Part shown: positions 1-64,000 of the stretch, one piece after another | How positions within the stretch are numbered: the first letter of the stretch is position 1 | How the letters are laid out: each line of letters begins with the position of its first letter | Source of the DNA: Phyto melanocephala | Taxonomy: Eukaryota > Arthropoda > Insecta > Diptera > Rhinophoridae | NCBI GenBank assembly: GCA_941918925.1 | Contig: OW799237.1 | Span: 53,556,997-53,620,996 of the forward strand | Reading direction: 5' to 3' | DNA: 64,000 nucleotides | Made by a program: the position numbers and the translations under genes | Notes under the pieces: generated by a model | The model's input: the letters and a program-made list of their open reading frames with translations, nothing else | What the model was told of the DNA's origin: nothing | Databases searched by the model: none

Positions 1-150
1 ATGGGATGTTTTTATATATGTATGTTTTGTATATGTATGTACGTATTTCATATGGGATGAATGGTGTCACAAACTACTGTTATTGCATGACTACACGTAG
101 TGAAGGGTATATAAGATTCGGCACGGCCGAATATAGCGCTCTTACTTGTT
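1..150 (+). mobile_element. Helitron (DINE-like) 3' end
   Basis: The sequence ends in a short perfect hairpin (ATTCGGC / GCCGAAT around a 3-base loop) followed by 'atagcgctcttacttgtt', preceded by 'agtgaagggtata'. The same terminus recurs at 16664 and 31132 and, inverted, at 15111, 31522, 36462 and 38830. A small 3' hairpin near the end is typical of Helitrons. The 5' part lies outside the window. Confidence 0.75.
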
Positions 151-1475
151 TTTTAAATAAAGATATCAATAGAGGTTAAGTGTTGCCAGTGTACGAAATT
201 TTTAACATAATTGGGATTGGAAATTTCGCAGATAACAATATAAATGCTAAAAATGTTTTTTGCTTTTAATTTAATTTATAATTATTATTTTATTTAATTT
301 ATTTTTATTTAGTTTTTTTTTTTTTTTTGATAACTGAGAAAATATTTTAGGTACTGATAAAATTAAATTTTTTTTAAATTCATATAAATCACATTAATTT
401 TAAAACTGATCTATATTAAAAAAATTATTAAGAAAGAAAACATTTTTAGATACAAGTATTACTTGTATATGATATTTCATTTCATTTAAGAAGAAACTTA
501 CATGCATATGTATTTTAAAGTATAATAAAGTAAATCATATGTGAATTTTTGAGAATGAATTGGAATTCAAAAACTGGGTATTAGGTATAAAAAAAAACTT
601 AGGTACAAACACAAAAACGTTGACACACCAACTTCAACTTCAAACGCGTATAATAAACTGAGCATACAAAAAAGTAATAAAACAATCGAGGATGCCACAA
701 AAAAATAAATTTCCTACCAAATTTGTTTAAACAATTTAAATAAATCTACCAAAACCTACCATTTTTCTTAAATTATTATTTCTAATTTAAAATAGTAAGT
801 TAAAAAATAAGTAAACTTTATATAATACAACTAGAAATAATAATATTCTTCCAAAACTTAAAGATATATACCAAGCCAACCAAGCCCCAAGTTATGCACA
901 AATAAAAAAAATCTATCGCACCAAAGTGGCATCCCTGCAAAAAATTCCATTCAATGCTAATTTCTTTTCTTGCTATCTACTCCCCCTATACATCTTTTGC
1001 TCTTTTTTTTTTGTTGAAAAGCCAAAGAAAAAAATTGTACATTATTTTTTTGAGTGAATGCATGATTTTAAAGTGGTGTATAGCTTTTTGTTTTTATTGC
1101 TGTGCTGTGTAGTGTACAGAAAAAATACGATCATATTTAAGTGAATGCAATTTTTTTTTATCATGTTTTTCTCAAGCACATTTACTTTCTTCATATGATG
1201 TGTGCTGTGTGATGAATTGTATCGCAGTATTAAGCTTAATTCACTGTTATTTAAAGCATTCATGAAGTAATGCAGGTCTTTAATACATACTTATATGGGT
1301 TAATCCTGTGTTACGATTATTCGCATGAAAATTTGTTTGTTAAGATTGACACAGCTGGCGTTCACATTAAAATATTTTCATGATATTTTTTGCAAAATGC
1401 AGTTTTTTGGGAGTACTTTAAAAGTTGTTTTAAACTTAAAGGTAAACTGTTTTTGAAAAAAAAGCTTAAAGTTCC
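151..1475. other. AT-rich repeat-derived sequence, no gene seen
   Basis: No coding signal is visible. The short open frame near 1042-1263 (minus) is low-complexity, stop-poor AT sequence. The whole stretch recurs at 16665-17987 as part of the duplication. Confidence 0.5.
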
Positions 1476-2730
1476 GTTACGGACGTTACAAAAAATGTAA
1501 GTCGATTTTGAGGCTCATGTGCATTTCCACATTTTTTAGCCAATTTTGCATAATAAACAAAAAAGTTCATATACAAAAAATTAAGTGGAATATATGACCA
1601 TAGCAATTCATCCAGCAAAGAAGGTTAAGTAGTCCCGTTAAACAAAAATCTTAATTTTTGTCTGTTACGGACGTTAAGTTACGGACGTTACACTTTTTCC
1701 ATTAAACCAAATTGTGTATATAAAAAACATTCATGTATTTTAAAATCTTTTTAACCTTGTAATTATTAATTTATAAGTTACAAATAATTATAGAATATTT
1801 AATTACTCTTATATTAGCTTATATTCATTTATTTATTTGTTTATTTAACTGTTTAACATTGTATCTTATGCCTAATAGACCCAGCTGTTCGAGCTACTTT
1901 TATAGTATTGTCATTGGAAAAGCCCGAAAAATAATGATATGATTTAAGAGCTGGAATATTTTTTACATTTATCCATGTTTTTGATGTTTCGTCAGATATA
2001 GTTTTGACATAATTTTTAGCAACGTAAATTAAGAAAACGCCATTTATATTTTTTTGCTACTTTGTGAAAATCTCGAGCGTTTTTTAAGATGAGATTTTTG
2101 GCTTTTACAAGTTGCCAAACTTTTCGCTTAACAACAGCACCAACACCGTCCACCGCTCCTTTTCCATGCGAAGTAGCAAAAAAATTCCTAATTTCGAACG
2201 GAAAATCCAGTACGTAAACATTACATGCGTCGGCGTACCGCCAAATATTTGAGGGGGGACATGGGGGTTGCTGTTTACAAAATGGTTATTAATTACTAAT
2301 TAATGATTTTTAGGAATTATTTTAGGTTTCATAAGAATTTGAATTTCATCTCAATTTAAGTTGCAGATTGTGAGATCGCATGTTATTTAAACACACTTTT
2401 TGTTACTTTGAGGTGAAGTTTTTCGGATTCTCGGCAACCTAGAGCAATTTTAAGCCCAAATTCAGATTCAGCAGATAAAAATTCATTATAAACACTTACT
2501 TCCACCTCATAGTATTAAAATAAAATATTTGGGTATTTTCATGCCGTTACGGACGTTACACACTTTGTCATATATATTTAAAAAAAAAAAGTGTAATAAA
2601 GGTATCTCTTTTTTTCCATTAGATTTAAGTGCATAAATAACTCTGTTTATAAAGCTAGTTTGGAAAACAAAATTATTAAAATTCATTCTGTTAAACTTAA
2701 AAAACCCTTTTATCCGTTACGGACGTTACA
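1476..2730 (+). repeat. Five dispersed direct copies of GTTACGGACGTTACA
   Basis: The 15-mer starts at 1476, 1678, 2546 and 2716. A variant ending in AAG starts at 1664 and abuts the 1678 copy, making a 14-bp tandem pair. All copies are in the same orientation and GC-richer than their surroundings, so chance is unlikely. They lie on both sides of a transposase-like pseudogene (1855-2255), which suggests transposase-binding sites or the ends of an unrecognised element. A related inverted half-match (GTAACGTCCGAAC) is at 21581-21593. Confidence 0.7.
1855..2255 (-). pseudogene. C-terminal fragment of a transposase-like protein with an HGKG motif
   Basis: Read on the minus strand, the frame from 2255 encodes a stretch with the motif F-F-A-T-S-H-G-K-G-A-V-D-G-V-G followed by V-V-K-R-K-V-W. 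A stop at 2016-2018 ends this frame. A one-base frameshift just before it lets the protein continue (A-K-N-Y-V-K-T-I-S-D...) to a stop at 1855. The SHGKGxxDGxGxxxKR signature occurs in a group of animal proteins of transposon character whose superfamily I cannot name with certainty. The N-terminal part is missing, and an AT-rich run precedes it. An almost identical copy is at 18367-18767. It is dead in both copies, sharing the same break, so it decayed before the duplication. Confidence 0.55.
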
Positions 2731-2773
2731 CACAGTGAATGGGTACACTGTTCAAATTGTTAATATACATATA

Positions 2774-3579
2774 CAGTATTTATCGCTTATATGCACGTCG
2801 GTTATAAGCATTTCTCGCTTTTATGCATCCAAGCCTGTGCAATTTCAGCTTGTAATTTAAAATAAACATAAAAATTTCGTCTATATTATATCGCTTTTAT
2901 GCATTTATCGCTTTTAAATTTTAATATAATTTGAATAAATTACAAAAGAAATTGTCTTTTATATGCATCATGAATAAATGCGTTCAAAAATGAGTGCTAA
3001 CAAACGAATATGCTTGTCTATAAGGCAAAAGCTTTCAATTATAAATGAAATTAAAGATTCTACTAAACAAGATATTCGTTGAAAGTATAGATGCTCAATC
3101 GACACCGTAAATCGTATTCTAAGAGACAGAATTTCTATTATTCAAAGAAGCAAAACATGCAATATATGTCGCAAAAAAAAAATCGAGTCGAAAATCAAAA
3201 AAAAAAAAGGATAAGGCATCGAAATGGTAGTGTCAAACAATATGCCAATGAAAAAGGCCAAACAATTTGACATTGCCCTGAACGAAAATTATTATCCTAC
3301 ACCTGGCGGGACTACTTTTCAAAGCATTGCCCTCATCAACACTCAATAGGAGTGGTTTTAAAATTTCTGGAATGACGTCATCAAAAGAACTTAAAACTTT
3401 ACTCCTTTCGTGCAATGTAACTGGTGACTATGCTTGCCATAGGTAAACCAAAACAGCCTCGATGTTTTAAAAATAAAAAAATTAAGTATTTTTCGCAAAA
3501 CAAGGCATGGATGACACAAGACGTTTGGACTGAAATAATGCTAGCTTTTGACGTTGACGTTCGAAATTTACCAGCATAT
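2774..3579 (+). mobile_element. pogo/Tigger-like element, 5' half only
   Basis: This copy has the 5' TIR (CAGTATTTATCGCTTATATGCA, preceded by TA) and a dead transposase from ATG 2990. The first 45 codons read as a pipsqueak/CENP-B type helix-turn-helix (S-I-R-Q-K-L-S-I-I-N-E-I-K), with an in-frame TGA after D-I-R. Further on, N-V-T-G-D and K-Q-G-M-D-D-T fragments match the region before the DDE core of pogo transposases, with frameshifts between them. The copy is cut at the duplication breakpoint; the complete version is at 19285-20990. Confidence 0.75.
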
Positions 3580-4186
3580 TTCTACTAAGCAGTGTTTGCT
3601 TTATTGAACTTTGTAGCTTTGTTTTTTAGGTATTGTTTTTGTTAAAAGAGGCATTGGGTACAGTGTGACACACAACTTTTTACCTATAGGCGCTTGACAT
3701 GCTTATATATGTATATATGTACATATTTATAAAATATAATATTTATATACGATACAGATATTTATATATATACATATGTATAAGCAAAATACAGTATGTT
3801 AAGAACACATTGTGTGTTGTTGAACTTATATGGCTGCTACTGTACATTATTTAATGTTAAGGTTATTTTCATACCACAAACAACAACAAATAAAAAGACG
3901 AAATTTTTTAAAAGAATTACATATTCGTTTTTGATTCTATTTTGCTTAGAATGAAATATATTTAATTTTTGAAAGGAATGAAATACGGCGAATTTAAAAA
4001 ATAAAATTGGTATTGCAAACGAATTAAATAAAAAAAATATATATATTTGATTTGAGAAAAAATAAAGTAACATAAAAATCCTAAATAGAATTTGTCTCAC
4101 AACTTTTATCTTTTTTAATTCAGAGCATAATTCAAAAAATGAGAAAAAAATGAAATTGGATTCGCAAACATAATTTTTTGCGTACT
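3580..4186. other. No gene seen; AT-rich
   Basis: The stretch contains TATA/CATA microsatellite-like runs near 3700-3785. The 87-residue minus-strand open frame at 3837-4100 is hydrophobic low-complexity sequence with no family resemblance. Confidence 0.4.
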
Positions 4187-4386
4187 ATGGTTACGACAGC
4201 CCGTTGACCAAGCCTTGATAGTTCCTTTCTACATTGGCCAACTAAATTAGATGTAGTAATGTACGACCTGAGTAACAAGAGTGCCGCCTGACTGTCGACA
4301 AATATACCAATACGCCCGTGGATATTCCTGTCATTCAGTACCTTACATCCCTCCCTGATAGCGAGTATTTCCGCCTGAAAAATTTG
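4187..4386 (-). pseudogene. RNase H domain fragment of a non-LTR retrotransposon
   Basis: The minus strand from 4386 reads without stops as Q-A-E-I-L-A-I-R-E-G-C-K-V-L, then I-G-I-F-V-D-S-Q-A-A-L-L-L-L. The Glu in QAEILAI and the Asp in VDSQAAL are positioned like two of the catalytic acids of the RNase H domain at the end of ORF2 in R1/LOA/I-type LINEs. Both ends are lost and no reverse transcriptase is nearby, so this is a relic of roughly 66 residues. Confidence 0.75.
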
Positions 4387-4609
4387 TTTTTGTTTTCAAC
4401 GTATTTGTACGAATGAAATTTCGCTTGGGTTTTCTTTCGACATCATCGAACAGGCAGTCAATGATCACAATTAAATATTAATCGTAACAGTGCCTCAAAT
4501 TTATGCACATATTGTGTAAATGAACTGTGAAAGTATGAACAAAAGTTTTGTATCAGCTTGTCGCAGAGTCCATTAAAAGCAGGTTGAATGACATTCACGA
4601 ACTCTATCT

Positions 4610-5215
4610 GTGTTTTTTAAAGTAAGTACATATATTCTCAATATGATAAACATAAACAAAGTTAGCATAATTTTTCGAACCACATCCTCTAAAATACAAA
4701 GAATTTATGATGAAATGCAACGCTTTTATCTTAAAAATTTAGATCATTTTATTAAACCAAATTACGTTTACATTAATTTTATTAATGAACTTGACTTGGA
4801 AAATAAATTATTTTGTTGACAAAACGAAGATATTTATTTGGATGTGTTTAAAAAAAAATTTCCAATCTAAAATAAAAAGAAAATGAAAAAAAATATAAAA
4901 TTACACTTCATTTTACATTCGAGTTGTGTAAGCAAATACTTAAAACGATTTGATTTTAACGATAATTATTTTAAAGAACTTTCATTTTATTGAAAGGTCA
5001 AGACTTTAAAATAATAGAAAAGTAACTTCTTTAACAGGCTTAATGCAAAACTTTTTAAATTTAATTGATAAGAATGATATTCAAAACCTAGAAGACGAGT
5101 TTAGAGAATTATGTCTTCTCCACTTTAACAAACATTTTACAACTATCGATAATCTAAGTTGTGAAGAATTTTGGTCAGAAGTCTCAAAAATAACTCGAGC
5201 CGACAAAATTTAAAT
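4610..5215 (+). pseudogene. hAT-like transposase fragments (ZBED5-like C-terminal half, tentative)
   Basis: Two plus-strand pieces look related. One (4610-4819) reads E-M-Q-R-F-Y-L-K-N-L-D-H-F and continues after a stop with N-E-D-I-Y-L-D-V-F. The second, from about 5039 to 5213, contains N-L-E-D-E-F-R-E-L and E-E-F-W-S-E-V, which resembles the segment before the C-terminal dimerisation region of hAT transposases of the ZBED5/FAM200 type. Stops and frameshifts separate the pieces. The assignment rests on pattern only; a diverged element of another type is possible. Confidence 0.35.
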
Positions 5216-5504
5216 AAACATTAACGAATATTTTCAGTTGTAAATTTAAATAAAACAAAATATAGAAATAGATTAGATATATAAGATATAAGGGTTTATT
5301 ATATTCAAAAGAATACTTAAAGTTAAATGATTGTTTATGCTATAATTTAAAAATAGATCAAGATATAACTAAAAATATGAAACCTATTCTGTATTATAAT
5401 AGTGATGATTCCTAAAATACTTTAATACATACATATTAGACTCCTGCATGAATGACATAAAATCGAAAAATTGTGCATTCATTTTCAAAATGAATCTTGC
5501 TTGC

Positions 5505-6761
5505 CATGGTTTGGGATTTCCCGGTCTTTTTACCTTCCCGGGAAGCGGGAATTAAAAAATCGTCTTCCCGGGAATTCCCGGGATTCCCGAAAATAATATT
5601 TCGTTTAAAATAAATAATGTTTGTTAACTTTAACATCACGATTTGGTTAATAATTCATTGTTTTAGTAGTAGTTTATTTTCCATTAGAGTCCTTATTGTG
5701 TCAGCATTACATCTTCTGGAAATATAAACTTAACCCAAATTATAAAAATAATTATTGCCATGTAAACAGATACTTTTTTTGGGCAACACTACTCCACTCG
5801 TTTAATACATGAGCAAACCACAAATTGTCACAAATTTGACTCGATATTGTTTTCACCATCGTATTTTTAACGGCGTTGTAATATTTTATTACAATGTTTT
5901 AAACATCAGTTTAATTTTAATGTCATATTTTTACTGAAAAAATTTTGACGAATAAAAGGACTTTGTGTAATTGTTCGAATAGATATTCCATCGACTGCTG
6001 CCAATTTTGAAACAATTTCTGGTAATGTTTGAGTGTCTAAAAAACTTTTAATGGTGGAATTATTTTTTTCACTTGGTGCAGGTGTTGAAGAATCGTTTTT
6101 AAATTTTATTTTATGAACCAAAAGAAGGTGCCGTATGAGACCACTAGTACTACCGCCCTTGAACATTAACCTTTTCGGGAAAATATTACATTGTGCTGGA
6201 AAATAGTTCCAGACTTCAGACATTTTGCTTGTAAACAAAGTGAATTTTATAAAAAAGTATTATTAGAAAAATTCAATCATAAATAAAAAAAATACACTTC
6301 CAAATTCTGTGACCAATTTTAAAAACAATATGTACATACGATTATATTTATAAAAATGTACCACGGAAACTACTGCTGGGTTTACGGTTGTTATAAAAAA
6401 CATTTATATACAAGAAAACAACTAATTGTGTATGTATATAATTAATTCACTTGAAATTTAAAAGCACTTATTAAAAATAATTTCAGAAAGTCGTTAACTT
6501 TGGCGTGAAATATTTTTGACCGACGATGTTTGTTTTTCTTTTCCATATTCGTATTTAAGAAAAGTGGTAAATACTTAACAAACAAAAAATGCTAACAAAT
6601 TAAAAAACTTACTTTTTATTTAAATATTCTTTAAAATTAAATATATTTCCTAATATACTACATATTTTTTATTTCCCGTTTTCCCGGGAATAAGAGCAAA
6701 ATTTTTCCAGGAATAATAAGTGGTTCATTCCCGCCCGGGAATTCCCGGTTCCCAAACCCTA
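5505..6761 (-). mobile_element. Deleted hAT element with CCCGGGAATTCCCGGG-rich termini
   Basis: The right end reads inwards (minus strand) as TAGGGTTTGGGAACCGGG and the left end as CATGGTTTGGGATTTCCC, forming imperfect inverted repeats with further CCCGGGAA motifs inside both ends. The length is 1.26 kb. It carries only the N-terminal part of a transposase. No matching 8-bp target duplication is visible, so one end may have been altered. A shorter relative is at 30619-31059. Confidence 0.7.
5906..6238 (-). pseudogene. hAT transposase N-terminus with BED zinc finger
   Basis: The 110-residue frame starts M-F-T-S-K-M-S-E-V-W-N-Y-F, followed by an incomplete BED finger (one Cys in C-N-I-F, then G-G-S-T-S-G-L-I-R-H-L and a His). 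The tail has the typical hAT segment A-V-D-G-I-S-I-R-T-I and S-P-F-I-R-Q-N-F. Autonomous hAT transposases have about 600 residues, so over 80 percent is missing. The first Cys pair of the finger appears degraded. It is not expected to be functional, except perhaps as a DNA-binding remnant. Confidence 0.72.
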
Positions 6762-7345
6762 CAGGTCACATATATTGGTGACATAGCTGCCAGATTTGAC
6801 GATTTATCGTCATTTTGACGATTTTACGTGCTAAAATTAAATGTTGACGATTTGACGATTTATGTTATGTTTTTGACGATTTTCAAGAATTCAAGTTTGC
6901 AACATTTTTCATTACTTTTATATTAACCTTAAACTATTTAAAAATAATTTGTAACGGTTTTTTATGTTATTAATAATAGAACAGAGTGAAAGAGATAAAT
7001 CTATCATTATTTAATGTGTTTGTGTGGATAATATTTTCCACTTTGTACATTTTTATCACTTTATATGCCACATTTTATCAACAGATACCTACAACACGAA
7101 CAAATATAAATTTGGAAACGCGGTTAAAACAATTTAAATTTTTTAAGTAAATTTATTTAAAAATAAGTGACAAAATAATATACTTAAATACTTTAAAAAA
7201 ATGGTAAGTTCTTTTTAATTATACAAGGTGGCGCAAAAGAAATCCTCCTATCAGAAAATGCTACAAATTTTGCAATTGGCCCCTAATGTCAGTTCTGTTT
7301 TGACATTTGTGTAGTAAACACATGCAAAATACACGTTAATAAACA

Positions 7346-8431
7346 ATGTTACGCTACACTGCTCCAGAACGCGGAATATTGGTGACTATTTATTTGACCA
7401 ATAATCGGTCGGTGACTTTGGCACAACGTGAATTTCGTCGCAGATTTCCTAGCCGTCCAACGCCTACTGGTGAAACACTGCGACGTTTAGCCGCTCGCCT
7501 CGAAGAGACTGGCACAACACGAGATGCTGCCAGGAGTGGCAGACCCCGGAGTAGCCGTTCTGCAGAGAATATTGCTGCTGTAGCTGAGGATGTCATGGAA
7601 GCGCCGTCGACATCGACCAGACGACGTGCCACGCAAATGGCTATCAGTCGACGGTCTTTACAGCGAATTTTGGTACAAGATTTGAAGATGTTTCCGTACA
7701 AAGTCCAGACGGTGCATCAGCTGTTAGCTGCTGACCGCCAATCGCGCCTACCATACGCTCAAGCCATCCTGAATCACCACCAAGAGGAAGTTGATTTTTC
7801 ACCAAAAATAATCATGAGTGATGAGGCCCATTTCCATCTTAGCGGGTACGTAAATAAACAAAATTTACGCTTCTGGGGCACTGAAAATCCGCGTGTAACC
7901 CACGAAGAGCCATTACTCCCGCTCAAAGTTACTGTATGGTGTGATGTTTTCGCTGGAGGAGTCATCGGACCTTTTTTCTTCGAAGACGTCGCGGGCCAAA
8001 CGGTTACTGTGAATGGTGAGCGCTACAGAGCAATGATCAACGAGTTCTTTTTGCCGCAACTTGATGAATTGGGATTGGAAAACATGTGGTTCCAACAGGA
8101 CGGTGCAACAGCACACACTGCACGTGCCACAACCGATATGCTGAAGGATGCATTTCCCGGGCGCCTAATCTCCCGTTTTGGCGATTTGAACTGGCCAGCA
8201 AGATCGCCTGATTTGACCGCTCCAGACTTCTTTTTGTGGGGCTTTTTGAAGTCGCGGGTTTATGTCAACAAGCCTCAGACTCTTGCAGCTCTTAAAGACA
8301 ATATCCGTCAAGAATGTGAGGACCTATCGCCGGAAGTTTTGGCCAAAGTGATGGAAAATGTCATAAAAAGGGCTCAAATGACAATCAACTGTGGCGTCGG
8401 CCATTTACATGCCATCATATTCTCGACTTGA
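7346..8431 (+). CDS. Mariner transposase, DD41D type, apparently intact
   Basis: The 361-codon frame from ATG 7346 to TGA has no interruption. Residues 1-110 form the paired helix-turn-helix DNA-binding region; S-G-R-P-R-S lies between the helices. The catalytic triad is visible: D in M-S-D-E-A-H-F (residue about 158), D in Q-Q-D-G-A-T-A-H and D in L-T-A-P-D-F-F-L-W. There are 41 residues between the last two, which places it with DD41D (rosa/visitor-like) rather than classical DD34D mariners. Codon use is GC-richer than the flanks. Intact frame plus intact TIRs suggest a recent arrival; the 5.7-kb insertion downstream of the stop may now block mobility but not expression. Confidence 0.9.
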   Translation: MLRYTAPERGILVTIYLTNNRSVTLAQREFRRRFPSRPTPTGETLRRLAARLEETGTTRDAARSGRPRSSRSAENIAAVAEDVMEAPSTSTRRRATQMAISRRSLQRILVQDLKMFPYKVQTVHQLLAADRQSRLPYAQAILNHHQEEVDFSPKIIMSDEAHFHLSGYVNKQNLRFWGTENPRVTHEEPLLPLKVTVWCDVFAGGVIGPFFFEDVAGQTVTVNGERYRAMINEFFLPQLDELGLENMWFQQDGATAHTARATTDMLKDAFPGRLISRFGDLNWPARSPDLTAPDFFLWGFLKSRVYVNKPQTLAALKDNIRQECEDLSPEVLAKVMENVIKRAQMTINCGVGHLHAIIFST

Positions 8432-8820
8432 TGTAAAAAAAAAAAAAAAATACCAAATAAAAATAGGGTACGTTCGTAAATGCAGTTGTTGCGCATTACT
8501 TGCGCATTAGTAAAGTTGAATGTTCATAAAAGCATCACCTATAAAAAACTTGGCATCACTCTCACACGTCAAAAGTTTTTTTATGCAGTGATGCCACAGT
8601 ACTGCAGCAAATATTGGCAATTTTTGCATCAGTTAATTTTCTGATGCAATAACAAGTGTATGGTAATAAATTTTGACAATACAATTTTTAATTTCAATTG
8701 TGCGCCGAATATTTATTTAATAGAAAGTGGAAGAGTAAGTAGAAGAAAATTAAACATTTTGTTTATAATTCTAAAGAAATTGTTCTTAGTTTTGACGACT
8801 TCAGTTTTAATATTCAAAAA

Positions 8821-9405
8821 TTGTTAATCCGGACAAGATTAGATCTTGAGTCTGAGTTCAAGGAGGGAAAAAAGAAGAAATCGTTTTTGTGGGGAAAAGT
8901 TATAACTAAAATAAAAGAAATAAAACCAGATTTTGAATTGTCCAGGGAGCAAGCTAGCAGAAAATTTCTAAATCTTCAAACAACATACAGACGAATCAAA
9001 AATCGAAACAACTCGACAGGAAGGAATGCAACATCGTGGGAGTTTTATGATTTGTTCGATGAAGTTTATGGAACAAAACACTCCATCAATCCGCCCTCAA
9101 AAAATTTGCAGTCATCACTTAATACAGTTGAAGAAATTGTAGAAGAAGGACAAGATGTCAATGCAAATGACTCAATTTGCTCGTTGGACAACTTGAGTGC
9201 TGAACTATCGTATCAAAAGAAAAAGAAACCAAGAGTAGCTAATGAAAATGACACATTGGATTTTTTAAAAAAAGAGGCTGAAAGAGATGAAGAAAGACAT
9301 AAAGAAGTTATGGAACTCGAAAGGCGTAAAATTGAAATGGAGCAAGAAAGAATAAAAACAATGATTGATTTGAAAAATGTTCTGGAAAAGATGCTAGAGA
9401 AGTAA
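8821..9405 (+). CDS. Harbinger accessory protein, Myb/SANT-like DNA-binding domain
   Basis: The frame encodes about 195 residues. The N-terminal 85 form a trihelix Myb/SANT-like domain with spaced Trp residues (F-L-W-G-K-V, A-T-S-W-E-F-Y), followed by an acidic linker and a long charged C-terminal helix (R-D-E-E-R-H-K-E...) that is probably a coiled coil. In Harbinger elements this partner protein brings the transposase into the nucleus and to the TIRs. No ATG opens the frame; a donor-like gtaagt at 8732 and an acceptor-like ttcttag near 8787 suggest that the start lies in an upstream exon I cannot define. The body of the frame is intact. Confidence 0.75.
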   Translation: MLIRTRLDLESEFKEGKKKKSFLWGKVITKIKEIKPDFELSREQASRKFLNLQTTYRRIKNRNNSTGRNATSWEFYDLFDEVYGTKHSINPPSKNLQSSLNTVEEIVEEGQDVNANDSICSLDNLSAELSYQKKKKPRVANENDTLDFLKKEAERDEERHKEVMELERRKIEMEQERIKTMIDLKNVLEKMLEK

Positions 9406-10263
9406 TATTTTACATTTCACAATCATGTAAGCATGTGGTCGCTGCATTGTAGAATTTATTTTCAAAACTTAATTGCTGTTTTCTTTATCTTTCAGGAATT
9501 CAAGTAGAACAAATTTAAACTCCGTCAATAACCTGAAATTAAATATTTTAATTTTTCGTATTTTATAAAAAATATTTACATATCGTTATTTCAATTTAGA
9601 AAAGGTGTTTCTTACAAATACAATTTTTTTAAGTTTGAGACATAATATAAGTATGAGTAGTTATAGTTCTAAAACTGTACATAAGCTGTTTTATATATTC
9701 GTTTTTATCAAGTTTTATGTCATAAACTTAAAAAATGTTATATGTTAGATACAAATATACAAAGGTACCAGATTTGAATTAACACAATTCTTTGATTTGC
9801 GACGACGGCGAAGCAAATGAGTGACAACCTGATAACAGTAGAACTGTTCATTTTTGTTTTTTTTATGTTAATAGTTATTTAAATATTATTTAGTTTGATA
9901 ACAGTTTTTCGCTTTTGTATTTATTTTTTTTTTAATTCAATAACATGCTTAATTTTCTAAAATTTAAATGACTTTTATTGTTTTACATATCTTTTATTAG
10001 TATTTTTGGTTTGGTTATTATTTAACGCTGCTTTATATAAACACTTGAATATGGCTTAAACCAAGAAAATTTTGCATGATTCTAATCCAAGCCAAAAATT
10101 ACTTATTCTAAATACATGTTTGGTTTAAGCAAAATGTTTCTTTATTTAAGAAAATTTTACTAAATAAGAACAAAATAATTAAAAATCAAGAAATTTTTGA
10201 CTTGGACGAGAATTTAGTTATCAGACACCAGCAGAATGTAATGCTAACCCAAGGATAGCTAAA

Positions 10264-10380
10264 CAGCCCAATTATGAATAGATATTCCCCGGAAGTTTTT
10301 TCCCTTTTCCCAATTGAATTTAAATAAAAAATGAGAGAAGCGAAAAAACTCCCGGGGAATTTGTATTCATAATTGGGCTG
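10264..10380. mobile_element. 117-bp palindromic MITE inside Harbinger
   Basis: Nearly the whole element is two inverted arms of about 45 bp, each starting CAGCCCAATTATGAATA and including a TTCCCCGG-type core, with a short AT-rich centre. The CAG terminus resembles hAT, but no clear target duplication is visible. It lies in the non-coding space between the two Harbinger genes. Confidence 0.7.
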
Positions 10381-11656
10381 AAAGTAAAAACATGTAACAT
10401 GAATTTACAAGATATTCTGGTAGTGTATACAATCATTCCTAAATACATGTACATATGGCAAAAAAGTATGTGAAATATTGAGGGAATAGGACTATTGCAA
10501 GAAAGTTTTATAAATTGAAATTGGATTCATTGAACACATTCGAAAAATAAAAATGGTTAATTATTATTTTTTAATTTTTTATATATTTTTATTTTATAAT
10601 TTTTTTAATAATACATTCTGTTGATAAAAACTTGAAAAAAAATACAAAGAATTAAGTAATTAATTAAAAAAAAAACAATTAAAAAAATGGCGAAAATATA
10701 ATGAATATAGCGAAAAATCGGATTTTTCAAATTTGAGGTTAAAGTATCTCAGAGAAGGAACAAGATATTACAAAGGTTAAACATTTATTTTAAAGGTAAT
10801 TGGACTTTAAGACTTTAAATTTTATAAATAAAGATTAGTTCGTTTTTTAAACTTCAAGCGAATAAATCGCGAATCGAGAAGTTCTGATTACAGATTCGGA
10901 TTCAGCGCAACTCAAAGAAAATTATACTCTGGTCCATGGGAGCTTGTTTAAATATTTTTTCAAAAAACTGTCATTTCTTTTTTATGAACAGAATAAAGAT
11001 GTTAAATTTCTTCTTATTGCAGCACCATCCATGTCACCTTCATTTCCTCCTATGTGATCTGAAACATTTATTTGAGCATCTTCAGCACTGAAGCTATTGC
11101 CATTATCCGTACCTCCTGTATTACATGCGGCGAGATTTTCTCTATTTATAATAAAATTGTGCAATATCGTACAGGCATAAATTACTTTAGAAGCTTTGTC
11201 TACTGATCCCAAATTTATATACTTTAAAATTTAAATTTTTTTTTTTAAATCCGTATAATTGAATATTTTTTCTTCACATGTCAAATGGCCATTATCCCGA
11301 TAAGGTGTCATTAAAAACTTTAGTAAAGGATAAGCCGAATCTCCAAGAATGAGTGCATTTTCAGCTACTTCCACTTGACTAGATATAATTGATTTGAAAA
11401 TTGGGCTTATTTTCCATACGTGTGCATCATGACAACTGCCTGGGCATCCAATAAACACATCTAAAAACCGAAACTTGCTATCACAAATAGCCTAAAAAAT
11501 TAAATTGAATTTTTATTTTGTCGAACTTTTCTGTTTAAACTATTATTTAAATTTTTAATCAGGCTTGAGTTCATATTAATATTCTTTATTTTTACAAAGA
11601 ATTTTTTTTTTAATTGTGATAAATGAAAGAATAAATCTTGAAAAATTATATTTTTA

Positions 11657-11725
11657 CCGACACTAGCCGAGTGGAATGCATTTTCGAAACCAGCTACGAT
11701 TTCATCATCAGCACTCTCTGATCGG
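11657..11725 (-). ncRNA. Hammerhead ribozyme, type I, inverted copy
   Basis: This is the exact reverse complement of the motif at 11973-12041, with core CTGATGA, stem II, GAAA and a palindromic stem III. Predicted self-cleavage of a minus-strand transcript is between 11674 and 11673. Confidence 0.75.
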
Positions 11726-11972
11726 TGGTTACATGTTGGTTGTAAATATCATCTATTTAACTCACGGGACTTATGTTAATTGAATTCGGTAACTAATTTT
11801 TAGTTTTTCCTATTTCATATATTTTTACCACAATGAGTTAGATTGAAATTTTAACCAAACAGCAACCCTTTTTACTTTTTGTTTGTTGTTTGATAAAAAA
11901 ATTAGTTACCGAATTCAATTAACATAAGTCCCGTAAGTTAAATATATGATATTTACAACCAACATGTAACCA

Positions 11973-12041
11973 CCGATCAGAGAGTGCTGATGATGAAATC
12001 GTAGCTGGTTTCGAAAATGCATTCCACTCGGCTAGTGTCGG
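11973..12041 (+). ncRNA. Hammerhead ribozyme, type I, unit 1
   Basis: Core CTGATGA is at 11987-11993 and GAAA at 12013-12016. Stem II pairs GAAATC with GGTTTC around loop GTAGCT. Stem III is the minimal self-complementary AATGCATT (12016-12023). Stem I pairs GAGTG (11982-11986) with CACTC (12025-12029), then after an internal loop CCGA with TCGG. The cleavage triplet is TTC, with cleavage between 12024 and 12025. One departure from consensus is an extra T between CTGATGA and stem II, which could lower activity. Palindromic short stem III is known from retrozyme and Penelope-type hammerheads, which act as dimers. Confidence 0.78.
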
Positions 12042-12548
12042 TAAAAATATAATTTTTCAAGATTTATTCTTTCATTTATCACAATTAAAAAAAATTCTTT
12101 GTAAAAATAAAGAATATTAATATGAACTCAAGCCTGATTAAAAATTTAAATAATAGTTTAAACAGAAAAGTTCGACAAAATAAAAATTCAATTTATATAA
12201 ACATAGGGCACGGTGCAAAATAATCATTCATCCACTGTTAGTCAGTCAACATTTCGTTGTATACTGACTTCACAGAAAATAAAACAAATGATTATAAACA
12301 TTGATTGTTAAAAACAATTATCTGTTCTTATCGCTACCTAACTGGTGGCTAGAGCAGGACAAAAATAGTGATAAATGAAAGATAATAACAAACAAAAAGT
12401 AAAAAGGGTTCCTGTTTGGTTAAAATTTCAATCTAACTCATTGTGGTAAAAATATATGAAATAGGAAAAACTAAAAATTAGTTACCGAATTCAATTAACA
12501 TAAGTCCCGTGAGTTAAATAGATGATTTTTACAACCAACATGTAACCA

Positions 12549-12617
12549 CCGATCAGAGAGTGCTGATGATGAAATCGTAGCTGGTTTCGAAAATGCATTC
12601 CACTCGGCTAGTGTCGG
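12549..12617 (+). ncRNA. Hammerhead ribozyme, type I, unit 2
   Basis: Identical to the unit 1 motif. Predicted cleavage between 12600 and 12601 would release a 576-nt monomer together with the unit 1 site. Confidence 0.78.
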
Positions 12618-13124
12618 TAAAAATATAATTTTTCAAGATTTATTCTTTCATTTATCACAATTAAAAAAAATTCTTTGTAAAAATAAAGAATATTAATATG
12701 AACTCAAGCCTGATTAAAAATTTAAATAATAGTTTAAACAGAAAAGTTCGACAAAATAAAAATTCAATTTATATAAACATAGGGCACGGTGCAAAAAAAT
12801 CATTCATCCACTGTTAGTCAGTCAACATTTCGTTGTATACTGACTTCACAGAAAATAAAACAAATGATTATAAACATTGATTGTTAAAAACAATTATCTG
12901 TTCTTATCGCTACCTAACTGGTGGCTAGAGCAGGACAAAAATAGTGATAAATGAAAGATAATAACAAACAAAAAGTAAAAAGGGTTGCTGTTTGGTTAAA
13001 ATTTCAATCTAACTCATTGTGGTAAAAATATATGAAATAGGAAAAACTAAAAATTAGTTATCGAATTCAATTAACATAAGTCCCGTGAGTTAAATAGATG
13101 ATATTTACAACCAACATGTAACCA

Positions 13125-13193
13125 CCGATCAGAGAGTGCTGATGATGAAATCGTAGCTGGTTTCGAAAATGCATTCCACTCGGCTAGTGTCGG
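13125..13193 (+). ncRNA. Hammerhead ribozyme, type I, unit 3
   Basis: Identical to the unit 1 motif, in the partial third unit. Predicted cleavage is between 13176 and 13177. The repeat unit breaks off about 55 bp downstream. Confidence 0.76.
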
Positions 13194-15089
13194 TAAAAAT
13201 ATAATTTGTCAAGATTTATTCTTTTATTTATCACAATTAAAAAAAATTAAGTTTTTAAAATTATACGTACAATAAATTCAGTGCATACGTACTTGCATTA
13301 TTACTGTATAATTGCCTTTGCGGTTATAGTAGCTGGTTGCATCCTGTCTAGGCATGGATATGTTAAAATGTGTCCCATCAACACAACCGATTACAAATGG
13401 AAAAGGGTTGTGTCTGCTGTTTTGAAAATGTTCCATTATGATTTTTTGATGAGAAGCAGAAGGCCAGATTATTTCATTTTTAAGCATACAAATAAGCTCT
13501 ACAGTTTTATAAAAAATGTTATGAACAGTCCCCTTTGCTATATTAAACCGATCACTTAGCTCTCTAAAGGTCTGGTCGCTATTGCAAAGCTTCCATAGTG
13601 TTACATAAAGACATTTCTCTAGTGAATATCCAAGACGGCCATGAATTTTTCTTGTCCAGAATGGTTTCAATGAATCTTGCAATATCTATATATAAAAGAG
13701 GAATGTTAGCAAATAATTTTAAGGACCCATTTAAAAATTTTACCACAAAAGTAGAGTGCAGCATCCGAAAATGACTATGAAATACATCACGTTGGTATTT
13801 TTTAATTATTTTAAAATAATTATTAATTTTGGGAACTTGTCTTCTCTTTTCTTTCAACTTTTTTTGTAACACAAGAAATCTTTGCATTTTTCTTTTTTGT
13901 TGCCGTTTCTTGTAATTCATAAGAAAACTGTCACTTTTTGGTTCAATATTTCCAATAAAATTTGTTAACGCTATTGTTGATAACATTTTTATTATTGTTT
14001 TAGGTTCACTTGTGAAAATTTTGAAGTTGTTTAGCGTGTTCAAAAATGCAAACTTTGCACAGCTGTTGTGTAGTAAAAAAGCATCAGCATCATAACTGCA
14101 ACAGATGATCACGCATCAGCAACAAAATTTGGCATCACTGCAGCAGTGATGCGCAGTTTTGATGCATTTACGAACGTACCCATACTCCACAAGAAGAATC
14201 AAAGTTTTTCATTTTTTTTTAAATTACAGCCAAAAAACATCGGAAGGTTATTTTTGCGCCACCTTGTACATTAAAACTTTAAAAATCAAACATTAAATTT
14301 TCAATAGAAAACCAAGATGATGAAAATTCTAGCAGCTCTTCCTCTGTAATTAGAAATTTCAACCATTTTTTATACAAAACTTTGTAGTAGCTGAAATGAA
14401 ATTTTAATGGTGTTTTTCACAGGTAACCAACAAGAAGAGGAAAATTAAGGAAGACTGGTTTGCAGATTCAGAAATAAGTTTATGGGATGAAAAGCGAAAC
14501 GATGTAGTTTATTTTGGCGTTGTGGTTGTCTTACGCTTGTCTTAAGCTACCTTAATCGGTAGAAACTTTAGAAAGAAATGATTATAATTATTTGTCAAAT
14601 ATTTAGTCCAAAAAGATGCAGCTAACTTATTATTTTTTGTATTTATATGTATGTATATTAATATTTATTTTTCGAAATTAATTCTTAATTGTATTATATT
14701 TATTGTCATGTTCTTCACATAAAAGGGTCTAATAAAATCATTGATCTCTCTAGATTTAAAAAGTTTGTTATGTTATGCATTTAATAAAAAATTTTTTGTT
14801 TTAAAAAATGCGTTTCTTTATTTTGACGTTATTATGACAATTTGCGTAAACTATTTGACGACTTTTTCCCCCAAATTAGACGATTTTACCCCTATTTTAT
14901 CTGGCAGCTATGTTTGGTGAATGTGAATACTGTGTGTTGCACTCTTTGAAACACATCGTACACTTCTATATTTATAATTCTTTGCATTCAGCCACATGTT
15001 GTTTGTTAAGTGAATCATTAGCACAGTAACTTAAAACAGCAATGAATACACACACTACACAGTACGCATTCACTGTGTTGTTCCATTTT

Positions 15090-16664
15090 TATACCCTTCA
15101 CACAGTGAAAAACAAGTAACAGTGCTATATTCGGCCATGCCGAATCTTATATACCCTTCACAACGTGTAGTCATGCAATAACAATTGTTTGTATCACCAT
15201 TCATCTCATATAAAATATGTACATATGTATATACTGGTTAGACTAAATGTGGCATCGAATCCCAGCTGAGCCAAAAAAATTTTATTTTATTTTATTTAAG
15301 ATATTATTTATATTTTATTATTTTTTTTTATATTTTTTTTAAATTTTTTTAAAAAATTTTTTTACAAAAATTATTAAAAATTTTTTAAAATTTTTAAAAA
15401 ATTTTTTAAAATTTTTTTTTTAAATTTTTTAAAATTTTTTTTTTAAATTTTTTTTTAATTTTTTTTTTGTAATTTTTTTATTATTTTTTTTTTATTTTTA
15501 ATATATTTATTTTTTTTGTAATTTTTTTTTTTTGGCATGTTTTTTGCATGTATAATTTTGTAATTTTGATGTAATTGTGTAAAAAAACGAGGTGGTCGTG
15601 GTTTTTTGCTCATATCTCAGAAAGTTATGGGGCGATTGTGCTGAATTTCAATAGCGATTCATTCCTGGATATTTCCAAGAGATTGATACCATATACAGAT
15701 CTGAGGAACATATAGTTGCTTCTAAAAGTTGATTTAAACCAACACACGGACAGACGGTCAGGGCTTAATCGACTCCTCTATTCATAAGCTTTCAGAAAAT
15801 ATATACTTTATGGGGTCGGAAATGAAAATTGTAGAAATTACAAACGGAATGACAAACCTATATATACCCTTGTGCACCACAGGTGAAGGGTATAAAAAGG
15901 GTATATATAGGTTTGTCATTCCGTGTGAAATTTCTACAATTTTCATTTCCGACCCCATAAAGTATATATTTTCTGAAAGCTTATGAATAGGGGAGTCTAT
16001 TAAGCTCTGTCAGTCTGTCCGTCTGTCCCTCTGACCGTCTGTCCGTGTGTTTGTTGAAATCAACTTTTTGAAGCCCCCCGATATCGCTTGGACCCGGGTG
16101 AGGTATTAAAATATCAGAAATATTCGGGAGTAGAACGGTATTGAAAATCAGAAACATCGGTACATAAACAACTGAGATATGAGCAAAACCCCACGACCAC
16201 CTCGATTTTTTCACAAAACAACATTATAACAACAACATACATACATACAAACGTGTATACTGGTTATAGAAAACGTGGCATCGAATCCCAGCTGAGCCAA
16301 AAAAATTTTTTTTTTAATTTTTTTTTTTTTTTATTTAATATATTAGTTATATTTTTATTATTTTTTTTAAATTTTTTTTTTATTTTTCTTTTATATATAT
16401 TATATATATAATAATTTTTTTTTAAAATTTTTTTTTTAAATTTTTTTTTAAATTTTTTTTTTTTTGTTTTTTTTTTGTTTTTTTAACATACATACGTGAA
16501 TTTATAATTTTACAATGGGATGTTTTTATATATGTATGTTTTGTATATGTATGTACGTATTTCATATGGGATGAATGGTGTCACAAACTACTGTTATTGC
16601 ATGACTACACGTAGTGAAGGGTATATAAGATTCGGCACGGCCGAATATAGCGCTCTTACTTGTT
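15090..16664 (+). mobile_element. Helitron (DINE-like), outer, split by another Helitron
   Basis: The 5' end TATACCCTTCACACAGTGAA is at 15090, is interrupted after 15110, and resumes at 15895 with 'aagggtatatatagg'. It then shows the 'tttccgaccccataaagtat' and 'GTCTGTCC' track known from DINE-1 type Helitrons, a long A/T-tract region, and the hairpin 3' end at 16664. The uninterrupted 5' end at 31811 confirms the split. It has no coding capacity and is non-autonomous. Confidence 0.8.
15111..15894 (-). mobile_element. Helitron (DINE-like), inner, complete
   Basis: It reads on the minus strand from 'tataccctt' (15894) to the hairpin and 'ttacttgtt' (15111). It belongs to a different subfamily from its host: the internal half matches 36462-37139 rather than the outer element. 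No target duplication is visible, as expected for Helitrons. Confidence 0.8.
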
Positions 16665-17987
16665 TTTTAAATAAAGATATCAATAGAGGTTAAGTGTTGC
16701 CAGTGTACGAAATTTTTAACATAATTGGGATTGGAAATTTCGCAGATAACAATATAAATGCTAAAAATGTTTTTTGCTTTTAATTTAATTTATAATTATT
16801 ATTTTATTTAATTTATTTTTATTTAGTTTTTTTTTTTTTTTTGATAACTGAGAAAATATTTTAGGTACTGATAAAATTAAATTTTTTTTAAATTCATATA
16901 AATCACATTAATTTTAAAACTGATCTATATTAAAAAAATTATTAAGAAAGAAAACATTTTTAGATACAAGTATTACTTGTATATGATATTTCATTTCATT
17001 TAAGAAGAAACTTACATGCATATGTATTTTAAAGTATAATAAAGTAAATCATATGTGAATTTTTGAGAATGAATTGGAATTCAAAAACTGGGTATTAGGT
17101 ATAAAAAAAAACTTAGGTACAAACACAAAAACGTTGACACACCAACTTCAACTTCAAACGCGTATAATAAACTGAGCATACAAAATGTAATAAAACAATC
17201 GAGGATGCCACAAAAAAATAAATTTCCTACCAAATTTGTTTAAACAATTTAAATAAATCTACCAAAACCTACCATTTTTCTTAAATTATTATTTCTAATT
17301 TAAAATAGTAAGTTAAAAAATAAGTAAACTTTATATAATACAACTAGAAATAATAATATTCTTCCAAAACTTAAAGATATATACCAAGCCAACCAAGCCC
17401 CAAGTTATGCACAAATAAAAAAAATCTATCGCACCAAAGTGGCATCCCTGCAAAAAATTCCATTCAATGCTAATTTCTTTTCTTGCTATCTACTCCCCCT
17501 ATACATCTTTTGCTCTTTTTTTTTTGTTGAAAAGCCAAAGAAAAAAATTGTACATTATTTTTTTGAGTGAATGCATGATTTTAAAGTGGTGTATAGCTTT
17601 TTGTTTTTATTGCTGTGCTGTGTAGTGTACAGAAAAAATACGATCATATTTAAGTGAATGCAATTTTTTTTTATCATGTTTTTCTCAAGCACATTTACTT
17701 TCTTCATATGATGTGTGCTGTGTGATGAATTGTATCGCAGTATTAAGCTTAATTCACTGTTATTTAAAGCATTCATGAAGTAATGCAGGTCTTTAATACA
17801 TACTTATATGGGTTAATCCTGTGTTACGATTATTCGCATGCAAATTTGTTTGTTAAGATTGACACAGCTGGCGTTCACATTAAAATATTTTCATGATATT
17901 TTTTGCAAAATGCAGTTTTTGGGAGTACTTTAAAAGTTGTTTTAAACTTAAAGGTAAACTGTTTTTGAAAAAAAAGCTTAAAGTTCC

Positions 17988-19241
17988 GTTACGGACGTTA
18001 CAAAAAATGTAAGTCGATTTTGAGGCTCATGTGCATTTCCACATTTTTTAGCCAATTTTGCATAATAAACAAAAAAGTTCATATACAAAAAATTAAGTGG
18101 AATATATGATCATAGCAATTCATCCAGCAAAGAAGGTTAAGTAGTCCCGTTAAACAAAAATCTTAATTTTTGTCTGTTACGGACGTTAAGTTACGGACGT
18201 TACACTTTTTCCATTAAACCAAATTGTGTATATAAAAAACATTCATGTATTTTAAAATCTTTTTAACCTTGTAATTATTAATTTATAAGTTACAAATAAT
18301 TATAGAATATTTAATTACTCTTATATTAGCTTATATTCATTTATTTATTTGTTTATTTAACTGTTTAACATTGTATCTTATGCCTAATAGACCCAGCTGT
18401 TCGAGCTACTTTTATAGTATTGTCATTGGAAAAGCCCGAAAAATAATGATATGATTTAAGAGCTGGAATATTTTTTACATTTATCCATGTTTTTGATGTT
18501 TCGTCAGATATAGTTTTGACATAATTTTTAGCAACGTAAATTAAGAAAACGCCATTTATATTTTTTTGCTACTTTGTGAAAATCTCGAGCGTTTTTTAAG
18601 ATGAGATTTTTGGCTTTTACAAGTTGCCAAACTTTTCGCTTAACAACAGCACCAACACCGTCCACCGCTCCTTTTCCATGCGAAGTAGCAAAAAAATTCC
18701 TAATTTCGAACGGAAAATCCAGTACGTAAACATTACATGCGTCGGCGTACCGCCAAATATTTGAGGGGGGACATGGGGGTTGCTGTTTACAAAATGGTTA
18801 TTAATTACTAATTAATGATTTTTAGGAATTATTTTAGGTTTCATAAGAATTTGAATTTCATCTCAATTTAAGTTGCAGATTGTGAGATCGCATGTTATTT
18901 AAACACACTTTTTGTTACTTTGAGGTGAAGTTTTTCGGATTCTCGGCAACCTAGAGCAATTTTAAGCCCAAATTCAGATTCAGCAGATAAAAATTCATTA
19001 TAAACACTTACTTCCACCTCATAGTATTAAAATAAAATATTTGGGTATTTTCATGCCGTTACGGACGTTACACACTTTGTCATATATATTTAAAAAAAAA
19101 AGTGTAATAAAGGTATCTCTTTTTTTCCATTAGATTTAAGTGCATAAATAACTCTGTTTATAAAGCTAGTTTGGAAAACAAAATTATTAAAATTCATTCT
19201 GTTAAACTTAAAAAACCCTTTTATCCGTTACGGACGTTACA
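17988..19241 (+). repeat. GTTACGGACGTTACA motif cluster, second copy
   Basis: The same five motifs with the same spacing as at 1476-2730, shifted by about 16511 bp. The last one is at 19227-19241, 43 bp before the pogo TIR. Confidence 0.7.
18367..18767 (-). pseudogene. HGKG-motif transposase-like fragment, second copy
   Basis: Same sequence, same frameshift and same length as the fragment at 1855-2255; the first frame ends at 18528. The shared break shows that the gene was already dead before duplication. Confidence 0.55.
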
Positions 19242-19284
19242 CACAGTGAATGGGTACACTGTTCAAATTGTTAATATACATATA

Positions 19285-20990
19285 CAGTATTTATCGCTTA
19301 TATGCACGTCGGTTATAAGCATTTCTCGCTTTTATGCATCCAAGCCTGTGCAATTTCAGCTTGTAATTTAAAATAAACATAAAAATTTCGTCTATATTAT
19401 ATCGCTTTTATGCATTTATCGCTTTTAAATTTTAATATAATTTGAATAAATTACAAAAGAAATTGTCTTTTATATGCATCATGAATAAATGCGTTCAAAA
19501 ATGAGTGCTAACAAACGAATATGCTTGTCTATAAGGCAAAAGCTTTCAATTATAAATGAAATTAAAGATTCTACTAAACAAGATATTCATTGAAAGTATA
19601 GATGCTCAATCGACACCGTAAATCGTATTCTAAGAGACAGAATTTCTATTATTCAAAGAAGCAAAACATGCAATATATGTCGCAAAAAAAAAATCGAGTC
19701 GAAAATCAAAAAAAAAAAGGATAAGGCATCGAAATGGTAGTGTCAAACAATATGCCAATGAAAAAGGCCAAACAATTTGACATTGCCCTGAACGAAAATT
19801 ATTATCCTACACCTGGCGGGACTACTTTTCAAAGCATTGCCCTCATCAACACTCAATAGGAGTGGTTTTAAAATTTCTGGAATGACGTCATCAAAAGAAC
19901 TTAAAACTTTACTCCTTTCGTGCAATGTAACTGGTGACTATGCTTGCCATAGGTAAACCAAAACAGCCTCGATGTTTTAAAAATAAAAAAATTAAGTATT
20001 TTTCGCAAAACAAGGCATGGATGACACAAGACGTTTGGACTGAAATAATGCTAGCTTTTGACGTTGACGTTCGAAATTTACCAGCATATATTACCTAAAT
20101 TTTCGCAATGGAAGATCGCGAAGATCAAATAATTATAACTGCTGACTCTGGTTTAGAATTTGGAGCTGAATTTGAAAATTTCGTAACTCACGACGAAAAT
20201 TTACCTTGTCATGCACCACCTAACGAAGAGGAAATCGTTTTTGAGCTTCAATCAAGCTAACGAGGATGATGACAATGAGTATGTACCAATTCCATCTGTA
20301 AGTAATGCAGTGGAATATTTAAATAGTTTACGGTGTTTTCTTCAAGCAAGAAATGAATTGATTGATGAATTGGAAAAAATTTAACAATTTTTTTTTGAGA
20401 GCTGCTGCAAAAATGTACAAAAGGAAATAACAGATTTTTTTAAAAATTAGTATGTATTAGACTAAGTACTTAAATTTACCTCAGCAATTCCAAATTCAAG
20501 TTTCCATTGCTTGTGAATTTATTATCAATGATAAGGCCGTGACAAAATCACTTCTCACTTCGCAAGTATTGGAACTGCTGGGGCAATTCTAGTAAGCAAT
20601 GAATTTCTAGTTTTGTTATATTATCAACCTAGTTGACTGATCTCAGTAAAATGATACAGTACAAACTTCTAAATGTACAATAATATTATTTATTTAACTT
20701 AATATTTTTAGTTTTTTTTTGTAAAATTGATTTTTTTAATAAAAACTAATACATACATATATATGTATGTATACATATGTATAAAAATTTGGATAGATTT
20801 TGTCTACTTTTTTTATATGCACCCTCTATGCAAATATCGGAGTTTTTATATATGCACTGCTTATGCATATTAACGAGTTTTTTTTATAAGCACCGTATAT
20901 GCATATAAACGTGTTTTTATATTTGCATTTCGTGCTTATATGCACAGAAAGCTGTGCATTTTTCGAAATGCATATAACCGATAAATACTG
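19285..20990 (+). mobile_element. pogo/Tigger-like element, complete ends, dead transposase
   Basis: The TIRs are CAGTATTTATCGCTTATATGCA at 19285 and its inverse (one mismatch) ending at 20990, flanked by TA on both sides. Several degenerate 'tatatgca' subterminal motifs lie at 20815-20965. The transposase starts at 19501 (M-S-A-N-K-R-I-C-L-S-I-R-Q-K) with the HTH region, has an in-frame TGA after about 27 codons and further frameshifts. An acidic C-terminal stretch (20108-20260, M-E-D-R-E-D-Q-I-I-I-T) is still readable. The catalytic core is largely deleted. At 1.7 kb it is a non-autonomous relic. Confidence 0.8.
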
Positions 20991-22954
20991 TATTAGATTA
21001 CTTACAAATATGATTTTTATCTTAATTAAAAAATTAAACAAATTAAAGTTTCGCTAAACGCTAAATACTGAAACGACTGTCTTGCCTACTTTTTTGACCA
21101 TGAAAAATACGTTTTTTTTACAAAAATAAATGAAAGCAAGAGGTAGTTTAGGTAAGCCTCTGCCAAGGACAAACAAACCACCGTAAAACCTTAGTGCTTA
21201 TATATTTTGAAGCTTGAATATGTATTCTATTATTTCATAAACAAACATTTGGATTTTGGGCAACTTTAAATTTCTGCCTTTGGTTTAAAAATTTTTAGAT
21301 AGCCCATATGTAGTGTTTAAATTTTGATTGTTTTTTATATTAAGACATTCAAGTTTTTTATATGTTTCTACATTTCGAACGAATAAGTACTCGCCCCATT
21401 GTGCAATTGGAATTTCGTCTTTACACTATTTAACACACACACGTATATACATATTAACAGAAGTTAAGCCTGGATTAGCCGACCGGAATGTAATGTTTCC
21501 TTAACGGAACGGAACAGCTGATCGTTTTTGTTGTGTGTAAAACAGTTCGAGCAGTTATAGTAATGTTATGTGATGTAGCTGTAACGTCCGAACCTGTTAA
21601 AAATAGAAAATCATTACGTTTCTACGTGACATTTATTAAGAGTGATGTCAACTTGTTGTTTTTTGAACTCACTTAAATGGAAAATTCTTTGTTAAAAACA
21701 AACAAGAAACTAATTTATAAAAAATTTTCTAAAAAATCGGAATTATATACATATGTATGTATATATAAATTAAGTGTGTACATAATATTATTATTATTTC
21801 ATAATGAAAATGGGCAATCAATTTTTTTAACTACAAAAAGTTTTTAGCCATGACTAAATTGTAAAGACGAGCGATCAAATTTTATTTAAAGGATTTTATA
21901 TTTCTTTTACATTTGTTTAAAATAATTGATCTACAATTTTCTATATTTACTTATTAAATCAAGAAAAATTTTTTTTGATTTTTAATAAAAAATTAAAAAT
22001 ATGTATATATTTTTTTTATGTACATAAATGTAACACGGGCTTATACAATTACCCCTAAACGCTACAATTGGTTATAAACCTTGTTTATATTGTACAACAA
22101 AAAACACGCATAAAAAATATGATTCCAAATAATTAATATTTACCTTCTTCATGTATATTTCAAACAAAAAATATAATAACATAATATAACGTTTACGCAC
22201 GGGGTAATTTTCAATCTATTATAATCACGCATGCTCACAAAGAACATTTCTTAATCACGCACATTCTCTCATTATTTTCTTCTCGAGCGCTTATGAAAAA
22301 TTATCTTTGAGAAACAAAGATACCAAATTTTTTTCGGTTTGAACCACACCTTTTTAACATCTGATCCTAAGTTTTGCGAGATTTATTAATAACGCATAGT
22401 CATGCTTGATTAATTTTTCATCTAATCACGACCACGTGTGACATAAAAAATTATGTCATGCATACACATCTACTTAAACCTTACAATTTATTTTAAAACT
22501 GGTCGTAATCGTACAACAAATCGCAACACTCCCATAAAAATAAAATTTATAAAATAACTTTTGCTTGCTATGTTTTGCAAAATATTTAAAGCAAGGTTTT
22601 ATATAATATACGTTATATATAAAATATATAAACGTCTATATTAAAAATACTATTCAAGAAACTTTAAAAGCCGCATTTAAATGTCATAAGCTGTTTTAGA
22701 AAAATCGTTGTAAAACGTTTCCATAAATTCTAAAGCACCGTGTTGACAACACCTTTTGTTTTGGTTGCTTATGTACAAATCATATGGTACGTTTTTAAAG
22801 TTTCTATAACTGCACTAAAGTCGTACGGCAAGTAAACGGTGCGGTTACATTCCATCAACAGTCGGCTAACCAAGCCTTTAGAATACATAAATTCAGTTAC
22901 GTTAAGGCTATAATACACGGCATGTTTTTTACATCTGACTTTAAAATTTGTGAG
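20991..22954. other. AT-rich, no recognised gene
   Basis: No family is recognised. A GC-richer patch at 21465-21600 contains 'ggaacggaacagctgatcg' and an inverted half-match to the GTTACGGACGTTACA motif (21581-21593). An 83-residue minus-strand frame at 22769-23020 has a protein-like composition (M-E-C-N-R-T-V-Y-L-P-Y-D-F), but it overlaps a hairpin and I cannot assign it. Confidence 0.35.
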
Positions 22955-23042
22955 ACATATCGTCGTTCGTAAATTATTGTGTTCTATGTGACGCATAAAA
23001 CCTATACATATAGAACACAATAATTTATGAACGACGATATGT
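22955..23042. repeat. Long hairpin abutting the provirus
   Basis: The arms at 22955-22989 and 23006-23042 are about 35 bp and nearly perfect (start ACATATCGTCGTTCGTAA). A loop of about 16 bases separates them. The right arm ends exactly at the LTR boundary and includes the ATGT target duplication. Confidence 0.85.
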
Positions 23043-24143
23043 TGTTACGTGCCGGTACATTTCAACTGCCAATTATATGGGACAAAAATAAAAAAAGTTA
23101 ATGAATGTTTTACCACGCCAACTTAGGGTTAAGGGCATGAAAGGTGGTTTACCCGCTAGCTAGAGCGTAAGGTCAGTGGTTCTCAACCCGGGAATTGGCA
23201 CGTGAGCATATAACCGTACCCTACACGCCTTTAGAGTACGGTTTCAATTTTAAGCAAAAATAAAAAAAATCTTGTTTATTATTATTTTTTTTTACTAACC
23301 GAGCAATCTCTTTTTAGGACAAGCTCCCACAAATTTTGCCATGGCCAGATGGTTTGCCAAGCAACGGCGCACTTTTCGCCCACTCATTTATCTCCATGAC
23401 AGATTGAGCGCCGCAAAAATTTTACTCTGTCCCTATAATGTGATCACCCTACAGCATTCCACTTACCTTCAACATTCCTCCTCCGAATTAAAAGAGAATT
23501 TAAAATTGCATAGTGAACTTATGAAGAAACTTTATTTTACAATAATAAAAAAATGGCTTATGTAATATAATTTTTTTTTCTTTCTTGTTTTTTTTTTGAT
23601 ATACTATGTACATATGTATATACACAAAGTTAAGATTAACATTGTTAATAAAATAATGTTTACAATGGCAATTTTATATTAATAATACTTTTAATAATAA
23701 CAATAATACTTAACAAGACTAATTTTATAGTTGGTGACGTTGCTGGTGATGGGATGTTACTGCTGGTGTAGAGACGATGCTGGTGCATATAGTTAATTTT
23801 CTTTAAGTTCAGATGTTTTAAGTTCTATGCAAATTCATACTATTAGTTTTTAGACGCTATATTTTATTTTTTTATTTATTTTTTTTGAGTGATTTAATAA
23901 TATGTTGTCTTAGATTTTAATAATAATTACAGAACACATATGTATACATATATTTCTTTATATGGGGTTTTTTTTTTGTATTAAGTTTATTTAACTTTAT
24001 TCCATTTAAGTACCTTTACAAGATTATGTTTTAAGTTTCTTACGTTTCGTTTACATATAGAATGGAAAATAGAAGGAAAATTGAATTTTTATTTGTTCAG
24101 TTATTTTAACATGTACATATGTAGGTATAATGTTCTTTTTTGC
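23043..24143 (-). repeat. Left (3') LTR, first part
   Basis: It matches 51328-52494 of the right LTR over its length, with small indels, including loss of a segment between two 'ctggtgtagag' repeats near 23770. It ends at the target motif 'cttttttgc' (24135-24143), which reappears at 44139-44147 where the LTR resumes. A plus-strand 74-codon frame (23341-23565) is conserved in the other LTR at 51627-51851 with one residue changed; with such young LTRs this alone does not prove selection. Confidence 0.88.
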
Positions 24144-24578
24144 GCGTGCGTGAACAAAACATACCGGGAATATACTGTTTTTAGCATACTTTTTTGAACA
24201 GTTGTAAAAAACCGTACATACGGAAAATAGTACCGAACAGGTGGAAAAAAGTACAAAAGTACTTATTTTTGCAACCATTATAACTTATTTTTTGAATTTT
24301 ATTTCAATTTCATTTCGTTCCTAACATACTTTAATAATAAATTACTATATAAATTTAAATAAAATAAAGATTTTATTTTTCGGTTGCCCTTATAAGCATT
24401 TAGTGTTAACCAACGGTTAGCCAAATGCTAAAGGGATTAGAAAAATAAAATAAATTAAAAATGAAAAATTGTTGGTTGGGTTTTTGAAAAAGTTTTTTGT
24501 TTTATTTTTAAATTCTCATTTTGTTAATGAGAATTTAAAAATATAACTTATAAAAATTTTAAACTTTTTTAAGAATTT

Positions 24579-24643
24579 GGGTAAAGGTTTACTGATGATC
24601 TGGCATAAGCACCAGTGAAATGCATATAAACCAGCTTAAACCC
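24579..24643 (+). ncRNA. Hammerhead ribozyme, type I, second family
   Basis: Core CTGATGA is at 24592-24598 and GAAA at 24617-24620. Stem II pairs CTGG with CCAG around CATAAGCA. Stem III is the palindromic ATGCAT (24620-24625). Stem I pairs GGTTTA (24586-24591) with TAAACC (24627-24632), then GGGT (24579) with ACCC (24643) after an internal loop. The triplet is ATA, with cleavage between 24626 and 24627. As in the 576-bp family, a T follows CTGATGA; here it faces another T, so the usual G-C closing pair of stem II is absent. It is single copy in the window, about 38 bp before the 169-bp satellite. Confidence 0.7.
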
Positions 24644-24680
24644 AACAACCAAATAAATATATATAAATTTAGTTTTTTGA

Positions 24681-27600
24681 TGCATAAAATCGATAACTTT
24701 CGCTCTCTCAAAAATTGGAAAGTGTATTTCCATAGTCAAATACCATTTAAATCGCGCTATAGGGTTGTCATTTTCGAGAAATTAGCAGTTTACAGGGTAT
24801 ACCCCAAAAAGTGTTATATAGGTAAAACCATCTGTATAAAGTATGTCGCTCGATAAAATCGATAATTTTCGCTCTCTCAAAAATTGGAAAGTGTATTTCG
24901 ATAGTCGAATACCATTTAAATCGCGCTATAGGGTTGTCATTTTCGAGAAATTAGCAGTTTACAGGGTATACCCCAAAAAGTGTTATATAGGTAAGACCAT
25001 CTGTATAAAGTATGTCGCTCGATAAAATCGATAATTTTCGCTCTCTCAAAAATTGGAAAGTGTAATTCGATAGTCAAATACCATCTAAATCGCGCTATGG
25101 GGTTGTCATTTTCGAGAAATTAGCCGTTTACAGGGTATACCTGAAAAAGTGTTATATAGGTAAAACCATCTGTATAAAGTATATCGCTCGATAAAATCGA
25201 TAACTTTCGCTCTCTCAAAAATTCGAAAGTGTATTTCGATAGTCACATACCATCTTAATCGCGCTATAGGGTTGTCACTTTCGAAAAATTAGCCGTTTAG
25301 AGGGTATACCCCTAAAAGTGTTATGTAGGTAAAACCATCTATATAAAGTATGTCGCTCGATAAAATCGATAATTTTCGCTCTCTCAAAAATTGGAAAGTG
25401 TAATTCGATAGTCAAATACCATCTAAATCGCGCTATGGGGTTGTCATTTTCGAGAAATTAGCCGTTTACAGGGTATACCTGAAAAAGTGTTATATAGGTA
25501 AAACCATCTGTATAAAGTATATCGCTCGATAAAATCGATAACTTTCGCTCTCTCAAAAATTCGAAAGTGTATTTCGATAGTCACATACCATCTTAATCGC
25601 GCTATAGGGTTGTCACTTTCGAAAAATTAGCCGTTTAGAGGGTATACCCCTAAAAGTGTTATGTAGGTAAAACCATCTGTATAAAGTATGTCGCTCGATA
25701 AAATCGATAATTTTCGCTCTCTCAAAAATTGGAAAGTGTATTTCGATAGTCGAATACCATTTAAATCGCGCTATAGGGTTGTCATTTTCGAGAAATTAGC
25801 AGTTTACAGGGTATACCCCAAAAAGTGTTATATAGGTAAGACCATCTGTATAAAGTATGTCGCTCGATAAAATCGATAATTTTCGCTCTCTCAAAAATTG
25901 GAAAGTGTAATTCGATAGTCAAATACCATCTAAATCGCGCTATGGGGTTGTCATTTTCGAGAAATTAGCCGTTTACAGGGTATACCTGAAAAAGTGTTAT
26001 ATAGGTAAAACCATCTGTATAAAGTATATCGCTCGATAAAATCGATAACTTTCGCTCTCTCAAAAATTCGAAAGTGTATTTCGATAGTCACATACCATCT
26101 TAATCGCGCTATAGGGTTGTCACTTTCGAAAAATTAGCCGTTTAGAGGGTATACCCCTAAAAGTGTTATGTAGGTAAAACCATCTATATAAAGTATGTCG
26201 CTCGATAAAATCGATAATTTTCGCTCTCTCAAAAATTGGAAAGTGTAATTCGATAGTCAAATACCATCTAAATCGCGCTATGGGGTTGTCATTTTCGAGA
26301 AATTAGCCGTTTACAGGGTATACCTGAAAAAGTGTTATATAGGTAAAACCATCTGTATAAAGTATATCGCTCGATAAAATCGATAACTTTCGCTCTCTCA
26401 AAAATTCGAAAGTGTATTTCGATAGTCACATACCATCTTAATCGCGCTATAGGGTTGTCACTTTCGAAAAATTAGCCGTTTAGAGGGTATACCCCTAAAA
26501 GTGTTATGTAGGTAAAACCATCTATATAAAGTATGTCGCTCGATAAAATCGATAATTTTCGCTCTCTCAAAAATTGGAAAGTGTAATTCGATAGTCAAAT
26601 ACCATCTAAATCGCGCTATGGGGTTGTCATTTTCGAGAAATTAGCCGTTTACAGGGTATACCTGAAAAAGTGTTATATAGGTAAGACCATCTGTATAAAG
26701 TATGTCGCTCGATAAAATCGATAACTTTCGCTCTCTCGAAAATTCGAAAGTGTATTTCGATAGTCACATACCATCTAAATCGCGCTATAGGGTTGTCATT
26801 TTCGAGAAATTAGCCGTTTACAGGGTATACCCGAAAAAGTGTTATATAGGTAAAACCATCTATATAAAGTATGTCGCTCGATAAAATCGATAACTTTCGC
26901 TCTCTCAAAAATTCTTAAGTGTATTTCGATAGTCAAATACAATCTAAATCGCGCTATAGGGTTGTCATTTTCGAGAAATCAGCAGTTTACAGGGTATACC
27001 CGAAAAAGTGTTATATAGGTAAAACCATCTGTATAAAGTATGTCACTCGATAAAATCGATAACTTTCGCTCTCTCAAAAATTCGAAAGTGTATTTCGATA
27101 GTCAAGTACAATCTAAATCGCGCTATAGGGTTGTCATTTTCGAGAAATTAGCCGTTTACAGGGTGTACCCGAAAAAGTGTTATATAGGTAAAACCATCTG
27201 TATAAAGTATGTCGCTCGATAAAATCGATAACTTTCGCTCTCTCAAAAATTCGAAAGTGTATTTCGATAGTCACATACCATCTAAATCGCGCTATAGGGT
27301 TGTCATTTTCGAGAAATTAGCCGTTTACAGGGTATACCCCTAAAAGTGTTATATAGGTAAAACCATCTATATAAAGTATGTCGCTCGATAAAATCGATAA
27401 CTTTCGCTCTCTCAAAAATTCTTAAGTGTATTTCGATAGTCAAATACAATCTAAATCGCGCTATAGGGTTGTCATTTTCGAGAAATTAGCAGTTTACAGG
27501 GTATACCCGAAAAAGTGTTATATAGGTAAAACCATCTGTATAAAGTATGTCACTCGATAAAATCGATAACTTTCGCTCTCTCAAAAATTCGAAAGTGTAT

Positions 27601-28183
27601 TTCGATAGTCAAGTACAATCTAAATCGCGCTATAGGGTTGTCATTTTCGAGAAATTAGCCGTTTACAGGGTGTACCCGAAAAAGTGTTATATAGGTAAAA
27701 CCATCTGTATAAAGTATGTCGCTCGATAAAATCGATAACTTTCGCTCTCTCAAAAATTCGAAAGTGTATTTCGATAGTCACATACCATCTAAATCGCGCT
27801 ATAGGGTTGTCATTTTCGAGAAATTAGCCGTTTACAGGGTATACCCCTAAAAGTGTTATATAGGTAAAACCATCTATATAAAGTATGTCGCTCGATAAAA
27901 TCGATAACTTTCGCTCTCTCAAAAATTCTTAAGTGTATTTCGATAGTCAAATACAATCTAAATCGCGCTATAGGGCTGTCATTTTCGAGAAATTAGCCGT
28001 TTACAGGGTATACCCGAAAAAGTGTTATATAGGTAAAACCATCTATATAAAGTATGTCGCTCGATAAAATCGATAACTTTCGCTCTCTCAAAAATTCGAA
28101 AGTGTATTTCGATAGTCAAATACAATCTAAATCGCGCTATAGGGTTGTCACTTTCGAGAAATTAGGCGTTTATAGGATATACC
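24681..28183. repeat. 169-bp satellite array, about 21 monomers with higher-order repeats
   Basis: The monomer is 169 bp with landmarks 'ataaaatcgata', 'ctctctcaaaaatt', 'aatcgcgctat' and 'gggtatacc'. Monomer starts fall on an exact 169-bp ladder (24843, 25012 ... 25688 ... 26702 ... 27040 ... 27547). Variants alternate to form a five-monomer unit of 845 bp, repeated at 24843-25687 and 25688-26532. A three-monomer unit of 507 bp repeats from 26871 to about 28053. A 60-codon frame in many monomers is a by-product: the period is not a multiple of three and other monomers have stops. Confidence 0.95.
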
Positions 28184-28880
28184 AACAAAAAATTTTTTTT
28201 TTAATTTTGTATATAATATTTAATTTACTTTAAATATTTATTTACAAAAATGTCTTATTTAAATTTTAAATAACTTAAAATTTAATTTCATATAAATCTT
28301 AAATTTACTTTCTTTTACGACCTATATTTTATATATTAATCAAAATATTAATTTTAAAACAAACAAACTTACTAATAAAACAACACTTGTTTTTTTAAAA
28401 CGGTATTTATCGTATGAAATATACCGCAATAATCATAACCAGTTTTTAAAAATAGATTTTAAAGACATTATTTTCTTAATATAAATAATAAAATTTTTTT
28501 AATTTATAAAATTTATTAAGAATTTAGGTGATAATATGTGAAATAATACTCTCTCAGTTATAAACGCTTTTATATAATCAATTTTAATTAATATATTTAC
28601 AAATTTATAAAAATTTTATAAATGCAATTAAATAATTTTTATAAATGATGTCAAACATATCAGTTAAAACGAATTTTCGCAAATAAGAATAAATAAAATG
28701 AAATGATACACCGAAAAAATTCAAAACTATCTTACACTTAAAACATTTTATCAAGGAAAATCGGTTCGATCTGGCAACTACGAAAATATTTTGTTTCATT
28801 GAGTAATGGGTACTTTTTTAAACGAATCTTGCTAAATGTGTCTTCAAAATCGCTAGTAAAAAGTTGCTATCTTATTTCAT
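28184..28880. other. AT-rich, no gene seen
   Basis: No coding signal or recognisable element is visible between the satellite and the next MITE. Confidence 0.4.
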
Positions 28881-29314
28881 GGTACAATTATAGCAGGTAG
28901 TCGCGGAAAGCCAGCTGATTATTTTTTTATTTGCTTATTTTGTGATAGGAACTGTCAAATGTTGTTTATGTTTTTTTCAACACGTGTTAAATTTCTAGCT
29001 TAAAAGTAAACAAGTTTTTTAATCAAAGTAAAAAGTGATAAATTTCAAAAGAAAATCAAAGTGATTTATAATAAATAACAATTTTAGATAGACTTAAATA
29101 TATAATTAGAAAAAAGGACTAATTTAAAGAAAAAAAATGAGAAAGTGTAGTGTATACCAAAAAAATGGAAATGGAATTTTGTTTGTTTTTCATTTGTCTT
29201 TTATCAACCCCTTTGCTGTTTGACAGTTCTTATCACATTACAACAATAAAAAGGCCTGTTGCTTGTTTTATTGTTCAATTGTTGTAATCTCGCGGTTACC
29301 TGCTATAAATGTAC
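28881..29314. mobile_element. MITE with TIR around TATAGCAGGTA
   Basis: The ends GGTACAATTATAGCAGGTAG (28881) and, inverted, GGTACATTTATAGCAGGTAA (ending 29314) match at 17-18 of 20 positions and continue into CGCG. The interior is AT-rich, non-coding and 434 bp in total. If only TAGCAGG onward is counted as TIR (28891-29305), the flanks are TA/TA. Confidence 0.6.
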
Positions 29315-29805
29315 CTTGTTTTATTTTAAAAATTTTAGTATTCGGCGATTTATCATCCATATCGTGATACAAAAGAAAAATTCAAGAAAAAGTTCGGTAC
29401 ATTTTAGAACATATTTAAAACGAGTTTTTATGCAAAAAAGACTGGATGTAAATACTAAATATAATTTTAATCATGTTTATTGATTTTATTAATTACTAAC
29501 TATTGATCCAAATTGAGATTGAAAAAATATTGTACGAAGGGAAAGGTTTCTTTTTCACTCTTTTGTATTACTTTTTTTGTTTTCTACGTTTATGAATCTG
29601 GATTTATTTAATTACAACTTAAATGTTTGTCCTATTTTTAAATTTTCTATTACTTTATCCAAATTTTTTTGTAATATTTTTCAAGCGTGGGTTTGCTTTT
29701 TAAAACTCAATTGTGATTAAGTGTATAATTGAAAAAATTATCTGAAGCCAATACTACAGAAACACTTATTACTTTTTATATTGTACATTTCACGACTTTA
29801 ATTTT
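29315..29805. other. AT-rich, no gene seen
   Basis: Nothing recognised. The open frame at 29259-29483 overlaps the MITE end and has no family resemblance. Confidence 0.4.
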
Positions 29806-31132
29806 TATAACCGCCACCAAAAAAATGGTAGGGGTATATTAATTTTGTCATTTGGTTTGTAACACATCGAAATATTCATTTTTGGTGGTTTCATTTTATG
29901 ACGATTTAGCTATGTCCATATGTCTGTCCGTCTATTGAAGGCACGATAGAGGTCGACAGAAAAAGCTAGGGGGCTCAAATTTTGCCAGAAAAGGGCTAAA
30001 TCGGAATATTAGAAAAAGAGTTATAACTCGTAATGCAAGAGTAGGTCAACAAAATCATGTCCTTCCAACATCGAATAAAATGCAATTGTATCCAAACCCA
30101 ATAATGTGGAGCCATGAAATATCAAATGTACATATATTTCCTGAGTAAAAACAATATTTTTCCCTGAAAATTGCTTAAATCTATGCATTTGGAAATGAGT
30201 TATAGATCAAAATATACGAAAATTTATACCGCACAGTGTATTTTTCGGTATATTTAATATTTAAAACCTAATAAAACTGACAAAATTAGATGTACGATTC
30301 TGAAATTTTGCAGGAATTGCTTTTTGGTCAAACGCCCACCTCCCATATAACGTGTTATCTCGAATTCATATAATTTCTCTATGAATAAACATTTTGGAAT
30401 AATAAAGGACTATATTGAAACATGTAAGTTGTACTCATTAGCAGAAACTACTTCGACACGCCTACTATAACGCCCACTTTCATTAAAAGACCAAATTTAC
30501 GAAAACGTTTTAATAGCATATCGAAGTTATACAAAGAAAGTCATAAATATTTTAGTATAAAGAGATTATTGCGTAGCGATTACTGTTAATAACAAACAAA
30601 TACATTTTGTGCTATAAATGGGGTTATTTCCCGGGAATTTGAGTTATTTAATCATCCCGATTTCCCGGAATCCCGGGAAATAAAAAAGGTGGCTACGATT
30701 CGAAAGCAAATGTTTATATTGAAATTGAAATCTAATGATTTTATTTTTGATCTCATAGCTGAAGTACCTGTATTTTTGATTTTTGTGCTCATATGTGATC
30801 TCGTATCTAGAGAATAATATTTTTTTTCAATAAAAAATATTTTTACTCAATTTATATATTAAATTCAAGTTTCTTTATTAATTTTGGTAGTTTTGAAGTG
30901 TTTCTTTTACATTATAAACTATTTTATGCTTTTTAATAAAAAGTTTTTTTTTAATTAAAAACAAATTTACTTTTTATTTGTTTTGCTGCGGGATTCCGAG
31001 GAATTAAAAAATAAATCTTGCATTCCCGGGAAATAAAAAATTGCGGGAAAAAAACCCTAGGTATAAAAGTACACAAAATTGGTGGTGGGTATAAAAGATT
31101 CGGCACAGCCGAATATAGTCCTCTTACTTGTT
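29806..31132 (+). mobile_element. Helitron, second DINE-like subfamily
   Basis: The 5' end 'tataaccgccaccaaaaaaatggtaggggtata' can form a short hairpin and is followed by 'atgtctgtccgtctattgaag'. The 3' end has the hairpin ATTCGGC/GCCGAAT variant 'gattcggcacagccgaat' and 'cctcttacttgtt' at 31132. The body differs from the other Helitrons here. A hAT MITE (30619-31059) interrupts it. Confidence 0.7.
30619..31059. mobile_element. hAT MITE related to 5505-6761
   Basis: The left end TGGGGTTATTTCCCGGGAAT and the right end, inverted, TAGGGTTTTTTTCCCGC share the TNGGGTT start and further CCCGGGAA motifs. The flanks GCTATAAA (30611-30618) and GGTATAAA (31060-31067) are an 8-bp duplication with one mismatch, as for hAT. 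It is non-coding, 441 bp. Confidence 0.65.
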
Positions 31133-31521
31133 TGATATTGCGGTTGACAATTTAAGCCACACAATTATTAATCAAATACTATAGTAATACAACCTTATAA
31201 ATACCACCTTTGAACAATTGAGCACTAGTTTTAGTGCTTTTTAAAATTATTGACGCAAAAAAAATTAAAGTCAGATTTTTTTTTAATTTTAAGTGGTTTT
31301 TTTTTCTATGGTGATACCAAATACAAAATTTCAAATTAATTTTTTTAATTGAAACATTTTTTTTGTAAGGCTATGTTAATACAAAATGAGAAAATATTTA
31401 CTCATTCTAGTTAAACTAAAAGTATAGAAAATTTATTTATACTATTATTTAGAAAAATTATAAGGATTGATGGTACAGAATATTTTTGTTATTATTGTTT
31501 TAAACTAGCAACCAATTAAAA

Positions 31522-31810
31522 AATAAGTAACAGTGCTATATTCGGCCGTGCCGAATCTTATATACCCTTCACAACGTGTAGTCATGCAATAACAATTGTT
31601 TGTATCACCATTCATCCCATATAAAATACGTGCATACGCACACGTTAGAATAAATGTGGCATCGAATCCCAGCTGAGCCAAAAAAATTTTATTTTATTTT
31701 ATTTAATATATTATTTATATTTTATTATCTTTTTTTATATTTTTTTTAAATTTTTTTAAATAATTTTTTTGTAGTTTTTTTTATTATTTTTTTCTTATTT
31801 TTAATATTTT
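31522..31810 (-). mobile_element. Helitron fragment, 3' part
   Basis: The 3' hairpin end is at 31522 with the same internal sequence as 36462-37139, including 'catcgaatcccagctgagcc'. It is cut off where another Helitron starts at 31811. Confidence 0.7.
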
Positions 31811-32310
31811 TATACCCTTCACACAGTGAAAAAGGGTATATATAGGTTTGTCATTCCGTGTGAAATTTCTACAATTTTCATTTCCGACCCCATAAAGTAT
31901 GTATATTCTGAAAGCTTATGAATAGGGGAGTCGATTAAGCTCTGTCAGTCTGTCCGTCTGTCCGTGTGTATGTTGAAATTAAGTTTTTGGAGGCCCCCGA
32001 CACCACCAAGACCCGAGTGAGGTATTAAAACATCAGAAATATTCGGGAGCAGATCGGTATTGAAAATCAGAAAAATCTGTACATAAACAACTGAGATATG
32101 AGCAAAAAACCACGACCACCTCGTTTTTTTTTTACAACAACACTCACTGGATGAACGTAGGTTCGAATCCCAGTTGAGACAAAAAAAATTTTTTTTTTAT
32201 TTTCATTTAATTTTTATTTATTTATTTTTTTTTTATTTTCATTTAATTTTTTATTTATTTATTTTTTTTAATACATACACACATAAACTCAATTTATAAT
32301 TTTACAATGG
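31811..32310 (+). mobile_element. Helitron (DINE-like), 5' part
   Basis: This is the clean 5' end TATACCCTTCACACAGTGAA followed without a break by 'aagggtatatatagg', 'GTCTGTCCGTCTGTCC' and the A/T tracts. Similarity fades after 'tttacaatggtacg'. A separate 3' fragment of the same family is at 33715-33829, so the element may have been split by the sequence between. Confidence 0.7.
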
Positions 32311-32591
32311 TACGTTTTTGAGCGGATAAAATCATTATAAAGAAAAAGAAAGAATAATTATTCTTATGTTTAATTATAATTAAACATATAGTATGTATGT
32401 ATGTACGCATTTATTTAAAGAAAACAAAATGTCACCGCGGCTTTCGCTGCTAGAGATAACAGCGTAACAACAGCTATAACTTTGATTCAACGTAGCGTGT
32501 GTGTGTGTGTAAAAAACCTACATACGAATATTCATTCATACATATTGCTAATACTTAAATGTATGTATGTATGTATATGTTTTTTATTTTG

Positions 32592-33343
32592 TACTAGCCA
32601 AACCCGGCGCGCGTTGCTACGCCCCTTAATGAATCGAAATGCATTCTGAATTTTAATTGAATATCAAGTGCAAAAACCTAAAAATTATATTTTTTTTGTG
32701 GGCGTGGCATTGCCCACTTTTCTAGTCACGAAATTGTAAAATCATAACAGCTCAATATGTGTGCAAAGTTTCAGAAGAATCGGACCAGTGCAAGTACCTC
32801 AAAATTGTAGCCTTTTTTTATGGGCGTGGCCCCGCCCACTTTTTTAATCACGAAATAATTTAGTCATGACAGCTCAATATGTGTGCAAAGTTTCAGAAAA
32901 ATCGGTCTGGTGTAAGTACCTCAAAATTGTAGCCTTTTTTTATGGGCGTGGCCCCGCCCACTTTTTTAATCACAAAATTATAAAGTCACGACAGCTTAAT
33001 ATGTGTGCAAAGTTTCAGAAAAATCGGTCCAGTGCAAGTATCTCAAAATTAAAACTTTTTTAGGGGCGTGGCCCCGCCCACTTTTCTTATCACGAAATTA
33101 TTTAGTCATGACAGCTCGATATGTGTGCAAAGTTTCAGAAAAATCGGTCAAGTGCAAGTAGCTAAAACTGATAACTCATTTTTTATGGGCGTGGCCCCGC
33201 CCACTTTTTTTCATCCATAAACAATACCCGGTATGTGTACAACAACTTACCAAAGTTTGAGCCCGATCGGTTTTGCAGTTTCAGAGTCTATAGCTAACAC
33301 ACACACACACACAGAGTTTCACTTTTATATATATAGATGAACC
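32592..33343. repeat. Repeat with five 122-bp units, each with a GGGCG hairpin
   Basis: The unit marker 'gggcgtgg' starts at 32700, 32822, 32944, 33064 and 33187 (spacing 120-123). Each later unit contains GGGCGTGGCCCCGCCC, a perfect GGGCG/CGCCC hairpin, and 'tgtgtgcaaagtttcag'. The block starts with 'actagccaaacccggcgcgcgttgc' and ends with a CA run and 'tatatatatagatg'. It resembles non-autonomous fly repeats of unclear class. Open frames within it are periodic by-products. Confidence 0.75.
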
Positions 33344-33394
33344 TCATATAGGCTGCAATTACTTTTGTATATTTAAGTTATAAAAGTATTCATA

Positions 33395-33460
33395 GGATGG
33401 TAGTGCAGTGGGTACACCACTGAACTACGAAGCTGGTGGTACGCAGTTCGATACCATTAA
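33395..33460 (+). other. tRNA-like Pol III promoter, SINE head or decayed tRNA
   Basis: An A-box-like TGGTAGTGCAGTGGG and a B-box-like AGTTCGATACC lie about 40 bp apart, and ATGGT/ACCAT could pair as an acceptor remnant. The cloverleaf is incomplete, and an A/T run follows, so a SINE head is more likely than a working tRNA gene. Confidence 0.35.
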
Positions 33461-33714
33461 AGTGTTTGCTAAATTTTTTTTTTACATTTCAATGTTCCAT
33501 GGTCAATATGAGTAGTATATGAAATATCATGACTAGCAAAATACGATGCTCTATGAAAAAAAACTAAACTAAATACATATCTATTTTTATGTTTTTTGCC
33601 ATTGAGTACCTAGTATACATTAATACATATTATATACATATTTTAAATTTCAATAATGTATGCTCTATTACTGTTTACTTTTTATTTTTTTTAATTAAAC
33701 TATATACGTAAATT

Positions 33715-33829
33715 AATTTTTTTACAATGGGATGTTTTTATTTTTATATATGTATGTTTTTTAAGTATGTATGTATTTCATATGAGATGAATGGTGATAC
33801 AAACTATTGTTATTGCATGACTACACCTT
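33715..33829 (+). mobile_element. Helitron fragment near its 3' end
   Basis: 'tttacaatgggatgtttttat' through 'ttgcatgactacac' matches the 3' region at 1-100 and 16510-16615, but the terminal hairpin is missing. Confidence 0.65.
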
Positions 33830-34296
33830 TACTTCTTCTTAATTTTTTTAATTAAACTTGCAAACAAATGCAAGAAATTACATGCCGCACAGTGAGACAG
33901 CTCTAAAGTAACAGCGGCAAAAAATAGTTTTTGACGTGTCGTCCAATTTGGATGAAATTTTCACAGTATATTAACAGATATATGAGTAACAATTCCCTGA
34001 AATTTGAGATTCATAACTTCATTACTTTTTGGTCTAGAGAAAGTCAAAGTTGAGGTATGCTAACGCGCTTGAAATATGTAATATTCAAAAGCTTATCAAT
34101 AAAAAAATACATAATAAATATAACCTTAAAGTATTTTTTAATTTAGTTGTAGAATGAGTAGATAAAAAAATAAATTTAAAAAAAGAAACACAAAAAAAAT
34201 TTCTTTACAACAGAATTGTGGTGTAAAAGTTTAACATCTTGCATTTTCAATGGACTAGAAAATATAGAGCAGCCCCTCTCCCTAGGTGCAGACTTA

Positions 34297-35215
34297 AATG
34301 GTGTTTTTTTAAGCCCGATAGAACTTGAAATTGTAAAAAATAACACAAAAAATTAAATTGTAATCAAAAATTTTTTTTATTCGAAAGATCAATACGTGAC
34401 ATTAATATTTGAAAATGATTTCGGGCATATGGGCACCGCGGCTGTTCTTGACGAAGCGCATTCTGGACGTCCAATTTTGGGCCACTTTTTCGAGCACTGC
34501 TTGCCGTATGTCACGAATAACACGAACAATGCTGGCCTCCAAGGCGTCAATTGTTGCTGGTTTATCAGCATAAACCGGTGACTTCACGTAGCCCCACAGG
34601 AAATAATCGAGAGGTGTCAAATCGCACGACCTTGGAGGCCAATTGACAGGTCCATTTCTCGAAATCAACTTATCGCCAAATTTTGATTTTAATAAGTCGA
34701 TGGTTGCGTTCGCCGTATGGCACGTAGCGCCATCCTGTTGAAACCACATCTCTTCCGGATCAATGTCATCCATATTTTCAAACAAAAAACATTGATCATG
34801 GTGCGGTAACGATCTCCATTGACCGTAACGCGAGCTCCGGCCTCATTTTTGAAGAAATAAGGTCCGATGATGCCACCAGCGTGAAAACCGCACCAAACGG
34901 TGCATTTTTCTGGATGTAATGAAGTCTGTAGGGTCTCTTGTGGATTGGTCTCGCTCCATATGCGGCAATTTTGCTTATTAACAAACCCGTTAAGCCAAAA
35001 ATGCGCCTCATCGCTGAACACAATTTTGCGATAAAATTGGACGTCCAGAATGCGCTTCGTCAAGAACAGCCGCGGTGCCCATATGCCCGAAATCATTTTC
35101 AAATGTTAATGTCACGTATTGATCTTTCGAATAAAAAAAAAATTTTGATTACAATTTAATTTTTTGTGTTATTTTTTACAATTTCAAGTTCTATCGGGCT
35201 TAAAAAAACACCCTT
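34297..35215 (-). mobile_element. Fold-back derivative of a DD41D mariner
   Basis: TA flanks both ends. The left arm (34297-34478) and right arm (35033-35215) are inverted copies of about 182 bp, far longer than a mariner TIR. Each includes the 3' UTR and the last ~30 codons of the transposase gene. The genuine 5' part of the element is missing and has been replaced by an inverted copy of the 3' end. Confidence 0.85.
34402..35040 (-). pseudogene. Mariner transposase, C-terminal half, DD41D
   Basis: The readable part begins at Y-R-K-I-V-F-S-D-E-A-H-F (first catalytic Asp) next to the inverted arm. It continues to Y-R-T-M-I-N, where a frameshift near 34785 moves into M-D-D-I-D-P-E-E-M-W-F-Q-Q-D-G (second Asp), then L-T-P-L-D-Y-F-L-W (third Asp, again 41 residues later), ending I-I-F-K-Y. 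The N-terminal DNA-binding half is absent, so it cannot be functional. It is clearly another lineage than the protein at 7346-8431, although the same spacing class. Confidence 0.85.
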
Positions 35216-36380
35216 TATATCAAATGAAAGATTGAAGTCTCAGCTTTCATTTAAAGTAGAGGACATATAGCAAAAGTTTGCAAAAGTACTTTAAACATAC
35301 ATACAAAAAACTACAAAAAATACGCAACGTGCACATTTTGTCGCTATACGTATGTACATAAGTATGTTAGCATGCAATAGCATGTTTACAAATTTTTAAT
35401 TTTTTTTTTAATTGTTTGTTTGATATTTTATATTGTGCTCACAAACTTTTTAAAAACAAACTGTAAAAAAATATTACATTGTTGTTGTTTTAAATATTAT
35501 TGATCAACAAACGGTAATTGCAATTATGTATATGTTTAATTCACAATCTACATATTTGAGAGTGCAAGTTTATACAAGTTTATATAAAGTGTTAAAAAAA
35601 GTTTACAAGGTCATGGATAATTCAATAATTTTTTATAGTGCAATTTCTGATATTTGGATCGATAGCAATAAAGATATTGAAAAAATTAGAATACCATGAT
35701 GATATTAAAAAATTATTGATAGAATGAAAAAAATTGTTCTTTTTTATTGCATTTTAATGGGAAGTGGGTGTAAGAGTAGGCGTGTTATTGTAATTTTTGC
35801 ATGAAACATTTTAAATTATATAAATAATAATAATATCAAATTTGAAGATTGTACCTAAAATATTTTAGAAAATATGGCACTTTTTATGTTGAGGTTGTAT
35901 GGGGGGTGGGGGTAAAAGTGGGCCAAAGTCCAAAACTTTATTCCGATAATGTTTGTTACAATATAACATTCAAGTATACCAAAATTTAAAGTTATCCCTT
36001 AAGTATTACGGACAATGCGGCATTTTACAAATTTCGATTGCATGGGAGGTGGGCGTAAAAGTGGGCGAATTTTCTTAATTTTTTTTTTTAAACTGGAATT
36101 GTCTCAAAAGTAACCTGTGCAAAATTTCAGAACTCTGCAATTACTCCTTGTATTTAATGCCGGCGTTGTCTCACTGTGTGCCGTTGGGAGATTATCGGTT
36201 ACATCAATGAACTTAAAAATCGTTGTTGTGTAAAAATTAATTTTTTTTTCACATAAATACCTACATAGATACATTCATACAAATGTCCATATAAATTACA
36301 TTTATTTATTTGCATTAAAAAATAATTTTAAATGCAATACCTTATGCTAAATGTAACAACTCTTAAGGAAAATAATAGCT

Positions 36381-36456
36381 TTTTTCAATCTTCCTCTGGT
36401 AACTCTGCTCACAATATTTTTCAATCTTCCTCTGGTAACTCTGCTCACAATATTTA
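36381..36456. repeat. 36-bp sequence in two tandem copies
   Basis: 'tcaatcttcctctggtaact' starts at 36385 and again at 36421; the copies are identical over the unit. It lies directly in front of a Helitron. Confidence 0.85.
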
Positions 36457-36461
36457 AAGAA

Positions 36462-37139
36462 AACAAGTAACAGTGCTATATTCGGCCGTGCCGAATCTTA
36501 TATACCCTTCACAACGTGTAGTCATGCAATAACAATTGTTTGTATCACCATTCATCTCATATAAAATACTTGCATACGTACACGTTAGAATAAATGTGGC
36601 ATCGAATCCCAGCTGAGCCAAAAAAATTGTATTTTATTTTATTTAATATATTATTTATATTTTATTATTTTTTTTATATTTTTTTAAAATTTTTTTAAAA
36701 AATTTTTTTTATTATTTTTTTCTTATTTTTAATATTTTTTTCTTTTTTTAATTTTTTTTGTTTGGTATGTTTTTTACATGTATGTATGTATGTATGTATG
36801 TTGTTGTTGTAATTGTGAAAAAAACGAGGTGGTCGTGGTTTTTTTCTCATATCTCAGAAAGTTATGTGGCGATTGTGCTGAATTTCAATAGCGATTCATT
36901 CCTGGATATTTTCAAGAGATTGATACCATATACAGATCTGAGGAACATATAGTTGCTTCTAAAAGTTGATTTCAACCAACACACGGACAGACGGGCAGAC
37001 GGTCAGGGCTTAATCGACTCCTCTATTCATAAGCTTTCAGAAAATATATACTTTATGGGGTCGGAAATGAAAATTGTAGAAATTACAAACGGTGTGACAA
37101 AGCTATATATACCCTTGTGCACCACAGGTGAAGGGTATA
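36462..37139 (-). mobile_element. Helitron (DINE-like), complete
   Basis: The 3' hairpin end 'aacaagtaacagtgctata' (inverted) is at 36462 and the 5' end 'gtgaagggtata' (inverted) at 37139. Internally it matches 15111-15894, including 'gagattgataccatatacag'. Confidence 0.8.
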
Positions 37140-37489
37140 AGAATTGTTATGAGTATATTATATATGTTACATTATTTATTGTAATTAAATTTCGATACTC
37201 GTTTCTTGATATCTTGTATGGTTTATGAGGCATAAAGCACCAACTTTTTATAACATTATATTTTCACGAGAACTTATTATATAAGTAATGTTTCAAATCG
37301 ATCGAACTTATTGAATAAATAAAAAATTACATTTGAATATTAAAAAACTTTTCACTTTGTATGGAGATGCATAAAAAAGAAATTGATGTTCAAAAACTTT
37401 TCTGTTTAAAATTTTACAGAGCAACAATTAACACCCTATTATTACCTTGATAGAAATTCTCATATTTATAGCACCATGATATTTGGGCA
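37140..37489. other. AT-rich, no gene seen
   Basis: Nothing recognised between the Helitron and the palindromic elements. Confidence 0.4.
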
Positions 37490-37750
37490 GGGGTTCAATT
37501 AACGTTCTGTGAATCTGTGAATTGAAATGTTTTTGCGTGTTATATCATATGGTGCCACCATACCTCTTGCTGTACAAAAACTTTTCATATCACATAATGA
37601 ATGAGGATTGAGCACCAGGGTATCAATTCTCGTTCTGTGAAACTGTGAAATGAAAAAGTTTTTGTATAGCAAAGGGTATGGTGGCACCATATGATATTAC
37701 ACACAAAAACTTTTCATTTCATAGTTTCATAGAACGAGAATTGATACCCA
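37490..37750. repeat. Two adjacent ~130-bp palindromic elements in mirror orientation
   Basis: The right unit (37617-37749) is a near-perfect palindrome: arms GGGTATCAATTCTCGTTCT around a centre ATGGTGGCACCAT. The left unit (37490-37617) is a diverged relative whose centre is inverted relative to the right one, so the pair also forms one larger inverted repeat of about 258 bp. Non-coding; presumably MITEs. Confidence 0.8.
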
Positions 37751-38829
37751 GATGATATTAATAGTAGAATATCTTTAGACTTATAGGTCAAACATCGTTA
37801 GGAATACAAATTCAGTTTTGTTGCCAGTTGCAAAATAAAGACAATTTATTATTAAAATTAAAATTACTTTTAAATTAATTTGCTCCTTATGTTTTTAATA
37901 GGAGCGATGGTTGCTTATTATGTTTTTTTATGGAAATTTATAATATTATGAAACAAATAGAATCAAAAGTAAACAATTTTTAAAACAATGATTTAAAAAA
38001 AAATACTCCGTTTTCTTGGTATTTGTGCTTTTTGAAATTTCAATGCTGACAACACTGCATTTGAATGTAATGTATACCGTTATTTCATTTTCAATGTTCC
38101 AAGTGTTACCTTTTGTTGCCAGACTTTTCTCTTTTATTGTAAAATGCCACACTGTTAATGCACTCAACAAAATTAGTGTAGTGTGGTAATAGTTTCTTTA
38201 AACATATTATCCAATCTATCTATTATCGAATCTACGCCTTGCTATTCAGGCGTCAGTCTATTCATGTTGAAATGTCAAACCAAGCTAAATATAAATTTGA
38301 CAGCTGACAAAATAGCCGCCAGTTAAAAAAGTATTGCTAACTTAAAAATCTATACCTCTATAAAAAATACTTTATCATTTTATTTTCTAATAAATTTAAC
38401 TTATAACCGCAATAATCTCCAAATTTTGTACATATATTTTTAGCAAAAAATTTCTTTGAGTAACAGTAAACTATAACAAAAATGTTGACAATTCTTTAAG
38501 AGGTATTAAAAAAAAGTTTTATTTTTCATTATTTTTGCTTCATATTTACGAACATTATTAATCATTAATGTGAACGATTTTAAAATATCAAAAAAGTAAA
38601 TAAGTTTTAATTTTAATATTATTTTTAGCTCAATAAATTGATCTAAGAAGATTTTATTTCTTTTATTAGTAAAACTTTTTAATTGAATTGTATTTAACTC
38701 TTTTGAGTGCAAATTTTATAAACTCATAACATTTTTAATCATACAAGATTAAGCTGTTCAAATTTTTCTCATGACAACTTGACTGAGTTCAACTCCAAAA
38801 AGTTTGTCGTTATAAAAAAGCAGTATTAA
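37751..38829. other. AT-rich, no gene seen
   Basis: No coding signal. Open frames at 37946-38170 and 38506-38712 are AT-driven and unassignable. Confidence 0.4.
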
Positions 38830-39414
38830 CAATTTAGAGTGCTATATTCGGCCGTGCCGAACCTTATATACCCTTCACAACGTGTAGTCATGCAATAACA
38901 GTAGTTTGTATCACCATTCATCCCATATGAAATACGTACATACATATACAAAACATACATATATAAAAACATCCCATTGTAAAATTATAAATTTACGTAT
39001 GTATGTTAAAAATAAGAAAAAAATTAAAAAAAAAAAATTTTAAAAAATATTTCAAAATTAATATTGGCATCACTGTACTGTTTGGACGTGTTTTGTTTTC
39101 TGCTCCATTTGGATTTATATTTTTAGTGGATTCAACCTGGTCATAATACGTTTACCCGCTTTGATTGTCTACGAATTACTGCGGCACTATTTTTAAAGGC
39201 TTGTGCTGATTGTAAATGGTAAAGTTTTTTATTTTATCTGTATTGTTTATAAAGTGATAAAATACAACAACTACTCAGTACATCTGTTTGTACTATATTG
39301 GCGCCATCTACTGTTTAGTAGTTGATTTTTACTACCCAGTTACCCAAATAACCAAAACGTTAAAATTTTATTAGATAAATTACATTTTAAAAAATTACAT
39401 TTCATTATTAAATT

Positions 39415-40302
39415 ATGGATTGCCAGAACAAAAATTGTAACGTTTCGGGTAATGACCGCTTGATATCATGTTGGTTGTGTCTTGGAACATATCACTTAAA
39501 ATGTAGTGGACTGAAAGCGCGTGATGCAGATGCGCTTGCTGATCCTACTAAATCCCTATAATGGAATTGTCCTCATTGTGAAAATATAAATGTTGAATTT
39601 TACAAATTCTTCAAAAGTTATAAAGAGCAGTTCGATCAACTAAATAAGGACTTCTTATCTGTTCGATCTAAATTTTTAAAATTTGGTGAACTTTTCACAA
39701 ATTTTCCGAATTTAGATAAATTTGCTGACGTTCAACAAAATTCTTCACCTAAGAGGAAAAAATCTACAAGAAATCCAATCCCTTCAATAACAATATCAAA
39801 AGCGGCTTCTCATAATTCAGTAGAATACGATGATTTGTCTCCTTCACCTTGCATGGAGCAAAACAACTTGATTGTATCTGAAGTTATCACTCCGTTAAAT
39901 ACTATACCCCTTGAATTAAATAGTAATTCACCTACTACATCTTTTTCATCAGCTGCATCTTTAATTTCTGATAATACTGTACCAACTAAAGCCGTCAGAG
40001 AACTTCGTACAATTCCGCCAAGAAAAACTATATTTGCTACTCGTTTTCTTCTTGAAACAACTGTTGATGATGTTAAAAACTACCTATTATCTAAATTTAA
40101 TAATAATCTACCTGCTAACATAAATATTTTTAAAATAAATTCAAGAAATAGAGCCTCGTTCAAAATAATTGTCCTACTCGAATATTTTGAACAAATCGTA
40201 AACGTAAATTTTTGGCCAAACCATACACTAGTACGTGAATTTATTTATCGTGATGAAAACTTAGCTCGTATTCCAACATCTAATCAAACTTCAAAAAACT
40301 AA
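39415..40302 (+). pseudogene. Non-LTR retrotransposon ORF1 with PHD-like zinc finger, one stop
   Basis: From ATG 39415 the frame begins M-D-C-Q-N-K-N-C, then S-C-W-L-C and Y-H-L-K-C, and W-N-C-P-H-C: a Cys4-His-Cys3 PHD-type finger, as found in ORF1 of several insect CR1-group elements, where it is thought to aid RNA or chromatin contact. An in-frame TAA at 39559-39561 breaks it just before the last Cys pair. The rest (about 245 residues) is Ser-rich and then has an RNA-binding-like region (V-D-D-V-K-N-Y-L-L). The stop codon overlaps the start of ORF2 as TAATG. Confidence 0.75.
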
Positions 40303-43095
40303 TGCAAAATTCTACCCTTAACATTATTTATCAAAATGAAAATGGAATGAATACTAAGCTTACTGATATGTTCCTTAACAGCTTTGACTGCGAATTTCAT
40401 GTTGCTGCATTTACTGAAACCTGGCTTACTAATAATACTAATAACTCTGAAATTTTTTGTAGTAAATATCAAGTTTTTAGACGTGATAGAATTGGTAAAC
40501 GTGGTGGTGGTGTTTTAATTGCTGTTTCCTGTTTGTATCCTGCTGAACAGTTATTATTTGTAAATTCATCTGATATTGAATTTATCGCTGTTGTAATACA
40601 AATTCAAAATATATCGCTCTTTATTACCTGCTCATATATACCTCCAAACTCTGATTCACAACTTTATGGTGAACATGTTATGTTAATAAAATCCGTTGCA
40701 GATAAACTAAAGTCAGCTGATTTTTTGATGATTTTTGGTGATTTTAATATTCCGACTGCATCCTGGATTACATCAGATGATACAGATTTCTTTGTACCGA
40801 TTACATCACATGATTGGAGTCAAGATTTCTTCAATAGTCTGACTAATTTAAGTGTCTTTCAAATAAATAAAATTTTTAATTACAACAACCGCTTATTGGA
40901 TCTCGTATTTGTAAATAATCCCTCTCTATTCGACGTATCTAGGACTAACCCCTTATTTATTCCTGAGGACCGACACCATCCTACATTGTTAATTTCTACA
41001 CCATTGCCTCAAAAGGAAACTGTTCACACTGTATCTGAGTCGCTCTGTTTTAAACGTACGAACTACCATATGTTAAATAACTTGTTACATAATATTAACT
41101 GGTTTAAAATTATTGCTTTTTCTTATAATGGTAGTAATTTTGATCAAATCGTGTTGAAATTTTACTCAGTTAAGTTCAGTTGTGTATCAGCAAGCACCCC
41201 ATTGTTAAAAAAGGTAACATCAAATCGTCCTCCATGGTATTCCCATACTTTAACCTGGTTAAAAAATCGTAAAAACCGTTTATATAAAAAGTTCATGAAG
41301 AGCAAAACCCTTATTGATCGTAGCTATTATTTAATAGCTCAAAAATGTTATGCATCGTATATAAACAAAATGAAATTTTACTTTAAAAAGAATCCGAAAA
41401 TGTTTTATAATTTTGTCAACTCCAAACGTAGAGTTTCAACGTATCCAACTACTATGAAAATGAATAATGTTGTTTATTCTAATAATGCAGATATTGCCAA
41501 TTCTTTTGCTGATTTCTTCGCCTCTACTTTTTCTGCAAAAACGTTCCATAGTTCAATTTATCCTTATGATATTACTTCGTCTTTAGATGTCGATACTGTC
41601 TTAAAAAGCCTGAGAAGTATAAAAAATTGTTATAAACCTGGTCCTGATGGTATTCCTAGCTGCATATTAAAAAATTGTGCCGACGTTTTGGCTATTCCTA
41701 TCACTCATCTATTTAACAGTTCTTTGAAATTTGGTATATTTCCTAAATGTTGGAAAGATTCATTTATCATTACCCTTCATAAATCTGGTAGCCGTAGTGA
41801 TGTTACTAATTATAGAGCAATAGCTAAACTTAACTCCATTCCTAAACTGTTTGAAAAAATATTAACGGACATCCTAACTACCCAAATATCAACAATTCTT
41901 TCTCCAGCACAACATGGTTTTTGTAAAGGTAGATCTACATCCACAAACCTAATGGAACTGACGTCCTTCATCAATACGGGATTTTGCAATGGTAACCAAA
42001 CTGATGTAGTCTATACTGATTTCAGTAAAGCCTTCGATAAGGTTAACCATGATTTATTGTTAGTGAAGCTCAAAAAATTAGGGTTTCCGGCTAACCTTTT
42101 AAAATGGATTAGTTCTTATTTAAAGGATCGGAGACAATGTGTTTTTTATAATGATTGTATATCAAAACATATTGAAGTAACTTCCGGAGTTCCTCAGGGA
42201 AGTCACCTCGGCCCCATCTTATTTTTATTGCTTACAAAGGCTATTCAATACAGCAATATTTTAATGTTTGCTGATGATGGTTAACTTTATTCATGGATTA
42301 GAACTGTTGGCGACTGTTTTTATCTCCAAGCTGATTTAAATAATTTTTTTAATTGGTGTACGGTAAATCTTATGGAATTGAATTTAACAAAGTGCAAATC
42401 TATGACTTTCTGCAGATATTCACCGATTTCGAATGTTTACTCTCTAAATGGCTCTAATTTGAATGTTGTTGATTCGTTTTTGGATCTTGGAATTCTCTTT
42501 GATGTAAAAATTAATTTCAACTCACATGTAATAATGACAGTAAATAAAGCTTATGGGGTATTAAGTTTCATAAAGCGTTGGACGAAGGAATTTAATGATC
42601 CTTATGTAACAAAAAATCTATTCACGTCATTGGTAAGACCTTTACTGGAATATGGATCATCCCCAATATGATGTTTATATTCAAAAACTTGAATCAGTCC
42701 AAAAAAAATTTTTGCTGTTCTGCCTTCGTAACCTTCGTTGGAATCCTAATACAAACTTACCGTCATACCGTAGTCGTTTACTACTCATTGCGCTCCCAAC
42801 GTTACAAAGCCGAAGAATTGTTTCCAATATTGCGTTTGTCATAAATATTATTCAAGGCAAAATTGATTCTACATATCTTCGACATAAAATATGCATCAAT
42901 GTTCCTAATAGGCAGCTTAGATTTTATGAACCGTTATATGTACCATTTCATAGATCAAACTACATTAACTTTGATCCAATTAGAAGAATTTGTGCTGAGG
43001 TAAATAAGTTCTATGTTCACCTTGACTTTTCTGATAATGTTGCTGTAACAAGTGGAAAGCTGATAAGATTTCTAAACTCAAATACATACGTTTAA
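40302..43095 (+). pseudogene. Non-LTR retrotransposon ORF2: endonuclease and reverse transcriptase
   Basis: The start is the ATG overlapping the ORF1 stop. The AP endonuclease (residues 1-230) shows N-E-N-G-M-N, F-T-E-T-W-L, F-G-D-F-N-I and E-D-R-H-H-P. The RT shows L-H-K-S-G-S, Y-R-A-I, Y-T-D-F-S-K-A-F-D (first catalytic Asp), G-V-P-Q-G-S and F-A-D-D (catalytic pair). A small in-frame deletion between Q-G-S and F-A-D-D seems likely. Directly after F-A-D-D-G an in-frame TAA at 42282-42284 interrupts, and a frameshift near 42660 shifts E-Y-G-S to the frame of D-P-Q-Y-D-V-Y. The C-terminal domain ends at 43095. Without these breaks it would be about 930 residues, normal for the group. Confidence 0.85.
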
Positions 43096-43710
43096 TGTTG
43101 TTTTTATTTTTCTTTATTTTTGTAATTAAATTAAAAATGTTGCTCAACTGTAAATATTATTATGTTGATTAAATTAAATAAATAAATAAAAAAAATAAAA
43201 AAAAAAATTTGAAAAAAAATTTTTTTAAAAAAATAATTAAAATATATATAATAAATATAAAACAAAAAAAAAATAAAAATATTAATAATATATTAAATAA
43301 AAAATAAAAAAAAATATATAAAAAAAATTTGTTTTGACTCAGCTGGGATTCGATGCCACGTTTTCTCTTAATTGTTTTCCAGTATACACGTTTGTATGCA
43401 TGTATGTTGTTTTTGTGAAAAAAAAATCGAGGTGGTCGTGGGTTTTTGCTCATATCTCAGTTGTTTATGTACCGATATACTCCCGAATATTTGTGATATT
43501 TTAATACCTCAGCGGGATCCAAGCGATGTCGGGGGGCTTCAAAAAGTTGATTTCAACATACACTCGGACAGACTGACAGAGCTCAGTCGACTCCCCTATT
43601 CATAAGCTTTCAGAAAATATATACTTTATGGGGTCGGAAATGACAATTGTAGAAATTTCACACGGAATGACAAACCTATATATACCCTTTTTCACTGTGT
43701 GAAGGGTATA

Positions 43711-44138
43711 AAAAAGGTTTCAACCAGAAGAAATTGTTGTCGAAAGTGCTACTACAATAACAGCTGCGCTAATAATTTCACTTGTATAAATGTGGCTTCA
43801 TATAATTTAATTATAGTGCAATATCAAAATAAACCTTAATATATTTACATTCTGTTTTTCATGTAACGTTAAAAATAACCTTAATACATTTTTACATAAC
43901 ATTGGATTGTTTTTACAGCAATTTTCTCTTTACTACGTAATTTACTAATTTTTTAACTATATACATTTTTTTAAGTGTAATTTTAAAATTGGCTTAGGAA
44001 CGTTAGGAAATTAAAAAAAATCATACTTTTTAACAGAAAAATACTTTTAAAAACGTACTTTAAAAAGTACGTACAGAGCACTATTTTTTACAACTATGGT
44101 AAAAGTATGAAAAAAAAGTATGTTTTGTTCACATCGAT
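43711..44138. other. Right margin of the 20-kb insertion
   Basis: AT-rich and non-coding. The last 130 bp contain 'cgtactttaaaaagtacg' (a perfect palindrome) and the inverted GTGAACAAAACATAC motif shared with the left margin. Confidence 0.5.
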
Positions 44139-44946
44139 CTTTTTTGCACGATTTATAAAGTCACAATAGGCAATTCCTTTTTTGTACAAATGTTTCTTTT
44201 CGTGTTTTTGTTTGTATCAAAAGTTATAATTTAAACAAAAAAATAAATTGTAATAAAATAATAATGATACAAATTAGATAGCATTTAACAAAAGAAGTGA
44301 TTGATTGTTCATTAGTTAATTGCTTTGTTCATTAATTACAAACATTTGTTATAACTTTTTTGTAAATATTTTCCATACAATACATTTTATTTTTATTAAA
44401 TTTTCAAAATTTATGTAATTTTTCTGCACTTTTCTTATCCACTTCAAAAAAAGACAACTTTTATTAAATTAACGTGTTACCCACGTTGCACACAGTTTTT
44501 TTCGAAGCGCACACAATAAAACACAACCTTCGCTTACAAAAATCCAAATTAGCACTCCCTTGTCGCCGCTTGTTAGTCTTTCATTATCCCCTTTCTTCCT
44601 TTTCTCATACATGCATATCAAAGTGCCAAATGTCAAATGCCATTGGTCAATACCTGTAACGGGATTATCGAATGATGTAAAACAATTGGTTGATCGTTTA
44701 CATCACAAAAACAGAGCGCGATAACAAAAAGGAATTCAAATATCTGCAATATCAGAGTTGATTGCAAAAGCATCAGGTGGATTGGGCTTTGCCAAATAGA
44801 ATTAAAAGATTTGAGGGGATTTTTATACCAATTGTCCGTTTGCTCGAGACGTGGGGTAACAAAATTTTCTAAGTTTTAAATTGAGTCCTGAAATTATGTT
44901 CACAAAAAAAAAACAAAAGCTATCTTGCGAGAGTCAATCCGTAACA
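44139..44946 (-). repeat. Left (3') LTR, second part
   Basis: It resumes with 'cttttttgcacg' and matches 52486-52841 plus 56515-56978. It ends CGTAACA at 44946. It is uninterrupted at the site where the right LTR carries Transib, and so shows the empty target. Confidence 0.88.
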
Positions 44947-45192
44947 AACCTGCTTCGTATCGAGATCTGTGATCGAATGAACGAACAGGAAGGATTGTGT
45001 TCGAAACCAGAGATTTCCGCAAAAAAAAACCTTTTGCAGGGATGTAACGCATAACGTCAGAAATGGAGATACACCTAATAAGTTATAAGTTCAACGTGTG
45101 GCACGATCCACGAAGCCGGGCAAAAAAAAAATGAAAAGAATGAGTCATATACGAAGTCGCACGCCCGTTACAAATTCCCCTAGGGCTGATAG

Positions 45193-45933
45193 TTAAGGTC
45201 GGATATCGGAAGCATGAAATTTCCCTACGTAATTCCCTTGAAAGTCTTCGATCTCGTAAAGAGTATTGCCTATCTTCTTCCTTACTCTGCATTTAATAAA
45301 TTTGGGTTTGAACTTAGCGTTAATGGCCCTCTTAAAATCGCTCTGCGAATGGTTTTTTCTAAAAACTTCTTGGCCCTCAATAAAGTTCACCGGCCTTGAC
45401 CTCGTGTTATACGTCCGGCTTGCCTTTTCATGAGCCACATCGATATTTTTGGTGATCTTGTCCCGGATGAGCTGTAGCCGGTCATTCGTTACGACAACCG
45501 TGTCGTCCGCAAGCAGATTCAGTCTGTCCAATACATGATAATTCGATCCATTTAGGATCATGTTTTGGCCGAAAACAGCGAAGTAGGGCGAACATTTTAT
45601 AGCCGAATGAAAATCACTACGCAAAATCTGTAGAATTTTCGGTATCTCCTTATCCCATTCAGTGTGGTCAGACTGGTCTCTGAGAAAGTAGCGAATCTTG
45701 GTAATTACCTCCCTATTAGCCCTTTCAGAGGCGTTTGCCTGTGGCGAATAAAATCCTGTCGTCACATGGGTAATGCCATATACTGAAAAAAATTCCTCTA
45801 TCTCCTTAGAGGTGAATTGTCTAGCGTTGCCGCTATGTACGAACTGCTGCACACCGAAGGTGCAAAAAATTTCGTTCTGAAGAAACTCGATCACGTTAAT
45901 GGAGGTTGCCGCTTTCATAGGCTTTAAGAACAA
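45193..45933 (-). pseudogene. LTR retrotransposon integrase, core and C-terminus
   Basis: It continues the pol frame after an in-frame stop (43-45 of 459xx, see 45943). V-I-E-F-L-Q-N-E-I-F and F-G-V-Q-Q-F-V precede the site of the second catalytic residue, where H-S-G-N-A replaces the usual H-S/T-D-N-G, so the catalytic Asp is gone. The catalytic Glu is present in N-A-S-E-R-A-N-R-E-V. The C-terminal part ends with a chromodomain-free tail, V-G-K-F-H-A-S-D-I-R-P. Even without the stop the enzyme would lack a key residue. Confidence 0.85.
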
Positions 45934-45942
45934 AAATTTAGT

Positions 45943-47319
45943 TTAATGATCTATCACAATAAGCAGTTGGCAATTTTTCGACTTACTGCAAGGGTACGGA
46001 CTCAAAAAATCGCAGTAGAGCCTTTGGAAGGGACGTTTAGTCAAAATTTGATTCCCCATAGGTGGACGAAGTACCTGATTAGTGGGCTTTATGGTCTTAC
46101 AGACGTCACATTTACCTATATACAATTTAACGTCCTTCGTCATTTGAGGCCAGAAATACTTTTGCCTTATTCGGAAAAGTGTCTTGATTAAACCGCCATG
46201 ACAACACTCTTCGTGAGCTGATCTGATCATATCCTCAGCTAGGGATCTTGATAGCCACAGCCTCCAAAGGTTTTCTTCGTCAGCGTCGTTATCCCGAAAA
46301 TCTACACGCTTGAACACGTAGTTCTCTGATAGACATAGGTCGGGGAGCGCCTCGTCATTTTCGCGAATGTGGGCCCTAAGGTCATTATACTCTGGGCTGT
46401 CAAATTCAGGGGACGATATATCAACTTTGGGTGGATTACATTTCACGTCTAGTGCATCTATGTCAAATCTAGAGAGTGCATCGGGCACAACGTTCAAGGA
46501 CCCTTTTCTGTGCTCCATTGTGAAATTAAAATGTTGGAGCTTTAAACTCCATCTGGCCAATCTGCCAGACAGATCTTTCTGTGTCATGAACCAACGAAGG
46601 CTTGAATGGTCTGTCACAATTTTGAAGGGGAGTCCATCAATGTATTGCCTAAAAAGTTTGACACAGGTGACGGCCGCCAAACATTCCAATTCCGTTACTG
46701 TGTAATTTTGCTGTGCCCTATTCAGTTTCTGCGAAACAAACGATATTGGTCGCTCCCTACCCTCGTCGTCGAGTTGATACAAAACTCCACCTACGCCAAT
46801 GCGTGAAGCATCGCACTGCATTACAAATTCCCTGCTAAAGTCAGGTTGAGCTAGCACCGGTGCATTCGTCAAAGCGGATTTCAACCTCTCGAAGGATTCA
46901 ATGGCCTGGGGAGACAAACGAAATGGCTTATTGTTCTTGCGCAAACTATTCGTTAGTGGACCTGCAAGGTCCGAAAAATTGCTTATAAAAGCACGATACC
47001 AGTTTGCCATGCCTATAAAACGCCTAACCTGTCTGGGAGTTTTCGGAACTGGAAACTGAGTGATTCCGTTGACCTTATCGGGGTCGACCTTCAAATTCCT
47101 GTCGCCAATTCGATAACCTAGATATTTAATCTCGCGTTGACAGAATTTGCTCTTGCCTACGTTGATAGTTAACCTAGCTGATTTCAGGCACTGAGCTACT
47201 TCAAAAAGCAATTGGAGATGAGTATCAAAGTCCTGACTACACACAAGGAGGTCGTCCAGATAAATGAAGACGTTGTCCCTTAATCTGGCGGGGATTACCC
47301 TATCCATCAAACGGCTCAT
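45943..47319 (-). pseudogene. LTR retrotransposon RT (second half), RNase H and integrase N-terminus
   Basis: It begins just before the RT active site (F-I-Y-L-D-D-L-L, the YxDD box) and includes the RT thumb (F-I-G-M-A-N-W-Y-R). The RNase H follows with its acids in Q-C-D-A-S-R, T-E-L-E-C and V-T-D-H-S. The integrase HHCC finger has H-E-E-C-C-H and C-D-V-C, and Y-C-D-F-L-S-P-Y holds the first catalytic Asp. It is entered by a frameshift at 47316-47319 from the upstream RT piece and closed by a TAA at 45943-45945 after L-I-V-I-D-H. Within these limits 458 codons are open. Confidence 0.9.
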
Positions 47320-48510
47320 TGTCTGGGACCGTTACATACGCCGAAGGGCATTACCCTGTACTGGTATAGGGATCGTCCGGGAACAGCAAAAGCTGTCTTC
47401 TCCTTAGAGGCTTCGGATAACCGTATCTGGAAAAACGCATGCTTCAAGTCGATGCCGCTGATGTAGTGCGTATCTTTTAAACGACTAAGCAGACCATTTA
47501 TATGGGGTAGTGGGTAAGAGTCTTTTCTCGTTAATGAGTTAATTTTTCTACAGTCAAGACATAGTCTAATTTTCCCGGGTTTGCGGACGGTTACTATGGG
47601 GCTACACCACGGAGAATTCGACTCCTCAATGACACCGAGAGCCAATAACCGGTCGAGTTCCTCGTACACTTCTGCTTGCCTAGGGGGCGAAAGAGGGTAG
47701 TGCTTCTGCTTAACAGGTGTAGCATCGCCTGTGTCGATGTGATGTTCAAGTAGATGCGTGGAACCTAGACCTAATTTCTCGTATGACGGAAAATTCAGGA
47801 TAACGTTATCAAGACTTAATTTCTGTTCTGAGGTTAAATCGTGAAAATCTATTTCGGAGTCGGTAGCAAGTTCCGCACATTCGGAATTTGGGAAAACCTG
47901 AGGTGCAAGAGCATAAGCTCTCCAAAAATCAACTCCAAGATACCCCGTTCGGGACAAGTTTGGGACCACCTTAAAAAACAATAGATTTTGTAACGCCTTT
48001 GAAGGTGACTGGCAGTTTACAATATCCCGTTATTTTGTTCCTAGAACTATCGGCTGTCGAGATACTAGAATTAAACTTCTACAAGCGAATATCATTTCTG
48101 TCAATGAAGTCCAAGCTACCTTTTCCTAAAACGGACACGTTAGCCCCGGAGTCCAGTAAACATAACAAATCTTCGTCAAAAATCCTAACAAGAGCAAAGG
48201 GTCTATCGTCGGACTGCGCCGACAGACAAGTGTACTCGATAATTTTTCTAAACTTTTTTCTCTTCCGATACCGCTGCCTACATTTAAGAATCTGTCGCGA
48301 GATTGTAAAATTCTTGGGTGCTTCATAAAAGGGAAAATTTCGTATTGGTATATAAGATATTGGTATTTTGGGTAATTGTACGTCAGGTGGGTTTATAACT
48401 GGTATATGTTTGGTCAGGCTGGGAGGTAAGTCCCTCTGTGAAGGCTTACACTCCATGCTGAAATATAACTCGGGCTTTATTGGGAGGAACGAGTGTCCCC
48501 GGTCGCCCAC
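47316..48510 (-). pseudogene. LTR retrotransposon protease and RT N-terminal half
   Basis: The aspartic protease motif L-L-D-S-G-A-N-V-S-V-L-G lies near 48140. A TAG at 48079-48081 ends this frame after I-D-R-N-D-I-R-L, and a further frameshift near 47985 is needed to enter 47981-47316. There G-Y-L-G-V-D-F-W, V-I-E-E-S-N-S-P-W-C-S-P-I-V, C-L-D-C-R-K-I-N and G-I-D-L-K-H-A-F-F-Q-I (first RT Asp) are in normal order. It overlaps the gag frame by about 34 bp at its start, which suggests that pol was expressed by frameshifting in the intact element. Confidence 0.85.
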
Positions 48511-49914
48511 TCGCTCCGACGCTTGTTTTCCGCGTGAGGACTATCACACCTAGGAGTAGTTACTCCCGTTCGTCCGCATTTATAGCAGAAAATATTTAGA
48601 GTTTCGCTAGGACAGTATATATAACTGTGACCGAACTGGAGATAGTTCCTACACTTTATCTTAGAGTAGTCATTTTTAACCCTGGATTTATTCAGTTTAA
48701 AGGCCTCTATTTGAGGGTCTGATTCTATTTCGGGCTCGTCAGGTGCCGCTTCGACCGCGATCTCATTCATCTGCCGTTGACGGTTAAAAGTAATGCCTTT
48801 GTTCTCCAAGAGGACCTTCTCTGCCCTTCGGGCCAAATCACGAAGTTGCCCTAAATCTCTGGGATCCGAAATAAACAACATGACCTTTAGGTCTGGGTGT
48901 ACATTCTTTTTAAGGATTTCTATCAAAGACAGATCTGACAATGGATTTGTTAATCTCAGGTTCAGCCGAACCATGTGAGAGTGAAAATCATCGTAGCTCT
49001 CCTTTGTAAGCTGTTTACGCGTGGAGATTTTCAGCAAAATCTCGTGGTCACTTTCACGTGAGCCGAATTCCCCAGATAGAGCTGTTCGCAACATTCGGTA
49101 GGTAGCTCTTGGGTTTTGCTTAACGTAATCCCAATAAAAAATCTCAGCCTTAACCGACAAGAATAGGTGAAAATTAGACATTAGATGGTCAAGTGGACAT
49201 TGCGATCGCTCTGTTAGGGTATCTATTTTGAACAAAAAATCAGAAACGCGAAATCCCCGCTGTAGGAAACCTTCCAATCCTTCAATTTAAAATGTACAGT
49301 AGAGGAAGTATTGGAAAATGAATTTGCATGTGAGCCGGATGGCCGAATGGGGATCCAGGGGTTGCCGGTGTAGGTCGGTCATTGTGACACAAACTTACTG
49401 ACTCTCGAAGAGCAGTGAATTCTTCTCTGAACTCTTCCTGTGTGTTTCTCATGGCCTCTTGAAAGTATGCCATAAGAGCCTGAATCGTGTTATCATTCGA
49501 CGGCAATTGGTTCCCTTCCTGACTAGTATTCTGGGCCATTTTTGATGGTCCTTTGGGAAGCGTGTTTACTACTGAGTCTACTTGTACCTCCGCGCCTATT
49601 TCAGGTGACGATCTAGAAAGGGGTTCACTTTTAGGACTCCTAAAATTTTCCGACGGAAAAGAAGCAAGTGAGTGGGAGACGGTTGAAGACCTCAACGCTC
49701 TAATGCTTGTACTGGATTGGGAACTCACTGAATTCCTTCCAGAGGGTTTTCTACTCAACGGAGTCGAACCTCTTCCCCTACCTCTTGGTACCGATGAACT
49801 ACGGATTGCGGCCTGCACTCTATTCCTGCCTGACAAATCAATTAAATTTGGGTTTGTAACCGTTTTTCGTGGAGAATTTCCGATTGTGTTTTGTCGAGTG
49901 TTAGGTTTGGGCAT
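48477..49914 (-). pseudogene. LTR retrotransposon Gag, frameshifted
   Basis: ATG 49914 opens a 210-codon frame with a basic, Ser/Arg-rich N-terminus (R-G-R-G-R-G-S-T-P-L). A frameshift near 49285 moves to 49277-48477, where the capsid-like part (Y-R-M-L-R-T-A-L-S-G-E-F, Y-D-D-F-H-S-H-M-V-R-L) is followed by two damaged zinc knuckles: C-R-N-Y-L-Q-F-G-H-S-Y-I-Y-C has Tyr for the second Cys, and C-Y-K-C-G-R-T-G-V-T-T-P-R-C has Val for His. The total is about 475 residues. Placement directly upstream of the protease confirms the identity. Confidence 0.8.
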
Positions 49915-50105
49915 ACTGTGCCCGTGTCAAGAAAATAAAATTAAATTGTCTTTCGCAATGTGACGTCGCTTTTAAAAAAAATTAACAAAATGTGTGTGCT
50001 CGGAAAATTGAGTAAAAAAAGAAATTTTAGTTACAATGGAAAAATATATGTTATATATATAAGTATGTATATGTATATCTATATATATATATATATATAT
50101 ATATC

Positions 50106-50136
<31 letters not shown>

Positions 50137-51311
50137 GTGCGTTTTTAGACTTTATGGAAAATCTTGGAAGAAAAAATTTGTTTTTCCCTCCCGTAAATTT
50201 CCTGTAAAATAAGGTTCGACCAATTTAAGCTTAATAGTCTTTATAATTTCATTTAACTTCCACTAAGCTTTTGGTCAAACTGGGAAAATATGTCAATAAT
50301 TCAAGAATTTTGTTTTTTTTTCCAAAAAAAGGATACCAACCAAATAATTGTTATGCCAAAAAACTGTGATTGATTAGATAAAGAAATATAAGTGCAAAAA
50401 AAATCTTCGCTTAATTTCTTAGAAATTTAAATCTGAAAAATTTATTCACTTAGTTTAAATCGAAAATAAAATCCTTTTATAGTTATATGTATAAATTTGA
50501 GTTAAGATGAAAGTAAAAAATACCTTTTTGTTTCGTGAGCAAAATATAGTAACAATTTAAAAGAAAGGAATGCTGAGTTTTGGTGTTTGCTAAGCCGTGA
50601 TCACATCTGTTTATCATTCGGGAGTGCAAAGATACCTTAGTATACTGACTCTTCCCGCTATTACTTGGCATATCAATTTCCTTTCTCATACAAAAAAGAA
50701 ATTGATGTCTCAAGGACTTGGATGACTTGAATTAAACCTGTCCTGCCGAAATGGTTTTCTCACTGCTACAGTGACTGAACTGCTCATTGCCGTCAGTCTT
50801 GGACTTGTGATAATTCCAAACCGAGAGGAAAAGTTTCAGGTGTTAATATACGGTTTGCGTAAAATGGTTGCATCCATGCGCGTAGCGTTTGTATCGAAAT
50901 TGACACCAGGACTAACTCACCCAGTAATCAAGACAAATACTACGTCATAGAAGCAATAGTTGCTGTATAGAGCCGTGAGAGATTCTGACCTAAAAAACGA
51001 AATTGTAAAATTTTTCTGTAAACCGCCGGATGTTCGTGTTCCCCGAGAACACATTATTCGAGCATATTCCCACATCCCGCGTCGCAAACAAATCTAGAAC
51101 TGAATTTACCAAAAATTGTGACTTATGCTGAATATAGAAATGCCTCGAATAATAATCGTTGGGGTTCACTTCAAAGCAAGACTGTGCTTTGTGCTGTTTT
51201 GCATAACAACGCAAACCCAATTCTAATTGTGTTTCTGCTGTTTAGGTTTATATACGTTGTTAAAATTTACTTTAAAATTTAATTTTGCAAAAAAAAAAAA
51301 TTTTGCTCTTT
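49915..51311 (-). other. 5' leader of the LTR retrotransposon
   Basis: About 1.4 kb lie between the primer site and the gag ATG, unusually long. It contains a TA-rich microsatellite at 50055-50146. An antisense (plus-strand) open stretch of about 75 codons lies at 50723-50949 (with T-A-T-V-T-E-L-L-I-A-V-S-L-G), which I cannot assign. A secondary insertion or captured sequence is possible. Confidence 0.5.
50055..50146. repeat. (TA)n-type microsatellite
   Basis: Long runs of TA broken by single C and T, within the retrotransposon leader. Confidence 0.95.
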
Positions 51312-51323
51312 CGTTGGGCGCCA
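51312..51323 (-). promoter_or_regulatory. Primer binding site, tRNA-Lys type
   Basis: The minus strand reads TGGCGCCCAACG, four bases inside the 5' LTR. This is complementary to the 3' end of insect tRNA-Lys(CUU), whose gene ends CGTTGGGCG before CCA. Osvaldo and Ulysses use the same primer. Confidence 0.75.
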
Positions 51324-51327
51324 TATA

Positions 51328-52841
51328 TGTTACGTGCCGGTACATTTCAACTGCCAATTATATGGGACAAAAATAAAAAAAGTTAATGAATGTTTTACCA
51401 CGCCAACTTAGGGTTAAGGGCATGAAAGGTGGTTTACCCGCTAGCTAGAGCGTAAGGTCAGTGGTTCTCAACCCGGGAATTGGCACGTGAGCATATAACC
51501 GTACCCTACACGCCTTTAGAGTACGGTTTCAATTTTAAGCAAAAATAAAAAAAATCTTATTTATTATTATTTTTTTTTTACTAACCGAGCAATCTCTTTT
51601 TAGGACAAGCTCCCACAAATTTTGCCATGGCCAGATGGTTTGCCAAGCAACGGCGCACTTTTCGCCCACTCATTTATCTCCATGACAGATTGAACGCCGC
51701 AAAAATTTTACTCTGTCCCTATAATGTGATCACCCTACAGCATTCCACTTACCTTCAACATTCCTCCTCCGAATTAAAAGAGAATTTAAAATTGCATAGT
51801 GAACTTATGAAGAAACTTTATTTTACAATAATAAAAAAATGGCTTATGTAATATAATTTTTTTTCTTTCTTGTTTTTTTTTATATACTATGTACATATGT
51901 ATATACACAAAGTTAAGATTAACATTGTTAATAAAATAATGTTTACAATGGCAATTTTATATTAATAATACTTTTAATAATAACAATAATACTTAACAAG
52001 ACTAATTTTATAGTTGGTGACGTTGCTGGTGATGGGATGTTACTGCTGGTGTAGAGTCGTTGCAGGTGATGATTTGTCGCCGCTGGTGTAGAGTCGATGC
52101 TGGTGCATATAGTTAATTTTCTTTAAGTTCAATAATATGGGTAAAATCTTTTGCAGATGTTTTAAGTTTTATGCAAATTCATACTATTAGTTTTTAGTCG
52201 CTATATTTTATTTTTTTATTTATTTATTTTTTGACAGTGATTTAATAATATGTTGTCTTAGATTTTAATAATAATTACAGAACACATATGTATACATATA
52301 TTTCTTTATATGGGGTTTATTTTTGTATTAAGTTTATTTAACTTTATTCCATTTACACTTAAACCTTTACAAGATTATGTTTTAAGTTTCTTACGTTTCG
52401 TTTACATATATAATGGAAAATAGAGGGAAAATTGAATTTTTATTTGTTCAGTTATTTTAACATGTACATATGTAGGTATAATATTCTTTTTTGCACGATT
52501 CATAAAGTCACAATAGGCAATTCCTTTTTTGTACAAATGTTTGTTTTCGTGTTTTTGTTTGTATCAAAAGTTATAATTTAAACAAAAAAATAAATTGTAA
52601 TAAAATAATAATGATACAAATTAGATAGCATTTAACAAAAAAAAGTGATTGATTGTTCATTAGTTAATTGCTTTGTTCATTAATTTCAAACATTTATTAT
52701 AACTTTTTTTTTTTAATATTTTCCATACAATATATTTTATTTTTATTAAATTTTCAAAATTTATGTAATTTTTCTGCACTTTTCTTATCCACTTCAAAAA
52801 GAAAAAAAACTTTTTTTTTCATTAACGTGTTACCCACGTTG
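51328..52841 (-). repeat. Right (5') LTR, first part
   Basis: It starts TGTTACG and matches 23043-24143 and then 44139 onward, so it shows the empty site for the 20-kb insertion at 52486-52494. It is interrupted after CGTTG (52837-52841) by Transib. The 74-codon plus-strand frame at 51627-51851 is the partner of 23341-23565. Confidence 0.9.
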
Positions 52842-53772
52842 CACAGAGGAGTATTTGACCTGAAAAGCTGGCCAAAAATGCAAAACTGAATTTTAAGAAA
52901 TCTTAAAAACTAAGTACACAGCTCGACAGACAATAATATTTTACATTATATTGTAAATTTTTAAGACTATTAGTTGCGATTTGTAGCTCTGAGACCCTGC
53001 TAAAGTCAGGAAAGTGAAGAAAATTATATGAGATTTAAATGTTTTTTTCGTCTTCTGGATGTTTATATGATATTTTTTTGTGGCCAAACGAATAAAGGTT
53101 TAACAATCATTTTTTTTTCGCTGAAAGGTTTGATCAAAAGTCACTAAAAAAGAAAAAAAAATTTAAATATGTTGAATATTCATGTTCAAACAATTCGTTC
53201 AAAAGCTAAAAAAAACAAAAATTATACACTTTTTTTGCAAAAAAAAGAAAAAGAAGAGGTTTTTGAAAGTGAGGTTAGCATCTCTACGAATTATGTTTGG
53301 TACCACAATAAAATTTGGAATCTCTTATTTTAGAAACCAAAAAAAAAGTTTGCGCAAGTTTGCGTCATTATTTTTGACGATTTTTTTAAATTTTCACATT
53401 TCTTCCATTTTTGCTCATCAGGCACGTTTTCTTATACATTTATATCGTCATAAACTTTTATGTATTTTGAATTATTGATTTTAACTGTTATTCACATCAC
53501 TTTTAACACTCTTCAATGTTAATACCTGCCTATAATTATAAATTTGAAAAATTCTTTATTATCCCATAATAGTTATTATGGAATGTCACACACATCCCCA
53601 TAAAAGATATTTTTATATACCTGCTCTACAAAACATAATATGTTAAAAAAAATATATACCGTACCCAATAAGAATAATTATTTAAAGCATTTATCACAAA
53701 AATAAGTTTACAAAAAATAAATATAGGTACATAAAAAATACATGGACACCCAGGTATCAGGCTACCATTAAA

Positions 53773-53982
53773 TTGTCAGAAGAAGCTGCCGAGGCCAGAA
53801 ATAAGCACTTACGATTATATCGTATGAATTATTCGAGGAAATTTAGCAGAAGCGATGCAAATCGAGATGCCTTGAATAGGCTATTTCTGAGCAGTGACCC
53901 TTTTATAAGCAGCAGTACGCAAAGAGAACAGGTAATTAAAAAAATCTTTTCCACCCGAAACCATCACACTTCATCTTCTTGA
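53773..53982 (+). pseudogene. Transib transposase C-terminus around the catalytic Glu
   Basis: The readable piece (frame open from about 53760) has L-S-E-E-A-A-E-A-R-N-K-H-L-R-L-Y-R, then R-K-F-S-R and L-F-L-S-S-D-P-F-I. The pattern S-E-x-x-x-E-x-x-N-K-x-x-R-x-x-R corresponds to the region of the third catalytic acid in Transib and RAG1. The preceding DDE core, about 400 residues, is missing, and the frame has no ATG. Its tail (T-R-N-H-H-T-S-S-S) is probably non-native. The assignment is by motif and is supported by the element ends. Confidence 0.65.
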
Positions 53983-54010
53983 CACAGATGATGCAGCTAA
54001 TAAGGATATA

Positions 54011-55674
54011 CACTTAGTCGCAAAACTCTACATACGATTTAATTTTTTCAATAAATATCTATTTTTTAAAGAAAAATAACAAAATTTTTAAACTCTTTTT
54101 ATTTCATAGCATCAATGATATTTACAGCAAATAAAAAAATAACAATTCATGTGGTTTAATATTATTAAATGAGAAAAATAATAAAATTCAGTCTTTCATA
54201 TAACAGCAAAAGTCTGCATACGATACATTATTGAGCACTTTTAGAATTAGGAAATATGAATTTAATGGCTTGTATGGCCTCCTTTTGCAACGAAAACTTC
54301 TTTAAGTCTCTTAGGCATTGAAGAAACTAAATTTTTTGTTATATCTGTAGAAATGTTTTCCCATTCTTCGTTTAGAATAATTTTCAATTGGGAAATGGAC
54401 GAAGCCCTTCTATTCTTAAGTTTCTGTTTCAAATGGGACCATAAATGTTCGATAACATTTAGGTCTGGGGATTGTGGAGGATGAGGAAGTTTTGATCTTA
54501 CATTGTAAAGCAGCAATTCTCTTACAAGTCCTGAGCTATGCTTCGGGTCGTTGTCGTGCATAAATATAAAGTTATCTTTAAGATTTAATTTTTCGACACT
54601 CGGTAAAAAATCGTTTTTTAAAATGTCTATATAGCCACGACTGTCCATAATACCATCAATAAATCTTAATTTTCCGACTCCATTAGCACTCATACAACCC
54701 CACACCATCACCGATCCACCACCATGTTTTACGGTACTGCACACATTTTTCTGTTCCAAGGCAGTTCCCCTCTTTCTCCAGACTCTTGCTCGTCCGTCGT
54801 TTCCAAAAAGGTTGAACTTACATTCGTCTGTAAATATAACCTTTTCCCAAAACGTAGAATCATTTAAATGTGCGTCTTTATACTTAACAGCGTATTCAAA
54901 TCGTTTCTTTTTATTTATGGGACTAATATAAGGTTTTTTTCTAGCTATACACGACTGAAGTCCACTTTTTTTTACGCAGCGACGAACTGTATCAACATGA
55001 ACATCAACTCCATAATCTTTTTTGATATCATTTTTCAAATCTACGCTACTTTTCTTGGGATTTTCTGCGACTTCTCTTACAATTTTACGCCTAAGCCTTT
55101 CATCAAGCTTTGATGGTCGTCCCGTTCGTGGCAAACTTTCATAACTTTCACATCTTTTATAGTTCTTAAGGATAGTTTGAACTGTAGACTTTGACAAACT
55201 TACGATTTCCCCAACCTTTGCCATAGATTTTCCTTCATTTAGCAACTTAATTACTAGTTTTCGAACTTCGGTAGATATTTCCTTTCTTTTCGCCATTTGT
55301 AATTCCGTTATTTTATTGTTAATGTACAAAATCGCTACACAAAATTGTTAATTAGCACAAAATCTCACACAAGCAGCTACTCTAGAAGTAAATTGCCTCA
55401 AAATAATTAACTAACGGTTTTATCACAACAACATTCTAAAAAAATAATGGTCGTATGTACACTTTTGCAACGCCTCCTGAGCTGTATATTGCAAAAATTT
55501 CAAATTTACCAATAAAAGTAATCATATTTTGTAAACTTTTTTAGCATTGTTATATACAGTAGAACCTAATAAATACTTATAAGTAATGATATTCAAAAAA
55601 TTTACTTTATATTAAAAATAATGATCAGATTAAATTAATGGTCGATATCGTATGTAGAGTTTTGCGACTAAGTG
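54011..55674 (-). mobile_element. Tc1-like element with IR/DR termini, apparently intact
   Basis: Perfect 27-bp outer TIRs (54011-54037, 55648-55674; CACTTAGTCGCAAAACTCTA...) are flanked by TA. A second, related copy of the binding motif lies inside each end (54206-54223 and 55451-55468), about 195 bp from the tips: the IR/DR arrangement known from Bari, Paris and S elements. Length 1664 bp. It lies inside Transib. Confidence 0.92.
54262..55296 (-). CDS. Tc1 transposase, DD34E, apparently intact
   Basis: ATG 55296 (M-A-K-R-K-E-I-S) gives 344 residues, the family's normal length; an ATG 11 codons upstream is less likely because of its AT-rich extension. Two HTH domains (A-K-V-G-E-I-V-S-L-S-K-S-T-V and V-D-V-H-V-D-T-V-R-R) flank G-R-P-S, an AT-hook-like linker. 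Catalytic residues are D in F-T-D-E-C-K-F, D in M-H-D-N-D-P-K-H and E in L-N-V-I-E-H-L-W, with 34 residues between the last two. No break is seen. With intact IR/DR ends this element could be mobile. Confidence 0.92.
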   Translation of the reverse strand: MAKRKEISTEVRKLVIKLLNEGKSMAKVGEIVSLSKSTVQTILKNYKRCESYESLPRTGRPSKLDERLRRKIVREVAENPKKSSVDLKNDIKKDYGVDVHVDTVRRCVKKSGLQSCIARKKPYISPINKKKRFEYAVKYKDAHLNDSTFWEKVIFTDECKFNLFGNDGRARVWRKRGTALEQKNVCSTVKHGGGSVMVWGCMSANGVGKLRFIDGIMDSRGYIDILKNDFLPSVEKLNLKDNFIFMHDNDPKHSSGLVRELLLYNVRSKLPHPPQSPDLNVIEHLWSHLKQKLKNRRASSISQLKIILNEEWENISTDITKNLVSSMPKRLKEVFVAKGGHTSH

Positions 55675-56514
55675 TACATACATACGACATAATAATTATT
55701 AAGGAATTTTTATTAGTTTAACTTTTCCGTATATTAAGTATTAAATAATATAAAATAAATATAATAAAGCCTTTTTTCATAAAAAAAATACTGTTTCATA
55801 AGAGCCTTACAATTAAATTTTTTTTTTTTAAATTAGACCGTAAATCATATGTATGCATGTACATACAGTCTGTTATGAATGAGTTTAAACCTTTAAAATC
55901 AACATTTGTTCATTGAGTTTTACTATTTATACCAACTTTTATTCCTTAGGAATGTGGCTTTGGAAAAATCTTTAAAAAAATTAAAATTTTTGGTTCTTAA
56001 ATTTTTTTTATGGCATTTTGAAAACAAAAAATTTAACGAATTTTGCAGGAAAAAAATTTGTTTGCGCCATTACATTTTTAATAACTCCGAAATAGTAATA
56101 GATAGAAAATAAATGTGGTTGGTTAGTTTAAGCAGAATTTTTCTGTGCATCTTTTGATCCCCCTGCTATTCAAATTTCAAGTTATGACAAAATATATTAG
56201 GCAACCCAACGATTTAGAGAGTGGAATATGCCACGCCTTTAACAGAAAATCCTTACGTACTAGAGAAAAACGGAAAACTGATTTGAATTAAGGGCATCAA
56301 AGTCAATATAGCCCACATACTTTTATTTCTAGCAGGGACAAAAAAATATTTTTTTGCGCAGTGTACTTTTGTTGCGCAGTGTAATTTCTTCAAAATCTGC
56401 CACTAGATTTCTTATATCATACTACACCTAAAACTATCAAAAAACTAGAACTTTTAATTCAAAAAACACGTTTAATAATTTTGGCCAGCTTTTCAGGCCA
56501 AATACTCCTCTGTG

Positions 56515-56978
56515 CGTTGCACACATTTTTTTTCGAACCGCACACAATAAAACACAACCTTCGCTTACAAAAATCCAAATTAGCACTCCCTTGTCGCCGC
56601 ATGTTAGTCTTTCATTATCCCCTTTCTTCCTTTTCTCATACATGCATATCAAAGTGCCAAATGTCAAAATGCCGTTGGTCAATTCCTGTAACGGGATTAT
56701 CGAATGATGTAAAACAATTGGTTGATCGTTTACATCACAAAAACAGAGCGCGATAACAAAAAGGAATTCAAATATCTGCAATATCAGAGTTGATTGCAAA
56801 AGCATCAAGTATATTGGGCGTTGCCACATAGAATTAAAAGATTTGAGGGGATTTTTATACCAATTGTCCGCTTGCTCGAGATGTGGGGTAACAAAATTTT
56901 CTAAGTTTTAAATTGAGTCCTGAAATTATGTTCACAAAAAAAAAACAAAAGCTATCTTGCGAGAGCCAATCCGTAACA
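56515..56978 (-). repeat. Right (5') LTR, second part
   Basis: It continues the LTR after Transib and matches 44480-44946. It ends CGTAACA, followed by the ATGT target duplication at 56979-56982. Confidence 0.9.
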
Positions 56979-57433
56979 ATGTAAATTTACATGTTTGTCA
57001 TATTGTACTTTTACGCTGACTGCTTTGCAGCAGCAGAGATTTCTGCCAACGACTGATGTCACATGTTTTTACAGAAGAAAATAGAGCGCACTCTAATTTA
57101 AATTTTGTCAGATGTCTCAACACATGTTTTTTTACAGAAGTAATGTTTTAAAGGTAACTCACAAAATTTTTGTATTATCAGTGGAGAATTTGACAAGTCA
57201 GATGTAAAAAACATGCCGTGTATTAGCTCCTTTATACCTACCAACAGCGACGCACACATTAATATTTATTAAGCAAATGAATTATATTTTTACAATAATA
57301 TATGAATAAATACGAATTGAATTATAACTGTTAGGCGTTTAAATAATTAAATCAAGTGGATTTTATATTGGCGACGAGGATGGGATATTAATACATTTGT
57401 ATTATAATTCAATAATTTCGACGAAAAGAGTCA

Positions 57434-58987
57434 ATGCCACTGAAAACTGTAGAAGGACCCCTTGCTCTTGGAACATTTCATGAGAATATTGCATCAAATT
57501 GCGCAGCTTCGACGTCGGCGTACCCCTCTAGTCAAACTAATAAAAAACACATAATGGCTTCTATGGGAACAATGGAACCATTTGACATTAATCATCCTGA
57601 AAATTGGTCAACATACTACGCAAGGTTCGAGCTTTTCCTTGTAGCCAATGACGTACAGGATGACCGTCAAAAACCAATTTTCTTGACGTTGGCAGGTGCA
57701 CCGCTTTATAACCTCCTGTCGTCACTGGCATTTCCCAAACAGGTAAGTGAGCTTAATATTACTGAAATCAAAACATTACTGACGGATCATTTTTCTCCGT
57801 GCCCATCGGAAATTGCGTCATATTTCAAATTTCACAAACGCGACCAACTACCGAATGAGAGTTTTCCGGAATATGTTGCCGCTTTGAGAAAACTCGCTGT
57901 TGACTGCAAATTTGGTAATGCTTTAGATCGTATGCTTGGTGATCGTTTGGTGTGTGGGTTGCGTGATGAGGCTCTATAACGAAACTTTCTCGCTGATCCT
58001 GACTTGAAATTGCAAAGGGTCATAGATCGGGCAACATCCGCTGAAGCGTCGTTAAGGAATGCAATGGTAATCCGCCAGCCAGAGCAAATTCATCAAATAG
58101 GTAAACGTAACCAGCAACAAAACAGGCAACATCCCCGCTCACAGTGCATTCATAAAGAAACAGTATGTGCAGCTTGTGGTATAAAAGGGCATTTACAGCG
58201 TGTCTGTCGGTCATCGAAACAAAGTGTTGCGACTACAGAACCATCAAAAATCCGCCAGCCAGAGCAAATTCATCAAATAGGTAAACGTAACCAGCAACAA
58301 AACAGGCAACATCCCCGCTCACAGTGCATTCATAAAGAAACAGTATGTGCAGCTTGTGGAATAAAAGGGCATTTACAGCGTGTCTGTCGGTCATCGAAAC
58401 AAAGTGTTGCGACTACAGAACCATCAAAAACGTTTACCAAAAACAAGCAAAAATTCAGCAGAGTGATACACCAGTCAATTAATCACATTTTGGGGTCGGA
58501 GACCCGCAAGCGTTCAACAATTATAAAAAAACCTTGGAAGTTTGAAATCGATTCAGGCTCGGATTATAAAATAGTGTCATCACAGGTTTTTAGTCGATTG
58601 TGGCCGACTTTACAGCCAACGCTATATAAGTGCAATTTAAAATTGACAGATTTTCAACATAACAGAATACCCAGTAAAGGTGTTATTGATGTTGATATTT
58701 GGTATAACAAAGGATTAGTCAAAGCTTTACCTCTTATGGTTGTGGATGGCACTCAAACTAATATATTGGGCTGTAACTGGTTTGATCCACTGGGTATAAG
58801 CATTCAAAGTGTCCACATAATTGAAGAATTAAATTCTATTAAAACGGTTTTAGAAAAATTCAATCATCTTTTTTCTAAGGAGCTAAGGAGTTTATTGGTA
58901 AACCGGTTTCGTTACGTTCAAAGGAAAACGTCCAACCAATTAGACTACCCGCTCGTCGTATTTCAATGGCACTTCGAAGTCGAGTAG
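57434..58987 (+). pseudogene. Gag and protease of the second LTR retrotransposon
   Basis: ATG 57434 leads into a capsid-like region (N-H-P-E-N-W-S-T-Y-Y-A-R-F-E-L-F, V-C-G-L-R-D-E-A-L) and an in-frame TAA at 57977-57979. The same frame continues (R-N-F-L-A-D-P-D-L-K-L-Q-R) to two identical zinc knuckles C-A-A-C-G-I-K-G-H-L-Q-R-V-C, created by a 180-bp duplication, and the protease motif E-I-D-S-G-S-D-Y. The last ~30 codons before 58987 are read in a wrong frame after a shift near 58898. The architecture matches K02A2.6/CsRn1-type elements, where Gag and protease precede RT. Confidence 0.8.
58071..58430 (+). repeat. 180-bp in-frame tandem duplication
   Basis: 58071-58250 and 58251-58430 differ at about one base. 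The unit is exactly 60 codons and includes the whole zinc knuckle. Near identity shows that the duplication is younger than most of the decay of the element. Confidence 0.95.
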
Positions 58988-59661
58988 AAGCTGAGTTTGA
59001 CCGATTGTGCATTCAAGGCATTCTACAACCGGTTGAGTATTCGGACTGTGCAACACCGATCGTATCAGTTCCTAAAAGTGATGGTACCATTAGAATTTGT
59101 GGGGACTACAAGTCAACACTCAATATCTTTGCATAATTAGACCTTGCCCAAGCAAGCTTGCAGTTGATGAAAAATCTGCTTTGATGCAGAGTATAATAAC
59201 ACATTTAATGTAAATCGGCTTCAATTTGGTATCTCTACAGCACCAGGCATATTTCAAAAATTTATTGAAACGATTTTAAGGAACATTCCCGGTGTTTTAC
59301 CATATTTTAATAATATAGTAGTAATGGATAAAACTGAATCAGAACTGGCTGAGCGTTTAAACAAAGTTTTGAAGCATTTTGATATATCAGGTCTTCGCTT
59401 AAGAAAATATAAATGCTAATATGGGGTTAATACGATAAATTTTCTAGGTTTTAAAATTGATAGTCTTGGTATAAGGCCATCACCTGAAAAGATAAAATCA
59501 ATTCAAAATGCAACCGCACTTACGGATAAAAAATAGCTTCAAGCTTTTCTTGGGCTTTTAAATTTGTATCATTCATTTTTACCAAATAAGGCAACAATTG
59601 CAGAACCTCTTCATCGCCTTTTAGATAAAAATAGGCAGTGGACCTGGAATAATGAGCATTA
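58888..59661 (+). pseudogene. Reverse transcriptase remnants of the second LTR retrotransposon
   Basis: After the frameshift, [10 protein letters not shown] and [12 protein letters not shown] and I-C-G-D-Y-K are readable. The segment with the first catalytic Asp is damaged by a stop and a deletion near 59135. Downstream L-Q-F-G-I-S-T-A-P-G-I-F-Q and L-P-Y-F-N-N-I-V-V follow; the YxDD box has become Y-F-N-N, so the active site is destroyed. The thumb region (F-L-G-L-L-N-L-Y-H-S-F) ends at W-T-W-N-N-E-H, where the element is cut. Confidence 0.82.
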
Positions 59662-60303
59662 AGGGTGTTCTTATTTTGAAATTTTTGAAATTTATCAACC
59701 GCCGGCCCGAATCTTGTTCCCTTCTGTTAAAAATGTAATGCTGTAAAATTTGGAGTCAATCCGATAATTTTTAGTGGACCCGGAAACGATTTGAAAATTT
59801 TCATGGGGTCTATATGGGCAAAATATCCATTTTTAACGAAAGTAGTTACATTTTAATTTTGAACTTTATTTTATCCTTCACAAAAGGAAATGAAACAATA
59901 ACTGTTTTTGGTTTTCTTCTCTTAAAATTATAAAAAATAAATATCAAATGCATGATATTGACTGTTTAGTTCTCTAAAGTCGCAATAACAGTTACCTACT
60001 TAAAAAAACATAAATTTATTTTCGCACGCTTTACTTTTGGCGCAGAACATATTCCAAGAAATTGTGTACTCTTGAGCTACTAATAATAATTGCATATACT
60101 GCTGATAACGGGACATTTTCGAGAACATTTTCTCTTGTGTTTTTAATTTCATAGTTCATAGTTCTACTTAAAATCGTAATTTGTGATCGCAGTGGAGTGA
60201 GTTCTTATCAGTGAAATCGAAAAGAATTAATAATTTAATAATAATAGATTTTTCTAGATTAATTTGTTATTTAATTATTGTTATATAATAAAAGAAATTA
60301 ATA
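59662..60303. other. Upstream region of the next transposon gene
   Basis: The sequence changes abruptly at 59662 ('agggtgttcttatttt'). It is AT-rich and non-coding and probably holds the left end and promoter region of the element that encodes 60304-61163. I could not find a matching inverted right end. Confidence 0.4.
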
Positions 60304-61163
60304 ATGTCGAGTGCTTCAGTTATTGGAACGCGTAAAGCCATTGAAAATTTGAAGAAAATCGATCTAATTGGAAATGTTTCTCATCAAACTACTGGTGCGA
60401 AACTACCGTCTAATCGTCAGGTCTTGCAAGTTTTATTTTACAACATGCGGTTTGTAAAAATGACTGCGATGCTTGGTGCGAAGCTAGCAATTAGTGCAGT
60501 GGAAATATTTTGGCAGCAAGCACGTATACCTATTCGAGAAGAGCACAAAGGCGTTGAAAAGCTTGTAAAATTATACGACAAATGGAAAATCATTCAGAAA
60601 ACAGTTCCTGGTAAAAGGTCGAGTTCCCAAAAAGAAGCTGCTGAGTCATTTTTGAATAGTCTAGACGACTTATTTGATATTGCTACCGCTGATGCACTAG
60701 AAAAAATTCGGATTGCAGAAGATAGAGAGTTTCTTGAAATGCAAAGAAAAAAATGACGTCCCGGTTGTATGGCTGGTGCTGACAAGGTTTTGTGGGATCG
60801 GGAAAATAGAGCACAAGTACGAAAAGATAAGGAAGCTGCAAGGAAAAGAAAGCATGAGGAGGAAATGAGCCGCACAGGTAAGGGTGACGAACTTCAATAT
60901 TGTAATGTTTTATTTTTCATATTTTATAGATGTTTCTCAATTAATGGAGAGTAATGATGAAGGTGATATTAGTGACATATCAAGCAACGAGATGCATAAT
61001 GATGAAACACATGTAACCTCAAAAAGTAATCATGGTCAAAAACGAGGGCGCAAAAATTTTTTAACAGCAAGGTTGCTAGCAGCTCTTGACAATGCCAAAG
61101 TGTCTGATGGAATGGCAGTTCATATTCTCATAGCAGCAGGTGAAGCATTTGGACAAAAACTTG
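60304..61163 (+). pseudogene. Spliced gene of an unnamed insect transposon-type family
   Basis: ATG 60304 opens a frame with L-P-S-N-R-Q-V-L-Q-V-L-F-Y-N-M-R and Q-Q-A-R-I-P-I-R, then S-L-D-D-L-F-D-I-A. A single TGA (60754-60756) precedes R-P-G-C-M-A-G, then a Lys/Arg/Glu-rich helix. A clean intron (donor g|gtaagg at 60877/60878, acceptor tatag at 60929) joins S-R-T to D-V-S-Q-L-M. The second exon continues with R-L-L-A-A-L-D-N-A-K-V-S-D and A-G-E-A-F-G-Q, where foreign sequence interrupts near 61163. I remember such multi-copy proteins from insects, especially aphids, and regard them as transposon-encoded, but I cannot name the superfamily or the catalytic residues. Confidence 0.6.
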
Positions 61164-61864
61164 CTCGTACTTGCCGAGTACAGGCAAGTGTGTACTCAAA
61201 TATGAGCAAGTTTCTTCCTCTTAACCCGACCTTACCCCTTTTGTCTATAAACACAAGACTTGCGCAAGTGACTTGCCTAGTGAGAAAGGTGTGTAAGTTT
61301 CTGTCGACTACGGAATGGGTACCATTCGAACTCACGATTTCCGTAGCAACCTACCTGCATCCCGGCAAGTGAGTGTTCCTTTTTATATAGGTCGAATTCG
61401 ACTGACCCCTGGCTAGAATCTTGCTAAGTCGTGCCGTATCCCTAGTGCTGTCTATAGATCCGCAGAAGTCGCTCCATGAACTTCTTTGTAGGAGTTAGTG
61501 TTATTCCACCTATTCGCTGTGAACAAGTTACCAATTAATACATTTGATGAAAAATGTCTTACGCTTAATATAGGCTTACGTCGAAATTTCACAAGGAATT
61601 TTATATCAGCCCATTTTAGGAGCCGATTTTTTTGGGACGTCTTATTTTAATGATAAATATTAATCAGCGTAAATTTTTAGGTGAACACACTTAACGGACA
61701 AGTAAGTATGCTATTGCAAATATCGAATCACCTGTTGAAGGGCTCTTCACCATCAGCACTAACGACGAATTTCAAAGAATTCTGAAATTATTTCCTAAAA
61801 TAACACAAACGCAACGGAAAACAGCAACAAGTGATACTCACGACATTAGGCATCAAATAATTAC
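61164..61864. other. Foreign GC-richer insert of unknown origin
   Basis: The first 210 bp contain eight ACTTGC/GCAAGT hexamers, including the hairpin ACTTGCC/GGCAAGT and the palindrome ACTTGCGCAAGT. CTACGGAA and TTCCGTAG enclose a B-box-like 'gagttcgaatgg' on the minus strand (about 61305-61350). Two tetramers suggest Pol III ancestry, but no A box is convincing. The open frames here are not gene-like. Confidence 0.4.
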
Positions 61865-61993
61865 CTAGACTACTTGAGCCAATTCATAACTGACATAAGA
61901 CACATATCCGGCAAGGAAAATATAGTAGCAGACACACTGTCACGTATCGAAGTGATCCACGCGAAAAGCACCATAGATTACGAAAAGCTATGA
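61865..61993 (+). pseudogene. RNase H end of a Gypsy-type retrotransposon
   Basis: The frame reads L-D-Y-L-S-Q-F-I-T-D-I-R-H-I-S-G-K-E-N, then V-A-D-T-L-S-R-I-E-V, the standard end of the RNase H domain (ADxLSR motif), as in CsRn1-like elements. It ends with TGA at 61991. It may be a distant part of the element at 56979-59661 or a separate relic. Confidence 0.75.
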
Positions 61994-63186
61994 ACATAGG
62001 TCAAAATTCAATATTTATTAGTATTTATTTTGATTTAGTTAAGTTTGTTTGGAGATTTAGGAAAAAATCATATAAAAAGTAGCTTATCAAAGTTATATCT
62101 ACCGCCAAATGGGATTTTCGAAAAACCTTCTACTAGTGAAATTTGTTTTGGGCATGTCTACCAAGAATTTCAATTCAAAATATTTCTTGGATGTGCGTCT
62201 TTGTTTTTTCTTCAACTTGTTTTTCTTCATCAGTCTTCCTTCTCCTATATTTTTTTAATGATAAGTTATATAGCAAATGTAAAACACTTTCAAATAGTCT
62301 AATTCTGGCATGCAATACAGAAATTCTAAAAATCACACCAGTTAAATTTGATGCTTCTAAAAGGTTTTCCAATAAGAGTTACATGATTTCTTTAAAAAAA
62401 CACACTTCTTGGTAAGGATATTCAAAAGTTCTTTATTTAATGTTAAGTATAATGGATACAATTAAGTTCTAAATAAAACGTCATTCAAATGGCCTCCACG
62501 ACTTCTGCTGTAGGAACAAATAAGATGAACCCATTTTTCCAATAAATCAAGTTATGTTTGATGTATGGCACGTTCAATATTGAATTTTAAACCTTAAAGA
62601 GAGTCTGGTTTAAGTAAGTTTCTTCCTTATTATTACAAATTTCTTGCCTTACATACTATTTTACTACTATTACTTAAAACTGTTATATTTATTGATTACC
62701 AATCAAATTGCTTTAATTTCTCCTTTTACCCCTTTCCGTTATATAATTTTGTAAGGTCCGTGGTACGGGTTCACATTCTGTTTTCAATTTTAAGTAGTAC
62801 TAATGTTATTTCGGCTAAAAACGGCTTAAACTAAGCCGCCGATTTATTTTTTTATATTTTGTAAAAAAACTTTTGTAATAAATATTTATTGCTTTTTTGG
62901 CATAAATCATAACAAAATTTGTTCTAAAAACAGATAGGAAATAAAATAGCTTAAAAATTGCTACATTTGCATATAAAACAGCTGAATATTCGCCACTGGT
63001 AGACTTTAGAAAATATGCAATATGAGAAAATATTAGCTACATTACATCACTGGTACAAACGTTGAAAAATTTAAAAGTTAAAATTACTTATCTCCTTAAG
63101 ACAATGCACAGGAAAATTGTTTTAAAAAGATATTTTCTATGCACAATCCGGTTAAAGAGTTAAGAACAAATAATTATCAAGGTAGG
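61994..63186. other. AT-rich, no gene seen
   Basis: Short frames around 62045-62415 overlap on both strands and show no family motif. Confidence 0.4.
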
Positions 63187-63329
63187 ATCACACGATTGCT
63201 GTTATGCACCAATTTTCACAATTTTTTGTATACTAATCGTGTGATTGCACAATGAATTGGTGCATGTGACAATCATTGAATTGTAACATATACATATATG
63301 TATAGGAATTTTAAATTACATAGTAGTAT

Positions 63330-63392
63330 ACCGATTAAGAGTGCTAATGATGGAATCGTAGCTGGTTTTACTCGGGTAATGTCGGAAAAAGT
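63330..63392 (+). other. Decayed hammerhead-type repeat fragment
   Basis: It reads 'cgattaagagtgctaatgatggaatcgtagctgg', clearly homologous to the 576-bp repeat motif, but CTGATGA is now CTAATGA and the GAAA plus stem III are deleted. GAGTG and ACTC of stem I persist. It cannot be catalytic. It is continued by 'gaacttaagcc', matching 'gaactcaagcc' of the repeat. Confidence 0.65.
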
Positions 63393-63471
63393 TTTAAAGA
63401 ATATTCCTAAAAATGATTGCAATTTAATTTAATTTGAATTACAAAATTAAATAATAGAATAAATGAACTTA

Positions 63472-63680
63472 AGCCATCGGGGTGCCCCGATGGACTACTC
63501 AGCAGTGTGCTGTTCTGCTAGTTTGGGGGTTGCGGGTTCGATTCCCGCCGGAGACTCTGGACTTGTCTGCTTCCTTTCTATTCTATTCTTACTTTTCTAT
63601 TCAGGTATCACAAAGGGATCAATATAATGGACCCAAGTGAGCTGCACAGCAGCTGCCTGTTCTACCTAACCTAACCTAAG
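63472..63680 (+). mobile_element. tRNA-derived SINE
   Basis: A good B box (GGTTCGATTCC in 'gcgggttcgattcccgcc', with its own stem) and a weaker A-box-like region about 45 bp upstream form a tRNA-like head. A pyrimidine-rich middle and a body ending in CCTAACCTAACCTAA follow. The tail is three CCTAA units. It sits at 'aagcc', within the decayed 576-bp-family fragment. Confidence 0.65.
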
Positions 63681-64000
63681 CCAAAATAAAAATGATTCAC
63701 ATTAAAATTTAATATCTAGAAAAGTTGGAATAAAAATATTAATATAAATTTTTTTATACCAAATAAACACACAATATACAAAGAAGATGCAATTTTCTTT
63801 TTTTTTAACAAACCATTTTTATGCACAAAAAAACAGACACAACAAAATAAGCTAGCGTCGCTACAAGCAAGAACAATCGTGTGACGGGAATGCGGCGATT
63901 TTTGTCACTATAGCATTTTACGCCATCTTGCAACAATCAAATTTGTATAGGGTGAGGCAATCGTGTGATTAAAAAGTCTTTGATTGGAACAATCTCATTA

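What the first reader, a model, noticed from the sequence alone, without database searches (positions are those of the whole stretch)
11502..13249. 576-bp tandem repeats that encode type I hammerhead ribozymes, including an inverted copy
Four identical 69-nt motifs have CTGATGA, a 6-bp stem II, GAAA, a palindromic stem III (AATGCATT), a TTC cleavage triplet and a stem I with two paired segments and an internal loop. All parts are in the correct order and spacing. Direct copies are exactly 576 bp apart, so transcripts should be cut into 576-nt monomers. The palindromic stem III is the design known from retrozymes, newt satellite 2 and Penelope-like elements. The inverted unit would give a large hairpin transcript with opposing ribozymes. 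An extra T after CTGATGA is the one deviation.
Basis: partly seen in the sequence, partly recalled or inferred. Interest (0 to 1): 0.92.

Follow-up and report, generated by a model that had tools for sequence, protein, structure and literature searches.

The report
Ribozyme repeats spread like Penelope elements
Short non-coding repeats with self-cutting RNA motifs in an insect-like genome sit in the chromosomes in back-to-back arrays whose ends, target duplications and RNA signals match those of Penelope retrotransposons in the same genome, which suggests that Penelope proteins copy and insert them.

Summary
Four identical 69-nt type I hammerhead motifs (three direct, 576 bp apart, one inverted) sit in a ~1.75-kb insert in an intron of a PIF/Harbinger-type transposase gene, in an insect-like 740-Mb genome. 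The unit is repetitive (40 loci scored of 1,714 candidates), and the inverted unit is the rule. All 30 two-armed loci read are head-to-head; 27 have one outer end near unit 131 and the other near 169, none two alike. Exact 10-17-nt target repeats flank 23 of 25 tested. Arms of a locus share private variants (35 of 69; 0 of 2000 permutations), as if copied from one RNA; one locus alternates ABABABA, as from a dimeric circle. A second, unrelated 360-nt hammerhead family in the window behaves alike at the three two-armed loci seen. Penelope-like elements (PLEs) here show the same order and, where read, the same ends, and an RNA module in common, with one covarying helix pair. Best reading: metazoan retrozymes inserted by PLE machinery through two-ended, probably rolling-circle, target-primed reverse transcription. 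PLE mobilisation was proposed in print; the architecture and shared module did not appear in my searches. No RNA was tested.

The parts
11494..11503 (.). left target site duplication AAAAAATTAA
   Evidence: Longest exact match joining the two insert edges; its last 3 nt also match the unit, so partly microhomology.
13241..13250 (.). right target site duplication AAAAAATTAA
   Evidence: its first 8 nt also match the unit. The 3' end here (unit 72) lacks the usual short end at ~131, probably a later microhomology deletion (inference).
11501..11890 (-). inverted arm: partial retrozyme unit, unit positions 171 back to 360; outer end is the 'long' end
   Evidence: blastn to the tandem unit
11891..11896 (.). 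filler at the head-to-head junction
   Evidence: overlap -6
11897..12024 (+). direct arm, 5' partial unit (unit 449-576)
12025..12600 (+). direct arm, full 576-nt unit (cleavage site to cleavage site)
12601..13176 (+). direct arm, second full 576-nt unit
13177..13248 (+). direct arm, 3' partial unit (unit 1-72)
11973..12041 (+). type I hammerhead ribozyme copy 1, predicted cleavage 12024/12025
12549..12617 (+). type I hammerhead ribozyme copy 2, predicted cleavage 12600/12601
13125..13193 (+). type I hammerhead ribozyme copy 3, predicted cleavage 13176/13177
11657..11725 (-). type I hammerhead ribozyme in the inverted arm, predicted cleavage 11674/11673
12124..12212 (+). PLE-like RNA module: 5' arm GAACT (12124-12128), AAGCC, 3' arm AGTTC (12169-12173), GGGCAC (12207-12212); the two RT start sites used at other loci fall at about 12154-12156 (short) and 12191-12195 (long)
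12700..12788 (+). same module in the second direct unit
11523..11572 (-). same helix in the inverted arm (the arm ends before the GGGCAC part)
   Evidence: one search gives the 5' arm; the 3' arm position is counted from it
13278..13685 (-). reading frame of the host gene (HTH_Tnp_4 / DDE_Tnp_4, both just below Pfam's cut-off; PIF/Harbinger-type transposase) whose intron holds the insert; the next exon begins at about 11491 on the - strand
24352..24661 (+). one-armed insertion of a second, unrelated retrozyme family (360-nt monomer) with 12-nt repeat TATATAAATTTA at its edges
24579..24643 (+). hammerhead of the second family: 1-bp stem III with UGCA loop, predicted cleavage after 24626
63302..63475 (+). 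decayed copy of a third, related family (fam1b): core G5 to A, GAAA and stem III deleted, stems I and II still pairable by eye

Best explanation
The insert is a metazoan-type retrozyme: a non-coding 576-nt unit with a type I hammerhead. SHOWN from sequence, at the loci read: two-armed insertions are head-to-head arrays. Their two outer ends lie at two internal unit positions about 38 nt apart, nearly always one of each kind per insertion, and 10-17-nt target repeats flank them. The two arms of a locus share private variants far above chance. PLEs in the same genome have the same order and, at the few ends read, the same kind of ends, and share with the unit an RNA module around the two start sites. 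INFERRED: transcripts are cut by the hammerhead into monomers (or dimers when one ribozyme is weak) and closed into circles. A PLE protein binds the module (GAxCU..AAGCC..AGx'UC..GGGCAC), cuts both target strands with a 10-17-nt stagger, and primes reverse transcription from each 3' end, one at the short start site and one at the long. Each cDNA runs round the circle, often more than once, and the two are joined, mostly by short microhomology. The retrozyme would thus be to PLEs what a SINE is to a LINE.
For: Orientation: 23 of 23 mixed loci in the raw listing are (-)(+), none (+)(-). Ends: of 30 two-armed loci with both ends read, 27 have one short (~131) and one long (~169) end, 0 have two alike, 3 are exceptions. 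Exact repeats of 10-17 nt at the edges of 23 of 25 two-armed loci tested. Same RNA: the two arms of a locus share 35 of 69 minority alleles over 21 loci; permuted mean 0.11, 0 of 2000 as high. Arms over 576 nt: 28 of 40 arms of 20 loci. Dimer-period array ABABABA at L040. PLEs: of 31 neighbouring RT-hit pairs 17 are (-)(+), 0 are (+)(-). One PLE insertion (L080/L079) has a short and a long end and an 11-nt repeat, read by eye. Shared module: in 15 of 21 PLE 5' regions with a minimal hammerhead (5 lineages; 9 of the 15 are near-copies of one), in fam1, and in 0 of 20,000 random sequences. The third helix pair is C-G, U-A or A-U by lineage. Second family: L053 42/80, L055 85/48, L056 45/80. In print: a purified PLE cleaves and extends both strands and starts internally at two sites that bound the 'tail' (PMC11167929, main text); a 31-bp tail on one inverted pLTR (PMC3846280, passages).
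Against: No RNA was examined: self-cleavage, circles and PLE binding are inferred. Alone, the 69-mer folds better in a non-hammerhead way, and Rfam models do not match. In vitro, hammerhead mutants of a PLE RNA insert as well as wild type (PMC11167929), so ribozyme cleavage may not be needed for insertion. In 6 of the 21 loci (L037, L040, L043, L046, L050, W) the arms share none of their few minority alleles. The module pattern was written after seeing both PLE and fam1; only one helix pair varies in both letters; 6 of 21 PLE regions fail the pattern; fam2 lacks it. Pfam finds RVT_1 but no GIY-YIG domain at E up to 1 in two PLE proteins. PF01541 at E up to 0.001 hits one gene only, by its sequence the host's SLX1 (recalled). 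L041, L043 and the window's own right end break the end rule. One-armed loci mostly lack target repeats (1 of 6). No chance control was run for the target repeats, and the flanks are AT-rich. The 40 loci were the best-scoring of 1,714 candidates, so they are biased to close copies.
Confidence: 0.84

Rival explanations
1. A LINE with an AP endonuclease inserted the arrays by target-primed reverse transcription with twin priming, which also gives 5' inversions and target duplications.
For: Twin priming is known for L1 (seen in the listing; details recalled). A LINE with RVT_1 and a weak endonuclease match lies in the window at 40284-42284. The window's own right end lies in an A-tract.
Against: Two-armed insertions have 3' ends outward on both sides at two fixed unit positions, one of each kind in 27 of 30; recalled twin-primed L1 inversions start at variable internal sites. 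PLEs share the ends and the module; I did not look for the module in LINEs of the genome.
Confidence: 0.06
2. Satellite DNA: the arrays arose by genomic duplication, unequal crossing-over and inversion, and the hammerhead is a passenger.
For: Large arrays exist (second family, C3:45126637-45159666). Unequal exchange could give the ABABABA order of L040.
Against: Dispersed loci with target repeats and two fixed outer ends; order always (-)(+) in 23 of 23; hammerhead sites less variable than the rest.
Confidence: 0.04
3. One strand is made by PLE reverse transcription and the inverted arm by self-priming of a hairpin, as proposed in print for PLEs on an antisense template (PMC3846280).
For: Head-to-head palindromic junctions in rotifer PLEs (PMC3846280, passages).
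Against: Self-priming copies one arm from the other, so both outer ends should be equal; they differ in 27 of 30. Junctions join unrelated unit positions, with microhomology in 15 of 21.
Confidence: 0.04
4. Same two-ended PLE mechanism, but the template is a linear multimeric transcript of a genomic array, not a closed circle (a variant of the best explanation, so its odds overlap with it).
For: PMC11167929 favours unprocessed multimeric RNA for a PLE and saw no reads at the hammerhead site. Arrays of up to 8 units in one arm.
Against: Units within an arm are nearly identical (pooled 0.0034 against 0.0075 between loci); strictly alternating L040 fits a dimer circle. Neither excludes a homogeneous array as the source.
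Confidence: 0.3

Closest known systems
Metazoan non-LTR retrozymes (Cervera and de la Pena 2020, PMC7229834; parts 1-4 of 6 read)
   Same: Type I hammerhead with short stem III, tandem non-coding units, low GC, no LTR, target duplications longer than 4 bp; insects named among hosts.
   Different: 576-nt unit, outside the 150-450 bp given there (the 360-nt second family is inside); head-to-head two-armed arrays with fixed ends; a module shared with PLEs. That paper proposes PLEs as a 'strong candidate' mobiliser.
Penelope-like elements, e.g. Poseidon of Anolis (PMC11167929, main text) and Penelope of Adineta vaga (PMC3846280, passages)
   Same: Hammerhead upstream of two internal RT start sites, 30-40-nt 'tail', both target strands cut and extended, head-to-head order, target duplications.
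   Different: The retrozyme has no ORF, and its hammerhead has a stem III and a two-part stem I rather than the minimal form. The Poseidon paper saw no strand difference in start site; here nearly each insertion uses one of each. Duplications here are 10-17 nt, against 8-10 bp in the rotifer passages.
Newt satellite 2 and axolotl retrozymes (described in PMC7229834)
   Same: Stem III of 1-2 bp with a palindromic loop; may need dimers to cleave.
   Different: ~330-350-bp repeats; two-ended arrays not described in the parts read; no sequence comparison was made here.
CChMVd plus-strand hammerhead (PMC3705267, passages)
   Same: One unpaired nucleotide after conserved A9, so the extra T has precedent.
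   Different: A instead of U; a plant viroid.
SINE-LINE pairs sharing a 3' tail (recalled)
   Same: Non-autonomous partner keeps the template signal of its helper.
   Different: Here the signal is internal, flanks two start sites and is used at both ends.

Membership tests
Metazoan non-LTR retrozyme | canonical type I hammerhead with stem I internal loop facing loop II | tested here: met
   All core residues and stems in order, one extra T after A9. Tertiary contacts were not modelled.
Metazoan non-LTR retrozyme | non-coding tandem repeats from dimers to multimers, low GC, no LTR/PBS/PPT | tested here: met
   Tandem units; GC 28-29% in 10-14 kb; no ORF of 120 aa or more inside the insert. PBS and PPT were not searched separately.
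Metazoan non-LTR retrozyme | target duplications longer than 4 bp | tested here: met
   10-17 nt at 23 of 25 two-armed loci tested, 1 of 6 one-armed.
Metazoan non-LTR retrozyme | monomer of about 150-450 bp (range given in PMC7229834, not strictly defining) | tested here: not met
   576 nt; the second family has 360 nt.
Metazoan non-LTR retrozyme | RNA self-cleaves and accumulates as circles | not testable with these tools
   No RNA data held; the circular fold is more stable than 60 shuffles (z = -4.9).
Penelope-like element (autonomous) | ORF with telomerase-like RT and GIY-YIG endonuclease | tested here: not met
   No ORF of 120 aa or more in the insert. It works like a PLE but is not one.
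Insertion by PLE machinery | internal RT start at two sites 30-40 nt apart ('tail') | tested here: met
   Ends at ~131 and ~169; 27 of 30 two-armed loci have one of each.
Insertion by PLE machinery | extension on both target strands, giving head-to-head order | tested here: met
   (-)(+) in 23 of 23 mixed loci; co-resident PLEs -+ 17, +- 0 of 31 pairs.
Insertion by PLE machinery | template signal shared with a co-resident PLE | tested here: met
   Helix/AAGCC/GGGCAC module in fam1 and 15 of 21 PLE regions, by a pattern written after seeing both; not in the second family.
Insertion by PLE machinery | helper PLE protein carries the GIY-YIG endonuclease | tested here: inconclusive
   RVT_1 found, no GIY-YIG match by Pfam at E up to 1 in two proteins; a YIG-like stretch is visible by eye.
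Plant LTR retrozyme | type III hammerhead in LTRs, 4-bp target duplications | tested here: not met
   Type I motif, longer duplications; no LTR-like arrangement seen.

The most novel reading that the evidence does not exclude
PLEs and metazoan retrozymes share one replication route: hammerhead-made circular RNA (monomer, or dimer when one ribozyme is weak) is bound through a conserved helix module and copied from both 3' ends of a staggered target break at once. One strand starts at the proximal and the other at the distal site, so each insertion is a pair of divergent rolling-circle cDNAs. Retrozymes would be the SINE-like parasites, and perhaps reduced descendants, of PLEs. This would explain both the PLE 'tail' and its inverted pLTRs.
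Probability: 0.5. Interest if true: 0.9.

Novelty: new variant of a known kind. Interest (0 to 1): 0.83.

Why it matters
How animal retrozymes move is open; PLEs were named as a strong candidate (PMC7229834). Here dozens of insertions in one chromosome-scale genome (40 loci scored of 1,714 candidates) record the mechanism: fixed start sites, two-ended priming, shared template. They link retrozymes to co-resident PLEs by an RNA module with a covarying pair. The same data suggest an answer to two PLE puzzles, the one-sided tail and the inverted pLTR, without self-priming. It is testable with one purified PLE protein and one 576-nt RNA.

Tried and rejected
Rfam gave no hammerhead match; the microRNA-model hits only reflect the large inverted repeat. 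Exact and degenerate hammerhead patterns found nothing in IMG/VR or GTDB contigs, as expected for an insect. GIY-YIG (PF01541) found one host gene only, so PLEs were sought by RT instead. Before the genome answered I favoured LINE twin priming for the window's locus; the genome-wide ends overturned it. Conservation figures (sites) were inflated by two large deletions counted as variants; one search corrects them, and there the block 97-160 is not more conserved than the rest (11 of 64 sites, p = 0.86). Automatic end mapping misplaced some ends in repeated AT words (L036, L038, L049, L021); blast ends and the printed flanks were used for these. The script paired the wrong arms in fam1; the helix homologous to the PLE one is unit 100-104/145-149. 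The search for target repeats at L056 used a wrong left edge and says nothing. An empty copy of the host intron elsewhere in the genome and more copies of fam1b were asked for and never answered.

Rows left out of counts: one search used the 150 rows shown of 180 matches. Of 37 PLE regions fetched plus 6 pieces of earlier loci, the 21 that match a strict minimal-hammerhead pattern were counted; the other 22 were not, some of them (such as L090, L113, L115, L118, L120) with the helix, others without a PLE 5' region. Target repeats seen by eye at L068/69, L070/71 and L074/75 are not in the 23 of 25. L002 and C5:58122349 were set aside as duplicates, the second by its listing only.
Full report
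1. The observation. The four 69-nt motifs are real and identical (+ 11973, 12549, 13125; - 11657-11725), 576 nt apart on the direct strand; the two full units differ at 4 of 576 positions. The motif reads stem I (CCGA and GAGTG against CACTC and TCGG, with an internal loop), CTGATGA, an extra T, stem II GAAATC/GGTTTC, GAAA, AATGCATT, TTC and stem I. A descriptor for this architecture hits the window 5 times: these four and 24592. It hits none of 60 Markov sequences; a slightly different descriptor hits 3 times in 400. Rfam has no hammerhead match. The 69-mer alone folds better in another way (-16.6 against -7.0 kcal/mol). As a circle the 576-nt unit is more stable than 60 dinucleotide shuffles (z = -4.9). 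An unpaired nucleotide after A9 is known from the CChMVd hammerhead (PMC3705267, passages).

2. The insert. Retrozyme sequence spans 11501-13248, between two copies of AAAAAATTAA (11494-11503, 13241-13250), in an intron, a few bases before the 3' splice site, of a PIF/Harbinger-type transposase gene on the minus strand (HTH_Tnp_4, DDE_Tnp_4, just below Pfam's cut-offs). It holds a 390-nt inverted partial unit and 2.35 direct units. The resolvable differences between copies each belong to one copy only; one site is covered by only two copies and cannot be assigned.

3. The genome. The window lies in a 739,753,867-base genome in 9 contigs. The named hits in the listing for a neighbouring transposon protein are arthropod: moths, a spider, beetles, bees (best 120 of 3,618 shown), so I call the host insect-like without naming it. 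The unit gave 180 matches; 40 candidates were scored of 1,714, so counts are lower bounds. I parsed the 150 rows shown into 40 loci. Twenty-three had both orientations, and all 23 were minus-then-plus. I read 20 loci whole with 1.5-kb flanks, and the rest but one in whole, in part or at their ends.

4. The ends. After mapping the 40 loci are 30 two-armed, 8 one-armed and two set aside as duplicates: L002, a copy of the window's locus, and C5:58122349, which was not fetched and is judged by its listing only. In 27 of the 30, one outer end is at unit ~126-138 and the other at ~164-173 once microhomology with the target is set aside. In none are both of one kind. The exceptions are L041, L043 and the window's own right end, which stops at unit 72, probably through a later deletion between AAAAAATT repeats (inference). 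One-armed loci end at the long site in 7 of 8. The longest exact repeat joining the edges is 10-17 nt at 23 of 25 two-armed loci tested and at 1 of 6 one-armed loci; no chance control was run. Fixed ends, one of each, speak against self-priming, which would give equal ends, and do not fit random inversion.

5. One template. The two arms of a locus share 35 of 69 minority alleles over 21 loci; shuffled arms share 11% on average, and none of 2000 shuffles reaches the observed 51%. In 6 of the 21 (L037, L040, L043, L046, L050, W) none of one to three such alleles is shared. Pooled distances are 0.0034 within an arm (111 pairs), 0.0048 between arms (97) and 0.0075 between loci (4,900). 28 of 40 arms exceed one unit, the longest being 4,621 nt. 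L040 alternates strictly, A-B-A-B-A-B-A, at its linked markers (an A-tract at 18, a 2-nt deletion at 531-532) and is otherwise nearly invariant. That fits a dimeric circle. The deletion lies in the stem I loop of one ribozyme, which would explain failure to cut at that site (inference). Unequal exchange is not excluded for this one locus. Arms are joined with 1-8 nt of microhomology in 15 of 21, filler in 5, blunt in 1.

6. Conservation. Over 143 units or part units at 26 loci the hammerhead has substitutions at 5 of 70 sites, the rest of the unit (outside 97-160) at 82 of 442 (p = 0.016). A diverged relative beside a PLE (L080:317-392) aligns well to the unit only over the hammerhead and a few bases more (90% over 77 nt). 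The decayed copy at 63302 belongs to that relative's family (80% over 127 columns).

7. A second family. The candidate at 24592 is a copy of an unrelated 360-nt unit: 83 matches, 40 of 194 candidates scored. I held six of its loci, three of them two-armed (L053, L055, L056): all three are head-to-head with one end at 42-48 and the other at 80-85, and L053 and L055 have edge repeats of 13 and 15 nt. L058 ends at 80; the end of L057 is unclear. The window copy is one-armed, ends at the short site and has a 12-nt repeat.

8. Penelope-like elements. A typed RT query found PLEs in plenty: 123 of 1,133 candidates scored, all with E below 1e-51, many with open frames of 800-873 aa. Neighbouring hits under 10 kb apart are -+ 17, ++ 10, -- 4 and +- 0. 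Two of their proteins match RVT_1; Pfam does not call the endonuclease, although a YIG-like stretch is visible by eye. Their 5' regions carry minimal hammerheads, followed by GACCU(U), AAGC, a loop of about 33-44 nt, (A)AGGUC and an RGCAC box. Read by eye, insertions end either inside that loop (L078, L080) or some 15-20 nt after the 3' arm (L077, L079). L080 and L079, 54 unread bases apart, look like the two sides of one insertion with an 11-nt repeat, TTCCTAAAATG, inside a fam1b retrozyme (inferred from the flanks). Fam1 has the same module at unit 100-104/145-149 with the box at 183, and its two ends at the matching places. The full pattern occurs in 15 of 21 PLE regions with a minimal hammerhead (9 of the 15 near-copies of one lineage, five lineages in all), in fam1, and in 0 of 20,000 random sequences; six PLE regions fail it, among them L103, L104 and L114 with GGC for AGC. 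The pattern was written after seeing both sides. In ten representatives that I chose, the third helix pair is C-G in seven PLEs, U-A in one and A-U in the two retrozymes; L077 has one mismatch at pair 1.

9. Literature. The main text of PMC11167929 shows that a purified PLE cuts and extends both strands, starts internally, and that the tail is the stretch between its two start sites; insertion there did not need hammerhead activity. PMC3846280 (passages) describes head-to-head pLTRs with a tail on one of them and proposes self-priming. PMC7229834 (parts 1-4 of 6) describes metazoan retrozymes and names PLEs as a strong candidate mobiliser. PMC7761336, PMC8490949 and PMC6155905 were seen in passages only. 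In the listings I saw no title or abstract that reports two-ended retrozyme arrays or a shared PLE-retrozyme module; most of those papers I did not read, some listings were cut, and subscription papers are not held.

10. Verdict. A new retrozyme family whose insertions carry the PLE signature, with a shared RNA module that points to PLEs as helper. Sequence architecture is shown; cleavage, circles and protein binding are inferred.

Noticed in passing
24684-28183: Array of about 20.7 copies of a 169-bp satellite directly beside the second-family retrozyme insertion.
   Followed up: no
1-3579 and 16515-20089; G000:C5:53552048-53553784: Segmental duplication (99.8%); a near-identical copy of the retrozyme locus lies about 16.5 kb upstream, outside the window.
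   Followed up: partly
63476-63680: tRNA-derived SINE-like sequence (GGTTCGATTCCCGCC, by eye) directly behind the decayed hammerhead copy; ARAGORN calls no tRNA.
   Followed up: no
G000:C3:45126637-45159666: About 33 kb holding many second-family units, several at ~354-bp spacing: perhaps a retrozyme turned into a satellite.
   Followed up: no
G000:C2:122512198-122522547 and C3:6155078-6166550: PLEs with long open frames in (-)(-)(+)(+) arrays of about 3-kb units, suggesting that PLEs also copy round a circle.
   Followed up: partly
7343-9405, 13278-14115: DUF4817 transposon protein at 7343; a Myb/SANT frame at 8743 probably belongs to the Harbinger element that hosts the insert.
   Followed up: no
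39562-43095, 45193-49926, 54262-55347: LINE, Gypsy-like and Tc/mariner-like elements.
   Followed up: no
10264-10380 and 37491-37749: Large imperfect palindromes, MITE-like.
   Followed up: no
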